From Robiginitomaculum sp. (GTDB lineage Bacteria; Pseudomonadota; Alphaproteobacteria; Caulobacterales; Maricaulaceae), in NCBI GenBank assembly GCA_016763315.1, contig JAESTZ010000101.1, positions 1 through 56,235 of the forward strand: DNA of 56,235 nucleotides, in the 5' to 3' direction. This document shows, piece after piece, positions 1-56,235 of the stretch (the first letter of the stretch is position 1; each line of letters opens with the position of its first letter). The notes beneath the pieces were generated by a model that was not told the DNA's origin, did not search any database, and worked only from the letters and a program-made list of their open reading frames with translations. The translations under genes and the position numbers were made by a program.

Positions 1-198
1 GATTATTGCCGCAGCCCAAGTAAAAGCCGGAAAAATCAAGCAAGCCTTGGAAACGGTGAAGGGTATAGAGGATGCAGGCTTTCGTATCTATGCGCTTACG
101 ATTATTGCCGCAGCCCAAGTAAAAGCCGGAAAAATCAAGCAAGCCTTGGAAACGGTGAAGGGTATAGAGGATGCAGGCTTTCGTATCTATGCGCTTAC
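1..198 (+). repeat. Two perfect 99-bp tandem repeats inside a coding region
   Basis: The units start at 1 and 100 and are identical base for base. A third copy begins at 199 but diverges after about 10 bases. The period is a multiple of three, so copy changes keep the frame. More units probably lie before the window. Confidence 0.9.
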
Positions 199-250
199 GG
201 TTATTGCCGAAGCTATGATTGAAGTTAAGAACAAGTCTTCATCGCCTTGA
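2..250 (+). CDS. Tandem-repeat (TPR-like) protein, 3' end only
   Basis: The reading frame is open from the window edge and ends in TGA, so only the last 82 residues are seen. They consist of two identical 33-residue units followed by a degenerate third unit and a charged tail. Each unit reads as a helical pair with the patterns IIAAAQVKAGKIKQALE and VKGIEDAGFRIYALT, resembling the TPR-like alpha-solenoid repeats with an A-x-A-x-x-K-A-G-x-I-x-x-A-L-E core found in many proteobacteria. Such solenoids are usually protein-binding scaffolds; the partner is unknown. The true start lies upstream of the window; the internal TTG at 47 should not be taken as the start. Family assignment is by pattern only. 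Confidence 0.6.
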   Translation: MIAAAQVKAGKIKQALETVKGIEDAGFRIYALTIIAAAQVKAGKIKQALETVKGIEDAGFRIYALTVIAEAMIEVKNKSSSP

Positions 251-373
251 GGTTCGTGCTAATAAAGCCTTACGAATACCAGCACCATGACCATAGAGCT
301 TTTCAAGATTGCAAGCCGTGGATGATTTGGGTTATGGTATGCCTAAGAACTTTACAGTTAATGGATCTGTAGC

Positions 374-1384
374 ATGAACCTCACGACCCTAGCCGCCAAA
401 GCTCCAAAGGCCGAATTGCATTTGCATATCGAAGGCTCGTTCGAGCCGGAATTGATGTTTGCAATGGCCAAGCGCAATGATGTGAAATTGCCATTTGCCA
501 GCGTCGAGGAAGTCTGTGCTGCGTATGATTTTTCCAACTTGCAGGAATTTCTGGATATTTATTATCAAGGCATGAGTGTCTTATTGTACGAGCAGGATTT
601 TTACGATCTGACTTGGGAATATTTGACCAGAGCCGCCAAAGACAATGTCATTCACACCGAGATATTCTTTGATCCGCAAGGCCATACTGAGCGCGGTGTT
701 AAATTCGCTGATGTGGTCGGTGGCATAAGTCGCGCACTTGCTGACGCGAAGCAACAGCTTGGGATTAGCTCTAAACTTATCATGTGTTTTTTGCGGCATT
801 TGCCCGAAGAAGACGCATTGGCCACTTGGGGCGAGGCGCAAGAGTTTTTGTCGCTGATTGATGGTGTTGGCTTGGACAGTTCCGAGCTTGGCCATCCGCC
901 ATCAAAGTTCAAAAAAGTATTTGCGCTGGCCAAGGACGCAGGATTGCATCTGGTAGCACACGCTGGCGAAGAGGGGCCGCCGGAATATGTTTGGCAGGCT
1001 TTAGACGAGTTGCACATTGATCGCATTGATCATGGTAATCGCGCGTTGGAGGATCAAAAACTGGTTGAGAAACTGGCCGGTTCGGGCATGTGTTTGACCG
1101 TTTGTCCGTTGTCGAACCTCAAACTTTGCGTAGTGGGGGACATTACTGAGCACCCGATCCGCAAAATGCTGCAATCTGGTTTGCTGGCGATGATAAATTC
1201 CGATGATCCGTCTTATTTTGGTGGTTATGTAAACGATAATTATCAGGCGGTGATTAAGGGACTTGGGTTAAGCCGTGAGGAAGTGGAAACTTTATTACGC
1301 AACAGCTTTATTGGCTCGTTCTTGGATAAGAGTGAAAAAGCAGTGGCTTTGGATAAGCTGGATCAGTATTTGGAAAAAACGTGA
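374..1384 (+). CDS. Adenosine/adenine deaminase family protein, probably adenine deaminase
   Basis: Metal-dependent purine deaminase of the amidohydrolase superfamily, 336 residues. Zinc-site residues are visible: H16 and H18 in AELHLHIEGS, H196 with E199 in HAGEE, H220 in RIDHG, and D277/D278 in NSDDP. Several stretches (LHIEGSFEPELMFA, GLDSSELGHPPSKF, HAGEEGPPEY, SDDPSYFGGYV) match the subgroup of bacterial enzymes first annotated as adenosine deaminases but shown, for the Pseudomonas member and its fungal Aah1 relatives, to act on free adenine, giving hypoxanthine and ammonia. I therefore favour adenine as substrate, in cytosolic purine salvage. No strong ribosome site precedes the ATG. 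The gene stands alone, with a repeat-rich spacer after it. Confidence 0.88.
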   Translation: MNLTTLAAKAPKAELHLHIEGSFEPELMFAMAKRNDVKLPFASVEEVCAAYDFSNLQEFLDIYYQGMSVLLYEQDFYDLTWEYLTRAAKDNVIHTEIFFDPQGHTERGVKFADVVGGISRALADAKQQLGISSKLIMCFLRHLPEEDALATWGEAQEFLSLIDGVGLDSSELGHPPSKFKKVFALAKDAGLHLVAHAGEEGPPEYVWQALDELHIDRIDHGNRALEDQKLVEKLAGSGMCLTVCPLSNLKLCVVGDITEHPIRKMLQSGLLAMINSDDPSYFGGYVNDNYQAVIKGLGLSREEVETLLRNSFIGSFLDKSEKAVALDKLDQYLEKT

Positions 1385-1752
1385 CCTGGTTATTCAGAGC
1401 ATTACCAGAAGCATATGGTGAGAAAGTGTATGCGGTTTTTCACTTCACCACCAATTGTCATCACCCGATTCATTCGGGTGATCTAGAAACCAAGAACTGG
1501 ATACCCCGAACAAGTCGGGGTATGACAATGGGAGGAATTGTAATGAATGGTGGAAATCACCAACCGATATTGGTACAGAAAAGAGCAAGGCTGGACTCCG
1601 GGTCGGTGCCCGGAGTGACGGTAATGGAAACGAAGCACATTGCCGTGAGGCATGATAATTAAAACTGGTATCCACTTTTACTGGCAAATGCTTCAAATAG
1701 TAAAAAGGCGACCCCAAAAGAGCCGCCTTTATCAATATTATGAAGTATCTAA
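1385..1752. repeat. Intergenic composite palindromic repeats
   Basis: No convincing gene lies here. The stretch holds a string of hairpin units: TCACCCGA/TCGGGTGA near 1461-1481, TACCCCGA/TCGGGGTA near 1501-1522 and CTCCGGG/CCCGGAG near 1597-1616, each next to a GTCAT or GTGAC flank. The same building blocks recur at 18.2-18.5 kb and 55.97-56.1 kb. Near 1665-1690 a degenerate copy of the element seen at 7.3 kb (reverse strand) is present. These are non-coding dispersed repeats, possibly acting as transcript-end or nucleoid-protein sites. Confidence 0.75.
1702..1730 (-). terminator. Intrinsic terminator for the glycine-zipper gene
   Basis: On the minus strand the sequence folds as AAAGGCG, a 13-base loop and CGCCTTT, followed by a short T run. 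It lies 22 bases after the stop of the minus-strand gene at 1753. Confidence 0.7.
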
Positions 1753-2493
1753 TTAGTGTGGTTTGTTCCAATTACGGTATCTACCATCATAGGATAAACA
1801 TTCTTGGGTGCTTACCCGTTTCGAGTATCCTCGAGAGTCGCGAACGGTACGAGTTACTGTCCGGCATTTATTAGGTCTGGTTTGACCAGAAAGATAAACA
1901 AAGCTTTGTGGCTCGTGGGTGACATTATTAGCTCTGTTCACCCGCCTGTTATTGTTGACCCGTCTATTGTGTGGGTCGTTATTATAACTGCTATTGCGGT
2001 TATTGTATCTGCGTTGATCCTGGCGATATCTGCGTTGTTCATTACGATATCTTTGCTGTTCTTGACGATAGCGGCGTTGATCTTGAGCACTTCTATATCT
2101 GCGCTCGGCACGACGTTCACCACGGTAGGTGCGTTCATTAACTACATAACCACGATTGGATCGGCGATTATCGTAATATCCGTTGTTTTGATAACGGTTA
2201 TCATAACGAGCATTTTGGCGTTGCCGGTATCGTGGGTTGCAATTATTATTACCATCGGTAATGGCTGCTCCGGCGACACCGCCAATTACTGCGCCAATTA
2301 CTGCGCCTTCGGTGCGGTCATTGCCGCCGGCAATTTCCGACCCCAATAAGCCACCAAGTAGCCCGCCAATCAGTACCCCTGCGACCTGATCGCCTCCGTT
2401 AGAGCGGCAATTATAACGATCATCGGCAATTGAGGCTATCGGTATTGCTGTTGCACCAAGTAAGGCTGCTGCGGCGATTAAAGCGGTTTTCAT
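1753..2493 (-). CDS. Glycine-zipper 2TM envelope protein with RY/N-rich tail
   Basis: 246 residues with an N-terminal signal peptide (MKTALIAAAALLGATAIP), then a glycine-rich hydrophobic hairpin (about residues 36-80) with GVLIGGLLGGLLGSEIAGG and AVIGAVIGGVAGAAI, the glycine-zipper pattern of the Rickettsia 17-kDa antigen/SlyB type. Residues about 85-190 are low complexity, rich in Arg, Tyr and Asn. The end contains a small Cys-bearing segment (KCRTVTRTVRDSRGY) seen in related alphaproteobacterial proteins. Members sit in the outer membrane or periplasm and help envelope integrity; the exact role is unknown. It ends at a clear terminator and is transcribed alone, divergent from nothing nearby. 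Confidence 0.75.
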   Translation of the reverse strand: MKTALIAAAALLGATAIPIASIADDRYNCRSNGGDQVAGVLIGGLLGGLLGSEIAGGNDRTEGAVIGAVIGGVAGAAITDGNNNCNPRYRQRQNARYDNRYQNNGYYDNRRSNRGYVVNERTYRGERRAERRYRSAQDQRRYRQEQQRYRNEQRRYRQDQRRYNNRNSSYNNDPHNRRVNNNRRVNRANNVTHEPQSFVYLSGQTRPNKCRTVTRTVRDSRGYSKRVSTQECLSYDGRYRNWNKPH

Positions 2494-2632
2494 CTGGGTC
2501 TCTCCATCAAACTGACGCTGTTTGTTCCAGCGATGATTAAAGATTACGATTCTCCACCTGAACGGGGTGTGAAGAGTTTGTTGTGGTAAATAATGATTTA
2601 TAATTAATTGGTTATGTAATTAAATTATTTTA

Positions 2633-3727
2633 TTACTTATCCCAAGCGGCGCCATCGCGTCCGGTTTGTGCCCGATGTTGTAACTTGGCGTCAGCCAATA
2701 CCAGCGCCAGCATTGCTTCTGCTACCGGAACGGCTCTGATACCGACACAAGGGTCATGGCGGCCTTTGGTGGAAAGGTTTATTTCATTACCGTCACGGGT
2801 TATTGATCGTCTTGGTGTAAGTATTGACGATGTTGGTTTTACCGCCATGCGGACAATTATATCTTGGCCAGAGCTAATGCCGCCAAGAACTCCACCGTTA
2901 TTATTGCTTAAAAAAGCTGGCTTGTTATTTTTTAATACCATTTCATCGGCGTGTTCGGTGCCGGTCATGGCGGCGGCAGCAAAACCGGCGCCGATTTCGA
3001 CACCTTTTGCGGCAGGAATAGACATTATTGCACCGGCTATCATCGCGTCCAGTTTGCCATAAACCGGTGCGCCCCAACCAATTGGCAGACCAGAGGCAAT
3101 AATTTCAACGATTGCGCCGACAGAATTACCGCTTTTGCGAGTTTTGTGTAAATACTCTTCCCACTTGATGGCGGTTTTGGCGCAAGGGCAAAACAGATCG
3201 TTTTTCTTTACTTCTGCCCAATCCCAATTGCTGCGATCCACAGGCATATTGCCAATCTGAACTAATGCTGCGCCAAGGCTGATTTGATCGCCAAGAATTT
3301 GTCTGGCAATAGCACCACCGGCAACCCTAATGGCTGTTTCTCTGGCAGATGAGCGGCCACCGCCACGATAATCGCGAAACCCGTATTTGCCATCATAAGT
3401 ATAATCAGCATGTCCGGGTCGATAGCTATTGGCTATTTCGCTATAGTCTTTGGATTTGGCATCCTGGTTTTCGATCAGCAGGCTAATCGGGTGGCCGGTG
3501 GTTAGTCCTTCGAACACACCGGAAAGTATTTGCACTTGATCCGGTTCTTTTCGTTGGGTTACGTGTTTGGAGGAGCCGGGTCGTCTTGCGTCAAGAAATG
3601 GCTGGATTAGCTCTTCGTTTAAAGTAAGCCCCGGAGGGCAGCCATCAACCACCCCGCCAATGGCGAGCCCATGGCTTTCGCCCCAAGTGGTTAGTCTTAG
3701 ATATTTTCCAAATGTATTATCGCTCAT
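2633..3727 (-). CDS. aroC: Chorismate synthase
   Basis: Converts 5-enolpyruvylshikimate-3-phosphate to chorismate, the last shikimate step, using reduced FMN in the cytosol. At 364 residues it has normal family length. Signature motifs are intact: TTWGESHG near residue 14 with the catalytic His, [16 protein letters not shown] for substrate phosphate binding, [13 protein letters not shown] with the FMN-site residues, and [18 protein letters not shown] near the end. Its ATG overlaps the stop of the upstream J-domain gene by four bases (ATGA), so the two are co-transcribed and probably translationally coupled. The J-domain/aroC pair next to divergent pdxH is an arrangement common in Alphaproteobacteria. 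Confidence 0.97.
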
Positions 3728-4497
3728 CTTGTGGTTAAAGCCGATCTTGCACCTGATCTCAAGTGCTGCTGCCGCAGTTCTGCAGAATGAATAAAAGCCC
3801 GCGAGAATTGTTCGAGTATTATTTTCATGTCCGCATTAGGCTTGGCGGTTAATGTTAGTAGTAAATCTCCGGCGGGAAAATTCGCGTTTTTGGCTAAACC
3901 TTTACCTTTGATTAGCAGCGTTTTTCCTGGGCTGGACAAAGGTGGTATGGTGAGTTGTAGCTCCTGTCCAAATAGAACAATATTATGACTGCCGCCTTTG
4001 CGCATTTCCCAAAGTGGAATTTCTAAATACATTATCAAATTACGTCCCTGTAGATCGATAGATGGATCGGGACGTAATAATAGCTCGATTACAATATTGC
4101 AGTCGTTTTTTCCTTGTTTCTTTAGTTGCAATTTGTGGTCCGGATTGTGACCTTTGGGGATGCAAACTTCCAGTTCCTGACCATTTGGTAAAGTCAGACG
4201 ACGTGTCGCGCCTTTGACGAGGTCGCTAAGCTCGATAGTTAAAGTTACACTTATCTCTTTGTTCGTGCTGTTATTGTTGTCGTTAACTTTACGATTTCGT
4301 GGCGGTCGCGGATTTCTGTTTTCAATATGCCTATTGGTAGTTAAAGCCTCATAGGCTAGTTTTATTTGGTGGAACTTTTCTTCATTACCGGAGTTTTGAT
4401 CCGGGTGATGTAGCTTTGCCAGTGTTCGATATGCTGTTCGAATAGTCTTTTTATCGGCATTTTTTGCCACACCAAGTATCAAATACGAATCATTCAT
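3724..4497 (-). CDS. J-domain co-chaperone (DnaJ/CbpA-like, no zinc finger)
   Basis: 257 residues. A J domain occupies about residues 1-60 with the essential HPD motif at 31-33 (LHHPDQN), which stimulates Hsp70 ATPase. A linker rich in Arg and Asn follows, then a DnaJ C-terminal substrate-binding domain from about residue 85 ([36 protein letters not shown]). The Cys-rich zinc finger and G/F region of canonical DnaJ are absent, so it belongs to the CbpA/DjlA-like short class and would deliver selected clients to DnaK. It overlaps aroC by four bases and is divergent from pdxH across only 46 bases. Confidence 0.88.
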
Positions 4498-4543
4498 CAG
4501 CGCAGGCTAGTCAAAACCGGTATCAAGGTAGTAAACAAAACAG

Positions 4544-5212
4544 ATGAAAAAAACAAAATCCGATAACATTGCTGCCGGTGATAAAAAATATCACGACGTT
4601 GCCGATGATGAGCCGTTGGACTTATTTGGTAGAGAAAATCCATTCACATTGTTTGGTGACTGGTTGGAGCTGGCCAAAAAACGCGAGCTTAATGATGCAA
4701 ATGCTATGACTTTGGCCAGCGTTGACGATCAAGGTCTGCCCGATGCGCGCATGGTGTTGCTAAAGGGTTTCGATGAAACCGGATTTGTATTTTATACTAA
4801 TTTGGGTAGCGCTAAGGCAAAACAATTAGCCGGTAATCAAAATGCCGCTTTGGTGTTTCACTGGAAAAGCATTCGTCGGCAAGTACGAGTGCGAGGATTT
4901 GTTGAACCTGTAAGTGATGCCGAGGCTGATGTTTATTTTGCCAGTAGAGCAAAAGATAGCAAGATCGGTGCTCATGCTTCAAAGCAGTCTGAGCCGCTTG
5001 AAAGTCGCTTTGCATTGGAAAAACGCATAGCGGTCAATGCCGCTAAATTCGCAATGGGGAAAATACCGCGCCCGGCAAATTGGTCGGGATTTCGCATTGT
5101 CCCTATACAGATTGAATTTTGGCGAGATCGGCCATTTCGCCTACATGATAGATTGCAGTTTGTGCGAAAAGACGTTAAATCTAATTGGAGCATACAAAGA
5201 CTATATCCGTAA
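4544..5212 (+). CDS. pdxH: Pyridoxamine 5'-phosphate oxidase
   Basis: FMN enzyme that oxidises pyridoxine or pyridoxamine 5'-phosphate to pyridoxal 5'-phosphate, 222 residues. Recognisable blocks are [53 protein letters not shown] and the C-terminal dimerisation segment ending in [13 protein letters not shown] and [10 protein letters not shown], where the conserved Arg/His residues contact substrate phosphate and FMN. It is divergent from the J-domain/aroC operon with a 46-base gap that must hold both promoters. The acyl-CoA ligase starts 27 bases downstream, so the two probably share a transcript. Confidence 0.96.
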
Positions 5213-5239
5213 AAACGGAATAAAAAACGGGAGAAGAAA

Positions 5240-6868
5240 ATGCAAGGAATGATGCAGGACTGGCAGTTAACCACTGATCGGATTTTACGGCACGCAAAAA
5301 TCAATCACCCAAACCGTCAGGTAATATCCCGTCAGGTTGATGGCTCGATAACCAGAACAACTTATGGCGAGATTTATGATCGCGCCCGTAAGCTGTCATC
5401 TGCACTGGTTAAACGCGGCACTAAATTGGGTGATCGCATTGGTACTATGGCGTGGAATAATGCCCGGCACATGGAAACATGGTACGGAATTATGGGCATT
5501 GGCGCGGTTTGTCATACGTTGAATCCGCGTTTGCATAGAGATCAGCTGGTTTATATCATCAATCATGCCGGTGATAATATATTTTTTGTTGACCTTAGTT
5601 TCGTGCCAATCCTTGAGGCCGTTCAAGATGAGCTAACATCAGTAGAGTATTTTGTGGTGCTGTGCGATGCCGATCAAATGCCGGAAACGTCATTGCGAGG
5701 TGCCGTTTGTTACGAGGATCTGCTGGCCGAGGGTGAAGATGATATAACTTGGGGTGATTTTGATGAGAACACCGCTTGTGGTCTTTGTTACACCTCCGGC
5801 ACCACTGGCAACCCCAAAGGTGTTCTTTACAGTCACCGCTCTAACACCTTGATGGCTATGACTGCAGCCATGCCTGATGCAATGAACATTAATGGCAAGG
5901 ACACCTGCTTGATGGTGGTTCCTATGTTCCATGCCAATGCTTGGGCGCTGACCTTTACTGCGCCAATGATCGGCATGAATTTGGTAATGCCCGGGCCAAT
6001 GATGGATGGTAAAAGTATTTATGAATTACTTGATGGCGAGAAATGCACCATATCGGCGGCGGTTCCAACTGTCTGGTTGATGTTATTGAATCATCTTGAA
6101 ACTACGGGTAATAAACTGCCGCATTTAAACGAAGTACTTATCGGTGGCTCGGCTTGCCCACGGGCAATAATGGAAACATTTGATAAAAAATACGGGGTTA
6201 ATGTGGTTCATGCCTGGGGCATGACTGAAACCTCGCCGCTTGGTACTGTGTCGCGGATTGAGCCGGAAATTGCTCATCTTCCGTATGAGGAAAAATTATC
6301 TTATCGTTTAAAACAAGGGCGTCCGCCATTTATTGTCGAGATGTGCATTGTTGATGATGATAACAAAGAGCTGCCTTGTGATGGCAAAGCCTTTGGTAAG
6401 TTGATGGTGCGCGGACCAGCAATTTCCAACGCCTATTTTGGCGGCGAAGGTGGTGAAATTCTTGATGGTGAGCATTGGTTTGATACTGGTGATGTGGCTA
6501 CAATTGACGAGCTGGGTTATATGCAAATCACTGATCGCTCCAAAGACGTGATTAAATCCGGCGGGGAATGGATATCGTCGATTGATCTGGAGAACGCCGC
6601 CATGGGTCATCCGGCGGCGGCGGAATGTGCAGTCATTGGCTTGCCACATCCGAAATGGGACGAGCGGCCTTTACTTATCGTACAGCTTAAAGAAGGAATG
6701 GAGGCAACGCCGGACAGTTTCCGTGAGTTTTTGAGCGATAAAATCGCCAAATGGTGGATGCCCGATGACGTGGTGTTTGTTGCCGAGCTTCCGCACGGGC
6801 CAACTGGTAAAGTATCAAAGCTTGATCTTCGCGAGCAGTTTAAGGATCATGTTTTGTCGACTATTTAA
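5240..6868 (+). CDS. Fatty-acyl-CoA ligase (AMP-dependent synthetase, DmdB-like group)
   Basis: Acid:CoA ligase of the ANL superfamily, 542 residues, acting by acyl-AMP formation then transfer to CoA. The phosphate loop YTSGTTGNPKG is at 184-194, the adenine-site motif HAWGMTETSPLG is near 330, the hinge region DRSKDVIKSGGEW is intact and the catalytic Lys is in PTGKVSK near 524. The opening MQGMMQDWQLTTDRILRHA resembles medium/long-chain ligases and the methylmercaptopropionate-CoA ligases (DmdB) of marine alphaproteobacteria; substrate cannot be told from sequence. A ribosome site (GGGAGAAG) lies 6-7 bases before the ATG. It runs convergently into the membrane protein at 6882. Confidence 0.92.
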   Translation: MQGMMQDWQLTTDRILRHAKINHPNRQVISRQVDGSITRTTYGEIYDRARKLSSALVKRGTKLGDRIGTMAWNNARHMETWYGIMGIGAVCHTLNPRLHRDQLVYIINHAGDNIFFVDLSFVPILEAVQDELTSVEYFVVLCDADQMPETSLRGAVCYEDLLAEGEDDITWGDFDENTACGLCYTSGTTGNPKGVLYSHRSNTLMAMTAAMPDAMNINGKDTCLMVVPMFHANAWALTFTAPMIGMNLVMPGPMMDGKSIYELLDGEKCTISAAVPTVWLMLLNHLETTGNKLPHLNEVLIGGSACPRAIMETFDKKYGVNVVHAWGMTETSPLGTVSRIEPEIAHLPYEEKLSYRLKQGRPPFIVEMCIVDDDNKELPCDGKAFGKLMVRGPAISNAYFGGEGGEILDGEHWFDTGDVATIDELGYMQITDRSKDVIKSGGEWISSIDLENAAMGHPAAAECAVIGLPHPKWDERPLLIVQLKEGMEATPDSFREFLSDKIAKWWMPDDVVFVAELPHGPTGKVSKLDLREQFKDHVLSTI

Positions 6869-6881
6869 TGTGGTTGGCGAA

Positions 6882-7238
6882 TTATTTGTTTGTTGATGTG
6901 TTGCTTAATAGTTTTAACACTTGTTCGGGGTCTGTGGTTTGACCTTGGTAAATTCGCAATAATTGTTCGCAGTCAGGATAAAGCGGTCTTGAGTTTTGTG
7001 GATCGAGAAACACTGGCTTACCACCATAGCAGTCAATGACGTTTTCCATTGCTTGGCGAGATAAAGCGTTTTCATTATTTGTTTTCGTTGTGATTATGGT
7101 CGGTGTTTCTGATGCTGCGGGTGTATTGACTGTATTAGTTTTGTTGGATTCATCTGGCTTTAGCGCACCTACCATCAAGACATAGGTTGCAATAACCAAT
7201 GCCAGTGCCAGCAAAAAAGTAATTATAAGCCCTCTCAT
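6882..7238 (-). CDS. Small membrane-anchored hypothetical protein
   Basis: Not recognised. The product is 118 residues from the ATG at 7238: one N-terminal hydrophobic helix (LIITFLLALALVIATYVLMV, about residues 4-23), a Thr/Asn-rich linker, and a soluble end with two cysteines (VIDCYGGKPVF and YPDCEQLLRIYQG) that could form a disulphide outside the membrane. A 12-residue extension up to 7274 is open but I prefer the ATG directly before MRGLIITF, which begins a normal signal-anchor. The gene is convergent with the acyl-CoA ligase, only 13 bases apart. Confidence 0.5.
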   Translation of the reverse strand: MRGLIITFLLALALVIATYVLMVGALKPDESNKTNTVNTPAASETPTIITTKTNNENALSRQAMENVIDCYGGKPVFLDPQNSRPLYPDCEQLLRIYQGQTTDPEQVLKLLSNTSTNK

Positions 7239-7286
7239 ACTTAAAATGTAACACAAGTATCTGATATATACCATCGATCAAAAAAT

Positions 7287-7400
7287 GGGTCTGGAGCAAT
7301 CCTCAGTAAAAGTGGGTACCGGTTTTCTGGCAAAGGATTGCGACCACTAATATAAGCAATCCTCAGTAAAAGTGGGGGTTTTGTCTCGCGGCAGTGTGCT
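7287..7400. repeat. Direct repeats of a dispersed intergenic element
   Basis: A 22-bp unit (agcaatcctcagtaaaagtg plus gg) occurs at 7295-7316 and 7355-7376, 60 bases apart. The sequence between them includes GGTACCGGTTTTCTGGCAAA and GATTGCGACCACTAA; the latter block returns at about 7624-7638. A degenerate reverse copy is found near 1665. The form (repeat, ACCGG core, GCGACCAC end) resembles extragenic palindromic elements of Rhizobiales-type genomes. Confidence 0.7.
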
Positions 7401-7462
7401 TCGCACTTGCCTGCGACGGCGCGGCAAACGATTGCTGAGGCGCAGTCGCACCTAGTTAGTAA

Positions 7463-7565
7463 TGGTTTTGTGGCAATAGGACTCCCTCTCCCTGTTCGGG
7501 AGAGGGCTGGGGTGAGGGAAACAATGTTAAAATTTACAACAACAAAACTGGATCACCGGTACAAG
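7463..7565 (+). repeat. 103-bp dispersed repeat, perfect inverted copy at 56133-56235
   Basis: Every base of this block is the reverse complement of 56133-56235. It contains a hairpin core CCCTCTCCCTGTTCGGGAGAGGG and flanks extending to ACCGGTACAAG. The second copy reaches the window edge, so the match may be longer. Related but diverged CTCTCC/GGAGAG hairpins occur near 18080 and 18150. The block is non-coding; the short open frame across it is not a gene. Confidence 0.92.
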
Positions 7566-7692
7566 ACGGTGATGACAATGAAATGTACTGAAAACCGCAT
7601 ACATTTTTTCATGCGACGCTTGGGGATTGCGACCACTAAGATTATTTTTGGATAAGTTGACGGGTAGCAAAGATAAAGTGTGATATAAATTT

Positions 7693-7707
7693 GTGAACGC
7701 TGTTCAC
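7693..7707. promoter_or_regulatory. Candidate operator GTGAAC-gct-GTTCAC
   Basis: A perfect 6-3-6 palindrome, followed after three bases by another GTGAA half-site, lies 59 bases upstream of the diiron protein gene. The form suits a dimeric regulator such as a TetR-family repressor. No regulator gene lies nearby in the window. Confidence 0.5.
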
Positions 7708-7766
7708 TTTGTGAAACAGTTGTTATATAAGATTAGTTCATTTGAGATTCTTATAGGGAGAAATCC

Positions 7767-8858
7767 ATGTCTATTCGCGATATTTATGCCGTTCCCAATG
7801 TTGATGCCAGTTGGCACGTTCCGCAGACCTATGACGGGATATTCGATTTCAACTTTGATACCGGTCGCGATACTTTGATGCATCTGTATCAAAAGGGCAA
7901 AGACATGCAGTGGGACGCATTAAAGCGCATTGATTGGGATTTGGAGTTGGATCCGGAAAACCCTATGGAAATGCCGCTGGAATCTAATCCGATTTACGGC
8001 ACTCCGCTTTGGGATAAATTGTCCAAGCAAGACAGAATTGATCTGCTGACCCATGGTCAAGCATGGAATATTTCGCAATTCTTACAAGGCGAGCAGGGCG
8101 CGTTAATCTGTGCCTCTAAAATTGTTACTCAAGTTCCGACTATGGACGCAAAGTTTTACGCGGCCACCCAGACTATGGACGAAGCCCGCCACATTGAGGC
8201 ATACCAGAAGCTTCTTGGTAAGTTCGGTGTCGCCTATCCGATGACCGAACCGTTGCAAGAACTGATCAATGGTGCACTAAGAGACCCGCGCTGGGATATT
8301 ACTTATCTGGCGATGCAAATTGTTATTGAAGGCTTGGCTCTGGCCGCTTTTGCCACAATTCGTGACGTTTCACAAAACCCGCTGGCGCAACAGGTAAATG
8401 CTTATGTGATGCAGGACGAGGCTCGCCATGTAATGTTCGGGCGATTGTCTTTGCGTGATTATTATCCGCAACTTAGCGATGCCGAGCGTGATGAGCGTGA
8501 GGAGTTTCTGGTCGAAGCTTGCTATCACATGCGGGATCGTTTTCAGGGTCGGGAGATATATGAACGTCTAGGTCTGCCGGTTGATGAGTGTATCGCTTAT
8601 GGTGAAAATTCACCAACCATGCAGATGTTTCGTACATTCCTGTTCCAGCGTATTGTACCAGTAGTCAAGGATATTGGTCTTTGGGGGCCGCGTATCCAAA
8701 AAGCCTATACCGATATGGGTGTGATCGGCTTTGCCGATCTGGATATCAATGCGCTACATGATCAAGACGATAGCATAGCCAAGGACTTTGATGCCAGACA
8801 AGGTTATGTTGATTCAGTGATAGCTGTCGGCAAAGGCGAAAGTACTGCTGCTGAATAA
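7767..8858 (+). CDS. Ferritin-like diiron protein (probable oxygenase)
   Basis: 363 residues. The helical core carries a carboxylate-bridged diiron signature: E109 (QGEQGAL), E139 and H142 (DEARH), E188 (VIEGLAL), E218 and H221 (DEARH). Two E-x-x-H pairs, each with a preceding Glu, are typical of ferritin-like oxygenases and of R2 proteins. The family is widespread in alpha- and actinobacteria, annotated only as ferritin-like or AurF-like; an oxidation or desaturation of an aromatic or fatty substrate is possible but not shown. An AGGGAG ribosome site precedes the ATG. A palindromic operator-like site lies in the promoter region and a strong terminator follows, so it is a single-gene unit. 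Confidence 0.8.
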   Translation: MSIRDIYAVPNVDASWHVPQTYDGIFDFNFDTGRDTLMHLYQKGKDMQWDALKRIDWDLELDPENPMEMPLESNPIYGTPLWDKLSKQDRIDLLTHGQAWNISQFLQGEQGALICASKIVTQVPTMDAKFYAATQTMDEARHIEAYQKLLGKFGVAYPMTEPLQELINGALRDPRWDITYLAMQIVIEGLALAAFATIRDVSQNPLAQQVNAYVMQDEARHVMFGRLSLRDYYPQLSDAERDEREEFLVEACYHMRDRFQGREIYERLGLPVDECIAYGENSPTMQMFRTFLFQRIVPVVKDIGLWGPRIQKAYTDMGVIGFADLDINALHDQDDSIAKDFDARQGYVDSVIAVGKGESTAAE

Positions 8859-8881
8859 ATTTAAGAAATAGAGAATTTAAG

Positions 8882-8916
8882 AACCCCGGATAGCAGATAA
8901 GCTGTCCGGGGTTTTA
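8882..8916 (+). terminator. Intrinsic terminator after the diiron protein gene
   Basis: Nine-base stem AACCCCGGA/TCCGGGGTT with a 13-base loop, followed by TTT, 23 bases after the stop. It sits between convergent genes and may also slow transcription from the symporter side. Confidence 0.85.
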
Positions 8917-8921
8917 TGTTG

Positions 8922-10220
8922 TTAAACCTTGGCGACTTCGCGAAAGACTTCTTCGTCCAGTTCGCCTTCCCATTTGGCAACCGCCGTAGCAACGGCGGCA
9001 TCACCGGTAACATTGGTTAAGGTGCGCATCATATCCAATGGCCGATCAAATGGCAGAATAAAGCCAACCATTAAGGCGGTTTGTTCCGGTGTTACGCCAA
9101 TAGTTGGCAAGACGACTGCCAGCATAAATAATGAGGCCGATGGAATACTGGCGGTGCCAATAGAGGCCAAAGTTGCTGTAAGAGCTATTATCCCATAATC
9201 AGCCCAGCTTAGGTCAATGCCAAACGCATTAGCGGCAAACAGTGCCAACAAGCCCAGATAAAGTGATGTTCCGTCCATATTTATGGTTGCGCCAAGTGGC
9301 AAAACTGAACCGGCGATCACGGGTTTGACACCTAGATTATCCTGAACGCAGGTGATAGTTACCGGTAAGGTGCCAGCACTGGTCGAAGTGGAATAGGCAA
9401 CCACTTGCGCGTCGAGTATCCCGCGAAAAAACCGGATCAGCGGTAAGCGCAATCCAAACTTAATTAAGCCGCCATACATAATTAACATATGGGTCATGCA
9501 CCCTAAATACAGTGCTAATGCCAGCATTAAAACAGAACTGAATGTCTCAACGCCTTTGACCGCAGTTACCCAGGTAATCAATGCAAATACGCCATAAGGT
9601 GCCAGTTCCATCACCCAATGAGTGATCTTGAACATGATCTGTACAGAAGCCTCAAAGAATACTTTTACTGGCTCGGCCTTCTTGCCCACCATGAGGATTG
9701 CAATCCCCAGCATAAGTGCAAAAAAGATGATTGCCAGCATATCGCCGCTGGCCAAAGCCTGTAAGGGGTTGGCTGGAATAATATTGATTAACCGTTCGGT
9801 CATGGTGGGGACTTCCCCGTCCGGAACTTTTGGTGCTACATCGGTAAAATCAACTCCGGAGCCGGGTTTGAAAAAAGTGCCAAACAGCAATCCGATCGAC
9901 ACTGCAACCAAGGTGGTGAACACATATAATAGAAAAGCTCGCAGTCCAATGGTGCCAAGTTTTGATGGGTGGCCCATAGCGGTAATGCCAGTAACCAACG
10001 TGGTAAACACCAATGGCACCACTAACATTTTAATCAATTGCACAAATGCATCGCCAAAGGGTTTGACCCAGGTGGTCACAAAATCGGCTCCAGCATATTT
10101 GGTGACACCATCAACCAGATAAGTTCCGCCAAAGCTACGAAATGCTAAGCCGACAATTACCCCTAAAATCAATGCAATCAATACACGTTTCCACAATACT
10201 GCTTTGAACCACCAAGCCAT
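8922..10220 (-). CDS. Dicarboxylate/amino acid:cation symporter (DAACS family)
   Basis: Inner-membrane Na+ or H+ coupled carrier, 432 residues, with the eight-helix plus two-hairpin pattern of GltP/DctA. The family's key motifs are present: the serine-rich hairpin STSTSAGTLPVT, the NMDGTSLY motif in TM7 that binds cation and substrate, and the second hairpin with ASIGTASIPSASLFM. It is likely to take up C4-dicarboxylates or glutamate/aspartate; specificity cannot be read securely. The gene is monocistronic, convergent with the diiron gene over a shared terminator. Confidence 0.93.
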   Translation of the reverse strand: MAWWFKAVLWKRVLIALILGVIVGLAFRSFGGTYLVDGVTKYAGADFVTTWVKPFGDAFVQLIKMLVVPLVFTTLVTGITAMGHPSKLGTIGLRAFLLYVFTTLVAVSIGLLFGTFFKPGSGVDFTDVAPKVPDGEVPTMTERLINIIPANPLQALASGDMLAIIFFALMLGIAILMVGKKAEPVKVFFEASVQIMFKITHWVMELAPYGVFALITWVTAVKGVETFSSVLMLALALYLGCMTHMLIMYGGLIKFGLRLPLIRFFRGILDAQVVAYSTSTSAGTLPVTITCVQDNLGVKPVIAGSVLPLGATINMDGTSLYLGLLALFAANAFGIDLSWADYGIIALTATLASIGTASIPSASLFMLAVVLPTIGVTPEQTALMVGFILPFDRPLDMMRTLTNVTGDAAVATAVAKWEGELDEEVFREVAKV

Positions 10221-10419
10221 ACCAATTCCCCAAAATATCTAATGCGTTTTCGCAATTTGAGAACAGATTAGAGCAAGCCTGTATTACGTCAATGGCTGTG
10301 ATCGCTGCAAATTGATTTACCAGAAAGATATATAATTTGGTGGGGGATAAAATGCACTTCGTCCAACCATTGTTCGTGTTGGTTATAATGGGTTTTATTA
10401 TAGTTATACGGAGTTGATT

Positions 10420-10806
10420 TTGACTTTTTATCTCTCGAAACGCTCACAAGAAAGATTGTCCGGCGTTCACCCTGATTTGCAACAAGTGGTACGTTCGGCA
10501 ATTCTCACCACTGAAGTGGATTTTGCCGTATTGGAAGGCAAACGCTCATTGGCTAAGCAAAAGCAATTGTTTCAAACCGGTGCCAGCAAAACCATGAACT
10601 CGCGGCATTTGACAGGCCACGCAGTTGACCTTGGGGCTTGGGTTGGAGGCGAAATACGTTGGGACTGGCCACTTTATCATCAAATTGCCAAGGCAATGAA
10701 TATTGCTGCTTTTAACCACAAAATAGTTCTTGAGTGGGGCGGAAACTGGAAAAATTTTCCCGATGGCCCGCATTTTCAATTATCGTGGAAGGATTACCCA
10801 AAATGA
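10420..10806 (+). CDS. M15-family peptidoglycan peptidase, phage/GTA-type endolysin
   Basis: 128 residues. Zinc ligands of the VanY/L-Ala-D-Glu endopeptidase fold are clear: H63 and D70 in SRHLTGHAVD and H118 in DGPHF, with E105 in LEWGGNW as catalytic base. It would cut peptide cross-bridges or stem peptides in murein. There is no signal peptide, as expected for an endolysin that needs a holin. I place the start at the TTG at 10420 because GGAG (10410-10413) is six bases upstream, whereas the earlier TTG at 10414 abuts it. The stop overlaps the holin ATG (ATGA), so both products are made together. Confidence 0.85.
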   Translation: MTFYLSKRSQERLSGVHPDLQQVVRSAILTTEVDFAVLEGKRSLAKQKQLFQTGASKTMNSRHLTGHAVDLGAWVGGEIRWDWPLYHQIAKAMNIAAFNHKIVLEWGGNWKNFPDGPHFQLSWKDYPK

Positions 10807-11210
10807 GTTTGCTAAAAGCATTGATCGCACCTGTATCAGAGATTATTCGTGAAATTGTTCCTGATGGTGATAAACGATTTGCCTTGGAACGAGAGATTGA
10901 AAAATTACTGATTGAGCAAGAAAAACAGTTTGTTGAAGCTGGTCGCGATGTAGTGGTTGCCGAGGCCAAGGGTGAAAGTTGGTTGCAACGTAATTGGCGG
11001 CCTGTTTCCATGTTGGTGTTTGTAGCAGTAATTGCCAATAATTATCTTATAGCACCTTATGTGCAAGCGTTTGGCGGGGTGGCGGTAGTGCTGGAAATTC
11101 CGCCGGGCATGTGGGGCTTGTTGACTATGGGCTTGGGTGGCTATGTGGTTGGCAGAACCATAGAGAAAACCGGCTCGCAAATTAGTATTGGCAGTGTTCG
11201 GGATAAATAG
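10803..11210 (+). CDS. Three-TM holin of the gene-transfer-agent release type
   Basis: 135 residues. An amphipathic N-terminal half (EIIREIVPDGDKRFALEREI) is followed by the hallmark VVVAEAKGESWLQRNWRP and hydrophobic spans at about 68-86 and 93-120 ending in LGGYVVGRTIEK. This matches the family named for holins used in GTA particle release in Alphaproteobacteria. It would open the inner membrane so the overlapping M15 enzyme reaches the wall. No capsid, tail or integrase genes are near, so this is a free-standing lysis cassette rather than a prophage end. The start at 10803 is fixed by the four-base overlap with the endolysin. Confidence 0.88.
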   Translation: MSLLKALIAPVSEIIREIVPDGDKRFALEREIEKLLIEQEKQFVEAGRDVVVAEAKGESWLQRNWRPVSMLVFVAVIANNYLIAPYVQAFGGVAVVLEIPPGMWGLLTMGLGGYVVGRTIEKTGSQISIGSVRDK

Positions 11211-11283
11211 TGGCGGCATCCTCGATTGCTTTATTTTGCGAACACGGGTTTTATTAGATACTGAAATTTTAAGAACTGGTAAT

Positions 11284-12222
11284 ATGCTCAATACAAAATT
11301 AGAGAAACAAATACTCGGTTTTTTACCCGAAAAAGGCTCGGTCTCCGGCGGCGAATTGTTTGAAGAATTTGGCAAGCAATATTTTGTGCTGTGGCGGACA
11401 ACTACTAATAGTGAGAAATTGGCGAACCACCATTATGGCCAGTACTATTTGCGAATAGATGCCAAAATAGAAGGGTTTGCCAGATTAAGTCCGTCTATTT
11501 TACGTAACTTTTTGACCTATTCCCGAGTCTCAAGAATCGAAGACATAGAGGCTGCGGTGAAAGAGGGCAAAAGGCATCGGCAGATACATCGGGACATTTC
11601 CGAGAAAAAACGTAAAATTGCCCGCAAAATTCTGGATGAAACGCTTGGCAGCGATTTGCTTGGTCGTGTTGGGGTGTTGATCGCTGGTGATGTGTGCAGG
11701 GATATGGCGCATGAAGTGCCTCGGCCAGAACGATATTCAGGGGAGATGGTCAAAGGTTCCGATATTGACCTGGTATTGATCATGGCCGCTGAAGATGCTG
11801 GCTTGCGAGAAGAACTTGAAAATCGCTTGCTAGAGGCCAAGTCAATTTATTTGCGTCATCCGGATCTGCGCGAGGAAATTGATTTTGTAGTCAATTCCGT
11901 AAGCCATTATCAAAATGCAGTTGAGTTTAAAACTCCATCACAAATGATTTCGTGCAAGTCAGCGCTTGAGGGGCAAATGCTTGCTGGTACTAGAGGAATT
12001 ATTGAAAAAACTACAGCTGTTTTATCAAAAGCTGATATTCCTCTGAAAGTTTTGTCTATGACCGAATTGGCTTTTTCTGAACGGTTACAAGCTGTGGAAC
12101 TATTGCGAAAAGACCCTGATGCAATTCATGCGACAAAAGAACGACGATTATTTTATTTTTCCGACGAAATATGGGAATTTATGTTTGATGAAGTTTGGGA
12201 GTTCATGCAGGACAAGGACTAA
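11284..12222 (+). CDS. Nucleotidyltransferase-fold protein of unknown role
   Basis: 312 residues from the ATG at 11284. The N-terminal 80 residues may be a DNA-binding or winged-helix-like domain (LGFLPEKGSVSGGELFEEFG). A basic helix follows (HRDISEKKRKIARKI), then a polymerase-beta-like nucleotidyltransferase core: GVLIAGDV, KGSDIDLVLI with D160 and D162, and EEIDFVV with D200 as the third carboxylate. The catalytic triad seems complete. The C-terminal third is helical and ends acidic. No partner HEPN or toxin-antitoxin gene is seen. It follows the lysis pair by 73 bases but a functional link is not shown. Substrate unknown. Confidence 0.55.
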   Translation: MLNTKLEKQILGFLPEKGSVSGGELFEEFGKQYFVLWRTTTNSEKLANHHYGQYYLRIDAKIEGFARLSPSILRNFLTYSRVSRIEDIEAAVKEGKRHRQIHRDISEKKRKIARKILDETLGSDLLGRVGVLIAGDVCRDMAHEVPRPERYSGEMVKGSDIDLVLIMAAEDAGLREELENRLLEAKSIYLRHPDLREEIDFVVNSVSHYQNAVEFKTPSQMISCKSALEGQMLAGTRGIIEKTTAVLSKADIPLKVLSMTELAFSERLQAVELLRKDPDAIHATKERRLFYFSDEIWEFMFDEVWEFMQDKD

Positions 12223-12248
12223 CCCTAAGCTAAGTTCATGAGCTTGGG
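12223..12248. terminator. Possible shared hairpin between convergent genes
   Basis: CCC(T)AAGCT pairs with AGCTTGGG around a nine-base loop, with one bulged base. There is no T run, so intrinsic termination is uncertain. It lies between the nucleotidyltransferase stop (+) and the rfbD stop (-). Confidence 0.35.
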
Positions 12249-12258
12249 ACGGTGGAAA

Positions 12259-13137
12259 TTAACTGTAAATTCCCTGTAAACACTCGGCAATGCCTTGGTT
12301 ATAATGTGGTAAAGTCACGCCAAATTTTTTATATATTAAATTACAATCAAGAACCGAGTTCTGTGGACGCTTTGCCGTTGTCGGATAATCAGAGCTAGCT
12401 ATGGAAAGTACCTTGGCTGACGGTTGCTTGCACTTGCTTGATTGTTGAAATATTTCCTTGGCAAAACCTGCCCAGCTTACTTGCCCAGTTCCGGCAAGGC
12501 AGAAAGTTTCACGGTATTGTTGCTGCGGTTTTTTGTCTATTGCTTGAACGATCTGCATAATTCCTGTCGCAAGGTGTGGGGCATAGGTTGGGCAGCCTAT
12601 CTGATCACAAACCACCGAAATTTCATCGCGCTCTTTGGCCAGGCGCAGCATGGTTTTTAGAAAATTAGTTCCAAAGGCACTATAAACCCATGCCGTGCGT
12701 AATATCAGGTGACTGGCACTACTATTCTTAATGGCTTGTTCACCAGCCAGTTTACTGCGGCCATAAACCGTTTGTGGTTTGGCTTTCTCCGTTTCATTCC
12801 ATTGGCTTTTCGATGTTCCATCATAGACATAATCAGTGGAAATATGGATCAGAATTATATTTTTCTGTGCGCATAATTTGGCTAGATCGCCTGTACCTTT
12901 TTCATTAACGGCAAAAGCTTCTTCAATGTTGGTTTCTGCGCCATCAACATTAGTCCATGCAGCGGTGTTGATAACAATTTTTGGTGACACGTTATGCAAA
13001 ACAGTTTGCATTTGTTTCAAATTTAACAAATCGAATTTGTTGCGAGTAAAAGCGAAAATTTGATGATCGGTATTGTTTCCGGCAAGTTGCAGAGACTTTC
13101 CAACCTGTCCGTTAGCGCCGGTGATTAGAACTTTCAT
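12259..13137 (-). CDS. rfbD: dTDP-4-dehydrorhamnose reductase
   Basis: Last enzyme of dTDP-L-rhamnose synthesis; reduces the 4-keto group with NAD(P)H. 292 residues from the ATG at 13137, which heads the Rossmann motif [13 protein letters not shown] and overlaps the rfbB stop (ATGA). Further motifs: [20 protein letters not shown] and the catalytic YGRSKLAGE (Tyr-x-x-x-Lys). A 23-residue upstream extension is open but is rejected because it would start inside rfbB without a ribosome site. It is the last gene of the operon rfbA-rfbC-rfbB-rfbD (minus strand). Confidence 0.96.
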
Positions 13138-14207
13138 GGCGTGAATTCGGTGTTTAATCCTAACCGCTCGCCTAATTTGCCTTGCGCTGCCAAAGGTTGC
13201 CACCAACTGGTGTTATCTAGATACCAGCGGACAGTTTTTTCCATACCGCTGTCGAAATTTTCTTGTGCCTTCCAGCCAAGTTCATTTTCGATACGGCTGG
13301 CATCTATCGCATATCGACGGTCATGTCCGGGTCGGTCTTGCACATATTCTACTTGTTCAAAATAACTGGTTTTATTGGGGCGCATTTGATCCAAAAGATC
13401 GCAAATCCGCTTAACTACCTGCAAATTAGTCCGTTCATTACGGCCACCGACATTGTATTTTTCTCCGGTTAAACCTTTTTCCATAACCAGTTGCAAAGCC
13501 TTGGCATGGTCATCAACATATAACCAATCCCTGATCTGTTTGCCATCACCATAGACCGGTAACGGTCTGTCATGCAAAGCGGACAATATCATCAATGGTA
13601 TCAGTTTTTCTGGAAACTGGTGTGATCCATAATTGTTCGAGCAATTAGAGATAAGCGCCGGAAACCCATAAGTGCGTTGCCAAGCAATGCAAAGGTGATC
13701 AGCGGCAGCTTTACTGGCGGAATAGGGCGAAGAGGGGTCGTAAGCGGTAGTTTCATGAAACAAACCGTCTTTGCCCAAAGAACCGTAGACTTCATCAGTA
13801 GAGACGTTGAGAAATCGAAAATTATCGCGGTTACTGGCCGGTAAGGTTTGCCAGTATTTCATACATTCCTCAAGCAAGGCAAATGTTCCGACAATATTGG
13901 TTTGAATAAAGTCTGACGCTCCAGTTATCGAGCGATCCACATGGCTTTCTGCAGCTAGGTGGAACACGCCATCTGGTTGGTGTGTTTTCAATATTTGCGC
14001 TATTCTATCTCTGTCGCAAATGTTTGCCTGAACAAAGGTGTAATTATTATGATCTGAAATGTCGCTGAGCGACTGTAAATTGGCGGCATAAGTCAGCACA
14101 TCAACATTGACCACTTTGCTTCCTGTGTTGATCAAGTGCCGACACAAAGACGAACCAATAAAACCGGCTCCGCCGGTTACAAGGTAGGTTTTTGTATGCC
14201 CTTGCAT
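13134..14207 (-). CDS. rfbB: dTDP-glucose 4,6-dehydratase
   Basis: Forms dTDP-4-keto-6-deoxyglucose from dTDP-glucose using bound NAD+. 357 residues. The NAD-binding [14 protein letters not shown] is near residue 12, STDEVYGSL and the catalytic [11 protein letters not shown] are present, and the [14 protein letters not shown] and [13 protein letters not shown] blocks identify RmlB. The ATG at 14207 shares one base with the rfbC stop. All four rhamnose genes overlap or touch, so they form one translationally coupled unit. Confidence 0.97.
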
Positions 14208-14776
14208 CAAAACTCTCCGAATTGGAAAGATGTCGGTATGTCGGCCAGCAGCGGGCTTTTTTCATCTTTTTTCGAGACACTGGCTGTTGAGCCTTTTGGG
14301 ATATGCCAATCAATGTTCAATGCTGGATCGTTCCATTTTATACCAGCATCATTTTCATGTGAATAAAAGTCCGTGACTTTGTATTGCACTTCTGTATCTG
14401 GTTCCAAAGTGCAAAAGCCGTGGGCAAATCCGGCCGGTATCCATAATTGTTGTGCAGTTTTCGCATCAAGAATTACAAAGACATGTTGACCAAAACTTGG
14501 GCTACCAACGCGAATATCGACGGCAACGTCAAGGATTTTGCCTTTACTTACCCGTACCAACTTTGCTTGTGCGTGCGGTGGAGTTTGAAAATGGAGGCCG
14601 CGGACAGTAAACGCATGGGTGGACAATGAGCGATTATCTTGGACGAAATTACCGGTGATTCCGGATTTTTCCCAAAGTTTTTGGTTCCAGGTTTCTTCAA
14701 AAAAACCGCGATCATCAATAAGTTGCTTTGGTGTTACTAATATAATCTCTGGAATGGCTAGTGGGCAAAACTCCAT
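14207..14776 (-). CDS. rfbC: dTDP-4-dehydrorhamnose 3,5-epimerase
   Basis: Cupin-fold epimerase acting at C3 and C5 of the 4-keto sugar; 189 residues, normal length. Motifs: [32 protein letters not shown] with the catalytic His, [12 protein letters not shown] and the [10 protein letters not shown] block with the conserved aromatic/His set. The start codon shares one base with the rfbA stop (TAATG) and the stop touches the rfbB start. Confidence 0.97.
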
Positions 14777-15681
14777 TATTTGACTTTCTCCGAGATGATT
14801 CCGGCAAGTTGTGGCTCTTCTAAAGCCAGATTTTGTAAATACCTGCCATAGTCGGATTTGCCTACTTTGGCGGCAGACTTTATTAGCTTCTCAACACCAA
14901 TATACCCCATTCTATATGCCGTTTCTTCTGGCGAGCCGATGAATGTGCCTTGGCGTATTTCCAGTGTTTTGATAAACTCGCAGGCTTGGGACAGGGTTTC
15001 CGGGGTTCCGGTATCCAGCCAAGCATAACCGCGCCCTAATTTCTCAACTTGTAAATTTCCAGCTTCTAGGTATTTGCGGTTCAGATCGGTAATTTCCAAC
15101 TCGCCACGTTTTGACGGTTGCAGTTCCGATGCGTATTCACAGGCTTTATTGTCATAAAAATAAAGCCCGGTAACTGCCCAATTTGATCTTGGGTGATTTG
15201 GTTTTTCTTCTAAAGATATAGCACGATCAGAGGTGTCGAACTCTACCACACCATAGCGTTCTGGATCTCTTACTTGATAGGCAAAGACTCTTGCGCCCTT
15301 TGGGTTTTTTGTTGCCGATTGCAATAACTTGCTCAACCCGCTGCCATGGAAGATATTGTCTCCCAGTATCAAAGCTGATGGACTGTCACCAACAAAGTCC
15401 GCCCCCAAAGTATAAGCCTGTGCCAAACCTTTTGGTTCCGGCTGTACGGTATAGCTTATCGATATTCCCCAATCGGATCCATCTTTGAGCAGTGTTTGAA
15501 ACGCGGGTAAGTCGCGTTTGGTGGTGATAATCAATATATCACGAATACCAGCCAACATCAGGGTGTTAAGCGGGTAATAGATCATCGGCTTGTCATAAAC
15601 CGGCAGTAATTGCTTGGAAGTAACCAGTGTCATGGGGTGTAGGCGAGTGCCTGATCCGCCAGCAAGAATTATTCCCTTCAT
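14776..15681 (-). CDS. rfbA: Glucose-1-phosphate thymidylyltransferase
   Basis: Makes dTDP-glucose from dTTP and glucose-1-phosphate, the first step to dTDP-rhamnose. 301 residues. The nucleotide-binding [11 protein letters not shown], the [17 protein letters not shown] block, LGDNIFHG and the [19 protein letters not shown] segment identify RmlA. First gene of the rhamnose operon; the 93-base gap to manC upstream may contain its promoter, although read-through from the mannose pair is possible. Confidence 0.97.
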
Positions 15682-15774
15682 GCCTGTCTCCGAAGCAAGC
15701 TAAAACATTGGTGCATTATATGACAGTTAGTTTAGCTTTCGTCCAGCAAACATATGTTATTAGGCGAAGGATCT

Positions 15775-16845
15775 TTAACACTCGTCTTTAGGTAGTTGTT
15801 CAACAAGATCCTTTACTTTTTGGGCTTGATCGAGCGGTAATATTAATACCGCGTTCTTGGTAGCTATAACTGCCAAGTTGGAAACCCCGATTGCTGCAAT
15901 GCGAATACCATCGGAGCGAAACAAGCAATTTTCTGTATCAATATGAATTACCGACCCAAAACCCGCGTTTTTTCGTTCGTCTTGTTGACTTAATTCATGA
16001 ATAGCCGCCCACGAACCAATATCAGACCAACCAGCATCTAATGCAATTACTGCCCCAAGGTTGGTGTTTTCCATTACTGCATTATCAACAGATTCAGATG
16101 GGCAAGCAGCAAAGGCTGTTTCATCAAGCAACAGATGATTGTCAACAATACGACTTTGGTTCCATGCGGTGGTGGCTGCTTTGTGAATTTTAGGTCGGTG
16201 GTTGAAAATTTCATCGAGCATGGTTTGCGCTTTGAACAGGAACATTCCTGAATTCCATAAATATCGACCATCTTGCAGATAGTTTTTAGCGGTCTCAATA
16301 TCCGGTTTTTCAACGAATTTATCCAGCTGGCAAACCTGATCAGCAATATTGTTACCGGCAAGCAAATAGCCATAACCTGTTTCCGGACTGGTTGGTTTAG
16401 GCCCGAAGGTTACAATATGCCCATTGGCGGCTGTTTCTGCTGCCTTATGGACTATTGATCTAAACTCAACCGGATCAGCGATAACATGATCAGCTGCCAA
16501 TAATAAAACCAGAGTATCTGCGCCGAATTGCTTTTTAACAGCCATTGCTGCGATAGCCGCGCAAGGTGCAGTATTTCGTGGGCAAGGCTCAGTGATAAGT
16601 TGCGCCGGATTTACGCTAATGGCTGATAATTGTTGTTGCACTTGCTCGGTGTGAGCGGCGGCGCAAATAACTATCGGGTTGGTAAAGCCTGCATCTGTTG
16701 GTACCCGAATTGCTGTTTCTTGCAATAATGTATTTTGTCCGAACACTGCATGTAATTGTTTTGGCATAGCCTGCCGCGACATTGGCCAAAGACGAGTGCC
16801 GGCTCCGCCTGACATTATAACCGGAACAATAATTGGTTTGTTCAT
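15775..16845 (-). CDS. manC: Mannose-1-phosphate guanylyltransferase
   Basis: Forms GDP-mannose from GTP and mannose-1-phosphate; 356 residues. The signature SGGAGTRLWPMSRQAMPKQ opens the protein, with FVEKPD and the LWNSGMFLF block further in. The C-terminal cupin isomerase domain of bifunctional ManC/AlgA is missing, so this is the single-domain form. Its ATG overlaps the stop of the upstream AGE-family gene by four bases, which suggests that the neighbour supplies the isomerase activity. GDP-mannose would feed gmd at 18.5 kb. No phosphomannomutase gene is in the window. Confidence 0.93.
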   Translation of the reverse strand: MNKPIIVPVIMSGGAGTRLWPMSRQAMPKQLHAVFGQNTLLQETAIRVPTDAGFTNPIVICAAAHTEQVQQQLSAISVNPAQLITEPCPRNTAPCAAIAAMAVKKQFGADTLVLLLAADHVIADPVEFRSIVHKAAETAANGHIVTFGPKPTSPETGYGYLLAGNNIADQVCQLDKFVEKPDIETAKNYLQDGRYLWNSGMFLFKAQTMLDEIFNHRPKIHKAATTAWNQSRIVDNHLLLDETAFAACPSESVDNAVMENTNLGAVIALDAGWSDIGSWAAIHELSQQDERKNAGFGSVIHIDTENCLFRSDGIRIAAIGVSNLAVIATKNAVLILPLDQAQKVKDLVEQLPKDEC

Positions 16846-18002
16846 GAAGTATTTCCAGAATTAATAGGTAAAAGGTTTTCTTCTGCTTGCGCGGCAGCAC
16901 TAACCAGATGATAGACAATGCTGGCCGGGACTTTATCGACTAATGGTTGGTTCTTGGAATTGACAGCATCTATCCATAAAGCCGGGTGGGGCAAGTTGAT
17001 ATAGTCTTGGAATATTTGCTGACAAACTTGTTCAATTTGCTGGCTTTGCTCTGGTGCAATTAACAAGGCTTTTAGCCGCTCGGTTTGCACCCAAAGACGA
17101 GAACTGTCGGTAATTGGCTCACCATGAATATTACAAGTATCGATCAAAAGTCCATTTGGTTGTAAACCAATGTTTTCACCAAGTTGCAGAAATTTAGCGG
17201 CTGCTGAAATGTTGAGCCGGCTGGCGGTAAAACTGTTTCTTCGATGTAATAACCACGCCCATTCCACCATGTGTCCGGGTTCAATCTGGGCTGGAATTTG
17301 TGGCTTCCAATTAGTATCAAAGAATTCAAATAACAGGCCGGTTTTCTGGTCAATAAACCGCTCGAATAATAGTAAAGCAACATCATCAGCTCGCTTTAGG
17401 TATGCCGTGTCTGCACTGACCTCATACAGAGCTAATAATGCTTCAAACATGTGCATGTGCGGGTTTTGCCGGCGAGGTTGGTCGTGGTTTGGGTTTTCAA
17501 ACCAGCCGCCATTTTTTGCACCAAGTGCTTCTTCAACAAAGTCTAAGGTGCTTTTAGCCATGGACAGTATTTGTTGATCTTTTGTCGCTTGATAGGCTGT
17601 GGATAGAGCTAATATGTGAAATGCGTGGTCGTACAGGTCACGGGTTTGATCAACAGCTTTGCCGTCATCATCAATTTTGGCCAGAAAGCCCGGTTGGTCA
17701 TTCTTGCCCCATGTGCGATCAAGTAACCAGTCTACGCCATTAAGAACCGTTGCTTTGGCATCAGTCCAGCCAAGTGTATGGGCGTGAGAAAAAGAGTAAA
17801 TTTGCCGTGAAGCTATTCTAACTCTTCTGTTACAATTTCGATCAGCATTGCCTTGCAAATCTACTTGCTCAAAGAAGCCACCCTTTTTTTGATCAACGCC
17901 GTTTTCGAGCCACCACGGCAATATATCGTACCGACACAAGTCACGATATTGCTTCAAAGCATTGTCAGTTTTTGCCGATATTTGTTGTGTTGCGGTCATC
18001 AT
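16842..18002 (-). CDS. AGE-family sugar isomerase (probable mannose-6-phosphate isomerase role)
   Basis: 386 residues of the N-acylglucosamine 2-epimerase (alpha6/alpha6 barrel) family. Conserved stretches are WWLENGVDQKKGGFFEQVD, RVRIASRQIYSFSHAH, YDHAFHILALS, NPHMHMFEALLALYE and PGHMVEWAWLLHR, which carry the paired His and Arg residues of the active site. Family members epimerise N-acylhexosamines or isomerise mannose/fructose and their 6-phosphates. The four-base overlap with a ManC lacking its isomerase domain makes mannose-6-phosphate isomerase the likeliest role (inference from context). Confidence 0.82.
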   Translation of the reverse strand: MMTATQQISAKTDNALKQYRDLCRYDILPWWLENGVDQKKGGFFEQVDLQGNADRNCNRRVRIASRQIYSFSHAHTLGWTDAKATVLNGVDWLLDRTWGKNDQPGFLAKIDDDGKAVDQTRDLYDHAFHILALSTAYQATKDQQILSMAKSTLDFVEEALGAKNGGWFENPNHDQPRRQNPHMHMFEALLALYEVSADTAYLKRADDVALLLFERFIDQKTGLLFEFFDTNWKPQIPAQIEPGHMVEWAWLLHRRNSFTASRLNISAAAKFLQLGENIGLQPNGLLIDTCNIHGEPITDSSRLWVQTERLKALLIAPEQSQQIEQVCQQIFQDYINLPHPALWIDAVNSKNQPLVDKVPASIVYHLVSAAAQAEENLLPINSGNTS

Positions 18003-18529
18003 AAAAGCATATCAAACACAAAAAGGTTTATATTTGCCAACAAAAGTAATTTTTAATTTCAGCAACCCTGACCCCAACCCTCTCGCTGATTGGAGAGGGA
18101 GTTCTTTTCGTGCGGTTTAAGGATTATGAGAATTTCTGCATTCGCCCCTTACTCCCCGGCGGGGAGAAGGTCGGGATGAGGGGGTAACAACATTGATGAT
18201 CAACCAAGCCTCGTCACTCCGGTGAAAACCGGAGTCCAGCCATTCCGTTCCAGCACCAAGATAGGTTGGTGAATTTCTCATCATTTAGTCTTTGTACAAC
18301 CTGCAAGGATGGATCCCGTGTCAAGCACGGGATGACGTGCGGGGTTATGGTGACGAAAATGGTGATGGTAAATACGTGGCTACAATTCCAACGATTGTCA
18401 TGCTCCGACTTGTTCTGGGCATCCAGAACATGGGAAAACGGGATCACCCGAATAAATCGGGTGATGACGGTTAGTGGTGGGGTTGAACGCACGGCCAAAT
18501 CTGCGATCCGAAAACGCCACAGTATATTT
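18003..18529. repeat. Intergenic block of dispersed palindromic repeats
   Basis: No gene is supported. From 18061 two CTCTCC/GGAGAG-type hairpins occur, followed by CTCCGG/CCGGAG (18217-18234), a GGTGCTGGAACGGAATGG-type module (reverse strand), ATCCCGTG/CACGGGAT (18311-18333), and TCACCCGA/TCGGGTGA (18443-18466). Read on the minus strand, 18205-18340 matches 55966-56095 module by module, with different inserts between modules. Confidence 0.8.
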
Positions 18530-19579
18530 TTATCTGACCCGGCGCTCGCCCATATCTGCCTGAACCATTTCCTTGATCATACTATCAAGATTTATTTGTG
18601 GCTCCCAGCCCAATATTTTTTTGGCTTTACTGGCATCGCCGCGCAAATCATGAACCTCATTGGGTCGATAATATGTTGGATCAACACTGACCAAGATTTC
18701 ACCGGTTGCGGCATCACGTCCGATCTCATCAGTTCCGGTTCCTGAAAACTCTAACTTAACTCCAGCGTGATGAAAGGCGCGGCAGACAAAATCACGAACT
18801 GTTGTGGCGGTTCCGGTTGCCAATACAAAATCGTCAGGTTTTTCTTGTTGTAACATCAGCCACATGCCATGGACAAAATCTTTGGCGTGACCCCAATCGC
18901 GCTTGGCGTTCAAATTACCAAGGAACAATTGTTTTTGTCTGCCTTGCTTTATTGCGGCAACTGCCCGGGTGATTTTGCGGGTAACAAAAGTCTCGCCGCG
19001 CACCGGGCTTTCATGGTTGAACAAAATACCGTTCGAGGCGTGCATACCATAGGCTTCGCGGTAGTTGATCACTGACCAATAGGCATAAAGTTTGGCCGTT
19101 GCATAAGGAGAGCAGGGGCGAAACATGGTCTCTTCGTTTTGCGGCGCTGGTGACCGGCCAAATAATTCTGAAGTGCTAGCCTGATAAAACCTTGTCTTTT
19201 CCACCAGCCCTAATAACCGCACAGCTTCCAATAACCGCAAAGTTCCAAGACCGTCTGCATTGGCTGTATATTCCGGACTATCAAAACTGATATGCACATG
19301 GCTTTGTGCCGCCAAGTTATATAACTCGTCCGGTTCGGTTTCTTTGAGCAAGCGGATCAAATTGGTGGCGTCGGTCATATCGCCATAATGCAAGAATAGA
19401 TTTACGTTTTTCTCGTGCCGGTCGCGGTATAAATGTTCAATCCGGTCGGTATTGAATAACGAGGTGCGCCGTCGTAACCCGTGAACGATATAGTTCTTTT
19501 CCAATAAATATTCAGCCAAATAAGCTCCGTCTTGGCCGGTAATTCCGGTGATGAAGGCGGTTTTTTGTTTGCCTGACAT
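18530..19579 (-). CDS. gmd: GDP-mannose 4,6-dehydratase
   Basis: Converts GDP-D-mannose to GDP-4-keto-6-deoxymannose, precursor of GDP-fucose, GDP-rhamnose or GDP-perosamine; 349 residues. Motifs: [14 protein letters not shown] (NADP binding), [10 protein letters not shown], and the catalytic [10 protein letters not shown]. It is complete and normal in length. None of the usual finishing enzymes (fucose synthase, Rmd reductase, perosamine synthase) is in the window, so the end product is open. It follows an NAD-dependent epimerase on the same strand, 41 bases apart. Confidence 0.96.
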
Positions 19580-19620
19580 TTGTTTATCTAGCTTTCTCGA
19601 ATCGTTGAATGGCCTATAGT

Positions 19621-20622
19621 CTAATACTTATAGAAGCTACGGTACCAGTTTACTAATTTGCCAACACCATCATTTATGCTGGTTGTCGGTTGGTAGCTGG
19701 TTAATTCTTGCAATAATCTAGTATCAGCACAGGTGTTTACCATATCTCCTGCTTGCATTTCTTGCATGTTGATCTGGAACTGTTTGCCGGTGGCTGTTTC
19801 GATGGCACGAATAAAGTCCATTAACTGAATTGGGTCTGCATTGCCAATATTGACCACTCGATGTGGTGCGACCGGGCTTAGAGAATCAAAATTTCCAACT
19901 GGCTTGTCTTTTATCGGTGGGGCTTGCATTAGTTTTTGTAAGCTAAGTGTAAGGTCATCAACAAAGGTAAAGTCTCTGGTCATTTTTCCATGGTTGAAAA
20001 CATCAATCGGTCGATCGTTAAATATTGCGTCCAAAAATAAAAAAGGTGCCATGTCTGGCCGACCCCAAGGGCCATAAACGGTGAAAAACCGCATCATTGT
20101 AATCGGTAGATTATACAGGCTAGCATAAGAATGAGCCATCAATTCGACAGCTCTTTTCGAGGCCGCATAAATCGTCAAGGGGTGATCGGCGCGATCGGTT
20201 TCTTGGGCAGGAAATTTGGTGTTAGCTCCATAAACCGAACTGGTAGAAGCAATCAAAAGGTGTTCGGTTTTGTAGCGTTTGGCGCACTCGATTACGTGAA
20301 ATGAACCGACAATGTTTGCAGATACATAATCTTGCGGGTGGGTGAGGCTATACCTAACCCCGACCTGCCCAGCCAAATGCACTACATGGGTGGGTTCATG
20401 TTTTGCAAACAAGTTATCTAATTGGGTTAAGTCTTCGATGTTCATTAAGTGAAACGAAAAATTTTCACAACTGGTCAAACGATCCAGCCGAGCCTGCTTT
20501 AAGGTTGGGTCGTAATAATCGCTCAAATTATCGAGGCCAATTACTGTCTCGCCGGCATCAAGCAAATGTTTGGCCAAAGAGCTACCAATAAAGCCGGCGA
20601 TTCCAGTGATAAGTGTGGTCAT
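19621..20622 (-). CDS. UDP-glucuronate 4-epimerase
   Basis: Extended short-chain dehydrogenase, 333 residues, interconverting UDP-glucuronate and UDP-galacturonate. Motifs: [34 protein letters not shown], catalytic YAASKRAVE, and [18 protein letters not shown], the last being the hallmark of the CapI/LspL/RkpK-associated epimerases. It is divergent from ugd, whose product would be its substrate, across 165 bases. gmd lies directly downstream. Confidence 0.9.
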
Positions 20623-20787
20623 GTATTAGCCTTTGTTTAATTTAGTACTTGGGTAATTATCCAAAATCTTTGTATGGATTACAGCAATTCGCAATTTATT
20701 GTGAACGATTTTTTGTAAATCGATGATGTTTTAGTTGTGATAGTGTTATATTGCAGTCTGAACCCTAGTTTGGGCAGGAGAAAATAA

Positions 20788-22092
20788 ATGCGGATCGCAA
20801 TGGTTGGAACTGGGTATGTTGGTCTGGTATCTGGCGCATGTTTTGCAGATTTTGGCCACCATGTAACTTGTATTGATCTTGATAGTGATAAAATTGCTGA
20901 TCTTAACAATGGTCAAATGCCTATCTTTGAACCAGGGCTAGAGCAATTAGTTAGCAGTAATGTCAAAGAAGGTCGGCTTGAGTTCACTACTGAGATGAGC
21001 GAAGTGGTGGCTTCTGCTGATGCCGTATTTATTGCTGTTGGAACCCCATCAAGGCGTGGTGACGGATTTGCTGATCTTAGTTTCGTTCGCCAAGCAGCAA
21101 CCGAAATTTCCAAGGCTGTGTCTGGTTTTACAGTGATTATTAACAAGTCAACTGTTCCGGTTGGTACCGGCGATGAGGTTGAAGAAATTATCCGGCGATG
21201 TAATCCTTCGGCGGATATAGAGGTGGTATCCAATCCGGAGTTTTTGCGTGAAGGTGCAGCTATTGGTGATTTTAAGCGCCCTGATCGGGTGGTTATTGGC
21301 ACTGAAGAGCCAAGAGCAATTGCCGTTATGAAGGAAATTTACCGCCCGTTATTTTTGAATGAAACGCCTATTATGTTCACTTCAAGAAGGTCTGCAGAAT
21401 TAATTAAATATGCAGCAAATGCATTCTTGGCCACCAAAATTACGTTTATTAACGAGATGGCAGATCTGTGTGAAAAAGTTGGTGCTGATGTGCAAGCTGT
21501 ATCGCGTGGTATTGGTCTTGATAAACGTATTGGTTCCAAATTCCTAAACGCGGGCCCCGGTTACGGCGGATCATGTTTTCCCAAAGATGCTTTGGCTTTG
21601 GTGCGTACAGCAAAAGAAGCTGGCTCGCCAGTGAGTATCATTGAGACTGTGGTCAATGCAAATCAGCAGCGTAAAGAGTCTATGGCGCAGCGGGTAATAA
21701 CTGCTTGTGATGGTGATGTCAGTGGTAAAGTAATCGCGGTTCTTGGTGTTTCGTTTAAACCTAATACCGATGACATGCGAGAAGCGCCATCATTGGATAT
21801 TATACGTACTCTTATTGAGCGCGATGCAAATATAAGAGTTTATGACCCTGAAGCCATGCAAGAGGCACAGCCTCTATTTCCTAAAGCTGAGTTCTGCGAA
21901 GATGCTTATGACTGCGCCAGAGGTGTTGACGTATTAGTTATTATTACCGAGTGGGATCAGTTCAGAGCTTTACAGTGGAACAAGATAGGTGATGTTATGG
22001 CTGGTAGAGTTGTTGTTGATTTGCGTAATATTTATAACCCCAAAGTCATGAAAAGCCGCGGTTTCGAATACTTCAGTATTGGCAGGGGCTAG
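20788..22092 (+). CDS. ugd: UDP-glucose 6-dehydrogenase
   Basis: Two-step NAD-dependent oxidation of UDP-glucose to UDP-glucuronate; 434 residues. The N-terminal Rossmann motif GTGYVGLVSGACFADFG, NKSTVPVGTG, NPEFLREGAAI and the catalytic Cys in GPGYGGSCFPKDA are intact, as is the C-terminal FKPNTDDMREAPS. A GGGCAGGAG ribosome site precedes the ATG. It is divergent from the 4-epimerase and convergent with the glycosyltransferase at 22127. Confidence 0.96.
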   Translation: MRIAMVGTGYVGLVSGACFADFGHHVTCIDLDSDKIADLNNGQMPIFEPGLEQLVSSNVKEGRLEFTTEMSEVVASADAVFIAVGTPSRRGDGFADLSFVRQAATEISKAVSGFTVIINKSTVPVGTGDEVEEIIRRCNPSADIEVVSNPEFLREGAAIGDFKRPDRVVIGTEEPRAIAVMKEIYRPLFLNETPIMFTSRRSAELIKYAANAFLATKITFINEMADLCEKVGADVQAVSRGIGLDKRIGSKFLNAGPGYGGSCFPKDALALVRTAKEAGSPVSIIETVVNANQQRKESMAQRVITACDGDVSGKVIAVLGVSFKPNTDDMREAPSLDIIRTLIERDANIRVYDPEAMQEAQPLFPKAEFCEDAYDCARGVDVLVIITEWDQFRALQWNKIGDVMAGRVVVDLRNIYNPKVMKSRGFEYFSIGRG

Positions 22093-22126
22093 AGATTTTC
22101 CGATATGAAATGCGACAAAACTTATT

Positions 22127-23500
22127 CTAGTCTCTAGTTCTATGCGACTTTCCTTGTAGTTTTTGGTAGGCATCAAGTAATATTTTTTCTTCTTGCGACC
22201 AATTTTCTCGTTTGGAAAACTTGTCACAAGCAATAATTTTCTGTTTCTGCACAATTAAGTCAAAGTTACTCAAAGCTTCAAATATTGGTTTACAATAGCG
22301 ATGATCTTCAACCACCAAGCCAATATCGTTTTCTTCGACAATTTTCTTCATCAGTTTTCGAGGTGAAACCAGAACAGGAACCCCGGCCATCGGGTATTCC
22401 CATAATTTGTTCGGTGAGCAGGTATCCTGATTTTCGACTCCGCCTTGATATGGGATCAGACCATAAGATGCATCTGTAATATATGAAAAAAGCTCTGAAA
22501 AGTGAACTGGTGGGATTATTACAACCGGAGCAATTTTGCGATTGCATTTTTTTGTAAGCCGCGATTGTAATTGTTGTAGCTCCTGTTTTAAGGCACCGTC
22601 ACCCATCAACACTACAGTCCAGTCATCAGGTGCATAACGGTAAGCGCCCTGAAGTAATTCCGGCAAACCTCTTTGTCGGGAAAAGCCACCATGAAAAAGA
22701 GCTATTTTTTGCTGACGGGGTAAATTACAGGCTTTGTGTAATTTACCACTCTTGGATAACATTTCTATTTGCGGGGCAGAATTACGTATTACTATTGGTT
22801 GGGCTGTTTCTGGATACTCTTTTGCGTAGAATTCCAGATGGATTTGGTTGACGACAAATATCATATCAATGAATTTGCCAGCCTTTATATTTAGCTTATT
22901 AATGTATCTGGTCGTTGCATCTGAGACACTGGGCATTCCTTGGTAAATTTCTGCGGCATCATAAACTAATGCACAATTAGTTGCTGTTTTTGCGGCAATA
23001 CCTGCTTGTAGCACCTGATAATCACAAACTTCGATAATTGAGAAATTTAGGTTTCGTAAAGCCCACTTAATATTCCATAAAAGTTTCTGGTGCGACAGCC
23101 AATTCACAAGTGTAGGCAATAACTGTTGTTCGCCTGTGAATATAGAGGAGAGCAAATTGTTTATTTTGTGTCGGAATGTCAGAAACACCAAGAATAACAC
23201 GGCAATCCCCGAAATAGCCGTCACAAACAAAACCGACACAGATAAAATCCAGGAAATAAATGCGATAAAAAGACTTGATGTTATTATTAGCAAGCTGATT
23301 GTGAGGATCAGCATTTTCACCCACTTATTGTCTTTATCAAGTGCAATAAAAGAAAAGTGCGCAGGTTGGTTATCTTCCCAATGGCACTCTGGCCCGACAA
23401 CCGTAACCTTATAGCCATTTTGTGCCAAACTATCCGCCTGTTTACGGATCCGTCCATTGGCTGCTACGTCCATGGAGGTGATGAAAATAACTCTAGTCAA
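22127..23500 (-). CDS. Glycosyltransferase family 4-like, with a two-helix membrane insert
   Basis: 457 residues from the TTG at 23500, chosen because the homologous N-terminus of the gene at 33481 starts at the same place (RVIFITS versus MRIVMIT). The C-terminal GT-B half is typical: LFHGGFSRQRGLPELLQG, VVLMGDGALK, and SPNKLWEYPMAGVPVL with the donor-binding acidic residues. Unusually, the N-terminal domain is interrupted by about 50 hydrophobic residues (MLILTISLLIITSSLFIAFI and a second span), predicting two membrane helices close to the acceptor side. An additional 24 residues upstream are open but contain no family sequence. Acceptor and donor unknown. Confidence 0.8.
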   Translation of the reverse strand: MTRVIFITSMDVAANGRIRKQADSLAQNGYKVTVVGPECHWEDNQPAHFSFIALDKDNKWVKMLILTISLLIITSSLFIAFISWILSVSVLFVTAISGIAVLFLVFLTFRHKINNLLSSIFTGEQQLLPTLVNWLSHQKLLWNIKWALRNLNFSIIEVCDYQVLQAGIAAKTATNCALVYDAAEIYQGMPSVSDATTRYINKLNIKAGKFIDMIFVVNQIHLEFYAKEYPETAQPIVIRNSAPQIEMLSKSGKLHKACNLPRQQKIALFHGGFSRQRGLPELLQGAYRYAPDDWTVVLMGDGALKQELQQLQSRLTKKCNRKIAPVVIIPPVHFSELFSYITDASYGLIPYQGGVENQDTCSPNKLWEYPMAGVPVLVSPRKLMKKIVEENDIGLVVEDHRYCKPIFEALSNFDLIVQKQKIIACDKFSKRENWSQEEKILLDAYQKLQGKSHRTRD

Positions 23501-23644
23501 AGAACACCAGATACATAAATAAGACCCCGCACAATCAATCCCGCAAGTTTCTAAGGTTAGTGATAACCGCAAGAGATACCTTATATGTTATCCGACAGTG
23601 AGCTGGCAACACTATTATATGGCCTCAAGAGATGTGGAGTTTAT

Positions 23645-25146
23645 ATGTCAGAAAATACAAAAAATATTTCTTTTCCTTATCTGGTAGCAGATCAGGCGCA
23701 GAAGCACGTTACGGTCAATCAAAGTCTTGGGATTATAGACGATTTGTTACACCTGAGCGTTGAATCTCAATCGCTTAACGCCCCGCCATTAAATCCCGTT
23801 GAAGGCCAGCGTTATATTCCAGCGGCGAATTCTCAAAATGAATGGGCTGGAAAAGAACAACAAATTGCAGCTTACAGAGATGGTGCCTGGTTTTTCATAC
23901 ACCGCTAAATGGTTGGCTTGCCTGGTGTAAAGATACTGCGGAGTTATTGCAATTTGATGGCTTTGTTTGGCAATCATTTACAACAAGCATTGATGGTTTG
24001 AACCAATTACAGGGTTTGGGTGTTGGTACTGATTACAGTGTTGGTAATCCGGTTTCTATGGTTATTAATAATGCCTTGTTTGCTGCAAAAAACACGCCAG
24101 AAGGTGGAACTGGTGATTTGCGATTAACACTGAACAAGCAAACGCAAGCGAACACTCTTTCTTTGTTGTATCAGTCTAACTGGGTCGGAAAGGCTGAAAT
24201 TGGTCTGGTTGGCAATGATGACTTTGCATTTCGAGTTAGCGCAGACGGTAGTCAATTCAAAACCGCATTGTTACTTGAGCAGTCCAGCGCCAAAGCAATT
24301 TTCCCCAATGGAATTGAGGCAGCTTCTATCAATGATGGGCCACTAAACGGCTTTCGCAATGTTATCATTAACGGTAATTTCTCGATAGCGCAAAGAGCAA
24401 ATAATAGCAGCGCCTCCAATACCCCGTCAGCAATAGACAGGTGGTATTATTTTGGTGGGCAAGCAGATGTATCGAGACAAAATATGCCAACAGGCGAGCT
24501 TGGTAACTTTCCGGTAGTACGCCATTTCGCTAGGTTTGACGTGCAAACCAAGACTACATGGCAGGCATTTTGCCAACGTATAGAAAATGTACGGGTGTTT
24601 AGCAATATGGCGGCAACTATATCCTTTTTCGTTAGAGCCGCCACAGCAACCAATTTGCATATATACTGTTTTCAGAATTTTGGCATTGGTGGAGACGCTC
24701 AAATTACACTACAGCCTTTGTTGAATTACCCGATTTCAACCAGTTGGCAGAAACTTAGCCACACATTTCAAATTCCCGATATAAGCGGCAAAACCATTGG
24801 GCAAAACTCATACCTATTACTGGCGTTGTATGCAAACACCTCTACCGCTGTTCAAGATGGTAATATTGATTTTGCAAATGTACAATTTGAACCAGGGCCA
24901 ATAAGTTCGGAATTTGAAGTGCGCCCAACGGCAATAGAACAACAATTATGTTATAGGTATTATCGCAAAATGGACATTCATGTATCAGCCAATACCTCGC
25001 AACTGGCCACAATGAATATGCGCTCTACACCGTCTATTGCTGGTGGTGGTACCGGCTTTTCGCCAATTGGTACGAATGCACAATCACTGATCGCCGCGCA
25101 AACTACGGCTGGTGTTCAGAGCCTTGAACTAAACGCGGAGATATAA
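23645..25146 (+). pseudogene. DUF2793 / tail-fibre-like carbohydrate-binding protein, frameshifted
   Basis: A gene of about 500 codons split by one base. The first part (23645-23908) encodes a DUF2793 start (FPYLVADQAQKHVTVNQSLG) ending in GAWFFIHR and stop. The homology continues in the next frame as HTPLNGWLAWCKDTAELLQF, so one T is missing from the T5 run at 23891-23895 relative to an intact gene. The second part (to 25146) has a central beta-rich region and, from about 24345, a module starting NVIINGNFSIAQRANN and AIDRWYYF, typical of receptor-binding ends of phage tail fibres. DUF2793 proteins occur with phage and gene-transfer-agent loci in Alphaproteobacteria. A TGGAG ribosome site precedes the ATG. 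Sequencing error, decay or slippage are all possible. Confidence 0.75.
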
Positions 25147-25150
25147 GGAT

Positions 25151-25342
25151 ATGTCGAAACAGCAATTTGTAAAACTGACTGAGTTTCAAAAAGTAACTGA
25201 TACTAATGGTATCGTGTCGTATATTCCGTCTGATCAGAGAAATCAGGATTACTCACGGTTAACCCAGAACAATTCTTTTGGTATCAGTGGCAAACAAAAA
25301 GCATCAATAGATGTACTTGTTCCATATAGCGGGCCACAATAG
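25151..25342 (+). CDS. Small hypothetical protein downstream of the DUF2793 gene
   Basis: 63 residues, beginning four bases after the stop of the DUF2793/tail-fibre-like gene, with AAGGA just before the ATG; clearly the same transcript. No signal peptide, membrane helix or known motif (MSKQQFVKLTEFQKVTDTNG start). It may be a trimerisation, assembly or attachment partner of the upstream protein, but nothing in the sequence proves this. Its stop is immediately adjacent to the stop of the convergent glycosyltransferase. Confidence 0.55.
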   Translation: MSKQQFVKLTEFQKVTDTNGIVSYIPSDQRNQDYSRLTQNNSFGISGKQKASIDVLVPYSGPQ

Positions 25343-26473
25343 TTATTGTGATTGGATTTTTTCGAAATACCCAAGTAGCTGTTTGGCCACGGCTTGTGGT
25401 GTCGGTGTCGGCGCGACTGGTTTGCCCGTTGAACCTTTTTTAAGGTCAATAAGCAATTCGAGCGCGTTTTGAGTACCATTTACATCAGCTATCCAGCGGG
25501 CTTTTCCTACAGTAATTATTGGTTTGGAAAATTGCCGGTATTCCGCATACTTTCCCGGAGGCACATCTGAATAAGGCGAGCCAACTAATAGCAGTCCATC
25601 AGCAGCTCTTTGCAAGGCTAGTGCTTCTTCAATTGGGAGTATACCAAGAACTTTCACATTATCCTTTGGCAGCTCCTGGTCAATGAAAGCCAACTCTTGT
25701 TCGGTTAATCGTCCGGCGAGATGTAATAATAAACTTGGGTTTTTCTTGCAGGCTTGAACAAAGTCTTCTTTTAGTTGTTCGATTTTTCGATCAAGATCAG
25801 ATAAGGAGAAAGAGCCTGTATGTACCAGATTTATTCGGTTTTCTGGTAAGTCAATGGTTTGGTCGGGTGGTGATAATGAACAATGAGGAAGCACAAATGC
25901 CGGAACTTTTGGAGCAAATAATTTTGTTTCCTCACAAATGTATTTATCTACGGCAACCATAAGGTCTGCGCTTTGGCAGTATTTCTGGGCTATTTGTCGT
26001 TCTATCAATCGGCGAATTGGTGATTGCAAAGCTGGTCGAAGCGGGCGTTGTAGCCAAAAATCCCTAAAATCAATCAACCATTTACAATTATAGTGTTCTT
26101 TTAATATTCGTCCTGCATGATGAATAGATTCCGGAGGAGAAGTGGTTATGATCCAGTCCGGTTGGAAGGGCAAATTTTCCTTTACCGCGCGAACGACTAT
26201 TTTGCTCCAACGAATATCTGCATCTGGCCAAAGCAACACTGTTCTGGCAAAGTCACGTAAACTGGGTTTTTGGGCCGGCTGATTGTTTGGAACCGGCATT
26301 GGGTGTGGAACAACAAAGCCCTCTATGTCGTCAGGAATACCAGGGGCGAAAACATTTACCGTACAGCCCAAATTCATCAGCTCTTTTGCCAATAGATACG
26401 GTCTGCGTGCTCCGCCAGATATGTGTGGAGGAAAATGTCTTGCAATTAACAGGACTTTGAGTTTTTGCTTCAT
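25343..26473 (-). CDS. Glycosyltransferase family 4-like
   Basis: 376 residues from the ATG at 26473. The N-terminus LLIARHFPPHISGGARRPYL is the GT4-like Rossmann start with the glycine loop; WLIDFRDFW and the C-terminal GLLLVGSPYSDVPPGKYAEY fit the WecA/PelF-like GT-B donor site, where the final E-x-x-x-x-x-x-P-I is present (EYRQFSKPIITVG). It transfers a sugar from a nucleotide donor in the cytosol during repeat-unit assembly; specificity unknown. A GTG 15 bases upstream is a possible alternative start. Convergent with the DUF2793 operon without any gap. Confidence 0.82.
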   Translation of the reverse strand: MKQKLKVLLIARHFPPHISGGARRPYLLAKELMNLGCTVNVFAPGIPDDIEGFVVPHPMPVPNNQPAQKPSLRDFARTVLLWPDADIRWSKIVVRAVKENLPFQPDWIITTSPPESIHHAGRILKEHYNCKWLIDFRDFWLQRPLRPALQSPIRRLIERQIAQKYCQSADLMVAVDKYICEETKLFAPKVPAFVLPHCSLSPPDQTIDLPENRINLVHTGSFSLSDLDRKIEQLKEDFVQACKKNPSLLLHLAGRLTEQELAFIDQELPKDNVKVLGILPIEEALALQRAADGLLLVGSPYSDVPPGKYAEYRQFSKPIITVGKARWIADVNGTQNALELLIDLKKGSTGKPVAPTPTPQAVAKQLLGYFEKIQSQ

Positions 26474-26555
26474 TGCTCTTGGATACACTTTATGTTTTTG
26501 TCAAAACTGATCAATATCCGATTTTGTTAAGGCGGTAAATTCTGCAATAGCGAAT

Positions 26556-26622
26556 TTAAGCCTTAACGATGTTATCAGATTGAAACTCAACTAAAGCATT
26601 TCTGGTGTCAATTATCAGCGGC
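26556..26622 (-). pseudogene. Displaced C-terminal codons of wbpA
   Basis: In the frame shifted by one base from wbpA this stretch reads MPLIIDTRNALVEFQSDN then IVKA and stop. The D-T-R-N motif is the conserved end of the UDP-glucose/GDP-mannose dehydrogenase C-terminal domain, so it belongs to wbpA and marks a single-base deletion. Confidence 0.75.
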
Positions 26623-27904
26623 ATATTCTTGACAGTAATTCATAGTCTACTTGACAATGGTCTGTTGCAATAAGCGCAACATCGAATTTTTTCAAAGCCT
26701 CGGCCGTCCAGTCAATAGAACGCATGCCTGCCAATGTAGGATATTCTCGTATCAATGGTGTTACCGGAATAAATGGATCATAATATGATACTTCGGCTCC
26801 GCGTTTTTTAAGTATTTCTACGAGCTCTAATGACGGGCTTTCACGCATGTCATCGACATTCTTTTTATATGCCATGCCAATAACCAGAACTTTGGTGTTT
26901 TTCATGGCCAAGCCAAGTTTATCATTCATAGCCATTAACATTTGCATGATAACGTGTTCCGGCATTTTTGAATTGATCTCGCCAGCTAGTTCAATAAACC
27001 GTGTATTTAGTCCGAATTCCTTGGCCTTCCAAGTTAGATAAAATGGGTCAATCGGGATACAATGTCCGCCAAGTCCCGGACCAGGATAAAACGCCATAAA
27101 CCCGAATGGTTTAGTGTCAGCTGCTTTTATTACCTCCCAAACGTCAATACCCATTTCCGAATAAACAATTTTCAATTCATTGACTAAAGCAATATTGACG
27201 GCGCGAAAAATATTTTCAGTTAATTTTACGGCTTCTGCAGTTTTCAGGTCGCTAACTTCAACTACATCGGAAACTATCGCGCGGTACATAGCACAAGCCA
27301 TGGCCGATTCAGCTTTGGTGTTGGCGCCAACAATTTTAGGAATCGTAGCTGTTCCAAAATCAGGATTGCCTGGATCTTCACGTTCCGGTGAATAGGCAAT
27401 TGCAAAATCTCGCCCGGCAGATAACCCTGATGATTCAAGCACCGGCAACATTATTTCTTCTGATGTTCCTGGGTAAGTAGTTGATTCCAATGCGATTAAC
27501 TGACCCACTTGTAAATGCTTGACTATTACCTTTGTAGTGGCCTCAACGTATGATAAATCAGGATCACGATGTTCATTCAAAGGGGTGGGTACACAAATCA
27601 AGATAGCATCAACCACCTCTAGGCCACTAAAATTAGTGGTGGCGGAAAATAGACCTGTAGCATTCATTTCCTGTATTTGTTCAGAGGGAATATGTTTGAT
27701 ATAAGTCTGACCCGCTTGTAATTGGGAAACCTTGCTAGCATCAATATCAAAGCCAACGACGCGAAATCCTGCAGTGATAAATGCTTTTGCTAGCGGTAAT
27801 CCCACATAGCCCATACCAACAATACCAATTCGCAATTTGCGCTCTTCGGTACGGCGAATAAATGAAAGGCTAATTTCGTCTAGATTCTTGTTTTTTGTAC
27901 TCAC
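26615..27904 (-). CDS. wbpA: UDP-N-acetylglucosamine 6-dehydrogenase, C-terminus frameshifted
   Basis: Oxidises UDP-GlcNAc to UDP-GlcNAcA, first step to UDP-ManNAc3NAcA. 429 residues as it stands, from a GTG. GMGYVGLPLAKAF, the ESTTYPGTSEE block and the catalytic Cys in GPGLGGHCIPIDPFYL place it with WbpA rather than Ugd. The frame stops at DYELLSRICR, yet the next frame continues with MPLIIDTRNALVEF...NIVKA and stops at 26556, which is the normal family ending. One base is therefore missing near 26617-26623 and about 20 residues are lost or replaced. The core active site is untouched, so activity is possible. It starts the order wbpB-wbpE-wbpA (minus strand, wbpA last). Confidence 0.88.
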   Translation of the reverse strand: MSTKNKNLDEISLSFIRRTEERKLRIGIVGMGYVGLPLAKAFITAGFRVVGFDIDASKVSQLQAGQTYIKHIPSEQIQEMNATGLFSATTNFSGLEVVDAILICVPTPLNEHRDPDLSYVEATTKVIVKHLQVGQLIALESTTYPGTSEEIMLPVLESSGLSAGRDFAIAYSPEREDPGNPDFGTATIPKIVGANTKAESAMACAMYRAIVSDVVEVSDLKTAEAVKLTENIFRAVNIALVNELKIVYSEMGIDVWEVIKAADTKPFGFMAFYPGPGLGGHCIPIDPFYLTWKAKEFGLNTRFIELAGEINSKMPEHVIMQMLMAMNDKLGLAMKNTKVLVIGMAYKKNVDDMRESPSLELVEILKKRGAEVSYYDPFIPVTPLIREYPTLAGMRSIDWTAEALKKFDVALIATDHCQVDYELLSRICR

Positions 27905-27920
27905 AATTAATTACCCTCAA

Positions 27921-29045
27921 TTAGATGTAAAAATCCTGTATAGCATTGATGATTTTATTTATATCATCTTTTGCTAAATAGGGGTGCATCGGTAAGGAAA
28001 TTACAGTTTTCGCTTTTTCTTCTGATACAGCTACTCCACCATCTCCAACAGGAAAGTCACTATAAGCGGTCTGCATATGGATTGGTTTTGGATAGTAAAC
28101 CGCAGTTGGAATGCCCCGATCTTTTAGGTAAGCGCCCAATTCTTCGCGATTTTCGACTTCAATAGTATATTGAGCCCAAACAGAAATTCCGCCGTCAATT
28201 ACTCGAGGTACTTGTTTTACTATATTGCCCAAACCGGCATTATACGCTCTGGCAATTTCATTACGTTTTTCAATTTCGTCGGCAAAAATTGCTAGTTTTT
28301 CAAGCAATATAGCTGCCTGAATTGTATCTAGCCGGCTGTTTACGCCAATGCGGACATTGTCGTATTTGTCAGTGCCTTTGCCATGTACGCGAATTGAATC
28401 AATTGCCGCGGCGGTCTCGTCGCAGTCGGTTAATACTGCGCCACCGTCGCCATAACAGCCAAGTGGTTTCGCTGGAAAAAAGCTGGTAGTTGCGGCGTCT
28501 GCCCAATGTAATGGGTGCTTACCGTGCAAAGTCGAACCAAAACCCTGTGCGCTATCGGCTATTAGCTTCATACCATATTTCTTGGCTATGGCTGAAATAA
28601 CTGGATAGTTTGCTGGTTGGCCGAATAGATCAACAGCGATAATTACTTTTGGGGTTAGCTCTCCTGCGGCTATAACCGCTTTTATCGCCGTTTCCAGGTT
28701 TTCCGGATCCATATTATAAGTATCTGGTAAAATATCGACAAATACCGGTGTGGCATTGATCCATGGTACAATCTCGCCGGTGGCGACAAATGTGAAACTT
28801 GGGCAAAATACAGCGTCACCCTCACCAATTCCCCAAGCCATCATCGGCAAAACCAGTGCATCCGTACCGTTGCCGCAGGCCAATACATGTTTGGCCTTGC
28901 CAAATTCAGCTAACTTTGCCTCTAATTCCTTAACTTGCGGACCCATGACATATTTGCCATCAGCCACTGCGTTTAAGACCGCAGAGTTTATTTTATCTTC
29001 TATTCTGCTACGTTGCGCCTGCAGATCAATAAACGCCATTCCCAT
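27921..29045 (-). CDS. wbpE: DegT/DnrJ/EryC1 aminotransferase, 3-oxo-glucuronate type
   Basis: PLP-dependent sugar aminotransferase, 374 residues. FIDLQAQRSRIEDKI near the start, GNGTDALVLPMMAW, PSFTFVATGEI, the PLP Lys in SFFPAKPLGCYGDGG and the YNAGL/AQYTIEV C-terminal pattern match WbpE/WlbC, which installs the 3-amino group on UDP-3-oxo-GlcNAcA using glutamate. The ATG at 29045 is preceded by AGGAAA at suitable distance; the next Met (29039) is also possible. Position between wbpB and wbpA supports the assignment. Cytosolic. Confidence 0.9.
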   Translation of the reverse strand: MGMAFIDLQAQRSRIEDKINSAVLNAVADGKYVMGPQVKELEAKLAEFGKAKHVLACGNGTDALVLPMMAWGIGEGDAVFCPSFTFVATGEIVPWINATPVFVDILPDTYNMDPENLETAIKAVIAAGELTPKVIIAVDLFGQPANYPVISAIAKKYGMKLIADSAQGFGSTLHGKHPLHWADAATTSFFPAKPLGCYGDGGAVLTDCDETAAAIDSIRVHGKGTDKYDNVRIGVNSRLDTIQAAILLEKLAIFADEIEKRNEIARAYNAGLGNIVKQVPRVIDGGISVWAQYTIEVENREELGAYLKDRGIPTAVYYPKPIHMQTAYSDFPVGDGGVAVSEEKAKTVISLPMHPYLAKDDINKIINAIQDFYI

Positions 29046-29095
29046 AATTCTATTTCCTTTTCCTAGTGGCCTTGCCACCATAACACTTGATTTAT

Positions 29096-30049
29096 CTAAC
29101 CTGCTGCGACTAATGCCCGCAACACGCGCAATGCTTCGTCAGCATCTGTTTTAGGTTTATTGCCGTCAATACAACATTGTACAAAATGACGACACTCTTC
29201 TTTTAGCGGTTCCGCATTGATGTTAAATTCAACGTATTCAACATCAGCTTTGTTCGGTGTTGGAGTGCCGTCTGTAGTGGATATAGTGTGTCGGTAAAGA
29301 GCCAGTTTTTTTCTTGGCTCAGGCTGACTGTCCTCAAAAACTAACATACCAGTTTCCATTACCACCACCAGTTTTTGTTCTTTGAAAGGGTGCAGCCATG
29401 AGGCAAAAATGTGAGCTTTGCGACCGGAGGCAAAATTCATATCGACCCGGAACATATCTTCAACACCCTCTGTGACCCAAGCTCCGCCGGATCCGGTAAC
29501 TGTTGTCGGCTCTTCATCAAGCAGAGCCAGCAGCATGGAGAAGTCATGTGGTGCAAGGCTCCAAAGAGCATTTTCTTCTAAACGGAACTTTCCAGTACTT
29601 AGGCGGTTGGAGTAGGCATAGCGAATATTACCGAATTCACCGCTATGAACCAATTGCAACATTTTCTGGAATGCCGGGTGATATTGTAATAAATGACCAA
29701 CCATTAAAACCCGGCCGTGCTTGACTGAACTGGCCGCCATGGCCTCGCCATCAGGAACTGTCAAAGCCAGCGGCTTTTCGACAAACACATGTTTGCCAGC
29801 TTCTATTCCTTGTATTGCCAATGTTTTATGCAACTCGGCTGGTGCTGCAATCGCTAGCGCTTTGATTCGCGGATCTGCCAAAGCTTGCTCCATGCTTATG
29901 GCGATAACTCCATGAGTGGTGGCGTGATTTTTGGCAGCCTTTTCATCGGGATCAACGATTGCTCGTAACGCTCCTAGTTGAGCAAAATTACGAGCAAGGT
30001 TTTTACCCCAATACCCACAGCCGACAACCGCAACAAATGCATTAGTCAT
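29096..30049 (-). CDS. wbpB: UDP-GlcNAcA 3-dehydrogenase (Gfo/Idh/MocA family)
   Basis: 317 residues. NAD-binding start VAVVGCGYWGKNLARNFAQLG, the HVFVEKPLAL motif with the family Lys-Pro, VGHLLQYHPAF and HDFSMLLALLDEEP fit WbpB/WlbA, which oxidises C3 of UDP-GlcNAcA and recycles its cofactor with 2-oxoglutarate. First gene of the wbpB-wbpE-wbpA group; about 50 bases separate it from wbpE. A second, more distant family member lies at 43734. The start codon is followed by a normal Rossmann beginning. Confidence 0.88.
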   Translation of the reverse strand: MTNAFVAVVGCGYWGKNLARNFAQLGALRAIVDPDEKAAKNHATTHGVIAISMEQALADPRIKALAIAAPAELHKTLAIQGIEAGKHVFVEKPLALTVPDGEAMAASSVKHGRVLMVGHLLQYHPAFQKMLQLVHSGEFGNIRYAYSNRLSTGKFRLEENALWSLAPHDFSMLLALLDEEPTTVTGSGGAWVTEGVEDMFRVDMNFASGRKAHIFASWLHPFKEQKLVVVMETGMLVFEDSQPEPRKKLALYRHTISTTDGTPTPNKADVEYVEFNINAEPLKEECRHFVQCCIDGNKPKTDADEALRVLRALVAAG

Positions 30050-30232
30050 TAGTTATCACCTAATGTATTGAACAGAAAAAGGTATTATGGTCTGATATGC
30101 AAAAGTCGCTCATGGATAAGCTCTATCGAAAGCTTTTTATAATGAGAATCAGATTGCATATTTCATAGCATTTGGTTGGAGCTTATAGTTAAATTAATAA
30201 AAATTAAAAGCCTCAACCTATTATTCACTATT

Positions 30233-30421
30233 TTATTTAATGGTTGCTAATGCTTGTGCAAACAGGTTTTCCAGATCTGGCATGTTGGCGCCGGTATTAA
30301 TGGAAACATTGTTTTCCAGTGTTACTAAGCCGGCACCATTGATCACCTGTACGTGTAGTACTTTATTCGGGTTGATATTATAAAGCTGTCCCGATGCATC
30401 GACTACTTTAAAGACATTCAT
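30233..30421 (-). CDS. Small hypothetical protein
   Basis: 62 residues, not recognised. An AGGAAA ribosome site lies eight bases before the ATG, which supports expression. The product is soluble, predicted beta-strand rich at first (FKVVDASGQLYNINPNKVL; HVQVINGAGLVTLENNVSIN), then one helix (DLENLFAQALATIK). The strand pattern with N-x-x-K-V-x-H-V recalls small LytTR-like or phage-type beta folds, but this is weak. It stands alone between wbpB and a secreted transglutaminase-like gene. Confidence 0.45.
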   Translation of the reverse strand: MNVFKVVDASGQLYNINPNKVLHVQVINGAGLVTLENNVSINTGANMPDLENLFAQALATIK

Positions 30422-30823
30422 GTTAAATTTCCTAGCTATATTTTGAATATTAAACCAAGCGAGCTGGCTATCACCTTGTGGTTGTTAAGTCTAGTGCTTT
30501 TACTTAATTTACCGGGATAATCGACAATATAGAAATGCTAGTGCTTATTACGCTACTATTGGTTGTCACTGTTGGGTCAAACTATGTTGACTGATAAGGA
30601 AAAATAAATGATTAAATCATTTGAATGCTAACGCCGAAACTTTAGGAACTATAAAGCCTGCCGCGAGGACTTGCGCTATATGTCCACCTTGAATTTTTGA
30701 TACATGTCTGTTAGACATAAATAACGCAATAGTGCATTGGAGTGACTGCTTTTAGCTATGTAGTTTATGTTATCCTCATTGCGCAAAAACGTATAATGGT
30801 GTTTCAATTGATCGAGGGTAAAA
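30422..30823. other. Intergenic region with a possible leader peptide and operator
   Basis: No gene of normal size. A well-placed AAGGA (30596-30600) precedes an eight-codon frame at 30608-30631 (MIKSFEC). A perfect palindrome follows at 30704-30718. This region would contain the promoters of the divergent small gene at 30233 and the secreted protein at 30824. Confidence 0.4.
30704..30718. promoter_or_regulatory. Palindrome ATGTCT-gtt-AGACAT upstream of the secreted protein
   Basis: Perfect 6-3-6 inverted repeat 105 bases before the ATG at 30824. It could be a dimeric-regulator site; no regulator is nearby and it may be chance in an AT-rich spacer. Confidence 0.3.
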
Positions 30824-32020
30824 ATGCATATAACGTCTAAGATGAAATTTATCGTGTGGCCACTAAAGTTATTCTTTTTAGCGATGCTAATTAGTGCTGC
30901 CGCGCGTGCAGACAGCACTACAGATTTTGTTGATAGAATTCTGGTTAGCCCGCAAACTACATCAGTTTCCACAGGTACTGAGTTGCAAGTTCGCTATGGG
31001 AAGTTATGGCGTGGAACATTAAAAGACTATCAGTTTCGGCTTCTACAATTGCAAACTAATGACGGTAAAAGAAGCTGGAAAGTAGTGCAACCTTTCCAGA
31101 AATACCCATTACCGCCTTTTAAATCGTCCTACATTGGCCCGTCGGCATTGCAGGTAGATATCAAAGGCCCCGGTGAGAAAATACAGATGATCTGGATTGG
31201 GAATTATTATTTCCATTCTCCCTCAAAATGGTATCCAAGCCTGCTGCGTGCCTTTCGTATCGGTATGTTTAATGACGATACGCTTGCCGAGCAGTTCACT
31301 GATGTTTCCGCAAAGCTTGCATTTGTAACAGCTATTTTTACTGAAGACGAAAGAGCTTGCATGACTTCTTGTTCAGTTGCTGGTTGGTGGGCAAAGAAAT
31401 GGCGAACAACAATCAAAGAGAGCACGATAGTCTATGACAGTAAGGAGGGGTATTTCGAAGACAAGGGAAAAGGTGTTGGTTTGAACTTGAAAGAATTTTC
31501 CCATTACAGCGATATTATTACCACGTTAAAAAAGGCCGGTGTTTATACTAGCAATGGCGAAGTCAATATTGATTTGGTCAGAAGCGTTTTCGCTACTCAA
31601 ATGTATTATCGTGGCTATATGCCCGGGAGTCCGACAGACGGGTATCTATATTCATTGGACCAGCAGTTAAGCATGTGCAACCTATATTCAGTACAGTTAA
31701 TTGAGACTTTGGAAAGATACGGACTGGATACAGCTTTTATATCTTATGAAAATGAATTTGGCGGCGCACATGCAATTGCTCAGGTTCAAACTGAAATTGG
31801 AACTGTCGTTTTAGATGCAATGCAGGGGAGAATTTATTTAGGTTCTATTCAGGATATGATTGCCGGTAAAGAAGTAGAGGCAATTGATTTGCCTATTTAT
31901 CATCCAGTGGGAATCGATTTAATTTATGAACTGCCCAGAGCAAAGGCCGTATTTTTGTCGGAACAAATATTACTATTACAAGGACAGGCACGGCATAATG
32001 AAGCCATTAAATTAAAATAA
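30824..32020 (+). CDS. Secreted transglutaminase-like protein
   Basis: 398 residues with an N-terminal signal peptide (hydrophobic 9-27, likely cleavage after AARA at 29). Residues 30-200 form an unknown domain with several tryptophans and a CMTSC motif. The C-terminal part carries a transglutaminase/cysteine-protease-like triad: C285 in LSMCNLYSVQLIETLERYGL, H316 in GGAHAIAQVQ and D331 in VVLDAMQG, with family spacing. This is my reading of the pattern, not a database match. It would act in the periplasm or outside, on protein or envelope substrate. It stands alone on the plus strand, followed by the wbpI fragment. Confidence 0.55.
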   Translation: MHITSKMKFIVWPLKLFFLAMLISAAARADSTTDFVDRILVSPQTTSVSTGTELQVRYGKLWRGTLKDYQFRLLQLQTNDGKRSWKVVQPFQKYPLPPFKSSYIGPSALQVDIKGPGEKIQMIWIGNYYFHSPSKWYPSLLRAFRIGMFNDDTLAEQFTDVSAKLAFVTAIFTEDERACMTSCSVAGWWAKKWRTTIKESTIVYDSKEGYFEDKGKGVGLNLKEFSHYSDIITTLKKAGVYTSNGEVNIDLVRSVFATQMYYRGYMPGSPTDGYLYSLDQQLSMCNLYSVQLIETLERYGLDTAFISYENEFGGAHAIAQVQTEIGTVVLDAMQGRIYLGSIQDMIAGKEVEAIDLPIYHPVGIDLIYELPRAKAVFLSEQILLLQGQARHNEAIKLK

Positions 32021-32040
32021 TTTTTGTATTTTCGCTTGTT

Positions 32041-32179
32041 TACGCAAAACCAAGTAATGAAGTAAATCGTTCTTGGTCATCTGTGTTTTCAGCGCGACGC
32101 AAGGTGCAAACTGCATAATTTTTATCTATAATTTCCAATGTTTTGCTGATTGAGGTTTTATTATCTATTTGGCTGGCGT
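32041..32179 (-). pseudogene. Fragment of a wbpI-type 2-epimerase gene
   Basis: This stretch is a diverged copy of 36165-36303 inside the intact epimerase gene at 35777, roughly 90 percent identical by eye with a shared run of over 40 identical bases. In the minus frame it reads YASQIDN...YAVCTLRRAENTDDQERF then a stop. The His of the conserved LHRAENTD is Arg here, there is no start, and the ends are cut on both sides. Weaker similarity may extend to 32024-32184. It is a scar of a former epimerase copy. Confidence 0.88.
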
Positions 32180-32342
32180 ACTTGCAAGCTCGAAAAATGA
32201 AATCTATATAAAATGAATATCGAATAAATTTCTACTTAGGTTTGGTGGTAAATTTATTTATAAAATCTTGTTTGAGGTGGTATGCTTATTAAGAGTTCTT
32301 ATAGTTTACCGGGGCAGTAATATGATATATAGAGTGAAATAA

Positions 32343-33116
32343 ATGAGCAACATATCTTCTGACGCGCAAATTGGTGAAAATTGTTTTTTATCTAGAACCG
32401 CTGTAATTCACGAGAATGTAATTCTCGGGGATAATTGCAAAGTTGACGATTATTGTGTTTTGGGTGATTCTCGACCTCTCAATGGCAACAAGCTGGTAAT
32501 TGGACAAAATGCTATAATAAGGTCTCATTCTGTAATGTACGGAGGATCAACATTCGGCTCTGATTTGAGTACGGGGCATCATTGTTTAGTTCGGGAAGGC
32601 ATATCGGCTGGAATTAATTTGCAAATTGGCAGTTACAACTCCTTAGAGGGCGATACTATTATTGGTGATTTTGTCAGATTTCATAGCAGTGTTAATATTG
32701 GGCGCGGAAGTCAAATTGGTGACTTAGTTTGGATTTTCCCTAATGTCGTTTTAACTAATGACCCTATTCCTCCCTCCGGATTGCAGCGTGGTGTTACTTT
32801 AGGTGATGGGGTGGTTATATGTGCAATGGCGATCATCCTTCCAGGTGCCGTTTTGGGTGTCGGAGCATTTGTTGCAGCATGCGCGAAGGTTGGGGGAGAA
32901 ATTCCAAAGGGTGCCTTTGTCGTTGGTGAGAAAGGTTTGGTTAGAGGGGACGTGAGGTTGGTAAGGGATTTTACTACTAAAAAACAACACCCTTGGATGA
33001 ATCATTTTTTTGATTATTATCCTCAAGCCGCGCAAGAGAAAATTCGCGAAATTCGACAAACTCTTGCCGATCATTTTTGTGAGCAAGACGAAAAACGCCG
33101 CTCACCTATTGATTAA
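32343..33116 (+). CDS. Left-handed beta-helix (hexapeptide) acyltransferase
   Basis: 257 residues with many hexapeptide turns (IGENCFL, VILGDNCKV, LVIGQNAII, VTLGDGVVI, AVLGVGAFV), so a trimeric acyl- or acetyltransferase using acetyl-CoA or acyl-ACP. A possible catalytic His lies in STGHHCLVREG. The last 50 residues are helical (HPWMNHFFDYYPQAAQEKI). Target sugar unknown; the gene is flanked by the epimerase fragment and a glycosyltransferase. AT-richer than core genes, as are its neighbours. Confidence 0.75.
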   Translation: MSNISSDAQIGENCFLSRTAVIHENVILGDNCKVDDYCVLGDSRPLNGNKLVIGQNAIIRSHSVMYGGSTFGSDLSTGHHCLVREGISAGINLQIGSYNSLEGDTIIGDFVRFHSSVNIGRGSQIGDLVWIFPNVVLTNDPIPPSGLQRGVTLGDGVVICAMAIILPGAVLGVGAFVAACAKVGGEIPKGAFVVGEKGLVRGDVRLVRDFTTKKQHPWMNHFFDYYPQAAQEKIREIRQTLADHFCEQDEKRRSPID

Positions 33117-33480
33117 TTTTAACCGGTGTTAAGCTGAATTTTGGTTACTATTGATATTAATTTGCGGCCAAAATTGTATCTGGCACGCTATATTTAGCAC
33201 CTAACCTGCAGCCGTAAAACATTACAGTTATGAGGTTTGGAGCTTTTTTGGATTTTAGATAAAGTATAAGGGGTTCTGAGGTATATTTATAATGTTTACA
33301 GTTATGTATCAGAGGTACACCAATTTGTTTGGTTAGCTTAGCCTTGAGAATTTAAGGGCAAGCTCTTTTCTTTATATCAAGAGTTGACTTTAGTCTTCTG
33401 TCATTATTATGTCACGAAGAATCATGATTTCCTAACGGCATGTTATGGTAACAATATTTCTTGGAGGCTTGGTATATTCT
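33117..33480. other. AT-rich spacer without recognised features
   Basis: About 360 bases with no coding frame, hairpin or repeat that I can support. It should include the promoter of the glycosyltransferase at 33481. GGAGG at 33463-33467 is too far from that ATG to be a normal ribosome site. Confidence 0.4.
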
Positions 33481-34959
33481 ATGCGCATAGTAATGATCAC
33501 TGATGATGTGAATATAGATCGGCGAATATTGCTAGAAGCGAATTCACTTATAGAACAAGGTGAAGAAGTTGTTTTGCTGGCAAGAGAGGATCCGTATGGT
33601 GATTTTGATAGATTCCCTGCATTCGAGGTGGTGAATAAGCTAAAAATTATGCGAATTGCTGCAGTTGCAAGCTTACATTTTATTCAAAAAAATGCACCAG
33701 TATATCAGCAAAGTTTCGTAAATATATTAAATGTTATGTCAGTCAAAAATCAAAAAAAAATTAATGATTTAGCATATAGTATAGATGTTAAAATTTATGT
33801 AGCTCGTGAGAAAAAAAAGAATGCTATCTGCTTCGTGCTACAAAAATATAAATCTATTCAAACTAAAATTTTTCTATTAAAACAATTTATATTACGTGCT
33901 TTAGCTGTTGGAACATATAAGATGTCTAGAGTGGCATGTAGGTTTGGTGCGTATTTAAATCGAAACCCAAAGTTGGGCGAATATTTTATTCAACAGGCAA
34001 AATATTTCAAGCCAGATGTTTTGCACGTGCATGATTTGCCGCAACTACCTGCGGGCGTATCCGTAAGTAAGGATCTGAATATTCCACTTATTTATGACAT
34101 GCACGAGATATATCCATTAATAGCAACTCTTACTGAAAAAGAAAAGAAAACGCTGTACCGTATTGAAAAGAAGATGATTAATATCCCAGATGAAATAATT
34201 ATAGTTAATCCTAATGCCGCTGATTATGTCGCCAAGATGTACAATATTGATAAGCCCACAGTTATACAAAACGCCACTATGCCGCCCCAAGGATTTTCAG
34301 CTCACGCTCAACATGATGATCGCATTCGAAAAAAGCTAAAGCTAAAGAAAAAAGACAAAATATTATTATTGCAGGGTTGGATTCATAAGTCTCGCGGCGG
34401 CATCGAGGAACTTATAATGTCTTTGAATGATGTTAGCAAAGATATCCATTTGGTTTTGCTTGGTTATGGGGATTTAGAGGAAGCAAGAAATCAGGCTAAG
34501 GAATTCGGTGTTGGTGATAGGCTTCACACAATTGATGCGGTTCCTTGGGACGAGTTGTTATGGTGGACAGCCTCTGCGGATGCGGGAATTATTCCATATA
34601 TTCCCGAAGGGACCCATGTGGAGCTTGCCTCTCCAAATAAGCTTTATGAATTTATTACTGCAGGATTGCCTATTGTTTCAAATGATTTGCCATTCATTAG
34701 AACTGTCTTAGAAGAGCATGAGTTTGGTGTTTTAGGTGAGTTTGCTTTAGCTGAAGGATTCGGAATAGCTATCACTGAAATGTTTTCGGATTCCGGTAAA
34801 AACCTTGCACGGTTTAAGAGAAATATTTTAAAGTATGGCTATCTTTATGGTTGGGAAAGAGAGCAGGAAATTTTATTTGAGTGTTATAGGAAAATTGGTA
34901 AGCCAGTGGGTCTTAGTAATACTGGTGATTTACTTGCTACAGGGAAAGTAGGGAGTTAG
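33481..34959 (+). CDS. Glycosyltransferase family 4-like
   Basis: 492 residues from the ATG at 33481 (MRIVMITDDVNIDRRI), the natural Rossmann start; an in-frame ATG 36 bases earlier adds residues outside the family. The middle contains LHVHDLPQLPAGV and YDMHEIYPL, the C-terminal GT-B domain LLLQGWIHKSRGGIEEL, VLLGYGDLEEA, and the donor site SPNKLYEFITAGLPIV. It is homologous to the enzyme at 22127 (same LQ-or-HGG loop and SPNKL-E motif) but lacks its membrane insert. Codon use is AT-rich, with long A runs in the first third, suggesting recent transfer. Specificity unknown. Confidence 0.82.
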   Translation: MRIVMITDDVNIDRRILLEANSLIEQGEEVVLLAREDPYGDFDRFPAFEVVNKLKIMRIAAVASLHFIQKNAPVYQQSFVNILNVMSVKNQKKINDLAYSIDVKIYVAREKKKNAICFVLQKYKSIQTKIFLLKQFILRALAVGTYKMSRVACRFGAYLNRNPKLGEYFIQQAKYFKPDVLHVHDLPQLPAGVSVSKDLNIPLIYDMHEIYPLIATLTEKEKKTLYRIEKKMINIPDEIIIVNPNAADYVAKMYNIDKPTVIQNATMPPQGFSAHAQHDDRIRKKLKLKKKDKILLLQGWIHKSRGGIEELIMSLNDVSKDIHLVLLGYGDLEEARNQAKEFGVGDRLHTIDAVPWDELLWWTASADAGIIPYIPEGTHVELASPNKLYEFITAGLPIVSNDLPFIRTVLEEHEFGVLGEFALAEGFGIAITEMFSDSGKNLARFKRNILKYGYLYGWEREQEILFECYRKIGKPVGLSNTGDLLATGKVGS

Positions 34960-35017
34960 TGATTATATACTAAAATGTACTAATAAAAACACTAAACAAT
35001 TCTTATGGATACTGACG

Positions 35018-35797
35018 ATGCAATCAATAATGCCTTTTACTGACAACTTTAGAGACTTCGCTTCTAAAAGCCAGTGGGTCGACTCTTTGAATATAGACAG
35101 TTTAAATAAAGTCTACCTTTCAGCGGATATTGATTGGGCCCCTGATTATGCAGTTGAAGTAATGCTTGCGGAGATTGAAAAAAGAAATTTGAAAATGACG
35201 GTTTTTGCTACACATAAGTCGTCATTACTTTTGCAACCACAACCGAATATTGAAATTGGCGTACACCCAGATTATACTCGCACGGTTGAGCAAAAAGATC
35301 TTAAATATCAGCTATCATTTTTGTTGGATATTTTTCCTGATGCGCTTGGCGTTAGGAGCCATCGCAATTTTTTTGGTCAAAATACTTGTGATTTTGCCAA
35401 TGAATTTCAGTTAAAATATGAAGCTAGCAATATACAATGGGGTATGCCATTTCTTTGCCCGCATCGTGATTACAATCAAATGGTTCGCATTCCGTATTTT
35501 TGGGAAGATGGTATTCATTGCGATATGAACTTACCATGGACTTTGGATCAATTACCAATCCATTGCGCAGGGTTGAAGGTAATTAACTTTCACCCAATGG
35601 CTTTATATTTAAATTCACCTACTGAAAGTCATCGACGTAGTGTTGTCGGTAATTATTCAGATTTAACTATTGCGCCATTTTCTGTATTAGAGAAACAGAG
35701 ATTCCACGGCACTGGAGCATTTACTTATTTTAAGATGATCCTTGATATGCTCGTAGAACAAAGAGTTAATTGTGATTTAATGTCTGAACTTATTTGA
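35018..35797 (+). CDS. NodB-fold polysaccharide deacetylase-like protein (WbmS-like)
   Basis: 259 residues. Motifs in order match a degenerate NodB homology domain: SADIDWAPDY (metal Asp pair), TVFATHKS, EIGVHPDYT, GVRSHRNF and KVINFHPMALYL. Related proteins in Bordetella-type O-antigen loci are called WbmS. Deacetylation of an N-acetyl sugar is possible, but the canonical H-x-x-x-H pair is altered, so another role cannot be excluded. It overlaps the 3' end of the convergent wbpI gene by 21 bases. Confidence 0.65.
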   Translation: MQSIMPFTDNFRDFASKSQWVDSLNIDSLNKVYLSADIDWAPDYAVEVMLAEIEKRNLKMTVFATHKSSLLLQPQPNIEIGVHPDYTRTVEQKDLKYQLSFLLDIFPDALGVRSHRNFFGQNTCDFANEFQLKYEASNIQWGMPFLCPHRDYNQMVRIPYFWEDGIHCDMNLPWTLDQLPIHCAGLKVINFHPMALYLNSPTESHRRSVVGNYSDLTIAPFSVLEKQRFHGTGAFTYFKMILDMLVEQRVNCDLMSELI

Positions 35798-36835
35798 TAA
35801 GTAACTTTCCATTTGCTGAATGGTTAGTTCGGCGGCATTACCATTGCCGTATTCGGTTATTGTGCTGCGTGGCGTTATGTATTCGTCTTGGGTCCATAAG
35901 CGGTTCCAGCCACTATTGATGGTTTCCACCCATTCGGTCTCATCGCGAAGTGTGATACAAGGCTTGCCGTGGAAATAGGCTTCTTTTTGCAAGCCGCCAG
36001 AATCTGTTAATATCAATTTTGACTGGCTCATCAGTTTTTGCATGGCAAAATATCCAATTGGTTCTATCAATCGAATATTAGTTAGTTCAGCTTCGCGACC
36101 TTTTAATAGCTTCTTAGTTCTTGGGTGTACCGGGAAAATAATTTCTTGTGTTTTGGCTTGGTTACGCAAAAAACTAAGTAATGAAGTAAATCGTTCTTGG
36201 TCATCTGTGTTTTCAGCGCGATGCAAGGTGCAGACTGCATAATCTTTATCTTCGATTCCCAATGTTTTGATGATTGAGGTTTCATCATCTATCTGGCTGG
36301 CGAATTTGGTGGCATCAAACATTACATCACCAATATGAAAAACACCCTTGTTTATGCCTTCATTCTTCAGATTGTTGATTGCGGTCGAGGTCGGGCACAG
36401 CAAGAGCGCGCTAACGTGGTCAGCTAGGATGCGATTAAGTTCTTCTGGCATTTTCTTGTTAAAAGAACGCAATCCAGCTTCGACGTGTACAACGGGAATG
36501 TGTAATTTGGATGCGGCCAGTGCGCCAGCAAGCGTCGAGTTGGTGTCGCCATATATCAAAGTAATGTCTGGTTGTTCTTTAAGCATTATTTCTTCGATTT
36601 TCTCCAACATCCTTCCAGTCATCGCCCCATGATTACCTCCACCAAGGCTTAATTCGTATTTTGGCTTGCCCATTTTTAGTTGTCGGAAAAAAATTTCTGA
36701 CATGTTATCATCATAGTGCTGTCCAGTATGGATAACGACCTCTTCAAGCGTCGGGTGGTTTTCTAAAAGACGGCTGATGGTGGCAGCTTTGACGAATTGC
36801 GGACGGGCGCCGATTATAGTGATGATTTTAGCCAT
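35777..36835 (-). CDS. wbpI: UDP-N-acetylglucosamine 2-epimerase family, WbpI type
   Basis: Non-hydrolysing 2-epimerase, 352 residues. Motifs: GARPQFVKAATISR, HTGQHYDDNMSEIFF, YGDTNSTLAGALAA, HVEAGLRSFNKKMPEE, LHRAENTDD, and DSGGLQKEAYFHGKPCITLRDE with TEWVE. The SFN-K-MPEE and TEWVETINSGWN stretches point to WbpI (UDP-GlcNAc3NAcA 2-epimerase) at least as well as WecB. With wbpA, wbpB, wbpE and wbpD in this locus, the product UDP-ManNAc3NAcA is likely; UDP-ManNAc cannot be excluded. Transcribed after asnB (45-base gap). A fragment of the same gene lies at 32041. Confidence 0.88.
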   Translation of the reverse strand: MAKIITIIGARPQFVKAATISRLLENHPTLEEVVIHTGQHYDDNMSEIFFRQLKMGKPKYELSLGGGNHGAMTGRMLEKIEEIMLKEQPDITLIYGDTNSTLAGALAASKLHIPVVHVEAGLRSFNKKMPEELNRILADHVSALLLCPTSTAINNLKNEGINKGVFHIGDVMFDATKFASQIDDETSIIKTLGIEDKDYAVCTLHRAENTDDQERFTSLLSFLRNQAKTQEIIFPVHPRTKKLLKGREAELTNIRLIEPIGYFAMQKLMSQSKLILTDSGGLQKEAYFHGKPCITLRDETEWVETINSGWNRLWTQDEYITPRSTITEYGNGNAAELTIQQMESYLSNKFRH

Positions 36836-36879
36836 GTTTCTCTCAATAAATATATGAATTATAATTCAAGACGGAAAAT

Positions 36880-38802
36880 TTAGTCTTTGACAAGATTTTT
36901 GTATTTGGACTGTTGGTCGTGAAATTTTTGAAACCAGAGTTCTAGACTGAGCAGACCCCATGTTTTTCTGGAAAATTGCCCGCCTTGATCGAAATTTGCC
37001 AAAATATGGTCGGAACGCATAAATGGCCGTGAACGAGCAGCTTCTGTACGAAAGGTATCTTGGACAAAATCGCTAAGATCGGACTGGTACCATTCTTTTA
37101 ATGGAACAGGAAAACCCATTTTGTCCCGGCGCTCAACAATTGGTTTGGGCAAAATGTCTTTATATGTTGATTTTAATAATTGTTTGAGTTTTCCGCCTTC
37201 AAACTTTATTTTATTGGGAACTGTAGCCATAAACTCGACCAAATTGTGATCAAGAAACGGAACTCTAGATTCGATACCATGCGCCATGCTCATTCGATCT
37301 TCGATCTGCAGCAATGCTGGCAATAGACGTTTGAAATCAAAATGGGTCATACGATCAAAGTCTTGTCCCTGACCATCAGGAAAGGCCGTTTGGCTATGGA
37401 ATGCTTCATCAAAGGCATTACGAGCGTGACCTTTATCTAGTACACCCCAGTCGACTTCATCTTGCATATCTGTGGAGCGATCGACAAGGCGAAAATATCG
37501 CGAAGGCAAGTCTTCAAATAGGCCTTTGGCAAAGAATTGCCCCATCAATGGCTTGTATTCTTTAAGCACGGTAAGGTTGGGAACAATATCGCCAAATGAA
37601 ATCGGGAACTTTCCCGTATTCAGCTCTCCATCAAGCGCCCCCAGCAGCAGCCGTTCAAGATATCCGACCATGTATCTGGCATACCCGCCAAATATCTCAT
37701 CGCCACCTTGCCCCCCCAGAACTACTTTCACATGCTTGCTAGCCAATTGAGAAACCATGTATTGCGGAAAGGATCCCGGGCCGGCAATCGGGTGGTCAAG
37801 GTGGTAAATTATTTTATCAATATTTTGGATAAAATCTGCCGAGGAAATATCAATACTATGCATTTGCAAATCAGATTGGTCGGCAACCATTTGCGCAAAA
37901 TGACTTTCATCATAACCAGGGTGGCAGGTGAATTTACCGTGAAATGTTTGAGTGTTCTGACTATCTTGCTGTTTGGCCATCATCGCCACCAGGCTTGAAT
38001 CAATACCGCCGGACAAATAACTACCGATAGGCACGTCAGCACGCAAGTGAACGTTTATCGAGTCCGACATCAATTCCCGTATACGCTGTTGGCAACTATC
38101 CAAAGTCATTGAATCATCGTGGTCGAATACAACATCCCAATATTTGTGTATTTTACTGTTGCCATTTTGCACACTCATTATGTGTCCAGGCATTAGCTGC
38201 CTTACCCCATCAAACATGGTGAGATCTGTCATTGGTTGTTGAAAAGTAATATATTCAGTCAGTGCCAATGGGTTCGTGGTTATTGCCGGAAGGAAAGGTA
38301 ACAGAGCCTTTATCTCGGAAGCAAATACCAATTGTTCGCCAAGCAAGGCATAATAAAGTGGCTTGATGCCGAACCGGTCTCTGGCCAATAATAGTTTTTT
38401 CTTTTTCTCGTCCCACAACGCAAAGGCAAACATCCCCCGTAAGTGATCAACACATTGATCGCCCCACTGTTCATAAGCGGCGAAAATACATTCGGTGTCG
38501 GAATTGGTTTGAAAACCCCACTTGTTGGACAGCTGTTCTCTTAACTCAATATAATTGTATATTTCGCCATTAAAAGTCAAACTGGTGCCGTTTTGTGCGT
38601 GCATGGGTTGTGCCCCCATGTCCGATAAATCAATGATGGTAAGACGTTGATGGGCAAGACCGACTTCATTGCTAGCATTGGCCCAACGGCCTTCGCCATC
38701 GGGGCCTCGATGTTTTATAAGTTCCCCTAGAACGTTGACTTTATGTTCTATGGAGGGGATCGGCTCTCCTAATAAATTAAGTATTCCTGCCATTCCACAC
38801 AT
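36880..38802 (-). CDS. asnB: Glutamine-hydrolysing asparagine synthase-like amidotransferase
   Basis: 640 residues. Cys2 after the initiator Met is the glutaminase nucleophile (MCGMAGILN), followed by HRGPDGEG, LAHQRLTIIDLS, TFNGEIYNY and SDTECIFAAYEQWG of the class II amidotransferase domain. The synthetase half has the pyrophosphate loop SGGIDSSLVA and RVPFLDHNLVEF. In polysaccharide loci such enzymes (WbpS/WbpG-like) often amidate uronic acids; here the ManNAc3NAcA or glucuronate residues are candidate targets (inference). First gene of a two-gene unit with wbpI, divergent from the methyltransferase. Confidence 0.9.
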   Translation of the reverse strand: MCGMAGILNLLGEPIPSIEHKVNVLGELIKHRGPDGEGRWANASNEVGLAHQRLTIIDLSDMGAQPMHAQNGTSLTFNGEIYNYIELREQLSNKWGFQTNSDTECIFAAYEQWGDQCVDHLRGMFAFALWDEKKKKLLLARDRFGIKPLYYALLGEQLVFASEIKALLPFLPAITTNPLALTEYITFQQPMTDLTMFDGVRQLMPGHIMSVQNGNSKIHKYWDVVFDHDDSMTLDSCQQRIRELMSDSINVHLRADVPIGSYLSGGIDSSLVAMMAKQQDSQNTQTFHGKFTCHPGYDESHFAQMVADQSDLQMHSIDISSADFIQNIDKIIYHLDHPIAGPGSFPQYMVSQLASKHVKVVLGGQGGDEIFGGYARYMVGYLERLLLGALDGELNTGKFPISFGDIVPNLTVLKEYKPLMGQFFAKGLFEDLPSRYFRLVDRSTDMQDEVDWGVLDKGHARNAFDEAFHSQTAFPDGQGQDFDRMTHFDFKRLLPALLQIEDRMSMAHGIESRVPFLDHNLVEFMATVPNKIKFEGGKLKQLLKSTYKDILPKPIVERRDKMGFPVPLKEWYQSDLSDFVQDTFRTEAARSRPFMRSDHILANFDQGGQFSRKTWGLLSLELWFQKFHDQQSKYKNLVKD

Positions 38803-38940
38803 TAAACTTCTCCGTCTTTTTGCAAGCTTGGTTTAACTGTTGGTGTAGTAGTGTCAAGTTCGAGCAGCGAATTGACAATCGTGTGGAAAAAATGCTGATT
38901 GTCAGCAATATTAATTTTAGAAAATTATGTAAAGTTAGAT

Positions 38941-40584
38941 ATGACAAAATCTAAATATTTTTCACAAACCGGGTTATGGAACAATGAGTTTGATGAGCCA
39001 GCATCGGAATTATTGTCATTGGTAGCAGGTGTTTGGGCATCTGATATTGGATCAATTTTGGACGCGGGTTGTGGGAATGGACGCTTATTGGATGGATTGT
39101 CAAAAGTTGCAAATGTGACCGGCGTTGATTTGAGTTTTGAAGCTTTGGTAAAATGTGAACACCCTGTTGTAAATTCAAGTCTTGAATCCCTGCCATTTGC
39201 TGATCGTAGTTTTGATGCAAGTATTTGTGTCGATGTATTGGAGCATTTAAACGATCGTGAATTAAAACAAACCTGCTCCGAGCTTGCAAGAGTCAGTGAT
39301 AAACACATTCTTATTGCTTGCCCTAACCACGAGCCATTAGAAACACAATTAACCCAGTGTCAGCATTGCCAAACCAAATTTCACCCGAATGGGCATATCC
39401 AGAGCATTGATAAGCAACAAATTCAACAATGGTTTTCCGCTGATTTCGAGTGCCGAGTTTATTCCTATTATGGGAACACTTGGCGTAAAATATCGCCTTT
39501 AGGTTCTGCGATTGAGTTGGCATCGGGTATTGATCCGCATTCATTTGCTTTTGCTATGTGTCCAGCCTGCACAAAGATACAGGGTGATAAGCTGCGATCG
39601 GATATTGATTTGGACAGCGCACATTTTTTGGCGCCGGCATTATTTGAAAACCCAACACAGCGAGTATGGCAGACAGAAATATTCGTCTGGTTGACGCGAA
39701 AAGAATCCCCGCAAAGTATCTTAACACGTCCAACTTATGGCACAATACTTGTGTGTGCGCTGGACGAGCAAGTTTTGAACGAGGGGGTTATGGTCGAAAC
39801 CCTTGATGCCAGTCGGGTTGCCGCCAATGCCTGTGCCGAGGCCATAGGTCAGTCATTACAGTTTCCGGTTCATGTTTGTAATGCCAACACAAATTGGGGT
39901 GAGCTGGTTGAGGATACCCAAGGCGGCGTTTGTCGCCTGTTTGGGGATTTTGGCGGTGCAGATGGTTGGGCTCCGGTGTGTTTTCCGGTGGTGGTTGTGG
40001 CGCAAAGAACTACTTTTGTTTTCGGGTTTCGAGATGTTAGTGAGCAAGCGATAACAGTGTTGGTTCGTGACACGTTTCGCGGATATCTGGAGCTTGGTAA
40101 TTTCGGTGGCACAGCGGATCAGCAATGGAAACAGATAAGTTTTGAATTACCGCAAGACTTTATTGCCACAGGAGAAATCATAATGATTTGTTTTCAATAC
40201 CGCAATGGAATGCCAAGTACGCCGGTGCCAATTGGTGAAATGTACTTTGCGCCGCTTAACTTTGAAGCCTCATGGGAACTGGCCAGTGATAAGGCGCAGT
40301 TGGAATTGGATGTTCAAGATAACTGGTCACACTCCGCTTCCAGAACAATGATACATGCACAGAAACAGCGCATTGCAATAATTGGTAATGCTATGGACAA
40401 TTCGCAAGCTCCGGTATTTCTTGGCGCCGGCCGTACAGTACCGTTACCTTCTTGGTGGTTTTTGGAAGGCGAAGTAATGAAAAACTCTCGACTAGAAGTC
40501 AGCCGTGATAATAAAAGTATCAGAAGCGAAAGCTTGGATTCTTTATCGGTGTTCCAGCGGCATTTAAGGCGAACTGGTAAGTGA
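38941..40584 (+). CDS. SAM-dependent methyltransferase with large C-terminal domain
   Basis: 547 residues from the ATG at 38941. The N-terminal class I fold is clear: ILDAGCGNGRLLDGL (SAM loop), GVDLSFEAL, and ICVDVLEHLNDREL. Cys/His pairs (CPNHEP, QCQHCQTKFHP) follow at about 145-160 and may bind zinc. Residues about 270-500 form an unrecognised beta-rich region (FVFGFRDVSEQAITVLVRDT) that recalls carbohydrate-binding sandwiches. A 14-codon upstream extension is open but lacks family sequence. Probably methylates a sugar of the polymer or its end; substrate unknown. Transcribed with nothing obvious upstream. Confidence 0.7.
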   Translation: MTKSKYFSQTGLWNNEFDEPASELLSLVAGVWASDIGSILDAGCGNGRLLDGLSKVANVTGVDLSFEALVKCEHPVVNSSLESLPFADRSFDASICVDVLEHLNDRELKQTCSELARVSDKHILIACPNHEPLETQLTQCQHCQTKFHPNGHIQSIDKQQIQQWFSADFECRVYSYYGNTWRKISPLGSAIELASGIDPHSFAFAMCPACTKIQGDKLRSDIDLDSAHFLAPALFENPTQRVWQTEIFVWLTRKESPQSILTRPTYGTILVCALDEQVLNEGVMVETLDASRVAANACAEAIGQSLQFPVHVCNANTNWGELVEDTQGGVCRLFGDFGGADGWAPVCFPVVVVAQRTTFVFGFRDVSEQAITVLVRDTFRGYLELGNFGGTADQQWKQISFELPQDFIATGEIIMICFQYRNGMPSTPVPIGEMYFAPLNFEASWELASDKAQLELDVQDNWSHSASRTMIHAQKQRIAIIGNAMDNSQAPVFLGAGRTVPLPSWWFLEGEVMKNSRLEVSRDNKSIRSESLDSLSVFQRHLRRTGK

Positions 40585-40704
40585 TTGTTATTTTGAGAAA
40601 GTTTATACCTGTTTTGTCGTGCTAATTATGATATTGACTCAATTGTATATTGAGATAATTTTGCTGAGCAATTACTCTAATTTTGATGAATTTTGGAAGA
40701 CTAA

Positions 40705-41010
40705 ATGTATTATAATAATAGGTCTGATGTGACGCCTCTTATGCACGCCTGCATGACCGGAAATTTAGATGCGGTAATATCTGAGATAAAATCTGGTGGG
40801 GATGTCAATGCACGTAACAAAAATGGCACTACCTGCCTGATGTATGCTAAGACGGCTGCGTTTGGCGATGGTGATTTGCGTATTATGGAAATACTTGTAC
40901 AGCAAGGTGCAAAGATAAACGCAATAGACAATATGGAGAAAAATGCTTTGGATTATGCAATTGAAAATGCTGATAAAGTTATTGGCTTTCTTAAGGGGAA
41001 TAGCAAATGA
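40705..41010 (+). CDS. Ankyrin-repeat protein coupled to the formyltransferase
   Basis: 101 residues, about three ankyrin repeats: DVTPLMHACMTGNLDAVISEI, NARNKNGTTCLMYAKTAA...IMEILVQQGA, and NAIDNMEKNALDYAIENADKV. There is no signal peptide. GGAAG lies six bases before the ATG. The stop overlaps the next ATG (ATGA), so it is translated together with the sugar N-formyltransferase. The N-formyltransferase QdtF of Providencia alcalifaciens carries a fused ankyrin domain that binds nucleotide sugar; this gene may supply that module as a separate subunit (inference). Confidence 0.75.
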   Translation: MYYNNRSDVTPLMHACMTGNLDAVISEIKSGGDVNARNKNGTTCLMYAKTAAFGDGDLRIMEILVQQGAKINAIDNMEKNALDYAIENADKVIGFLKGNSK

Positions 41011-41672
41011 AAATATGCCTTCTTACTTACGACCATCCGCATAAAAAGACCGCTCAAGTTTATTTTGGTCTTCGCGAATCTGGGCGGCATGAAATTGATT
41101 TTATGATAATGCCTTTCGTAAAACGTAAACCACGCGAAGTACTTGTTGATCATAGACCAGGGTCACTAGAAGGATGCTCTGTGCAAAGCATTTCAATGCG
41201 GGATGGAAATAAAGTTCACTTATACCAAGATTGGGAGTCTCAAATTGATAAATATGATTACTTCATAATTGGTGGTTCTAATTTAATAGACCAGGGTTTT
41301 GCAAATTCTGGTAAAATACTTAATTGTCACGCAGGTTTAATTCCCGCAACCAGAGGGTTGGATACTTTCCAATGGGACATTTTAAATGGTCTTCGACTTG
41401 GTAATACGCTTCATATTATTGACGAACATACGGATGCTGGTGAAATCATTTATCATTGCGAAACACCGGTTTTTCTTGAAGACCATATATTAACCCTTGC
41501 AGAGCGACATTATCAAATGGAAATTTGGATGCTGCAAAATTTTGATGATTTGTTGAAAAGACCCAAAGTAAATGAGTATAAAACCAATCCTGCAACAAGG
41601 CGTATGAATATCGCTACTGAGGCGATTATGTTAAAGGCGTTTGACGAGTACAAAGCCAAATTTGCTGTTTGA
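41007..41672 (+). CDS. Sugar N-formyltransferase
   Basis: 221 residues of the formyltransferase fold (N10-formyl-THF as donor). The catalytic triad is visible: N106 and H108 in ILNCHAGLIPATRG and D143 in DEHTDAGEIIYH. It lacks the C-terminal OB domain of methionyl-tRNA formyltransferase, and its place in a polysaccharide locus points to an amino-sugar substrate such as Qui3N, QuiN or perosamine. No matching 4-amino-sugar synthase is in the window. Overlaps the ankyrin gene by four bases. Confidence 0.82.
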   Translation: MKICLLTYDHPHKKTAQVYFGLRESGRHEIDFMIMPFVKRKPREVLVDHRPGSLEGCSVQSISMRDGNKVHLYQDWESQIDKYDYFIIGGSNLIDQGFANSGKILNCHAGLIPATRGLDTFQWDILNGLRLGNTLHIIDEHTDAGEIIYHCETPVFLEDHILTLAERHYQMEIWMLQNFDDLLKRPKVNEYKTNPATRRMNIATEAIMLKAFDEYKAKFAV

Positions 41673-41734
41673 ATAAAGATCAAAAAAAATGTGAATGAGT
41701 TATTCACTGCATTAAAGCTGTATCATAAAACATC

Positions 41735-41947
41735 CGTATTGGGAGAGTGCGCTTTCTAATAACAAAATCAGCTATCAACCAGTCTGTAGAAATACTAGAT
41801 ACATTCTCATACGGGCATTTTTTGGTTTCATGTGGTGATATGGCTCTTTATGTGCGTGATGTACGCTAGTCGGCAGAGTTTATACCCGAGGTGGGTATGC
41901 AGTTTAATGAAAAAAGCGGTGTTACTTTGCCTATTCTCAAGGTTTAG
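41735..41947 (+). pseudogene. Degraded open frame, origin unknown
   Basis: In one frame the spacer after the formyltransferase reads IGRVRFLITKSAINQSVEIL, then DTFSYGHFLVSCGDMALYVR, DVR, stop, SAEFIPEVGMQFNEKSGVTL and PILKV, stop. The composition is protein-like on both sides of one internal TAG and there is no start codon or ribosome site. I take it as the remains of a lost gene; the family is not recognised. The rest of 41673-42049 shows nothing. Confidence 0.35.
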
Positions 41948-42049
41948 TTAATTGCATGGTTTAGACTCATTTAAATTTAAAGTTTAGATGGTAGAAAGCT
42001 TGGCGAACAGGCCATAGGTGATGAAATGTGTCTATCGATTATTGCATCA

Positions 42050-43102
42050 TCAGTTATCATCAAAACTCGCATTATCTAATCCGTAGGCGGTTATGAGCTG
42101 GTTGGTAATTGCAGTTGCACTGTGGTGCTTCAATACATATTTTTGACCGGCTTTGGCCATTTTTAATGTCTTTGTTTTGTTTTTTATCGCACTCTCTAAA
42201 ACTTCGGTAATATTATCGATATGCGCCGACAATATCGGTGGTTTTTTAGGGTATTTACTAAACAAATCTTCGCGCACATAGGTAATTACCGGGCGAGCCG
42301 AAGCCATAGCTTCCGCCGTGAATGTACCATAGGATCCAGCAAGCAATTGGTCAACCACTATGTGCGCTTTTCCAAACTTTTTTAATATTTCAGCATTTGG
42401 AATTCCTTCGGCTATTTCTAAGGTGATTTTGTATTTTTTCTTTAGTTGTTTAACGGCCTCAATCAAATAAGACGTGCCTTTCATCTGTCGATGCGAAGGA
42501 GCATGAAAAATTCTTATCGGTTTTGATGGGGTTGGCCATACTAAATCGGGAGCTTTCTTTACGATATCTTGTAAATATATCGGATCCATTGGTTGTAAAA
42601 CTAATTCAGCTTCAGGCATGAACTCTATTAAATCCGGCGTCGAGACGAAGATCCCGTCGGCATATTTTCTGGCAATGTTAACTGCATGGTCTCGATTGGC
42701 ACTACAGGCAACTGGCCAGCAATTCAAACAACCTGAATAGGGGTAGCTATGCATGACTTTGCTGTCACGTAAGTCACAGCCATGAAAATGGAAAAATACT
42801 TTTTTACCAAATAGTTTCAACCATTTAACATCTTTTAAATTTGCTCCAAGCAGCGATTCTCCAAAATGAAAATGAAATAAATCATAATCACGTAAGGCTT
42901 GGAGGAATAATTTCTTTCCCTGCTGTTTTCTTTGCGCGTCGCTGTCATTTTTTAGCGGTATATCAACAGGAAAATCAAAACTTCCAGTGCCGTAACATAC
43001 CGAGGTCGCATCATAACCTGAAGCACGAAGGCCTTTTGCAAACATTGTCGGAGCTCCGGCAATGTTATGCAGGCCTTGAAAAATTTTTGGTTTCTTGCTC
43101 AA
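42050..43102 (-). CDS. Glycosyltransferase (GT-B, family 4-like)
   Basis: 350 residues from the TTG at 43102, placed by a perfect AGGAGG five bases upstream; the GTG two codons earlier lies inside that site. The N-terminal half reads IFQGLHNIAGAPTMFAKGLR, FHFHFGESLLG and FFHFHGCDLRD; a Cys-x-x-C stretch (SGCLNCWPVAC) may be structural. The C-terminal donor half has IFHAPSHRQMKGTSYLIEA and LLAGSYGTFTAEAMASARPV with the conserved Glu. Hydrophobic anchors are absent, so it is cytosolic or peripheral. Specificity unknown. Confidence 0.78.
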   Translation of the reverse strand: MSKKPKIFQGLHNIAGAPTMFAKGLRASGYDATSVCYGTGSFDFPVDIPLKNDSDAQRKQQGKKLFLQALRDYDLFHFHFGESLLGANLKDVKWLKLFGKKVFFHFHGCDLRDSKVMHSYPYSGCLNCWPVACSANRDHAVNIARKYADGIFVSTPDLIEFMPEAELVLQPMDPIYLQDIVKKAPDLVWPTPSKPIRIFHAPSHRQMKGTSYLIEAVKQLKKKYKITLEIAEGIPNAEILKKFGKAHIVVDQLLAGSYGTFTAEAMASARPVITYVREDLFSKYPKKPPILSAHIDNITEVLESAIKNKTKTLKMAKAGQKYVLKHHSATAITNQLITAYGLDNASFDDN

Positions 43103-43161
43103 GTACACCTCCTAGATGTTAGCGGTCATTTAATCATAAATAACTATTTGGCACAGTTGTG

Positions 43162-43674
43162 TTAGTTGTTATTAGAAAATCTAATTTTTCCAACGGTTTG
43201 CGCATTGCTAGAAATATTACCATCAGCATCGAAAAGAAAGACGCCGCCCCAAATATTAATCGCATATTCCTCCGCAATTATCGCTCTTACACTATCTACG
43301 GATATAGTACTTTCGGCTCGGTTTGAATTTACGTCGAAATAAGACTCGCTCAATCCAGTCGCTGTCCAAGTGTCATTCTCTTGATTGAAAGTAACGGTAT
43401 AGGTCTCGTTGCAAAGAAGAGTTCCTAATGGATCGTTTTCTGGCAAATATCCTTCATCATCAAATGGACATGCGTCAAGGATGACTTTCACTTCTTTGCC
43501 ATCTGCTATCCATTGCATGGCAACATCTTGACCCGGCCACTCGCTTTGAATTGCTATAATAGTAGGCTGTTCAGTCTCAGCTTTGTTGTTGCTAAAGAAG
43601 TATGCGCCACTACCAGCTATTACTAATACTGCAAATATAATCAATGCAATGCTAAATGTTTTGTTCTTCATCAT
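43162..43674 (-). CDS. Membrane-anchored hypothetical protein
   Basis: 170 residues, not recognised. One N-terminal helix (IALIIFAVLVIAGSGAYFF, about 9-27) anchors a periplasmic part with two cysteines (DACPFDDEG and TLLCNETYTV) that could pair. The ending reads INIWGGVFLFDADGNI. A possible lipoprotein box is absent. It lies between a glycosyltransferase and a Gfo/Idh oxidoreductase on the same strand, with about 60-base gaps, so membership in a polysaccharide operon is possible but not needed. Confidence 0.5.
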   Translation of the reverse strand: MMKNKTFSIALIIFAVLVIAGSGAYFFSNNKAETEQPTIIAIQSEWPGQDVAMQWIADGKEVKVILDACPFDDEGYLPENDPLGTLLCNETYTVTFNQENDTWTATGLSESYFDVNSNRAESTISVDSVRAIIAEEYAINIWGGVFLFDADGNISSNAQTVGKIRFSNNN

Positions 43675-43733
43675 TTTATTCCCCGTTAGGTATTATACCG
43701 AATGTCTATTGCTGAAGCAGTATTCAACGGTAA

Positions 43734-44642
43734 TTATTGCAGACACTCAACAGCAATTTCCAAGTTACGTAAACCTTCTTCACCAGATACTGGCATTGGT
43801 TCATTTTTTTCAAGTGCGCTTAAGAATGCCATAAGTTCAGCCTTTAAAGGTTCATTCCCTGGTACCCACAAATTTCCAACGCGCACGGTTCCGTCGGCTT
43901 GATAGTCAAAGTGCTCGGTTACTTGACGTGTAATCAAGTCGGCCGTGTAGAATTTTTCTTGTGTTGCTACTTGAATTGTACGTGATTTGAAAGGAGTCAA
44001 CCAATTGGTATTCACATGAGCCAGAACATTATTTTCAGTTCTAAACTGTAGTAAGGCAATATCTTCACGATCAGCGCGGATGCTCGATGTTTGTGCCTGT
44101 ACTTCGACAATATCAGAGCCGCTAAGCCAGCGAATAATATCAATATCGTGAACTGCAAGGTCGATAATGACACCCACATCCGACATGCGCGGTGGAAACG
44201 GTCCAACCCGGGTGATACCTATAGAGATAATGTCTTGGCCTTTAAGGGCATCACGTAAAGTTGCAACAGCTGGGTTAAAGCGCTCGATCTGGCCGATCAT
44301 AACTTTCGTTCCGTGCTCTTTGGCGGCCTTAAGTATTTCCTGCCCGTCTTTAACTGTTAGGGCGATCGGTTTTTCTATCAACAGGTGTATGCCGCGGGCA
44401 ATGCACTCTAAAGCCACTTCTTTATGCCTAGCTGTGGAAACGGCAATGCTTAAGGCCTCTACACCTAAATCAAGTAAATCACTCAAACCTGTGAAGTGCG
44501 GGCAATTACATGCCTCAGCTACTGTTTTGGCTTGCTCAGAATTGGCGTCAACAACACCGATCAATTCGGCGTTTTCCAATTCGCTGTAAACCCGTGCATG
44601 ATTGCGCCCCATGGATCCAACACCCACTACTGCAACTTTCAT
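43734..44642 (-). CDS. Gfo/Idh/MocA-family oxidoreductase
   Basis: 302 residues. NAD-binding start MKVAVVGVGSMGRNHARVY, family LLIEKPIALTVKDGQE, IGQIERFNPAV and the AVHDIDIIRWL motif with catalytic His. The second half (LAHVNTNWLTPFKSRTIQV) matches nucleotide-sugar 3-dehydrogenases acting on UDP-GlcNAc in archaea and some bacteria. With an aminotransferase and an acyltransferase such an enzyme would lead to a 3-acylamido sugar; the LpxD-like enzyme at 45864 is the nearest acyltransferase. Substrate not proved. Confidence 0.75.
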   Translation of the reverse strand: MKVAVVGVGSMGRNHARVYSELENAELIGVVDANSEQAKTVAEACNCPHFTGLSDLLDLGVEALSIAVSTARHKEVALECIARGIHLLIEKPIALTVKDGQEILKAAKEHGTKVMIGQIERFNPAVATLRDALKGQDIISIGITRVGPFPPRMSDVGVIIDLAVHDIDIIRWLSGSDIVEVQAQTSSIRADREDIALLQFRTENNVLAHVNTNWLTPFKSRTIQVATQEKFYTADLITRQVTEHFDYQADGTVRVGNLWVPGNEPLKAELMAFLSALEKNEPMPVSGEEGLRNLEIAVECLQ

Positions 44643-44861
44643 TATCGTATCCTATATCTTGATATGTTTTCAATATTCCGCTGCTTTATCAGGTTCTATA
44701 TTCTGTAGCAAATAAAAAACAGTGTTAGATAAAAATATCACAAAAAGACAAATAACTATAATAGGTGCTCTATAGGAAAAAACTTGGCTTTGCACGGGTT
44801 GTCTGGTCGTCATAGTCGTGGAATATATATAATGCGTACGTTTATTTAAGGTGTGAATAGC

Positions 44862-45632
44862 ATGAGTAAACCATCATTTTCCATTTCAGGTTATTGCTCT
44901 ATAATAGAGACGTCTTTGGCTGCAGGTTATCGCGTCACTCCCTTTAGTTCGGCTCTATCAACCCCTGAGCCCGCTATTATCCTTCGGCATGATATTGATC
45001 TGTCATTGCCTTGTGCCATTGAGGTGGCGAGAGCAGAAGCTGAAATGGGGGTTTCGGCTACTTATTTTATTATGATGAGCAGTGATTATTACAATCCGTT
45101 TAGCGCTATTGGCCGGCATCAGGTTCAGCAAATTGCCGCATTGGGTCATGAAATTGGCTTGCACTGGGATTCATCTAACTACCCTGAATCTGATGATGCT
45201 GTGCATAGGCAGTTTAGAAATGAGTTGGCGCATTTAGGTGATATTGTTGGTGAGGAAATTGTTTCGGCATCACAGCACATTCCAACTGATACACCGTTGT
45301 TCGATGTTGAGTCCTTGGTTGAGAACGAAGCTTATTCGCAAAAATTTCGTAATCGCTTTACTTATGTTTCCGATAGTTCGATGCAATGGCGCGAGACAAC
45401 TCCTTTGGATTTGATCAAACTTGGCAAGAGTATCCATTTTCTTTCGCACCCGATTTGGTGGGCCGGTGATGGGGACGACCAGGCAGAAAAATTAAGGCGA
45501 ATGTTTATCGCAAGATGCGATGAAATGGAAACTACATTGACCGAATTTACCGAGTATCTTTATGACGTTCTTTCTAAACGTGATCAGTTCGATGCGAATT
45601 TTATAAAGAAAAAAGGCAAGATGAATAAATAA
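44862..45632 (+). CDS. NodB-fold polysaccharide deacetylase-like protein
   Basis: 256 residues from the ATG at 44862 (a GTG three codons earlier is less likely). Motifs: IILRHDIDLSLPCA (metal-binding Asp pair), ATYFIMMSSDYYNPF, LGHEIGLHWDSSNY and HFLSHPIWWAGDGDDQ. The pattern is that of O-antigen-associated NodB relatives in which the second metal-binding motif is altered, so hydrolase activity is likely but not certain. It differs clearly from the protein at 35018. Probably trims an N-acetyl or similar group during glycan maturation. Confidence 0.68.
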   Translation: MSKPSFSISGYCSIIETSLAAGYRVTPFSSALSTPEPAIILRHDIDLSLPCAIEVARAEAEMGVSATYFIMMSSDYYNPFSAIGRHQVQQIAALGHEIGLHWDSSNYPESDDAVHRQFRNELAHLGDIVGEEIVSASQHIPTDTPLFDVESLVENEAYSQKFRNRFTYVSDSSMQWRETTPLDLIKLGKSIHFLSHPIWWAGDGDDQAEKLRRMFIARCDEMETTLTEFTEYLYDVLSKRDQFDANFIKKKGKMNK

Positions 45633-45863
45633 ATTACATCTAAAGCGGGTGGGACGCTCTATAAATCAGCGGAAATTTGTGGTTGCTCTTGGTGGCAGTA
45701 ATTACGTATTAGAAGGTGATATTTATTTAAGTGAACAAACGTATTTAGAAGAATTTGTTATCAGTGTAGATATAAGTATCTGTAAAGAAACAATTTTTGA
45801 ATGCTAAGAATTGATGTAGTTACGGGTATTTGAGCATATAAGAAATAGGAAGTAGGAAGTAGT

Positions 45864-46760
45864 ATGTCTGTTACAGCTAAAGCAATTGCTGATTTTATAG
45901 GGTTACCTTTATCTAAAAAAGCAAATGTAGATATTTCTAGCGTTTGTACATTAGGGCACTTGCAATCGAACTGTCTTACATTTCTGTCTATTCCCACAGA
46001 AGCTCGTATAGCTGCAATTGGAGCGCGAGATGATATTCTAGTGTTGGTTCCTGAAGATACGACTATATCATATCCATTTCTACATATTAAGTGTGTAAAC
46101 CCTCGTTTATTTTTATCACGTGTTGTTGCTGAATTCTTTTATCCATCTACGCTTCATGAGGTTTCTGAGAATTCTATTATTCATCCAAGTGCAAAAATTG
46201 GTAATAATGTCCATATCGGTCATTTTACTATCATAGCGGAGAATGTAGTTATAGGCGATGATACTTATATTGGAAATAATGTAGAAATTTTTCGAAATGT
46301 AAAAATCGGCAAGCATTGCCACATTAAAAGTCAGGGCGTGATAGGTCAACAAGGCTTTGGTTTTGAAAAGGACGAGTTCCAAAACTATCAGCGTTTACCA
46401 CATATCGGGTCAGTAATTTTGAAAGATTTTATTGAGTTAGGAGTGCATTCAACCATTGCTGCGGGCACAATATATCCGACACATATAGGTTCCTATACTA
46501 AAATCGATGATCATGCTCATATCGGCCATAATTGTCAGATCGGCGAGAACAATATTATTGCGGGTGGGGTTGTTGTCTCTGGCAGTATTACTACGAAGAA
46601 TCATGTTTGGTTCGGGCCTAACAGTTCCATGATGCAGGGTCTGACTTTTAATGAAGGAAGTATAATTGGTGTTGGTGCGGTTATGTATACCAATGCAAAA
46701 GCGGACACATCTTATAGTGCCCGCCCTGCTTTACCTGTAATGAAGCCTCGTGATAACTGA
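45864..46760 (+). CDS. LpxD-like acyl-ACP-dependent N-acyltransferase
   Basis: 298 residues. An N-terminal uridine-binding-like domain (1-95) is followed by left-handed beta-helix repeats and the LpxD landmarks: GVIGQQGFGFEKDEFQNYQR, PHIGSVILKDFIELG, then IDDHAHIGHNCQIG, where H222 aligns with the catalytic His of LpxD, and IIAGGVVVSGS. LpxD moves a 3-hydroxyacyl chain from acyl carrier protein to a UDP-glucosamine derivative. The true lpxD normally sits with fabZ/lpxA, so this copy is probably a specialised one for the polysaccharide. The ribosome site is a doubled AGGAAGT. An ACP, an acyl ligase and a reductase lie directly downstream on the other strand. Confidence 0.82.
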   Translation: MSVTAKAIADFIGLPLSKKANVDISSVCTLGHLQSNCLTFLSIPTEARIAAIGARDDILVLVPEDTTISYPFLHIKCVNPRLFLSRVVAEFFYPSTLHEVSENSIIHPSAKIGNNVHIGHFTIIAENVVIGDDTYIGNNVEIFRNVKIGKHCHIKSQGVIGQQGFGFEKDEFQNYQRLPHIGSVILKDFIELGVHSTIAAGTIYPTHIGSYTKIDDHAHIGHNCQIGENNIIAGGVVVSGSITTKNHVWFGPNSSMMQGLTFNEGSIIGVGAVMYTNAKADTSYSARPALPVMKPRDN

Positions 46761-46809
46761 CCCGGGTAAGTTGTTTTGTTGTGGTGAGCGGGCTTTATTA
46801 AAATAATTC

Positions 46810-47550
46810 TTATGCTGTTGATCCAGCATCCACGGTAAGTACAGTTCCTGTGATTCTATCACCACCCTTGCCTAAAAGAAACGCAACTGTTTCGGCTACA
46901 TCACTTGGCCTGGCAAACAGTTTCATAGCGCTGCGCCGGCGAATGGAGTCTAGTTTATCGCCTTCTAGTCCGGTTGTCATTTCCGTTTCCATATACCCCG
47001 GCGCCACTACATTTACTGTCATCCCAATTTTGCCGATCTCGCGGGATAATGATCTAGAGAAACCTTCCATTGCAGATTTGGTTGCGCCATATACTGATAG
47101 GCCAGAATAGCCTGTAGAGCCAATAATTGATCCGATATTTACAATTCGTCCCTTGTGACCAGATAGCATCATCATTCGAGTAAGGTACTTAGTTAATAGA
47201 ATTGGAGCGGTGATATTGATAGCAATCATTCGTTCAATATCAGTTTCGTGCATAGTTCCTAAAATGCCGTCTGTTCCGATAGCGGCATTATTAATTAAAC
47301 TAAAAATAGTAGGTTTATTGTCTAGTTTTGTTGACTGGACAATGTCTTTACAGAGTTGGAAAATATCACGAGTTTTTTCTAAATCAAATTTAAGGAATTC
47401 CAAATTATCATTGGCTTGTGTCAAGTCTTTGATTTCATCGGTTTCGGTGCGACTTACGGCGACAACATAAAATCCGTCATGAAGAAGTTTTTGAACTATC
47501 GCAAAACCCAATCCACGGCCTGCGCCAGTAACAATGACCGTTTTTCTCAT
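46810..47550 (-). CDS. FabG-like short-chain dehydrogenase/reductase
   Basis: 246 residues. TGAGRGLGFAIVQKLL (cofactor loop), LINNAAIGTDG, the catalytic set Ser in NIGSIIGSTGYSG and Y-x-x-x-K in SVYGATKSAMEGF, and a C-terminus GDRITGTVLTVDAGS typical for 3-oxoacyl-ACP reductases. It begins on the last base of the acyl ligase stop (TAATG), so it is translationally coupled to it. A role in reducing an ACP-bound 3-oxoacyl group, which the LpxD-like enzyme could then use, is the simplest reading (inference). Confidence 0.85.
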   Translation of the reverse strand: MRKTVIVTGAGRGLGFAIVQKLLHDGFYVVAVSRTETDEIKDLTQANDNLEFLKFDLEKTRDIFQLCKDIVQSTKLDNKPTIFSLINNAAIGTDGILGTMHETDIERMIAINITAPILLTKYLTRMMMLSGHKGRIVNIGSIIGSTGYSGLSVYGATKSAMEGFSRSLSREIGKIGMTVNVVAPGYMETEMTTGLEGDKLDSIRRRSAMKLFARPSDVAETVAFLLGKGGDRITGTVLTVDAGSTA

Positions 47551-48872
47551 TATCTTACAACCTTTCCATTTTCCGATATTTTAATTTTGTCTACAAACCG
47601 ATAGGCAATTGGTCGTTGATATGGTTCAAGTTTGTTTTTACAGGTTTGTATCAGTTCTTTTTGTAAGGCCATTTGATTTTGATTTTCACTTGCAATGATT
47701 TCTGCTACCACAAGCTCACCTGTTAACGGGCTTTTTTTACCATAAACACGCGACAAACTAACCCCATCAACACCGTTCAGAATGATTTCAATGGTTTCAG
47801 GAGAAACTTTATCTCCTCCAACATTAATAATTCCAGACAACCGGCCAAGAAAATATACCCGATCTTGTTTAACTTGCACACGGTCGCCGGTATTTACATA
47901 TTTATCTTCATCAACAAACGTAGAGCCATCACCAATATAAGACCCGGAAACTAGTTTATTTTGTATGTATAATATATCGTCAACAATTTTTATCTTAATG
48001 TCGTTAAAGCCATCGTCTAAGAACGATGTTGGAAATCCGGGTAGTCCGTCCGATACTGAAAAACCTGCGCCGGCCTCTGTGGAAGCGTATATGTGTCTGA
48101 TTTTTGCTTCTGGATAGTAAACCTTAAGTGTTTTTAATATAGATGCGTCGGCTATTTCTCCGCCTAATGTTATAGAGAGTAATTTTAATTTTTTTGCCCC
48201 ATCCGTCATTAAAATCTTCCGCCATAAAGTAGGTGTTGCAGATAGCGCATTTACTTTTTCTTGAGCGAATAGTTCCAATTTTTTACATAGCGGTAAATCT
48301 AATGCAGGAGAGACTAGGATGCTTTGGCCAGCAAGCGCTTGCAAAATAACCTGCATGCCGGCAAAACGGTAATTATCATAAAGCTGTCCCCAGACAAAAG
48401 TTGAAGCCTTCTTGGCGATCCTGACTGTTCTAGTTAGTGAAGCTAAGCTATGGGGCACCAGTTTTGGTCTATCTGTTGTTCCGGAGGTTGCAAGTAACCA
48501 AATGGTGTCAAAGGTAGGCGATTTCATAGTGCCAGTAGGTTTGCTAAGTAATGTTTCTAGAGAGTCATGAGCTCCAAAGATATCATTATCGGCGTACAGT
48601 TTTTTAGTGCCCGCTTGTTGCATAAGTGATTGAGCAACAGGTTTGGATAGAGTTGGAGATAATAGTAATAATGTTTCCACATTACTATCGACTTTATTTA
48701 GTGCTTGAATTAGATCGGCGCAGGATTTAAATGCGATGGCTATGTTTGTGTTTAATTTTGTTGATGTATCTTGGCACTGCTCTTGAAAAAAAACATCGCG
48801 ATGTAATTGGTGCTTGTCCGTTACTACAATTTTTTGATTTTTAGATGCCGCGTCTATGAATTTGGAAATCAT
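47550..48872 (-). CDS. AMP-dependent acyl ligase (acyl-ACP/peptidyl-carrier loading type)
   Basis: 440 residues, shorter than CoA ligases. ANL-family motifs: LATSGTTDRPKLVPHS (phosphate loop), HIYASTEAG, YVNTGDRVQ, GRLSGIINVGGDKVSPETIE, and the final catalytic Lys in SENGKVVR just before the stop. It lies four bases after the ACP gene and overlaps the FabG-like gene, so it most likely loads an acid onto that ACP. The substrate (short 3-hydroxy acid, amino acid or fatty acid) is not readable. Confidence 0.85.
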   Translation of the reverse strand: MISKFIDAASKNQKIVVTDKHQLHRDVFFQEQCQDTSTKLNTNIAIAFKSCADLIQALNKVDSNVETLLLLSPTLSKPVAQSLMQQAGTKKLYADNDIFGAHDSLETLLSKPTGTMKSPTFDTIWLLATSGTTDRPKLVPHSLASLTRTVRIAKKASTFVWGQLYDNYRFAGMQVILQALAGQSILVSPALDLPLCKKLELFAQEKVNALSATPTLWRKILMTDGAKKLKLLSITLGGEIADASILKTLKVYYPEAKIRHIYASTEAGAGFSVSDGLPGFPTSFLDDGFNDIKIKIVDDILYIQNKLVSGSYIGDGSTFVDEDKYVNTGDRVQVKQDRVYFLGRLSGIINVGGDKVSPETIEIILNGVDGVSLSRVYGKKSPLTGELVVAEIIASENQNQMALQKELIQTCKNKLEPYQRPIAYRFVDKIKISENGKVVR

Positions 48873-48876
48873 AACA

Positions 48877-49137
48877 TTATTTAGGTTGATTAGCGTGATA
48901 GAAATCTATGAATTCTGCAAAAGTTTGAGGATAGAAAGCTTCTTCAGAGGAAACATAGGGGTCAAAGCCTAAAGAAAACTCCAGGGAAGCGACCAGGGTG
49001 GCAAAGCCTAAAGAGTCAAGGCCGGTTTCTAAAAGAATAGTATTTTCTGTAAGGGGTGAAATGATTTTCATTTCGTGCATTTCTGCAACTTGCAGGAGGC
49101 TTTCAGTGATATGATTTTTTATTTTTTCACGTGTCAT
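48877..49137 (-). CDS. Acyl carrier protein
   Basis: 86 residues from the ATG at 49137, with the phosphopantetheine Ser42 in the motif LLETGLDSLGFATLV. Acidic and helical, as normal for ACP. An 18-codon upstream extension is open but hydrophobic and unlikely. The acyl ligase starts four bases later and the FabG-like gene follows, forming a dedicated three-gene cassette separate from the core fatty acid acpP. Confidence 0.9.
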   Translation of the reverse strand: MTREKIKNHITESLLQVAEMHEMKIISPLTENTILLETGLDSLGFATLVASLEFSLGFDPYVSSEEAFYPQTFAEFIDFYHANQPK

Positions 49138-49328
49138 CTTCAGTCTTCCTATTTTAAGGCATCGAGTATATAGAATTAATAACAAATGCAAGAGCTATTT
49201 AGTGTTACCAACTATAGTAAATATTTTTGCTCTGCGGAGTTAGGTTCATTACGAAGTAATAATTTTTAGGTAGGCAAGCGGGGCGAATATTCATAATAAT
49301 AGCGAAATATTGTTGGCGATTTATATCC

Positions 49329-49848
49329 TCAAACCCGTTCAATAATATTTCCAACTTCATCAACTTTTGCAACTATTTTGGCCGGATTTCCGACAACCAA
49401 GCAATGCTCTGGCACGTCTTTTGTTACTACAGCACCAGAGCCAACCATTGCCCATTTGCCGATTGTTACACCGGGAAGTAATATTGCTCCAGCGCCGATG
49501 GCGTCTCAGTAGCATACCTTAACCCCCCCGCAAATTCCAGTCACCGGAGTTCTTCAAGGAGCCATCAGGAGCAATAGCTCGCGGAAGTTTATCATTTAGA
49601 ACAGCAACATGCGGGTCAATAAATACACCACCTTCAACTATTGATCCTTGATAAATGCTGGCATTATTTTGAATTTTACAATTACGCCCAATTAAAACGT
49701 CCTTGTCGACAAACGCGCTCTTACCTATTGAGGTTCCTACCCCTATATTGGCGCCGCAACGGATTTGTACCCAGTTCCATATCTGGACATCATCTCCGAC
49801 TATGGCGAAGTTTTCCACTTCGGCTGTGTCATGTATGTGCGTTGTCAT
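49329..49848 (-). pseudogene. WbpD/WlbB-like acetyltransferase with two disabling lesions
   Basis: A hexapeptide acetyltransferase starts at 49848 (MTTHIHDTAEVENFAIVGDD) behind a GGGGGGC ribosome site, and stops early after GDWNLRGG. Deleting one G from the G7 run at 49523-49529 lets it go on as VKVCY, but there a TGA stands where family members have a codon before AIGAGA. After it the frame reads [34 protein letters not shown] and [19 protein letters not shown] to a stop at 49329. So one frameshift plus one nonsense change. It lies 17 bases after the wzt-type gene on the same strand. The intact wbpD at 51681 may have taken over. Confidence 0.85.
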
Positions 49849-49865
49849 AGCGCCCCCCAGGTTAA

Positions 49866-50639
49866 TTATTGTTTCCACGGCAATGGATAAGTACCGGCAT
49901 AAACTTGTTCCTTAATAGCTAAACCTTCGTCGACACCAGTAAATGACACCATGTGTCCGTCTTCAAGAACTACTACTTTATTGCACCATTCACGGATTAA
50001 ACTATCAGCGTGAGTGGCTAATACCAGAATCTTTTCGTCTGTCAAATAAGCCTCAATTCGAGTCTGTGCCCGCTCAATGAATCTACTGTCTCCAGCTGAG
50101 ATCCACTCGTCCATCAGAACTATTTCGGCTGGAATAGCAGTAGCAATTCCCAAGGCAAGGCGGGCAACCATGCCGCTGGAATAGGTTCTGACCGGTTGGT
50201 TGATGGCTTCGCCTAATTCAGTAAAGTCGACGATGTCTCCTAATTTTAACATCATCTGTTCTCGGCTCATTTGCATGCGTAGGCCGCGCAGGAAAATATT
50301 GTTAATACCCGAGGCATTCATATCCATACCAAGGGTAATATTAATTAAGGAAACTTGTTGTCCGCTTCTGATTATGCGGCCACTTTCAGGTTCGTAAATG
50401 CCGTTCAAGGCGCGAAGTAAGGTTGTTTTTCCCGAACCGTTACGTCCGATAAGTCCGATACGATCCCCTTTGCGTGCCGTGAACTTGATATCAATAAGCG
50501 CTCTTTTATAATTTCGTGCCGGTGATTTGCGATGCAGACCAAGCATTTTTAACAAAGACACCCGAAACGAGCGACCATGATCATCCAAATGAAGCGGGAA
50601 GCTGACACAAGCGTTATCTACTTTTAGAAATGGCATCAT
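49866..50639 (-). CDS. wzt: Polysaccharide export ABC transporter, ATP-binding protein
   Basis: 257 residues. Walker A GRNGSGKTT from residue 65, YSSGMVARL signature near 153-161, and Walker B EIVLMDEW near 172-179, with the D-loop SAGDSRF and switch His in LATHADSL. The N-terminal extension with SLLKMLGLHRK is typical of Wzt/KpsT/TagH-type exporters. It is short, without the C-terminal carbohydrate-binding domain of O-antigen Wzt proteins such as those of E. coli O8/O9a, so chain recognition must lie elsewhere. It overlaps no gene but follows the permease by seven bases. Confidence 0.92.
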   Translation of the reverse strand: MMPFLKVDNACVSFPLHLDDHGRSFRVSLLKMLGLHRKSPARNYKRALIDIKFTARKGDRIGLIGRNGSGKTTLLRALNGIYEPESGRIIRSGQQVSLINITLGMDMNASGINNIFLRGLRMQMSREQMMLKLGDIVDFTELGEAINQPVRTYSSGMVARLALGIATAIPAEIVLMDEWISAGDSRFIERAQTRIEAYLTDEKILVLATHADSLIREWCNKVVVLEDGHMVSFTGVDEGLAIKEQVYAGTYPLPWKQ

Positions 50640-50646
50640 ATTTTCC

Positions 50647-51501
50647 TTAAATCCAAAAAATGATGCGAGTTCGAAAACGAGTATAAAGTAAGGTCGCGAT
50701 CAAAAATCCGAATGTAGCAATGCCGGCTGAAACTGCCCAGATCATAAAGTCGGGTTTATTTCCCATAAGTGGGTCGCGAACCAAGGCTATTAAGTAGTAA
50801 AATGGATTGAAAATAACAATATACTGCCCCATCCCATTGCCCAGTGTTTCTGGTTTCCAAAGGATAGGAGTCATATAAAACATAAACTGAGTGACAGTTA
50901 TAGTTAATTGTCCAATATCCCGAAATCTGGCGGCTAAAATCGAAATAATCAATGAAAGTGGTAGCAAAATCAAGGTTGCTAATATTGTTCCTGGAATAGC
51001 TAATAATGCCCACCAGGTTAATCCTTGGAAATAACCTACCACCAGTAAAATTATAGGAATCGCATGTAAGAAGGCGATGAGGTTGCGCATTAAAACCTTG
51101 TAAGACAGGGCTAGAAAATTGGTTCGGTCAGAAGTGGCTTCAGAAGCTGAAGAGGGATATAAAAACGCTGCTTCGGTTAATGCTGAAGAAATAAATGTCC
51201 AAAAAACAGCACCGGTGGCAATGTAACCAATGACCTCGGCGATTGATAATTTGAACAAAAAGCCAGCCAAGGTGGCATAGCCAATAACAAATGTTAGAGT
51301 GCCAATAGTCATCCACAAGGGGCCTAAAACTGAACGGTAATAACGGTTCACTACTTCTTGATTAGCCAGGAATGTATGATATTTCAGGTTGGTGAGCAGT
51401 TCAAGAATATCTGTAACCGCAGACGACCAGCGGCCTCTAGTGCCGGTGAATCCGACATCATTTGATACAAATTTGGCTTGTTGTTTTAGCTTGTTGCTCA
51501 T
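50647..51501 (-). CDS. wzm: Polysaccharide export ABC-2 type permease
   Basis: 284 residues with six predicted membrane helices of the KpsM/Wzm/TagG family, starting with the family interfacial block (LELLTNLKYHTFLANQEVVNRYY then LGPLWM). It forms the channel that moves lipid-linked polysaccharide across the inner membrane, powered by the downstream ATPase. First gene of the unit permease-ATPase-acetyltransferase (broken). It is divergent from wbpD with a 179-base promoter gap. No Wzx/Wzy genes were seen, so this is probably the exporter for the whole locus. Confidence 0.92.
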   Translation of the reverse strand: MSNKLKQQAKFVSNDVGFTGTRGRWSSAVTDILELLTNLKYHTFLANQEVVNRYYRSVLGPLWMTIGTLTFVIGYATLAGFLFKLSIAEVIGYIATGAVFWTFISSALTEAAFLYPSSASEATSDRTNFLALSYKVLMRNLIAFLHAIPIILLVVGYFQGLTWWALLAIPGTILATLILLPLSLIISILAARFRDIGQLTITVTQFMFYMTPILWKPETLGNGMGQYIVIFNPFYYLIALVRDPLMGNKPDFMIWAVSAGIATFGFLIATLLYTRFRTRIIFWI

Positions 51502-51680
51502 TATTGCAAATAGTCCTTAGTCACCTTTCCTATAAGGATAAAGCAATTAAAAATCCAAGCAAGATCAATTTCAAGTCCAGACTAGTTTCTTGGATTTACA
51601 TGCTTCCCATGTCTACGATATTAAGCAATATAGCTGATTATTACCCATAATCGGGTCAAGTAGAATTTAAAGGTACCATC

Positions 51681-52250
51681 ATGTCGTCAAAATCTGATTA
51701 TTTTTGCCACGAAAGTTCGTATGTAGACGAGGGTGCAGTAATTGGTAAAGGAACAAAGATTTGGCATTTTTGTCATATTTTAACTGATACTATTATTGGG
51801 AAAAATTGCTCATTAGGACAAAATGTAATGGCTGGGCCTGGGGTTGTTATTGGTGATGATTGTAAAATTCAAAACAATGTATCCTTGTATAAAGGTGTGA
51901 TTTTGGAAGACGGTGTGTTTTGTGGTCCGTCTTGTGTGTTTACCAATGTGACCACACCGCGATCCGAAGTGAATCGGCAAAGTGAATATGCAATAACTTT
52001 GGTACGTAAAGGGGTGACCATTGGTGCTAATGCTACCATAGTTTGCGGCCATGAATTGGGTGAGTATTGTTTTATCGCTGCCGGTGCCGTGGTAACAAAA
52101 AACGTCAAACCGCATGCGGTAATGGCCGGTGTTCCAGCCAAGCAAATCGGTTGGGTTGCTCATAGTGGTGAAATGCTGCGTGATGATATGGTCTGTCCTA
52201 GAACTGGCGACAAGTACGCGGTCGTTGATGAGAAATTGGTGCTATCATAA
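51681..52250 (+). CDS. wbpD: UDP-2-acetamido-3-amino-glucuronate N-acetyltransferase
   Basis: 189 residues of left-handed beta-helix fold: IGKGTKIWHFCHI, GQNVMAGPGVVIGDDCKIQNN, FCGPSCVFTNVTTPRSEV, VTIGANATIVCG, AAGAVVTKNVKPHAVMAGVP and CPRTGDKYAV. These blocks match WbpD/WlbB, which acetylates the 3-amino group from acetyl-CoA (step four to UDP-ManNAc3NAcA). dusA starts 24 bases downstream, so it may share the transcript although functionally unrelated. Confidence 0.92.
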   Translation: MSSKSDYFCHESSYVDEGAVIGKGTKIWHFCHILTDTIIGKNCSLGQNVMAGPGVVIGDDCKIQNNVSLYKGVILEDGVFCGPSCVFTNVTTPRSEVNRQSEYAITLVRKGVTIGANATIVCGHELGEYCFIAAGAVVTKNVKPHAVMAGVPAKQIGWVAHSGEMLRDDMVCPRTGDKYAVVDEKLVLS

Positions 52251-52274
52251 CTGCATTAAAACAGGATTTTAAGT

Positions 52275-53264
52275 TTGAACGAGAATTACCCTAATAGCCT
52301 TAGCATTGCACCGATGATGGATTGGTCGGATCGGCATTACCGTGCCTTTATGCGTTTGATCACTAATCGAACTTTGCTTTATACTGAAATGCTGACCGCG
52401 GCGGCAGTAATACACGGCGATCGTAAACGCTTATTGGGGTTTTCACCATTAGAGCACCAGATAGCCTTACAATTAGGCGGCTCTGATCCGGGGCAATTAG
52501 CCGAAGCCGCAAAAATTGGTGAAGACTTCGGCTATGACGAAATAAACCTGAATGTTGGTTGCCCGTCGGATCGAGTGCAATCGGGACGGTTTGGGGCAGC
52601 TTTAATGTTAGAGCCGAAGCTGGTGGCTAAATGTGTATCAGCAATGCAAAAAGCTGTACCTATTCCGGTTACGGTAAAATGCCGGGTCGGCGTTGATGAG
52701 CAGGCGGTAGGGGAAACACTGCCGAATTTTATCAAAATAGTGGCTGATGCGGACTGTCAGACATTTATCATCCATGCCAGAAAAGCTTGGTTAAAAGGTT
52801 TAAGTCCCAAACAAAACCGTGAAATTCCGCCACTGGATTACCCGCTGGTCAATGCTATGAAAAGACAGTTTCCAAAACTAAGTATTATTATAAATGGTGG
52901 CTTGCTGGATTTATCGCAGGCAATGAGTGCAAGTGAAGATCTTGACGGGGCTATGATCGGCAGAGCTGCATATCATAACCCTTGGATATTTTCCCAAGCA
53001 GATAAACAGGTGTTTAATGATAAAAAACCGCCAGTGACACGAGCGCAAGTGGTGCAGGGCTTGATTGAATACACAGCAATAGAGCAAGCTAGCGGCACGC
53101 GATTGCATGATATTACCCGTCATATACTCGGGCTATTTGCTGGTGAGGCTGGCGCTAGAAAATGGCGGCAAATATTATCGGTTGAAGGTGTGAAGCCCGG
53201 AGCCGACTGGCGGGTGATTGCCAAGGCTGCGCAAATGGTATTGCCAGAAGAGTTTGTTGCTTGA
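52275..53264 (+). CDS. dusA: tRNA-dihydrouridine synthase A
   Basis: FMN enzyme reducing uridines in the D-loop of tRNA; 329 residues. SIAPMMDWSDRHYRAFMRL, TEMLTAAAVIHGDR, the catalytic Cys in LNVGCPSDRVQSGRFGAAL and VKCRVGVDE are DusA-type (ex YjbN). Start at a TTG, because the next Met lies inside the conserved APMMDW block. AGGA stands nine to twelve bases before. The stop overlaps the next gene (TGATG). Marks the end of the polysaccharide locus. Confidence 0.95.
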   Translation: MNENYPNSLSIAPMMDWSDRHYRAFMRLITNRTLLYTEMLTAAAVIHGDRKRLLGFSPLEHQIALQLGGSDPGQLAEAAKIGEDFGYDEINLNVGCPSDRVQSGRFGAALMLEPKLVAKCVSAMQKAVPIPVTVKCRVGVDEQAVGETLPNFIKIVADADCQTFIIHARKAWLKGLSPKQNREIPPLDYPLVNAMKRQFPKLSIIINGGLLDLSQAMSASEDLDGAMIGRAAYHNPWIFSQADKQVFNDKKPPVTRAQVVQGLIEYTAIEQASGTRLHDITRHILGLFAGEAGARKWRQILSVEGVKPGADWRVIAKAAQMVLPEEFVA

Positions 53265-54088
53265 TGGAACTAATAGCTGACAATTTGAATTTGATATTTG
53301 TTTTGGCGCTGTCCGGCGCTTTTGCCGGCTTGATTGCTGGTATGTTTGGCATTGGTGGCGGTGTGGTGATTGTGCCGGCACTTTATGCGGTGTTTCGCTC
53401 ATTTAATATTGCCGATGATGTCGCTATGAAAACCGCGATTGCTACCTCTTTGGCAACTATTGTGGTGACGTCATTGCGCTCAAGTTTTGCGCATTATAAA
53501 CGCGGAGCAGTAGACGTTCGGGTGCTTAAAAACTGGATACCATGGATTATACCCGGGGCTTTGCTGGGTGCGGTATTGGCTAGTTATCTGCCCGGGCAAT
53601 GGCTTATTATCGGTTTTGGAATTTTTGTGATCCTGATTGCTTTGCAAATGGGGTTTGGCAATTCTGATTGGCGAATTGCCGAGCAAATGCCACGGGGTTT
53701 TAGCAAAGTGTTGTTGGCCGGCTTTATTGGCATTAGTTCAGCAATGGCCGGTATTGGCGGAGGCGTAGTTGGCGTTATTTTAATGACGTTATGTGGCAAG
53801 CCTATCCATAGGGCGGTGGGAACTGCGGCTGGGTTTGGTGTGGCTATTGGTTTGCCGGCAGCGTTGATGTTTATGGTTTTTGGCTGGCAAATAAATGGAT
53901 TGGTTCCTTTTTCTATTGGCTTTGTAAACTTACCGGGATTTTTGGCAATTTCGGTGTTAACAGTAGCCTTGGCGCCGGTTGGTGCTGGCTTGGCTCATTC
54001 GCTTTCACCGATTATTTTACGGCGAATGTTTGCTGTTTTGCTAGTTGTTACCGGTCTTTTGATGTTGCGCGACGGGTTTACTTTTTAA
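53264..54088 (+). CDS. TSUP-family (TauE/SafE) membrane permease
   Basis: 274 residues from the ATG at 53264, which uses the A of the dusA stop TGA. Eight or so membrane helices with the two-fold motif GMFGIGGGVVIVPAL and GIGGGVVGVILM that defines TauE/SafE transporters of sulfite, sulfonates or other small anions. Substrate cannot be told. Its 3' end overlaps by 11 bases the convergent retropepsin-like gene. Confidence 0.88.
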   Translation: MELIADNLNLIFVLALSGAFAGLIAGMFGIGGGVVIVPALYAVFRSFNIADDVAMKTAIATSLATIVVTSLRSSFAHYKRGAVDVRVLKNWIPWIIPGALLGAVLASYLPGQWLIIGFGIFVILIALQMGFGNSDWRIAEQMPRGFSKVLLAGFIGISSAMAGIGGGVVGVILMTLCGKPIHRAVGTAAGFGVAIGLPAALMFMVFGWQINGLVPFSIGFVNLPGFLAISVLTVALAPVGAGLAHSLSPIILRRMFAVLLVVTGLLMLRDGFTF

Positions 54089-54791
54089 GAATTAGTTGAT
54101 TGCGGCTGGCTTCGAATTTTTGCAAACGGCCTAAGAAGCTCATGCCGAGTAATGAGGTGCTAAGTCCGTCTTTGATAACAATTGCTTCTACATCGCGCAA
54201 AACTATCTTACCGACAGAAACTTTATCCAGAATTACCGGTGCGCCGAGGGTTTGCCCTGAAGCTGTGTTTATATTGATGATGTAATTAAGCTCGTTCATA
54301 TTTATGCCGATTCTTTTGGCATCGTTAAAGCTAAGAGCAATAGTTGACGCGCCGGTGTCGACTAAAAACCGTACAGAAGTTTTGTTTACTTTGGCATTGG
54401 CTCTAAAGTGTCCATCGTCCGATTTGCGAATTGCGACGGCTAAAGAGCCTGTTGGTTTGTCATTTGATGATAATTCTCTGGCTTCACCGGGTACTAACTC
54501 GGCATAAGTACGATCGGTGATAGAGCCAAGTTCATCACGAAAACTATAAGCGACGATCACCAACATGAATATTGCCAGCCAAGTAATTGCCTGCTTTATC
54601 GCTACGGCAATTTGTGCTTTGCTGGCTCCGAATGCTCCACCGCCGATTAACACTAAAAGCAGCAATAGAAAAACAATTCGTCCTTGGTCAGCTTCGTTTT
54701 GTAATGTGTCTGGCGCAAAGAATTTTATTAACAATAACAGACCGGCAACGACCAAAGCGAAGATGGAAAAAAACCCTAATGTTGAGCGCAA
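54078..54791 (-). CDS. Membrane-anchored retropepsin-like aspartic protease
   Basis: 237 residues, starting from a TTG with AGGA upstream. Three hydrophobic helices (about 6-24, 38-54, 68-83) precede a clan AA protease domain: FLVDTGASTIALS with catalytic D145, SGQTLGAPVILDKVSVG, and TSLLGMSFLGRLQKFE. This is the common alphaproteobacterial form with the single D-T-G-A motif, which acts as a dimer, probably on the periplasmic side. Substrate unknown. Divergent from cobT. Confidence 0.88.
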   Translation of the reverse strand: MRSTLGFFSIFALVVAGLLLLIKFFAPDTLQNEADQGRIVFLLLLLVLIGGGAFGASKAQIAVAIKQAITWLAIFMLVIVAYSFRDELGSITDRTYAELVPGEARELSSNDKPTGSLAVAIRKSDDGHFRANAKVNKTSVRFLVDTGASTIALSFNDAKRIGINMNELNYIININTASGQTLGAPVILDKVSVGKIVLRDVEAIVIKDGLSTSLLGMSFLGRLQKFEASRNQLILKK

Positions 54792-54942
54792 AGCATATTT
54801 CCTATTTTAAGTTTGGTTTAGGTATAACAGATAAAACACAATCAGTTTACTGAATTGTCACCAAAATTTACTGTTAATTTGGCGTGAGTTGCTGCAATAT
54901 ATAACTCAGCCGATTCTTTATAAGAGGATTAGGAATAAGACT

Positions 54943-55950
54943 TTGGTATTTCAAATTGAACAACAGCCATTTGATGATTTACGAGACCTGATTGCCAAGG
55001 TTCCAACTGGCAATGCTAAGTATCAAAAACAAGCCCTTAAGCGACAAATGGAAATTGCTTTGCCTTCCGGGGAGCTGGGGAGATTGGCCGAGCTTGCTGT
55101 ATGGCTGTCAACTTGGCAGGGGCAATGCCCGCCAACAATTAACAAGCCGCAAGTAATAGTGTTTGCCAGCTCGCACGGTGTGGCGAAACGCGGTGTTTCG
55201 GCTTATGGCATGGCACAAACCATAAGCAAAATCGAGGACTTGACCAGTGGCAAGGGTGGAGTCAACCAAATTGCCGGTACCGTTGGTTGCGGATTGAAAA
55301 TTGTTGAACTGGCTCCGGAACTACCGACACCTGATATTACCGCCGGTGCTGCATTAAGCGAACAGGACTGTGCTGCGACATTTGCTTTTGGTATGGAAGC
55401 AATATCCGAGAAACCAGATTTAATCGGTATTGGAGCCGTTGGTGCCGGTGCGACCACTTCGGCGGCAGCAGTCTCATTAGCGCTTTATGGCGGCGCAGCA
55501 TCGTTTTGGGCGCAATCCGGATCGGCAATACAAAAACCTGATTTGGTGGTGGCAAAAAGTAAAGCTATAGATGCTGCCTTGATCCGGCATCGTGGCAAGC
55601 TTGATGATCCGTTACAGGTGATGCGCCGTCTTGGTGGCCGTGATATTGCTGCAGTCGCCGGCGCGATAATTGCCGCAAGATATCAAAAAATACCAGTTGT
55701 TCTGGACGGATTTGTAGCAGCGGCAAGTGCGGCTGTTTTGCACAGTATCGAGCCTTCGTGCATCGACCACTGTATCGCTGGCGCAGTGACATTTCGTGAT
55801 TCACATCACGCATTGCTTGATCGTATCGGAAAAAAACCGGTGCTTGATCTTGGCATGGGCTTAGGCGATGGCTCTGGTGCGGCACTGGCTATATCGATAT
55901 TAAAAGCAGCTGCTGCTTGCCATAGCGGGATCGGAAAAGGGCAGTTTTAG
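54943..55950 (+). CDS. cobT: CobT-like phosphoribosyltransferase with altered active site
   Basis: 335 residues from the TTG at 54943, eight bases after AGGA. The fold is nicotinate-nucleotide:dimethylbenzimidazole phosphoribosyltransferase: PFDDLRDLIAKVPTG start, VIVFASSHGVAKRGVSAY, GKGGVNQIA, VVLDGFVAAASAAVL and RDSHHALL. But two glutamates known to be essential in the Salmonella enzyme (E174 and E317) are changed: GEMGIGNTT is GAVGAGATT here and LGEGSGAAL is LGDGSGAAL, with D309 replacing Glu. It may act with changed base specificity or slowly, or have a new role. No cobS or cobC in the window. Confidence 0.85.
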   Translation: MVFQIEQQPFDDLRDLIAKVPTGNAKYQKQALKRQMEIALPSGELGRLAELAVWLSTWQGQCPPTINKPQVIVFASSHGVAKRGVSAYGMAQTISKIEDLTSGKGGVNQIAGTVGCGLKIVELAPELPTPDITAGAALSEQDCAATFAFGMEAISEKPDLIGIGAVGAGATTSAAAVSLALYGGAASFWAQSGSAIQKPDLVVAKSKAIDAALIRHRGKLDDPLQVMRRLGGRDIAAVAGAIIAARYQKIPVVLDGFVAAASAAVLHSIEPSCIDHCIAGAVTFRDSHHALLDRIGKKPVLDLGMGLGDGSGAALAISILKAAAACHSGIGKGQF

Positions 55951-55965
55951 GAATTACTGCACGCC

Positions 55966-56100
55966 TGTCATCCTGTGCTTGACACGGGATCCATCCTTGC
56001 AGGTGGAACGGGAGAGTGGTTAAGAAATTGCCGACCGATCTTGGTGCTGGAACGGAATGGATGGGCTTCGGATCAAGCCCGGAGTGACAGGAATAGTCGC
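55966..56100. repeat. Composite palindromic repeat
   Basis: Modules are GTGCTTGACACGGGATCCAT, a variable insert, ATCTTGGTGCTGGAACGGAA and a GCCCGGAGTGAC end. The same modules in the same order occur on the minus strand at about 18205-18340 with different inserts and different terminal stem, and parts at 1550-1620. No gene. Confidence 0.8.
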
Positions 56101-56132
56101 GAGAAAAAACAACAAGAGCCACGTTCGCAATG

Positions 56133-56235
56133 CTTGTACCGGTGATCCAGTTTTGTTGTTGTAAATTTTAACATTGTTTCCCTCACCCCAGCCCTCTCCC
56201 GAACAGGGAGAGGGAGTCCTATTGCCACAAAACCA
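56133..56235 (-). repeat. Inverted copy of the 103-bp element at 7463
   Basis: Perfect reverse complement of 7463-7565 up to the window edge. The hairpin core CCCTCTCCCGAACAGGGAGAGGG is included. Confidence 0.92.

Follow-up and report, generated by a model that had tools for sequence, protein, structure and literature searches.

A co-inherited carrier protein–ligase–reductase cassette in a Robiginitomaculum polysaccharide locus and its probable role in amino-sugar N-acylation

The closest described counterparts of the genes analysed here belong to antibiotic synthesis. The priming cassettes of thiomarinol and mupirocin make 4-hydroxybutanoyl-ACP or 3-hydroxypropionyl-ACP, the mupirocin set MupQ/MupS/MacpD forming 3-hydroxypropanoyl-ACP from malonyl-CoA; an adenylation enzyme, a short-chain reductase (SDR) and a free acyl carrier protein (ACP) stand together in one cluster and feed a polyketide synthase. 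Related chemistry is known from glycans: among the short hydroxyacyl groups reported for surface sugars is 4-hydroxybutanoyl, on Qui3N and, as N-(4-hydroxybutanoyl), on Fuc3N (in Pseudoalteromonas) and Pse. N-3-hydroxybutanoyl on Fuc3N/Qui3N is ascribed to the transferase FdhC/QdhC in a paper whose available text lacks the words "acyl carrier" (PMC4869667), and the Acinetobacter modules psaGH/lgaHI plus qhbC likewise hydroxyacylate similar amino sugars, with no ACP named in the text at hand. In Flavobacterium psychrophilum, wfpC-G place 3,5-dihydroxyhexanoyl on Qui2NAc4N, and a dedicated ACP and a ketoacyl reductase are proposed to feed a sugar N-acyltransferase, but ketoacyl synthases are used and the available text names no ligase (PMC6519341). 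Similar in gene content, by their gene descriptions, are flagellar glycosylation islands, likewise glycan loci: the group II islands of Aeromonas list ACP, 3-oxoacyl-ACP reductase and AMP-ligase genes (PMC7874193), and those of Enterobacteriaceae list ACP, reductase and AMP-ligase genes (PMC4875605), although in the accessible portions of both papers no product is assigned, and in Aeromonas orf1-3 run ACP, reductase, synthetase and are accompanied by luxE and luxC. The claim of an earlier sequence-only reading of our DNA, that a full gene set was unknown in such loci, is corrected to this extent. We found in print no link of such gene sets to 4-hydroxybutanoyl and, among the matches listed, no gene assigned to making a 4-hydroxybutanoyl donor, subscription papers lying mostly outside the search.

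We analysed a window of 56,235 nt, contig JAESTZ010000101.1 (GCA_016763315.1) of Robiginitomaculum sp. Three minus-strand genes encode a dedicated ACP (48877-49137; 86 aa; ATG start), a putative AMP-forming acyl-ACP ligase, that is, an adenylation enzyme (47550-48872; 440 aa), and an SDR that we propose to be a thioester reductase of MupS/TmlS type (46810-47550). The ACP and ligase genes are 4 bases apart and the SDR ATG overlaps the ligase stop (TAATG), which bears out the coupling of the trio claimed earlier. Next to them lies a gene for an LpxD-like hexapeptide-repeat N-acyltransferase (45864-46760, plus strand; 298 aa). The sequence-only reading had joined this gene to the trio; all four genes, Ser42 of the ACP, the terminal Lys of the ligase and the His of IGHNCQIG (His222) are confirmed in the sequence, and so is the adjacency; the LpxD-like gene is not in the operon, however, but lies on the strand opposite to the SDR gene and converges with it tail to tail, 49 bases from stop to stop. 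A scan of the DNA for promoters and terminators gave signals not above those of shuffled sequence.

The catalytic residues of all three proteins of the trio are intact. PF00550 matched the window ACP weakly (E 0.016, below cut-off); in an alignment of 28 cassette ACPs, the window's and 27 others, 12 columns are invariant, including Asp41 and the phosphopantetheine Ser42, which lies within LETGLDSLGF. A model built from this alignment folds with high confidence (mean pLDDT 95.0) into four helices, the second of which begins at Ser42. The PDB matches listed for it are nearly all carrier proteins, and the first of them is mupirocin MacpD (6tg5), with a TM of 0.74 by query length, the top value among the 50 listed, with other carriers close behind, at an E of 0.011, not below 0.001. 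The ligase matches PF00501 (7e-16) and PF13193 (1.4e-9); the Lys of its C-terminal SENGKVVR, residue 437 of 440, is kept in 73 of 74 aligned ligases, the remaining one having a gap, and its type I motif RFAG (169-172) recurs in 67 of the 74. The SDR matches PF00106 (2.9e-47), with its Asn112-Ser141-Tyr154-Lys158 tetrad kept in 74 of 74; such a tetrad is common to SDRs. Since the best NCBIfam model for this protein is 3-oxoacyl-ACP reductase, TIGR01830 (FabG; 175.3 bits, below the cut-off of 297.75), and the tetrad is a general one, it may also be a beta-ketoacyl reductase.

A scan of genome contigs with the single ligase as query had found no relative; relatives picked through ligase motifs alone gave 122 loci, the best 80 of which we analysed. 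ACP, ligase and SDR genes follow one another in this order on one strand in 73 of these best 80 of 122 loci, and in 71 of 78 when two loci that are rows of the query are left out. Among the other seven, the ligase gene lies near a contig end in five and stands alone in two. Distance-matrix correlations among the three proteins were 0.65-0.74, each reached by none of 500 permutations. Four other AMP-ligases found with the same profile in the window DNA have neither an ACP nor an SDR partner, which together with the recurrence indicates that the trio is more than chance. We conclude that ACP, ligase and reductase form a real, widespread and co-inherited cassette. Neighbours were assigned by rule; of 71 loci, 7 lacked an upstream and 9 a downstream gene, and 61 of the 62 downstream genes were scanned. 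The gene just upstream is often one for a sugar acyltransferase: the 64 genes directly upstream of ACP include 22 with a TIGR03585 (PseH) match at E 1e-8 or lower and 16 with a match to hexapeptide acyltransferases, the tallies being per family with members that may overlap. The PseH step concerns Pse, one of the sugars on which N-(4-hydroxybutanoyl) is reported. Because the trio is co-inherited and often stands beside sugar acyltransferases, it is likely to supply an amino sugar with an acyl group from its own ACP, as the sequence-only reading had proposed.

In the window itself, the place usually taken by the partner gene, directly upstream of ACP, holds a broken hexapeptide acyltransferase gene (49340-49878, minus strand) in two reading frames with a stop inside the second, ORF 49519-49878 being part of it. 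This state of the gene counts against the explanation of the cassette that we prefer.

Comparison with plasmid pTML1 of Pseudoalteromonas SANK 73390 places the cassette further. There the order is ligase, SDR, ACP (which we take to be TmlQ, TmlS and TacpD), then a polyketide synthase gene. The window ligase and SDR are homologous to these, with 30% identity and 122 bits for the ligase and 37% and 152 bits for the SDR; the ACPs match at 28.9 bits over 62 aa. The window cassette differs in gene order, in sitting in a polysaccharide locus, and in its type I ligase, which falls in a separate group from the type II ligase (DHIGG) of pTML1; because of this difference in motif, carry-over of substrate from the pTML1 ligase is uncertain.

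A second line comes from Idiomarina abyssalis KMM 227, where an FdtA-family gene, ACP, ligase, SDR, a QdtC-like acyltransferase and a DegT aminotransferase place the cassette inside a dTDP-3-amino-sugar operon, with a sulfotransferase gene after the aminotransferase and one gene between. The O-polysaccharide of KMM 227T is reported to carry N-(4-hydroxybutanoyl)-Qui3N, named 2-O-sulfate-3-N-(4-hydroxybutanoyl)-3,6-dideoxyglucose in the title of Kokoulin 2015. The genome holds a single ligase of this kind, and among 19 genomes of its genus no other has a cassette ligase at E 1e-40. The bridge from glycan to 4-hydroxybutanoyl is this one strain. PF05523 presumably takes in both FdtA and QdtA types, so that the operon fits Fuc3N as well as Qui3N.

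We therefore favour, with a probability of roughly 0.6, the explanation that the window trio is related to the priming cassette of thiomarinol and mupirocin, represents a glycan type of it and supplies 4-hydroxybutanoyl-ACP for amino-sugar N-acylation. From the gene content with its conserved order, the intact catalytic residues, the relatedness to the ligase and SDR of pTML1, the ACP fold, which MacpD matches best though weakly, and the placement in Idiomarina, we infer the following substrate and order of reactions. The substrate would be a dicarboxylic acyl-CoA, most likely succinyl-CoA, whose free carboxylate the ligase would adenylate and attach to the ACP; the SDR would reduce the CoA-thioester end to an alcohol, giving 4-hydroxybutanoyl-ACP; and a sugar N-acyltransferase encoded in the polysaccharide locus as well would pass the hydroxyacyl group on to the amine of an NDP-amino sugar, in the window probably a 3-amino sugar. 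In what it does, the cassette thus probably has a counterpart in antibiotic synthesis. If this is right, a polyketide starter-unit cassette is joined to glycan decoration, genomes would predict 4-hydroxybutanoyl-type groups through three genes recognisable in sequence, and the unassigned "fatty acid" genes of flagellar glycosylation islands could be explained.

Which acyltransferase of the window would take the cassette product is less clear-cut. The LpxD-like protein exceeds the cut-off of the broad subfamily model NF002060 (222.7 vs 207 bits) and its His222 aligns with the catalytic His239 of E. coli, but it falls short of the lipid A equivalog TIGR01853 (170.8 vs 242.5 bits), is 27% identical to the organism's own LpxD and ends 7 residues past the last common proline, against 17-32 in nine relatives; the C-terminal tail of LpxD serves in ACP docking. 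Asn44 is replaced by Ile where six canonical LpxD sequences have Asn or Asp. Two further positions were dropped as arguments: the loss of E. coli His276, where the organism's own canonical LpxD has Asn, and Tyr47, which varies among canonical LpxDs likewise. A single-sequence model (mean pLDDT 34.4) was uninformative. Since a canonical lpxD-fabZ-lpxA-lpxB cluster lies on another contig of the genome, the gene is not the organism's only lpxD, at work in lipid A synthesis, the alternative that the sequence-only reading had raised. Nor is it a fixed member of the cassette. A six-frame search with a polysaccharide-type LpxD-like profile covered 83 other loci, taking in as much as 10 kb to the left and right of the ligase where the contig reached that far, and 12 kb in two loci on plasmids; its best match scored 66 bits, whereas the window gene scores 468. 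Of the conserved linkage expected by that reading, the trio's holds and the LpxD-like gene's does not. An orthologue search at E 1e-36 returned only the own genome among 385 of the class; at E 1e-30 it returned 7 of 137 genomes of the family, the own counted, four matches being canonical lpxD beside fabZ/lpxA and two (L122 and L126) polysaccharide-type.

These results give some weight, at slightly under even odds, to a view compatible with the preferred one, in which the trio and the LpxD-like gene are neighbours by chance and form separate units: the trio would feed a QdtC-like enzyme or have lost its partner, and the LpxD-like enzyme would work with a deacetylase-like protein on another acyl donor. 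The opposite strands point this way, as do the three LpxD-like loci L121, L122 and L126, which have a deacetylase-like gene each and no trio in the DNA examined (a linkage that leaves out the flanks of three homologues). So do the broken upstream acyltransferase and the presence of a QdtC-like gene in the window. The polysaccharide-deacetylase-like protein of the window (44853-45632, plus strand; motif RHDID...GHEIGLH) matches PF01522 only at E 0.049. Against two separate units speak the close adjacency and the alike low GC of the LpxD-like (38.4%), ligase (38.5%) and ACP (38.3%) genes in a window of 43.0%, which would fit joint arrival, although the SDR (41.4%) and deacetylase-like (42.6%) genes differ. 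The LpxD-like enzyme is a possible user of the cassette product, and we rate it only slightly below the QdtC-like enzyme, both being well under even odds. More speculative, and improbable as a whole, is a surface-polysaccharide counterpart of the LpxC-LpxD steps of lipid A synthesis: the deacetylase-like protein would free the amine of a UDP-2,3-diamino sugar, and the LpxD-like protein would then re-acylate this amine, taking 4-hydroxybutanoyl from a dedicated ACP cassette that would form part of a widespread glycan branch among the mupirocin/thiomarinol priming cassettes.

The QdtC-like sugar N-acyltransferase (32343-33116, plus strand; QdtC 2.2e-39) appears at least as good a partner as the LpxD-like gene, and is by a small margin the likelier recipient; that the broken gene was the original partner, since lost, is a weaker conjecture than either. 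Among window genes the QdtC-like one is the closest relative (37-39%, 168-169 bits) of the acyltransferases encoded beside the cassette in Aliivibrio sp. and Idiomarina abyssalis, and all three belong to the family of QdtC (PDB 3FS8), an enzyme that acts on dTDP-Qui3N with acetyl-CoA. Nearby, a DegT-family aminotransferase (27921-29081, minus strand; NCBIfam matches below cut-off; 35% identical to that of the Idiomarina operon) presumably makes the amine of a 3-amino sugar, and a Gfo/Idh-type dehydrogenase that we take to be of WlbA/WbpB type (29096-30049, minus strand; NF040723 130.5 bits, short of the cut-off of 450) presumably oxidises sugar C3. The window also has a second such dehydrogenase, UDP-GlcNAc 3-dehydrogenase-like (43734-44642, minus strand; 297 bits, below the cut-off of 450), and a hexapeptide acetyltransferase that we assume to be WbpD-like (51681-52250, plus strand; 79.9 bits with the NeuD/VioB model, short of its cut-off). 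A sugar of the 2,3-diamino-uronic acid kind is its apparent product. Qui3N or Fuc3N by the FdtA-family route is ruled out as its acceptor, no FdtA-family gene being found in the window or in its 92% complete genome.

As to the acyl group, 4-hydroxybutanoyl is the probable one and the alternatives fare worse. In the model of the sequence-only reading, the ligase loads an acid onto the ACP, for which acetoacetate or another 3-oxo acid would be needed; reduction by the FabG-like SDR would yield (R)-3-hydroxyacyl-ACP, and from this the LpxD-like enzyme would acylate the amine of a UDP-amino sugar. The kinship of the SDR with FabG, the adjoining LpxD-like gene with its catalytic His, the overlap of the LpxD-like gene of L122 with a 3-hydroxyacyl-CoA dehydrogenase gene, and the N-(3-hydroxybutyryl) group on the 2,3-diamino-uronic acid of Plesiomonas O51 (available text of PMC3210612) agree with it; yet no other trio locus searched has the LpxD-like gene, N-3-hydroxybutanoyl sugars are put down, in the available texts, to a transferase or short gene modules with no ACP, and both lines with a known product indicate 4-hydroxybutanoyl or 3-hydroxypropionyl. 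We accordingly judge this model improbable and 3-hydroxybutanoyl or another 3-hydroxyacyl an unlikely group; that a CoA thioester is reduced to an omega-hydroxyacyl group is more probable than a FabG-like reduction. Equally doubtful is a cassette of mupirocin type making 3-hydroxypropanoyl-ACP from malonyl-CoA for sugar acylation: MupQ/MupS/MacpD set the precedent and MacpD heads the matches of the ACP model, but the sole glycan-linked case found has 4-hydroxybutanoyl. Some further acyl group is less probable still. Loading of D-alanine or another amino acid (DltA/DltC type), with the SDR unrelated, would account for an AMP-ligase with a carrier protein and for the glycine carrier protein and DltC among the PDB matches listed for the ACP model, but is ruled out on scores, as NF003417 (DltA) reaches 42.5 bits, far under its cut-off of 476, and the ligase is much closer to that of pTML1 and its SDR partner is conserved. 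In the ACP reading frame of the window, a TTG start at 49191 is likewise open.

The window comes from an alphaproteobacterium whose genome totals 2.52 Mb (122 contigs, 92% complete), and its genes form a large surface-polysaccharide cluster. Within this cluster, genes for an ACP (48877-49137, minus strand; 86 aa), an AMP-forming ligase (47550-48872, minus strand; 440 aa), and an SDR (46810-47550, minus strand; 246 aa) are separated by a 4-base gap and joined by one overlap, and an LpxD-like gene (45864-46760, plus strand) converges on the SDR gene, with the two stop codons 49 bases apart. The open reading frames bear out the three coupled minus-strand genes described in the sequence-only reading, and domain searches concur with its family assignments. 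The ACP is a weak match against Pfam and a clear one within its own family alignment and by predicted fold.

The ligase was found at E 1e-20 in 5 of 137 genomes of the window's family (own genome included; two at 41% identity and two weaker, at 30%) and, with a profile of three sequences, at E 1e-40 in 14 of 385 genomes of the class (own genome included), and is therefore an accessory gene. A ligase-profile scan of genome contigs, in which ligase motifs were the only ones used and the best 80 of 122 relatives were kept, drew by record title on Alpha-, Beta-, and Gammaproteobacteria, Chlorobi, Planctomycetes, Campylobacterota, Balneolota, and others. That sequence-only reading had treated the trio and the LpxD-like gene as one set, for which co-occurrence across genomes would be expected. 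For the trio this expectation held: all three genes, on one strand and in the order ACP-ligase-SDR, are present in 73 of these best 80 loci (71 of 78 when L025 and L044, two loci already in the ligase profile, are left out). For the LpxD-like gene it did not: no gene of the window kind was found in the examined DNA of any other trio locus. In five of the seven incomplete loci the ligase lies near a contig end (on the SDR side in L024, L043, and L087; on the ACP side in L059 and L085), and in the remaining two, L020 and L073, neither an ACP nor an SDR partner was found beside the ligase. Neither partner was found beside four other AMP-ligases detected by the same profile in the same DNA. The three proteins have correlated distance matrices (0.65, 0.69, and 0.74; 74 loci; 0 of 500 permutations each). 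The D/T-Ser-hydrophobic motif is present in 77 of 77 cassette ACPs, the SDR Asn-Ser-Tyr-Lys residues in 74 of 74 sequences, and ligase Lys437 in 73 of 74, the one remaining having a gap (the pTML1 proteins are counted in the SDR and ligase sets).

A tblastn search of the window ligase against plasmids identified a relative on pTML1, which we take to be the thiomarinol plasmid, with proteins that would be TmlQ, TmlS, and TacpD. The enzymes of the original thiomarinol paper reportedly use succinyl-CoA through a bis-CoA/ACP thioester. On pTML1, ligase, SDR, and ACP genes are followed by a polyketide synthase gene, and identity to the window proteins is 30% for the ligase (122 bits), 37% for the SDR (152 bits), and 37% over 62 aa for the ACP (28.9 bits). 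The host of pTML1, Pseudoalteromonas sp. SANK 73390, is named with the thiomarinol pathway (PMC10098928). A model of the window ACP, built from 28 cassette ACPs, has a pLDDT of 95.0, and in it Ser42 lies where the second helix starts. Its first PDB match is MacpD of mupirocin synthesis (6tg5, solution structure), a weak match (E 0.011, nothing having reached 0.001) with a TM-score by query length of 0.74, the highest among the matches listed; by sequence, too, 6tg5 is a weak match to the window ACP (E 0.28). Both the window and the Idiomarina ligases fall in a large type I group; its motif, RFAG, is present in 67 of 74 ligases. The pTML1 ligase carries DHIGG at this position (type II) and clusters with two ligases from genomes in the window's family (tree support 0.983), the loci of which, L011 (94-2625) and L012 (1360-3664), have the gene order ACP-SDR-ligase. 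The gene following the L012 cassette looks GNAT-like by eye.

A second line of evidence comes from Idiomarina abyssalis KMM 227. According to the title of the structural paper (Kokoulin 2015), KMM 227T has an O-polysaccharide containing 2-O-sulfate-3-N-(4-hydroxybutanoyl)-3,6-dideoxy-D-glucose. The KMM 227 genome contains one cassette ligase and, among 19 genomes of the genus, is the sole carrier at E 1e-40. Its cassette locus (L042) is flanked by an FdtA-family gene (PF05523, 1.2e-50) and a QdtC-like acyltransferase gene (PDB QdtC, 1e-54), past which lie a DegT aminotransferase gene and, one gene further, a sulfotransferase gene. These isomerase, aminotransferase, acyltransferase, and sulfotransferase genes fit a sulfated 4-hydroxybutanoyl sugar and are compatible with Qui3N or Fuc3N alike. 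An Aliivibrio metagenome-assembled genome (L056) has the same gene order from the FdtA-like gene through the aminotransferase gene. N-(4-hydroxybutanoyl) groups have been reported on Fuc3N in Pseudoalteromonas, and also on Pse; Pseudoalteromonas nigrifaciens KMM 158 is among the strains whose 4-hydroxybutanoyl sugars are known. The pTML1 and KMM 227 lines agree on 4-hydroxybutanoyl-ACP as the probable cassette product; with the window ligase of type I and the pTML1 ligase of type II, the published biochemistry is a related one from a sister group, and the glycan structure covers one type I strain. It is possible, alternatively, that the SDR is a true beta-ketoacyl reductase acting with a 3-oxo acid, the cassette then yielding a 3-hydroxyacyl group; however, published work credits the 3-hydroxybutanoyl groups of Fuc3N, Qui3N, Pse, and Leg either to a transferase or to modules of a few genes, with no ACP named in the excerpts of those papers (PMC4869667, PMC9676051).

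The same three gene kinds are already in print: excerpts of two papers describe them, as fatty-acid genes, in flagellar glycosylation islands of Aeromonas group II (PMC7874193) and of Enterobacteriaceae (PMC4875605). Within the literature searched, "4-hydroxybutanoyl" and "acyl carrier protein" were found together in no work other than the mupirocin paper. We read the window cassette as a relative of the priming cassette, probably turned to glycan decoration.

To define candidate users of the cassette product, we surveyed upstream neighbours at 71 loci, of which 64 have a co-directional gene directly upstream of the ACP gene. PseH is matched by 22 of these 64 (TIGR03585, E up to 1e-8, irrespective of the model cut-off) and hexapeptide acyltransferases by 16; downstream genes are mixed, with a hexapeptide gene in 8 of 61. 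Many gammaproteobacterial trio loci look like pseudaminic acid/flagellin loci, with PseB-, PseC-, PseG-, and PseI-like neighbours and a flagellin, and on an Azospirillum brasilense Sp 7 plasmid the trio is annotated between pseI and flagellin. Taken together, these neighbours and settings indicate that an enzyme acylating the amine of an NDP-amino sugar is a frequent customer. In the window, the closest relative of the acyltransferase adjoining the cassette in L042 and L056 is encoded at 32343-33116 (plus strand; 37-39% identity, 168-169 bits) and matches QdtC (2.2e-39). The position directly upstream of the ACP gene holds a broken hexapeptide acyltransferase gene (49340-49878, minus strand), with N- and C-terminal parts in different frames and a stop in the second. 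Among seven proteins tried, the N-part is closest to that encoded at window 51681 (37%, 67 bits); the best match of the C-part is the product of hexapeptide gene 5751-6389 of L018 (54% over 56 aa, 55 bits; next, 52 bits). In the tree, the L018 ligase is the sister of the window ligase (support 0.999), although by plain identity the ligase of L046 ranks first. Because the usual partner position holds a broken gene, the cassette may have lost its original acyltransferase partner in this genome, provided that the lesions are not assembly errors.

The LpxD-like gene is not the only lpxD of the genome, the circumstance that would have placed it in lipid A synthesis: a canonical lpxD (341 aa) lies on another contig with fabZ, lpxA, and lpxB. 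With this canonical LpxD the LpxD-like protein shares 27% identity, and with E. coli LpxD 28%. The catalytic His is kept, as had been claimed (E. coli His239 corresponds to His222), and Phe41 of E. coli to Phe40; Asn44 is replaced by Ile. The C-terminal tail of E. coli LpxD docks ACP; in the window protein the tail past the last common proline has 7 residues, vs. 17-32 in nine relatives. The protein groups weakly (tree support 0.51) with three polysaccharide-type relatives, from a Sphingomonas hankookensis plasmid (L121), the window's genus (L122), and the window's family (L126), and no trio was found in the examined DNA around these three genes. A homologue of the window's deacetylase-like gene (44853-45632, plus strand) directly follows the LpxD-like gene in L121 (19 bases apart as annotated, overlapping if an earlier start is used) and lies 6 kb and 3 kb from it in L122 and L126. 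The best reading of the LpxD-like gene is as a partner of the deacetylase-like gene; it is possible that the LpxD-like enzyme also draws on the cassette ACP. The LpxD-like gene of L121 belongs to a gene series (8125-12460) together with hisH and an AglZ/HisF2 acetamidino-modification gene. In L122 a 3-hydroxyacyl-CoA dehydrogenase gene is overlapped at its end by a 334-aa LpxD-like ORF that starts with TTG (8447-10344, minus strand), perhaps a second way to give an LpxD-like enzyme a hydroxyacyl group.

Across the class, 20 of 385 genomes carry a homologue of the deacetylase-like gene, as do 7 of 137 in the family (own genome included in both). Among 20 fetched loci, a hexapeptide gene lies within about 2 kb in 10 and at 6 kb in one, and none was found in nine; only that of L162 scores in the LpxD-like range, so the deacetylase-like gene more often accompanies ordinary hexapeptide enzymes. 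The order deacetylase-like, Gfo/Idh, hexapeptide, DegT in loci L156 and L160 is that of a 2,3-diamino-uronic acid operon of the WlbABC type. The same kinds of parts are scattered in the window (Gfo/Idh, 29096; DegT, 27921; hexapeptide, 51681). The window also encodes a WbmS-like polysaccharide deacetylase (35018-35797, plus strand; PF22537, 1.6e-33), which brings the deacetylase-like genes of the locus to two, each from its own family.

Other window genes include one for a sugar N-formyltransferase-like protein (41007-41672, plus strand; PF00551), a further possible source of an N-acyl group in the polymer, and one for an asparagine-synthase-type amidotransferase (36880-38802, minus strand; TIGR01536 above cut-off) that perhaps amidates a uronic acid. 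The products of window 23842-25146 (plus strand) and of 26-1228 (plus strand) of relative locus L112 are similar by eye and phage-tail-like in appearance, and sit inside polysaccharide loci in two genomes of one genus.
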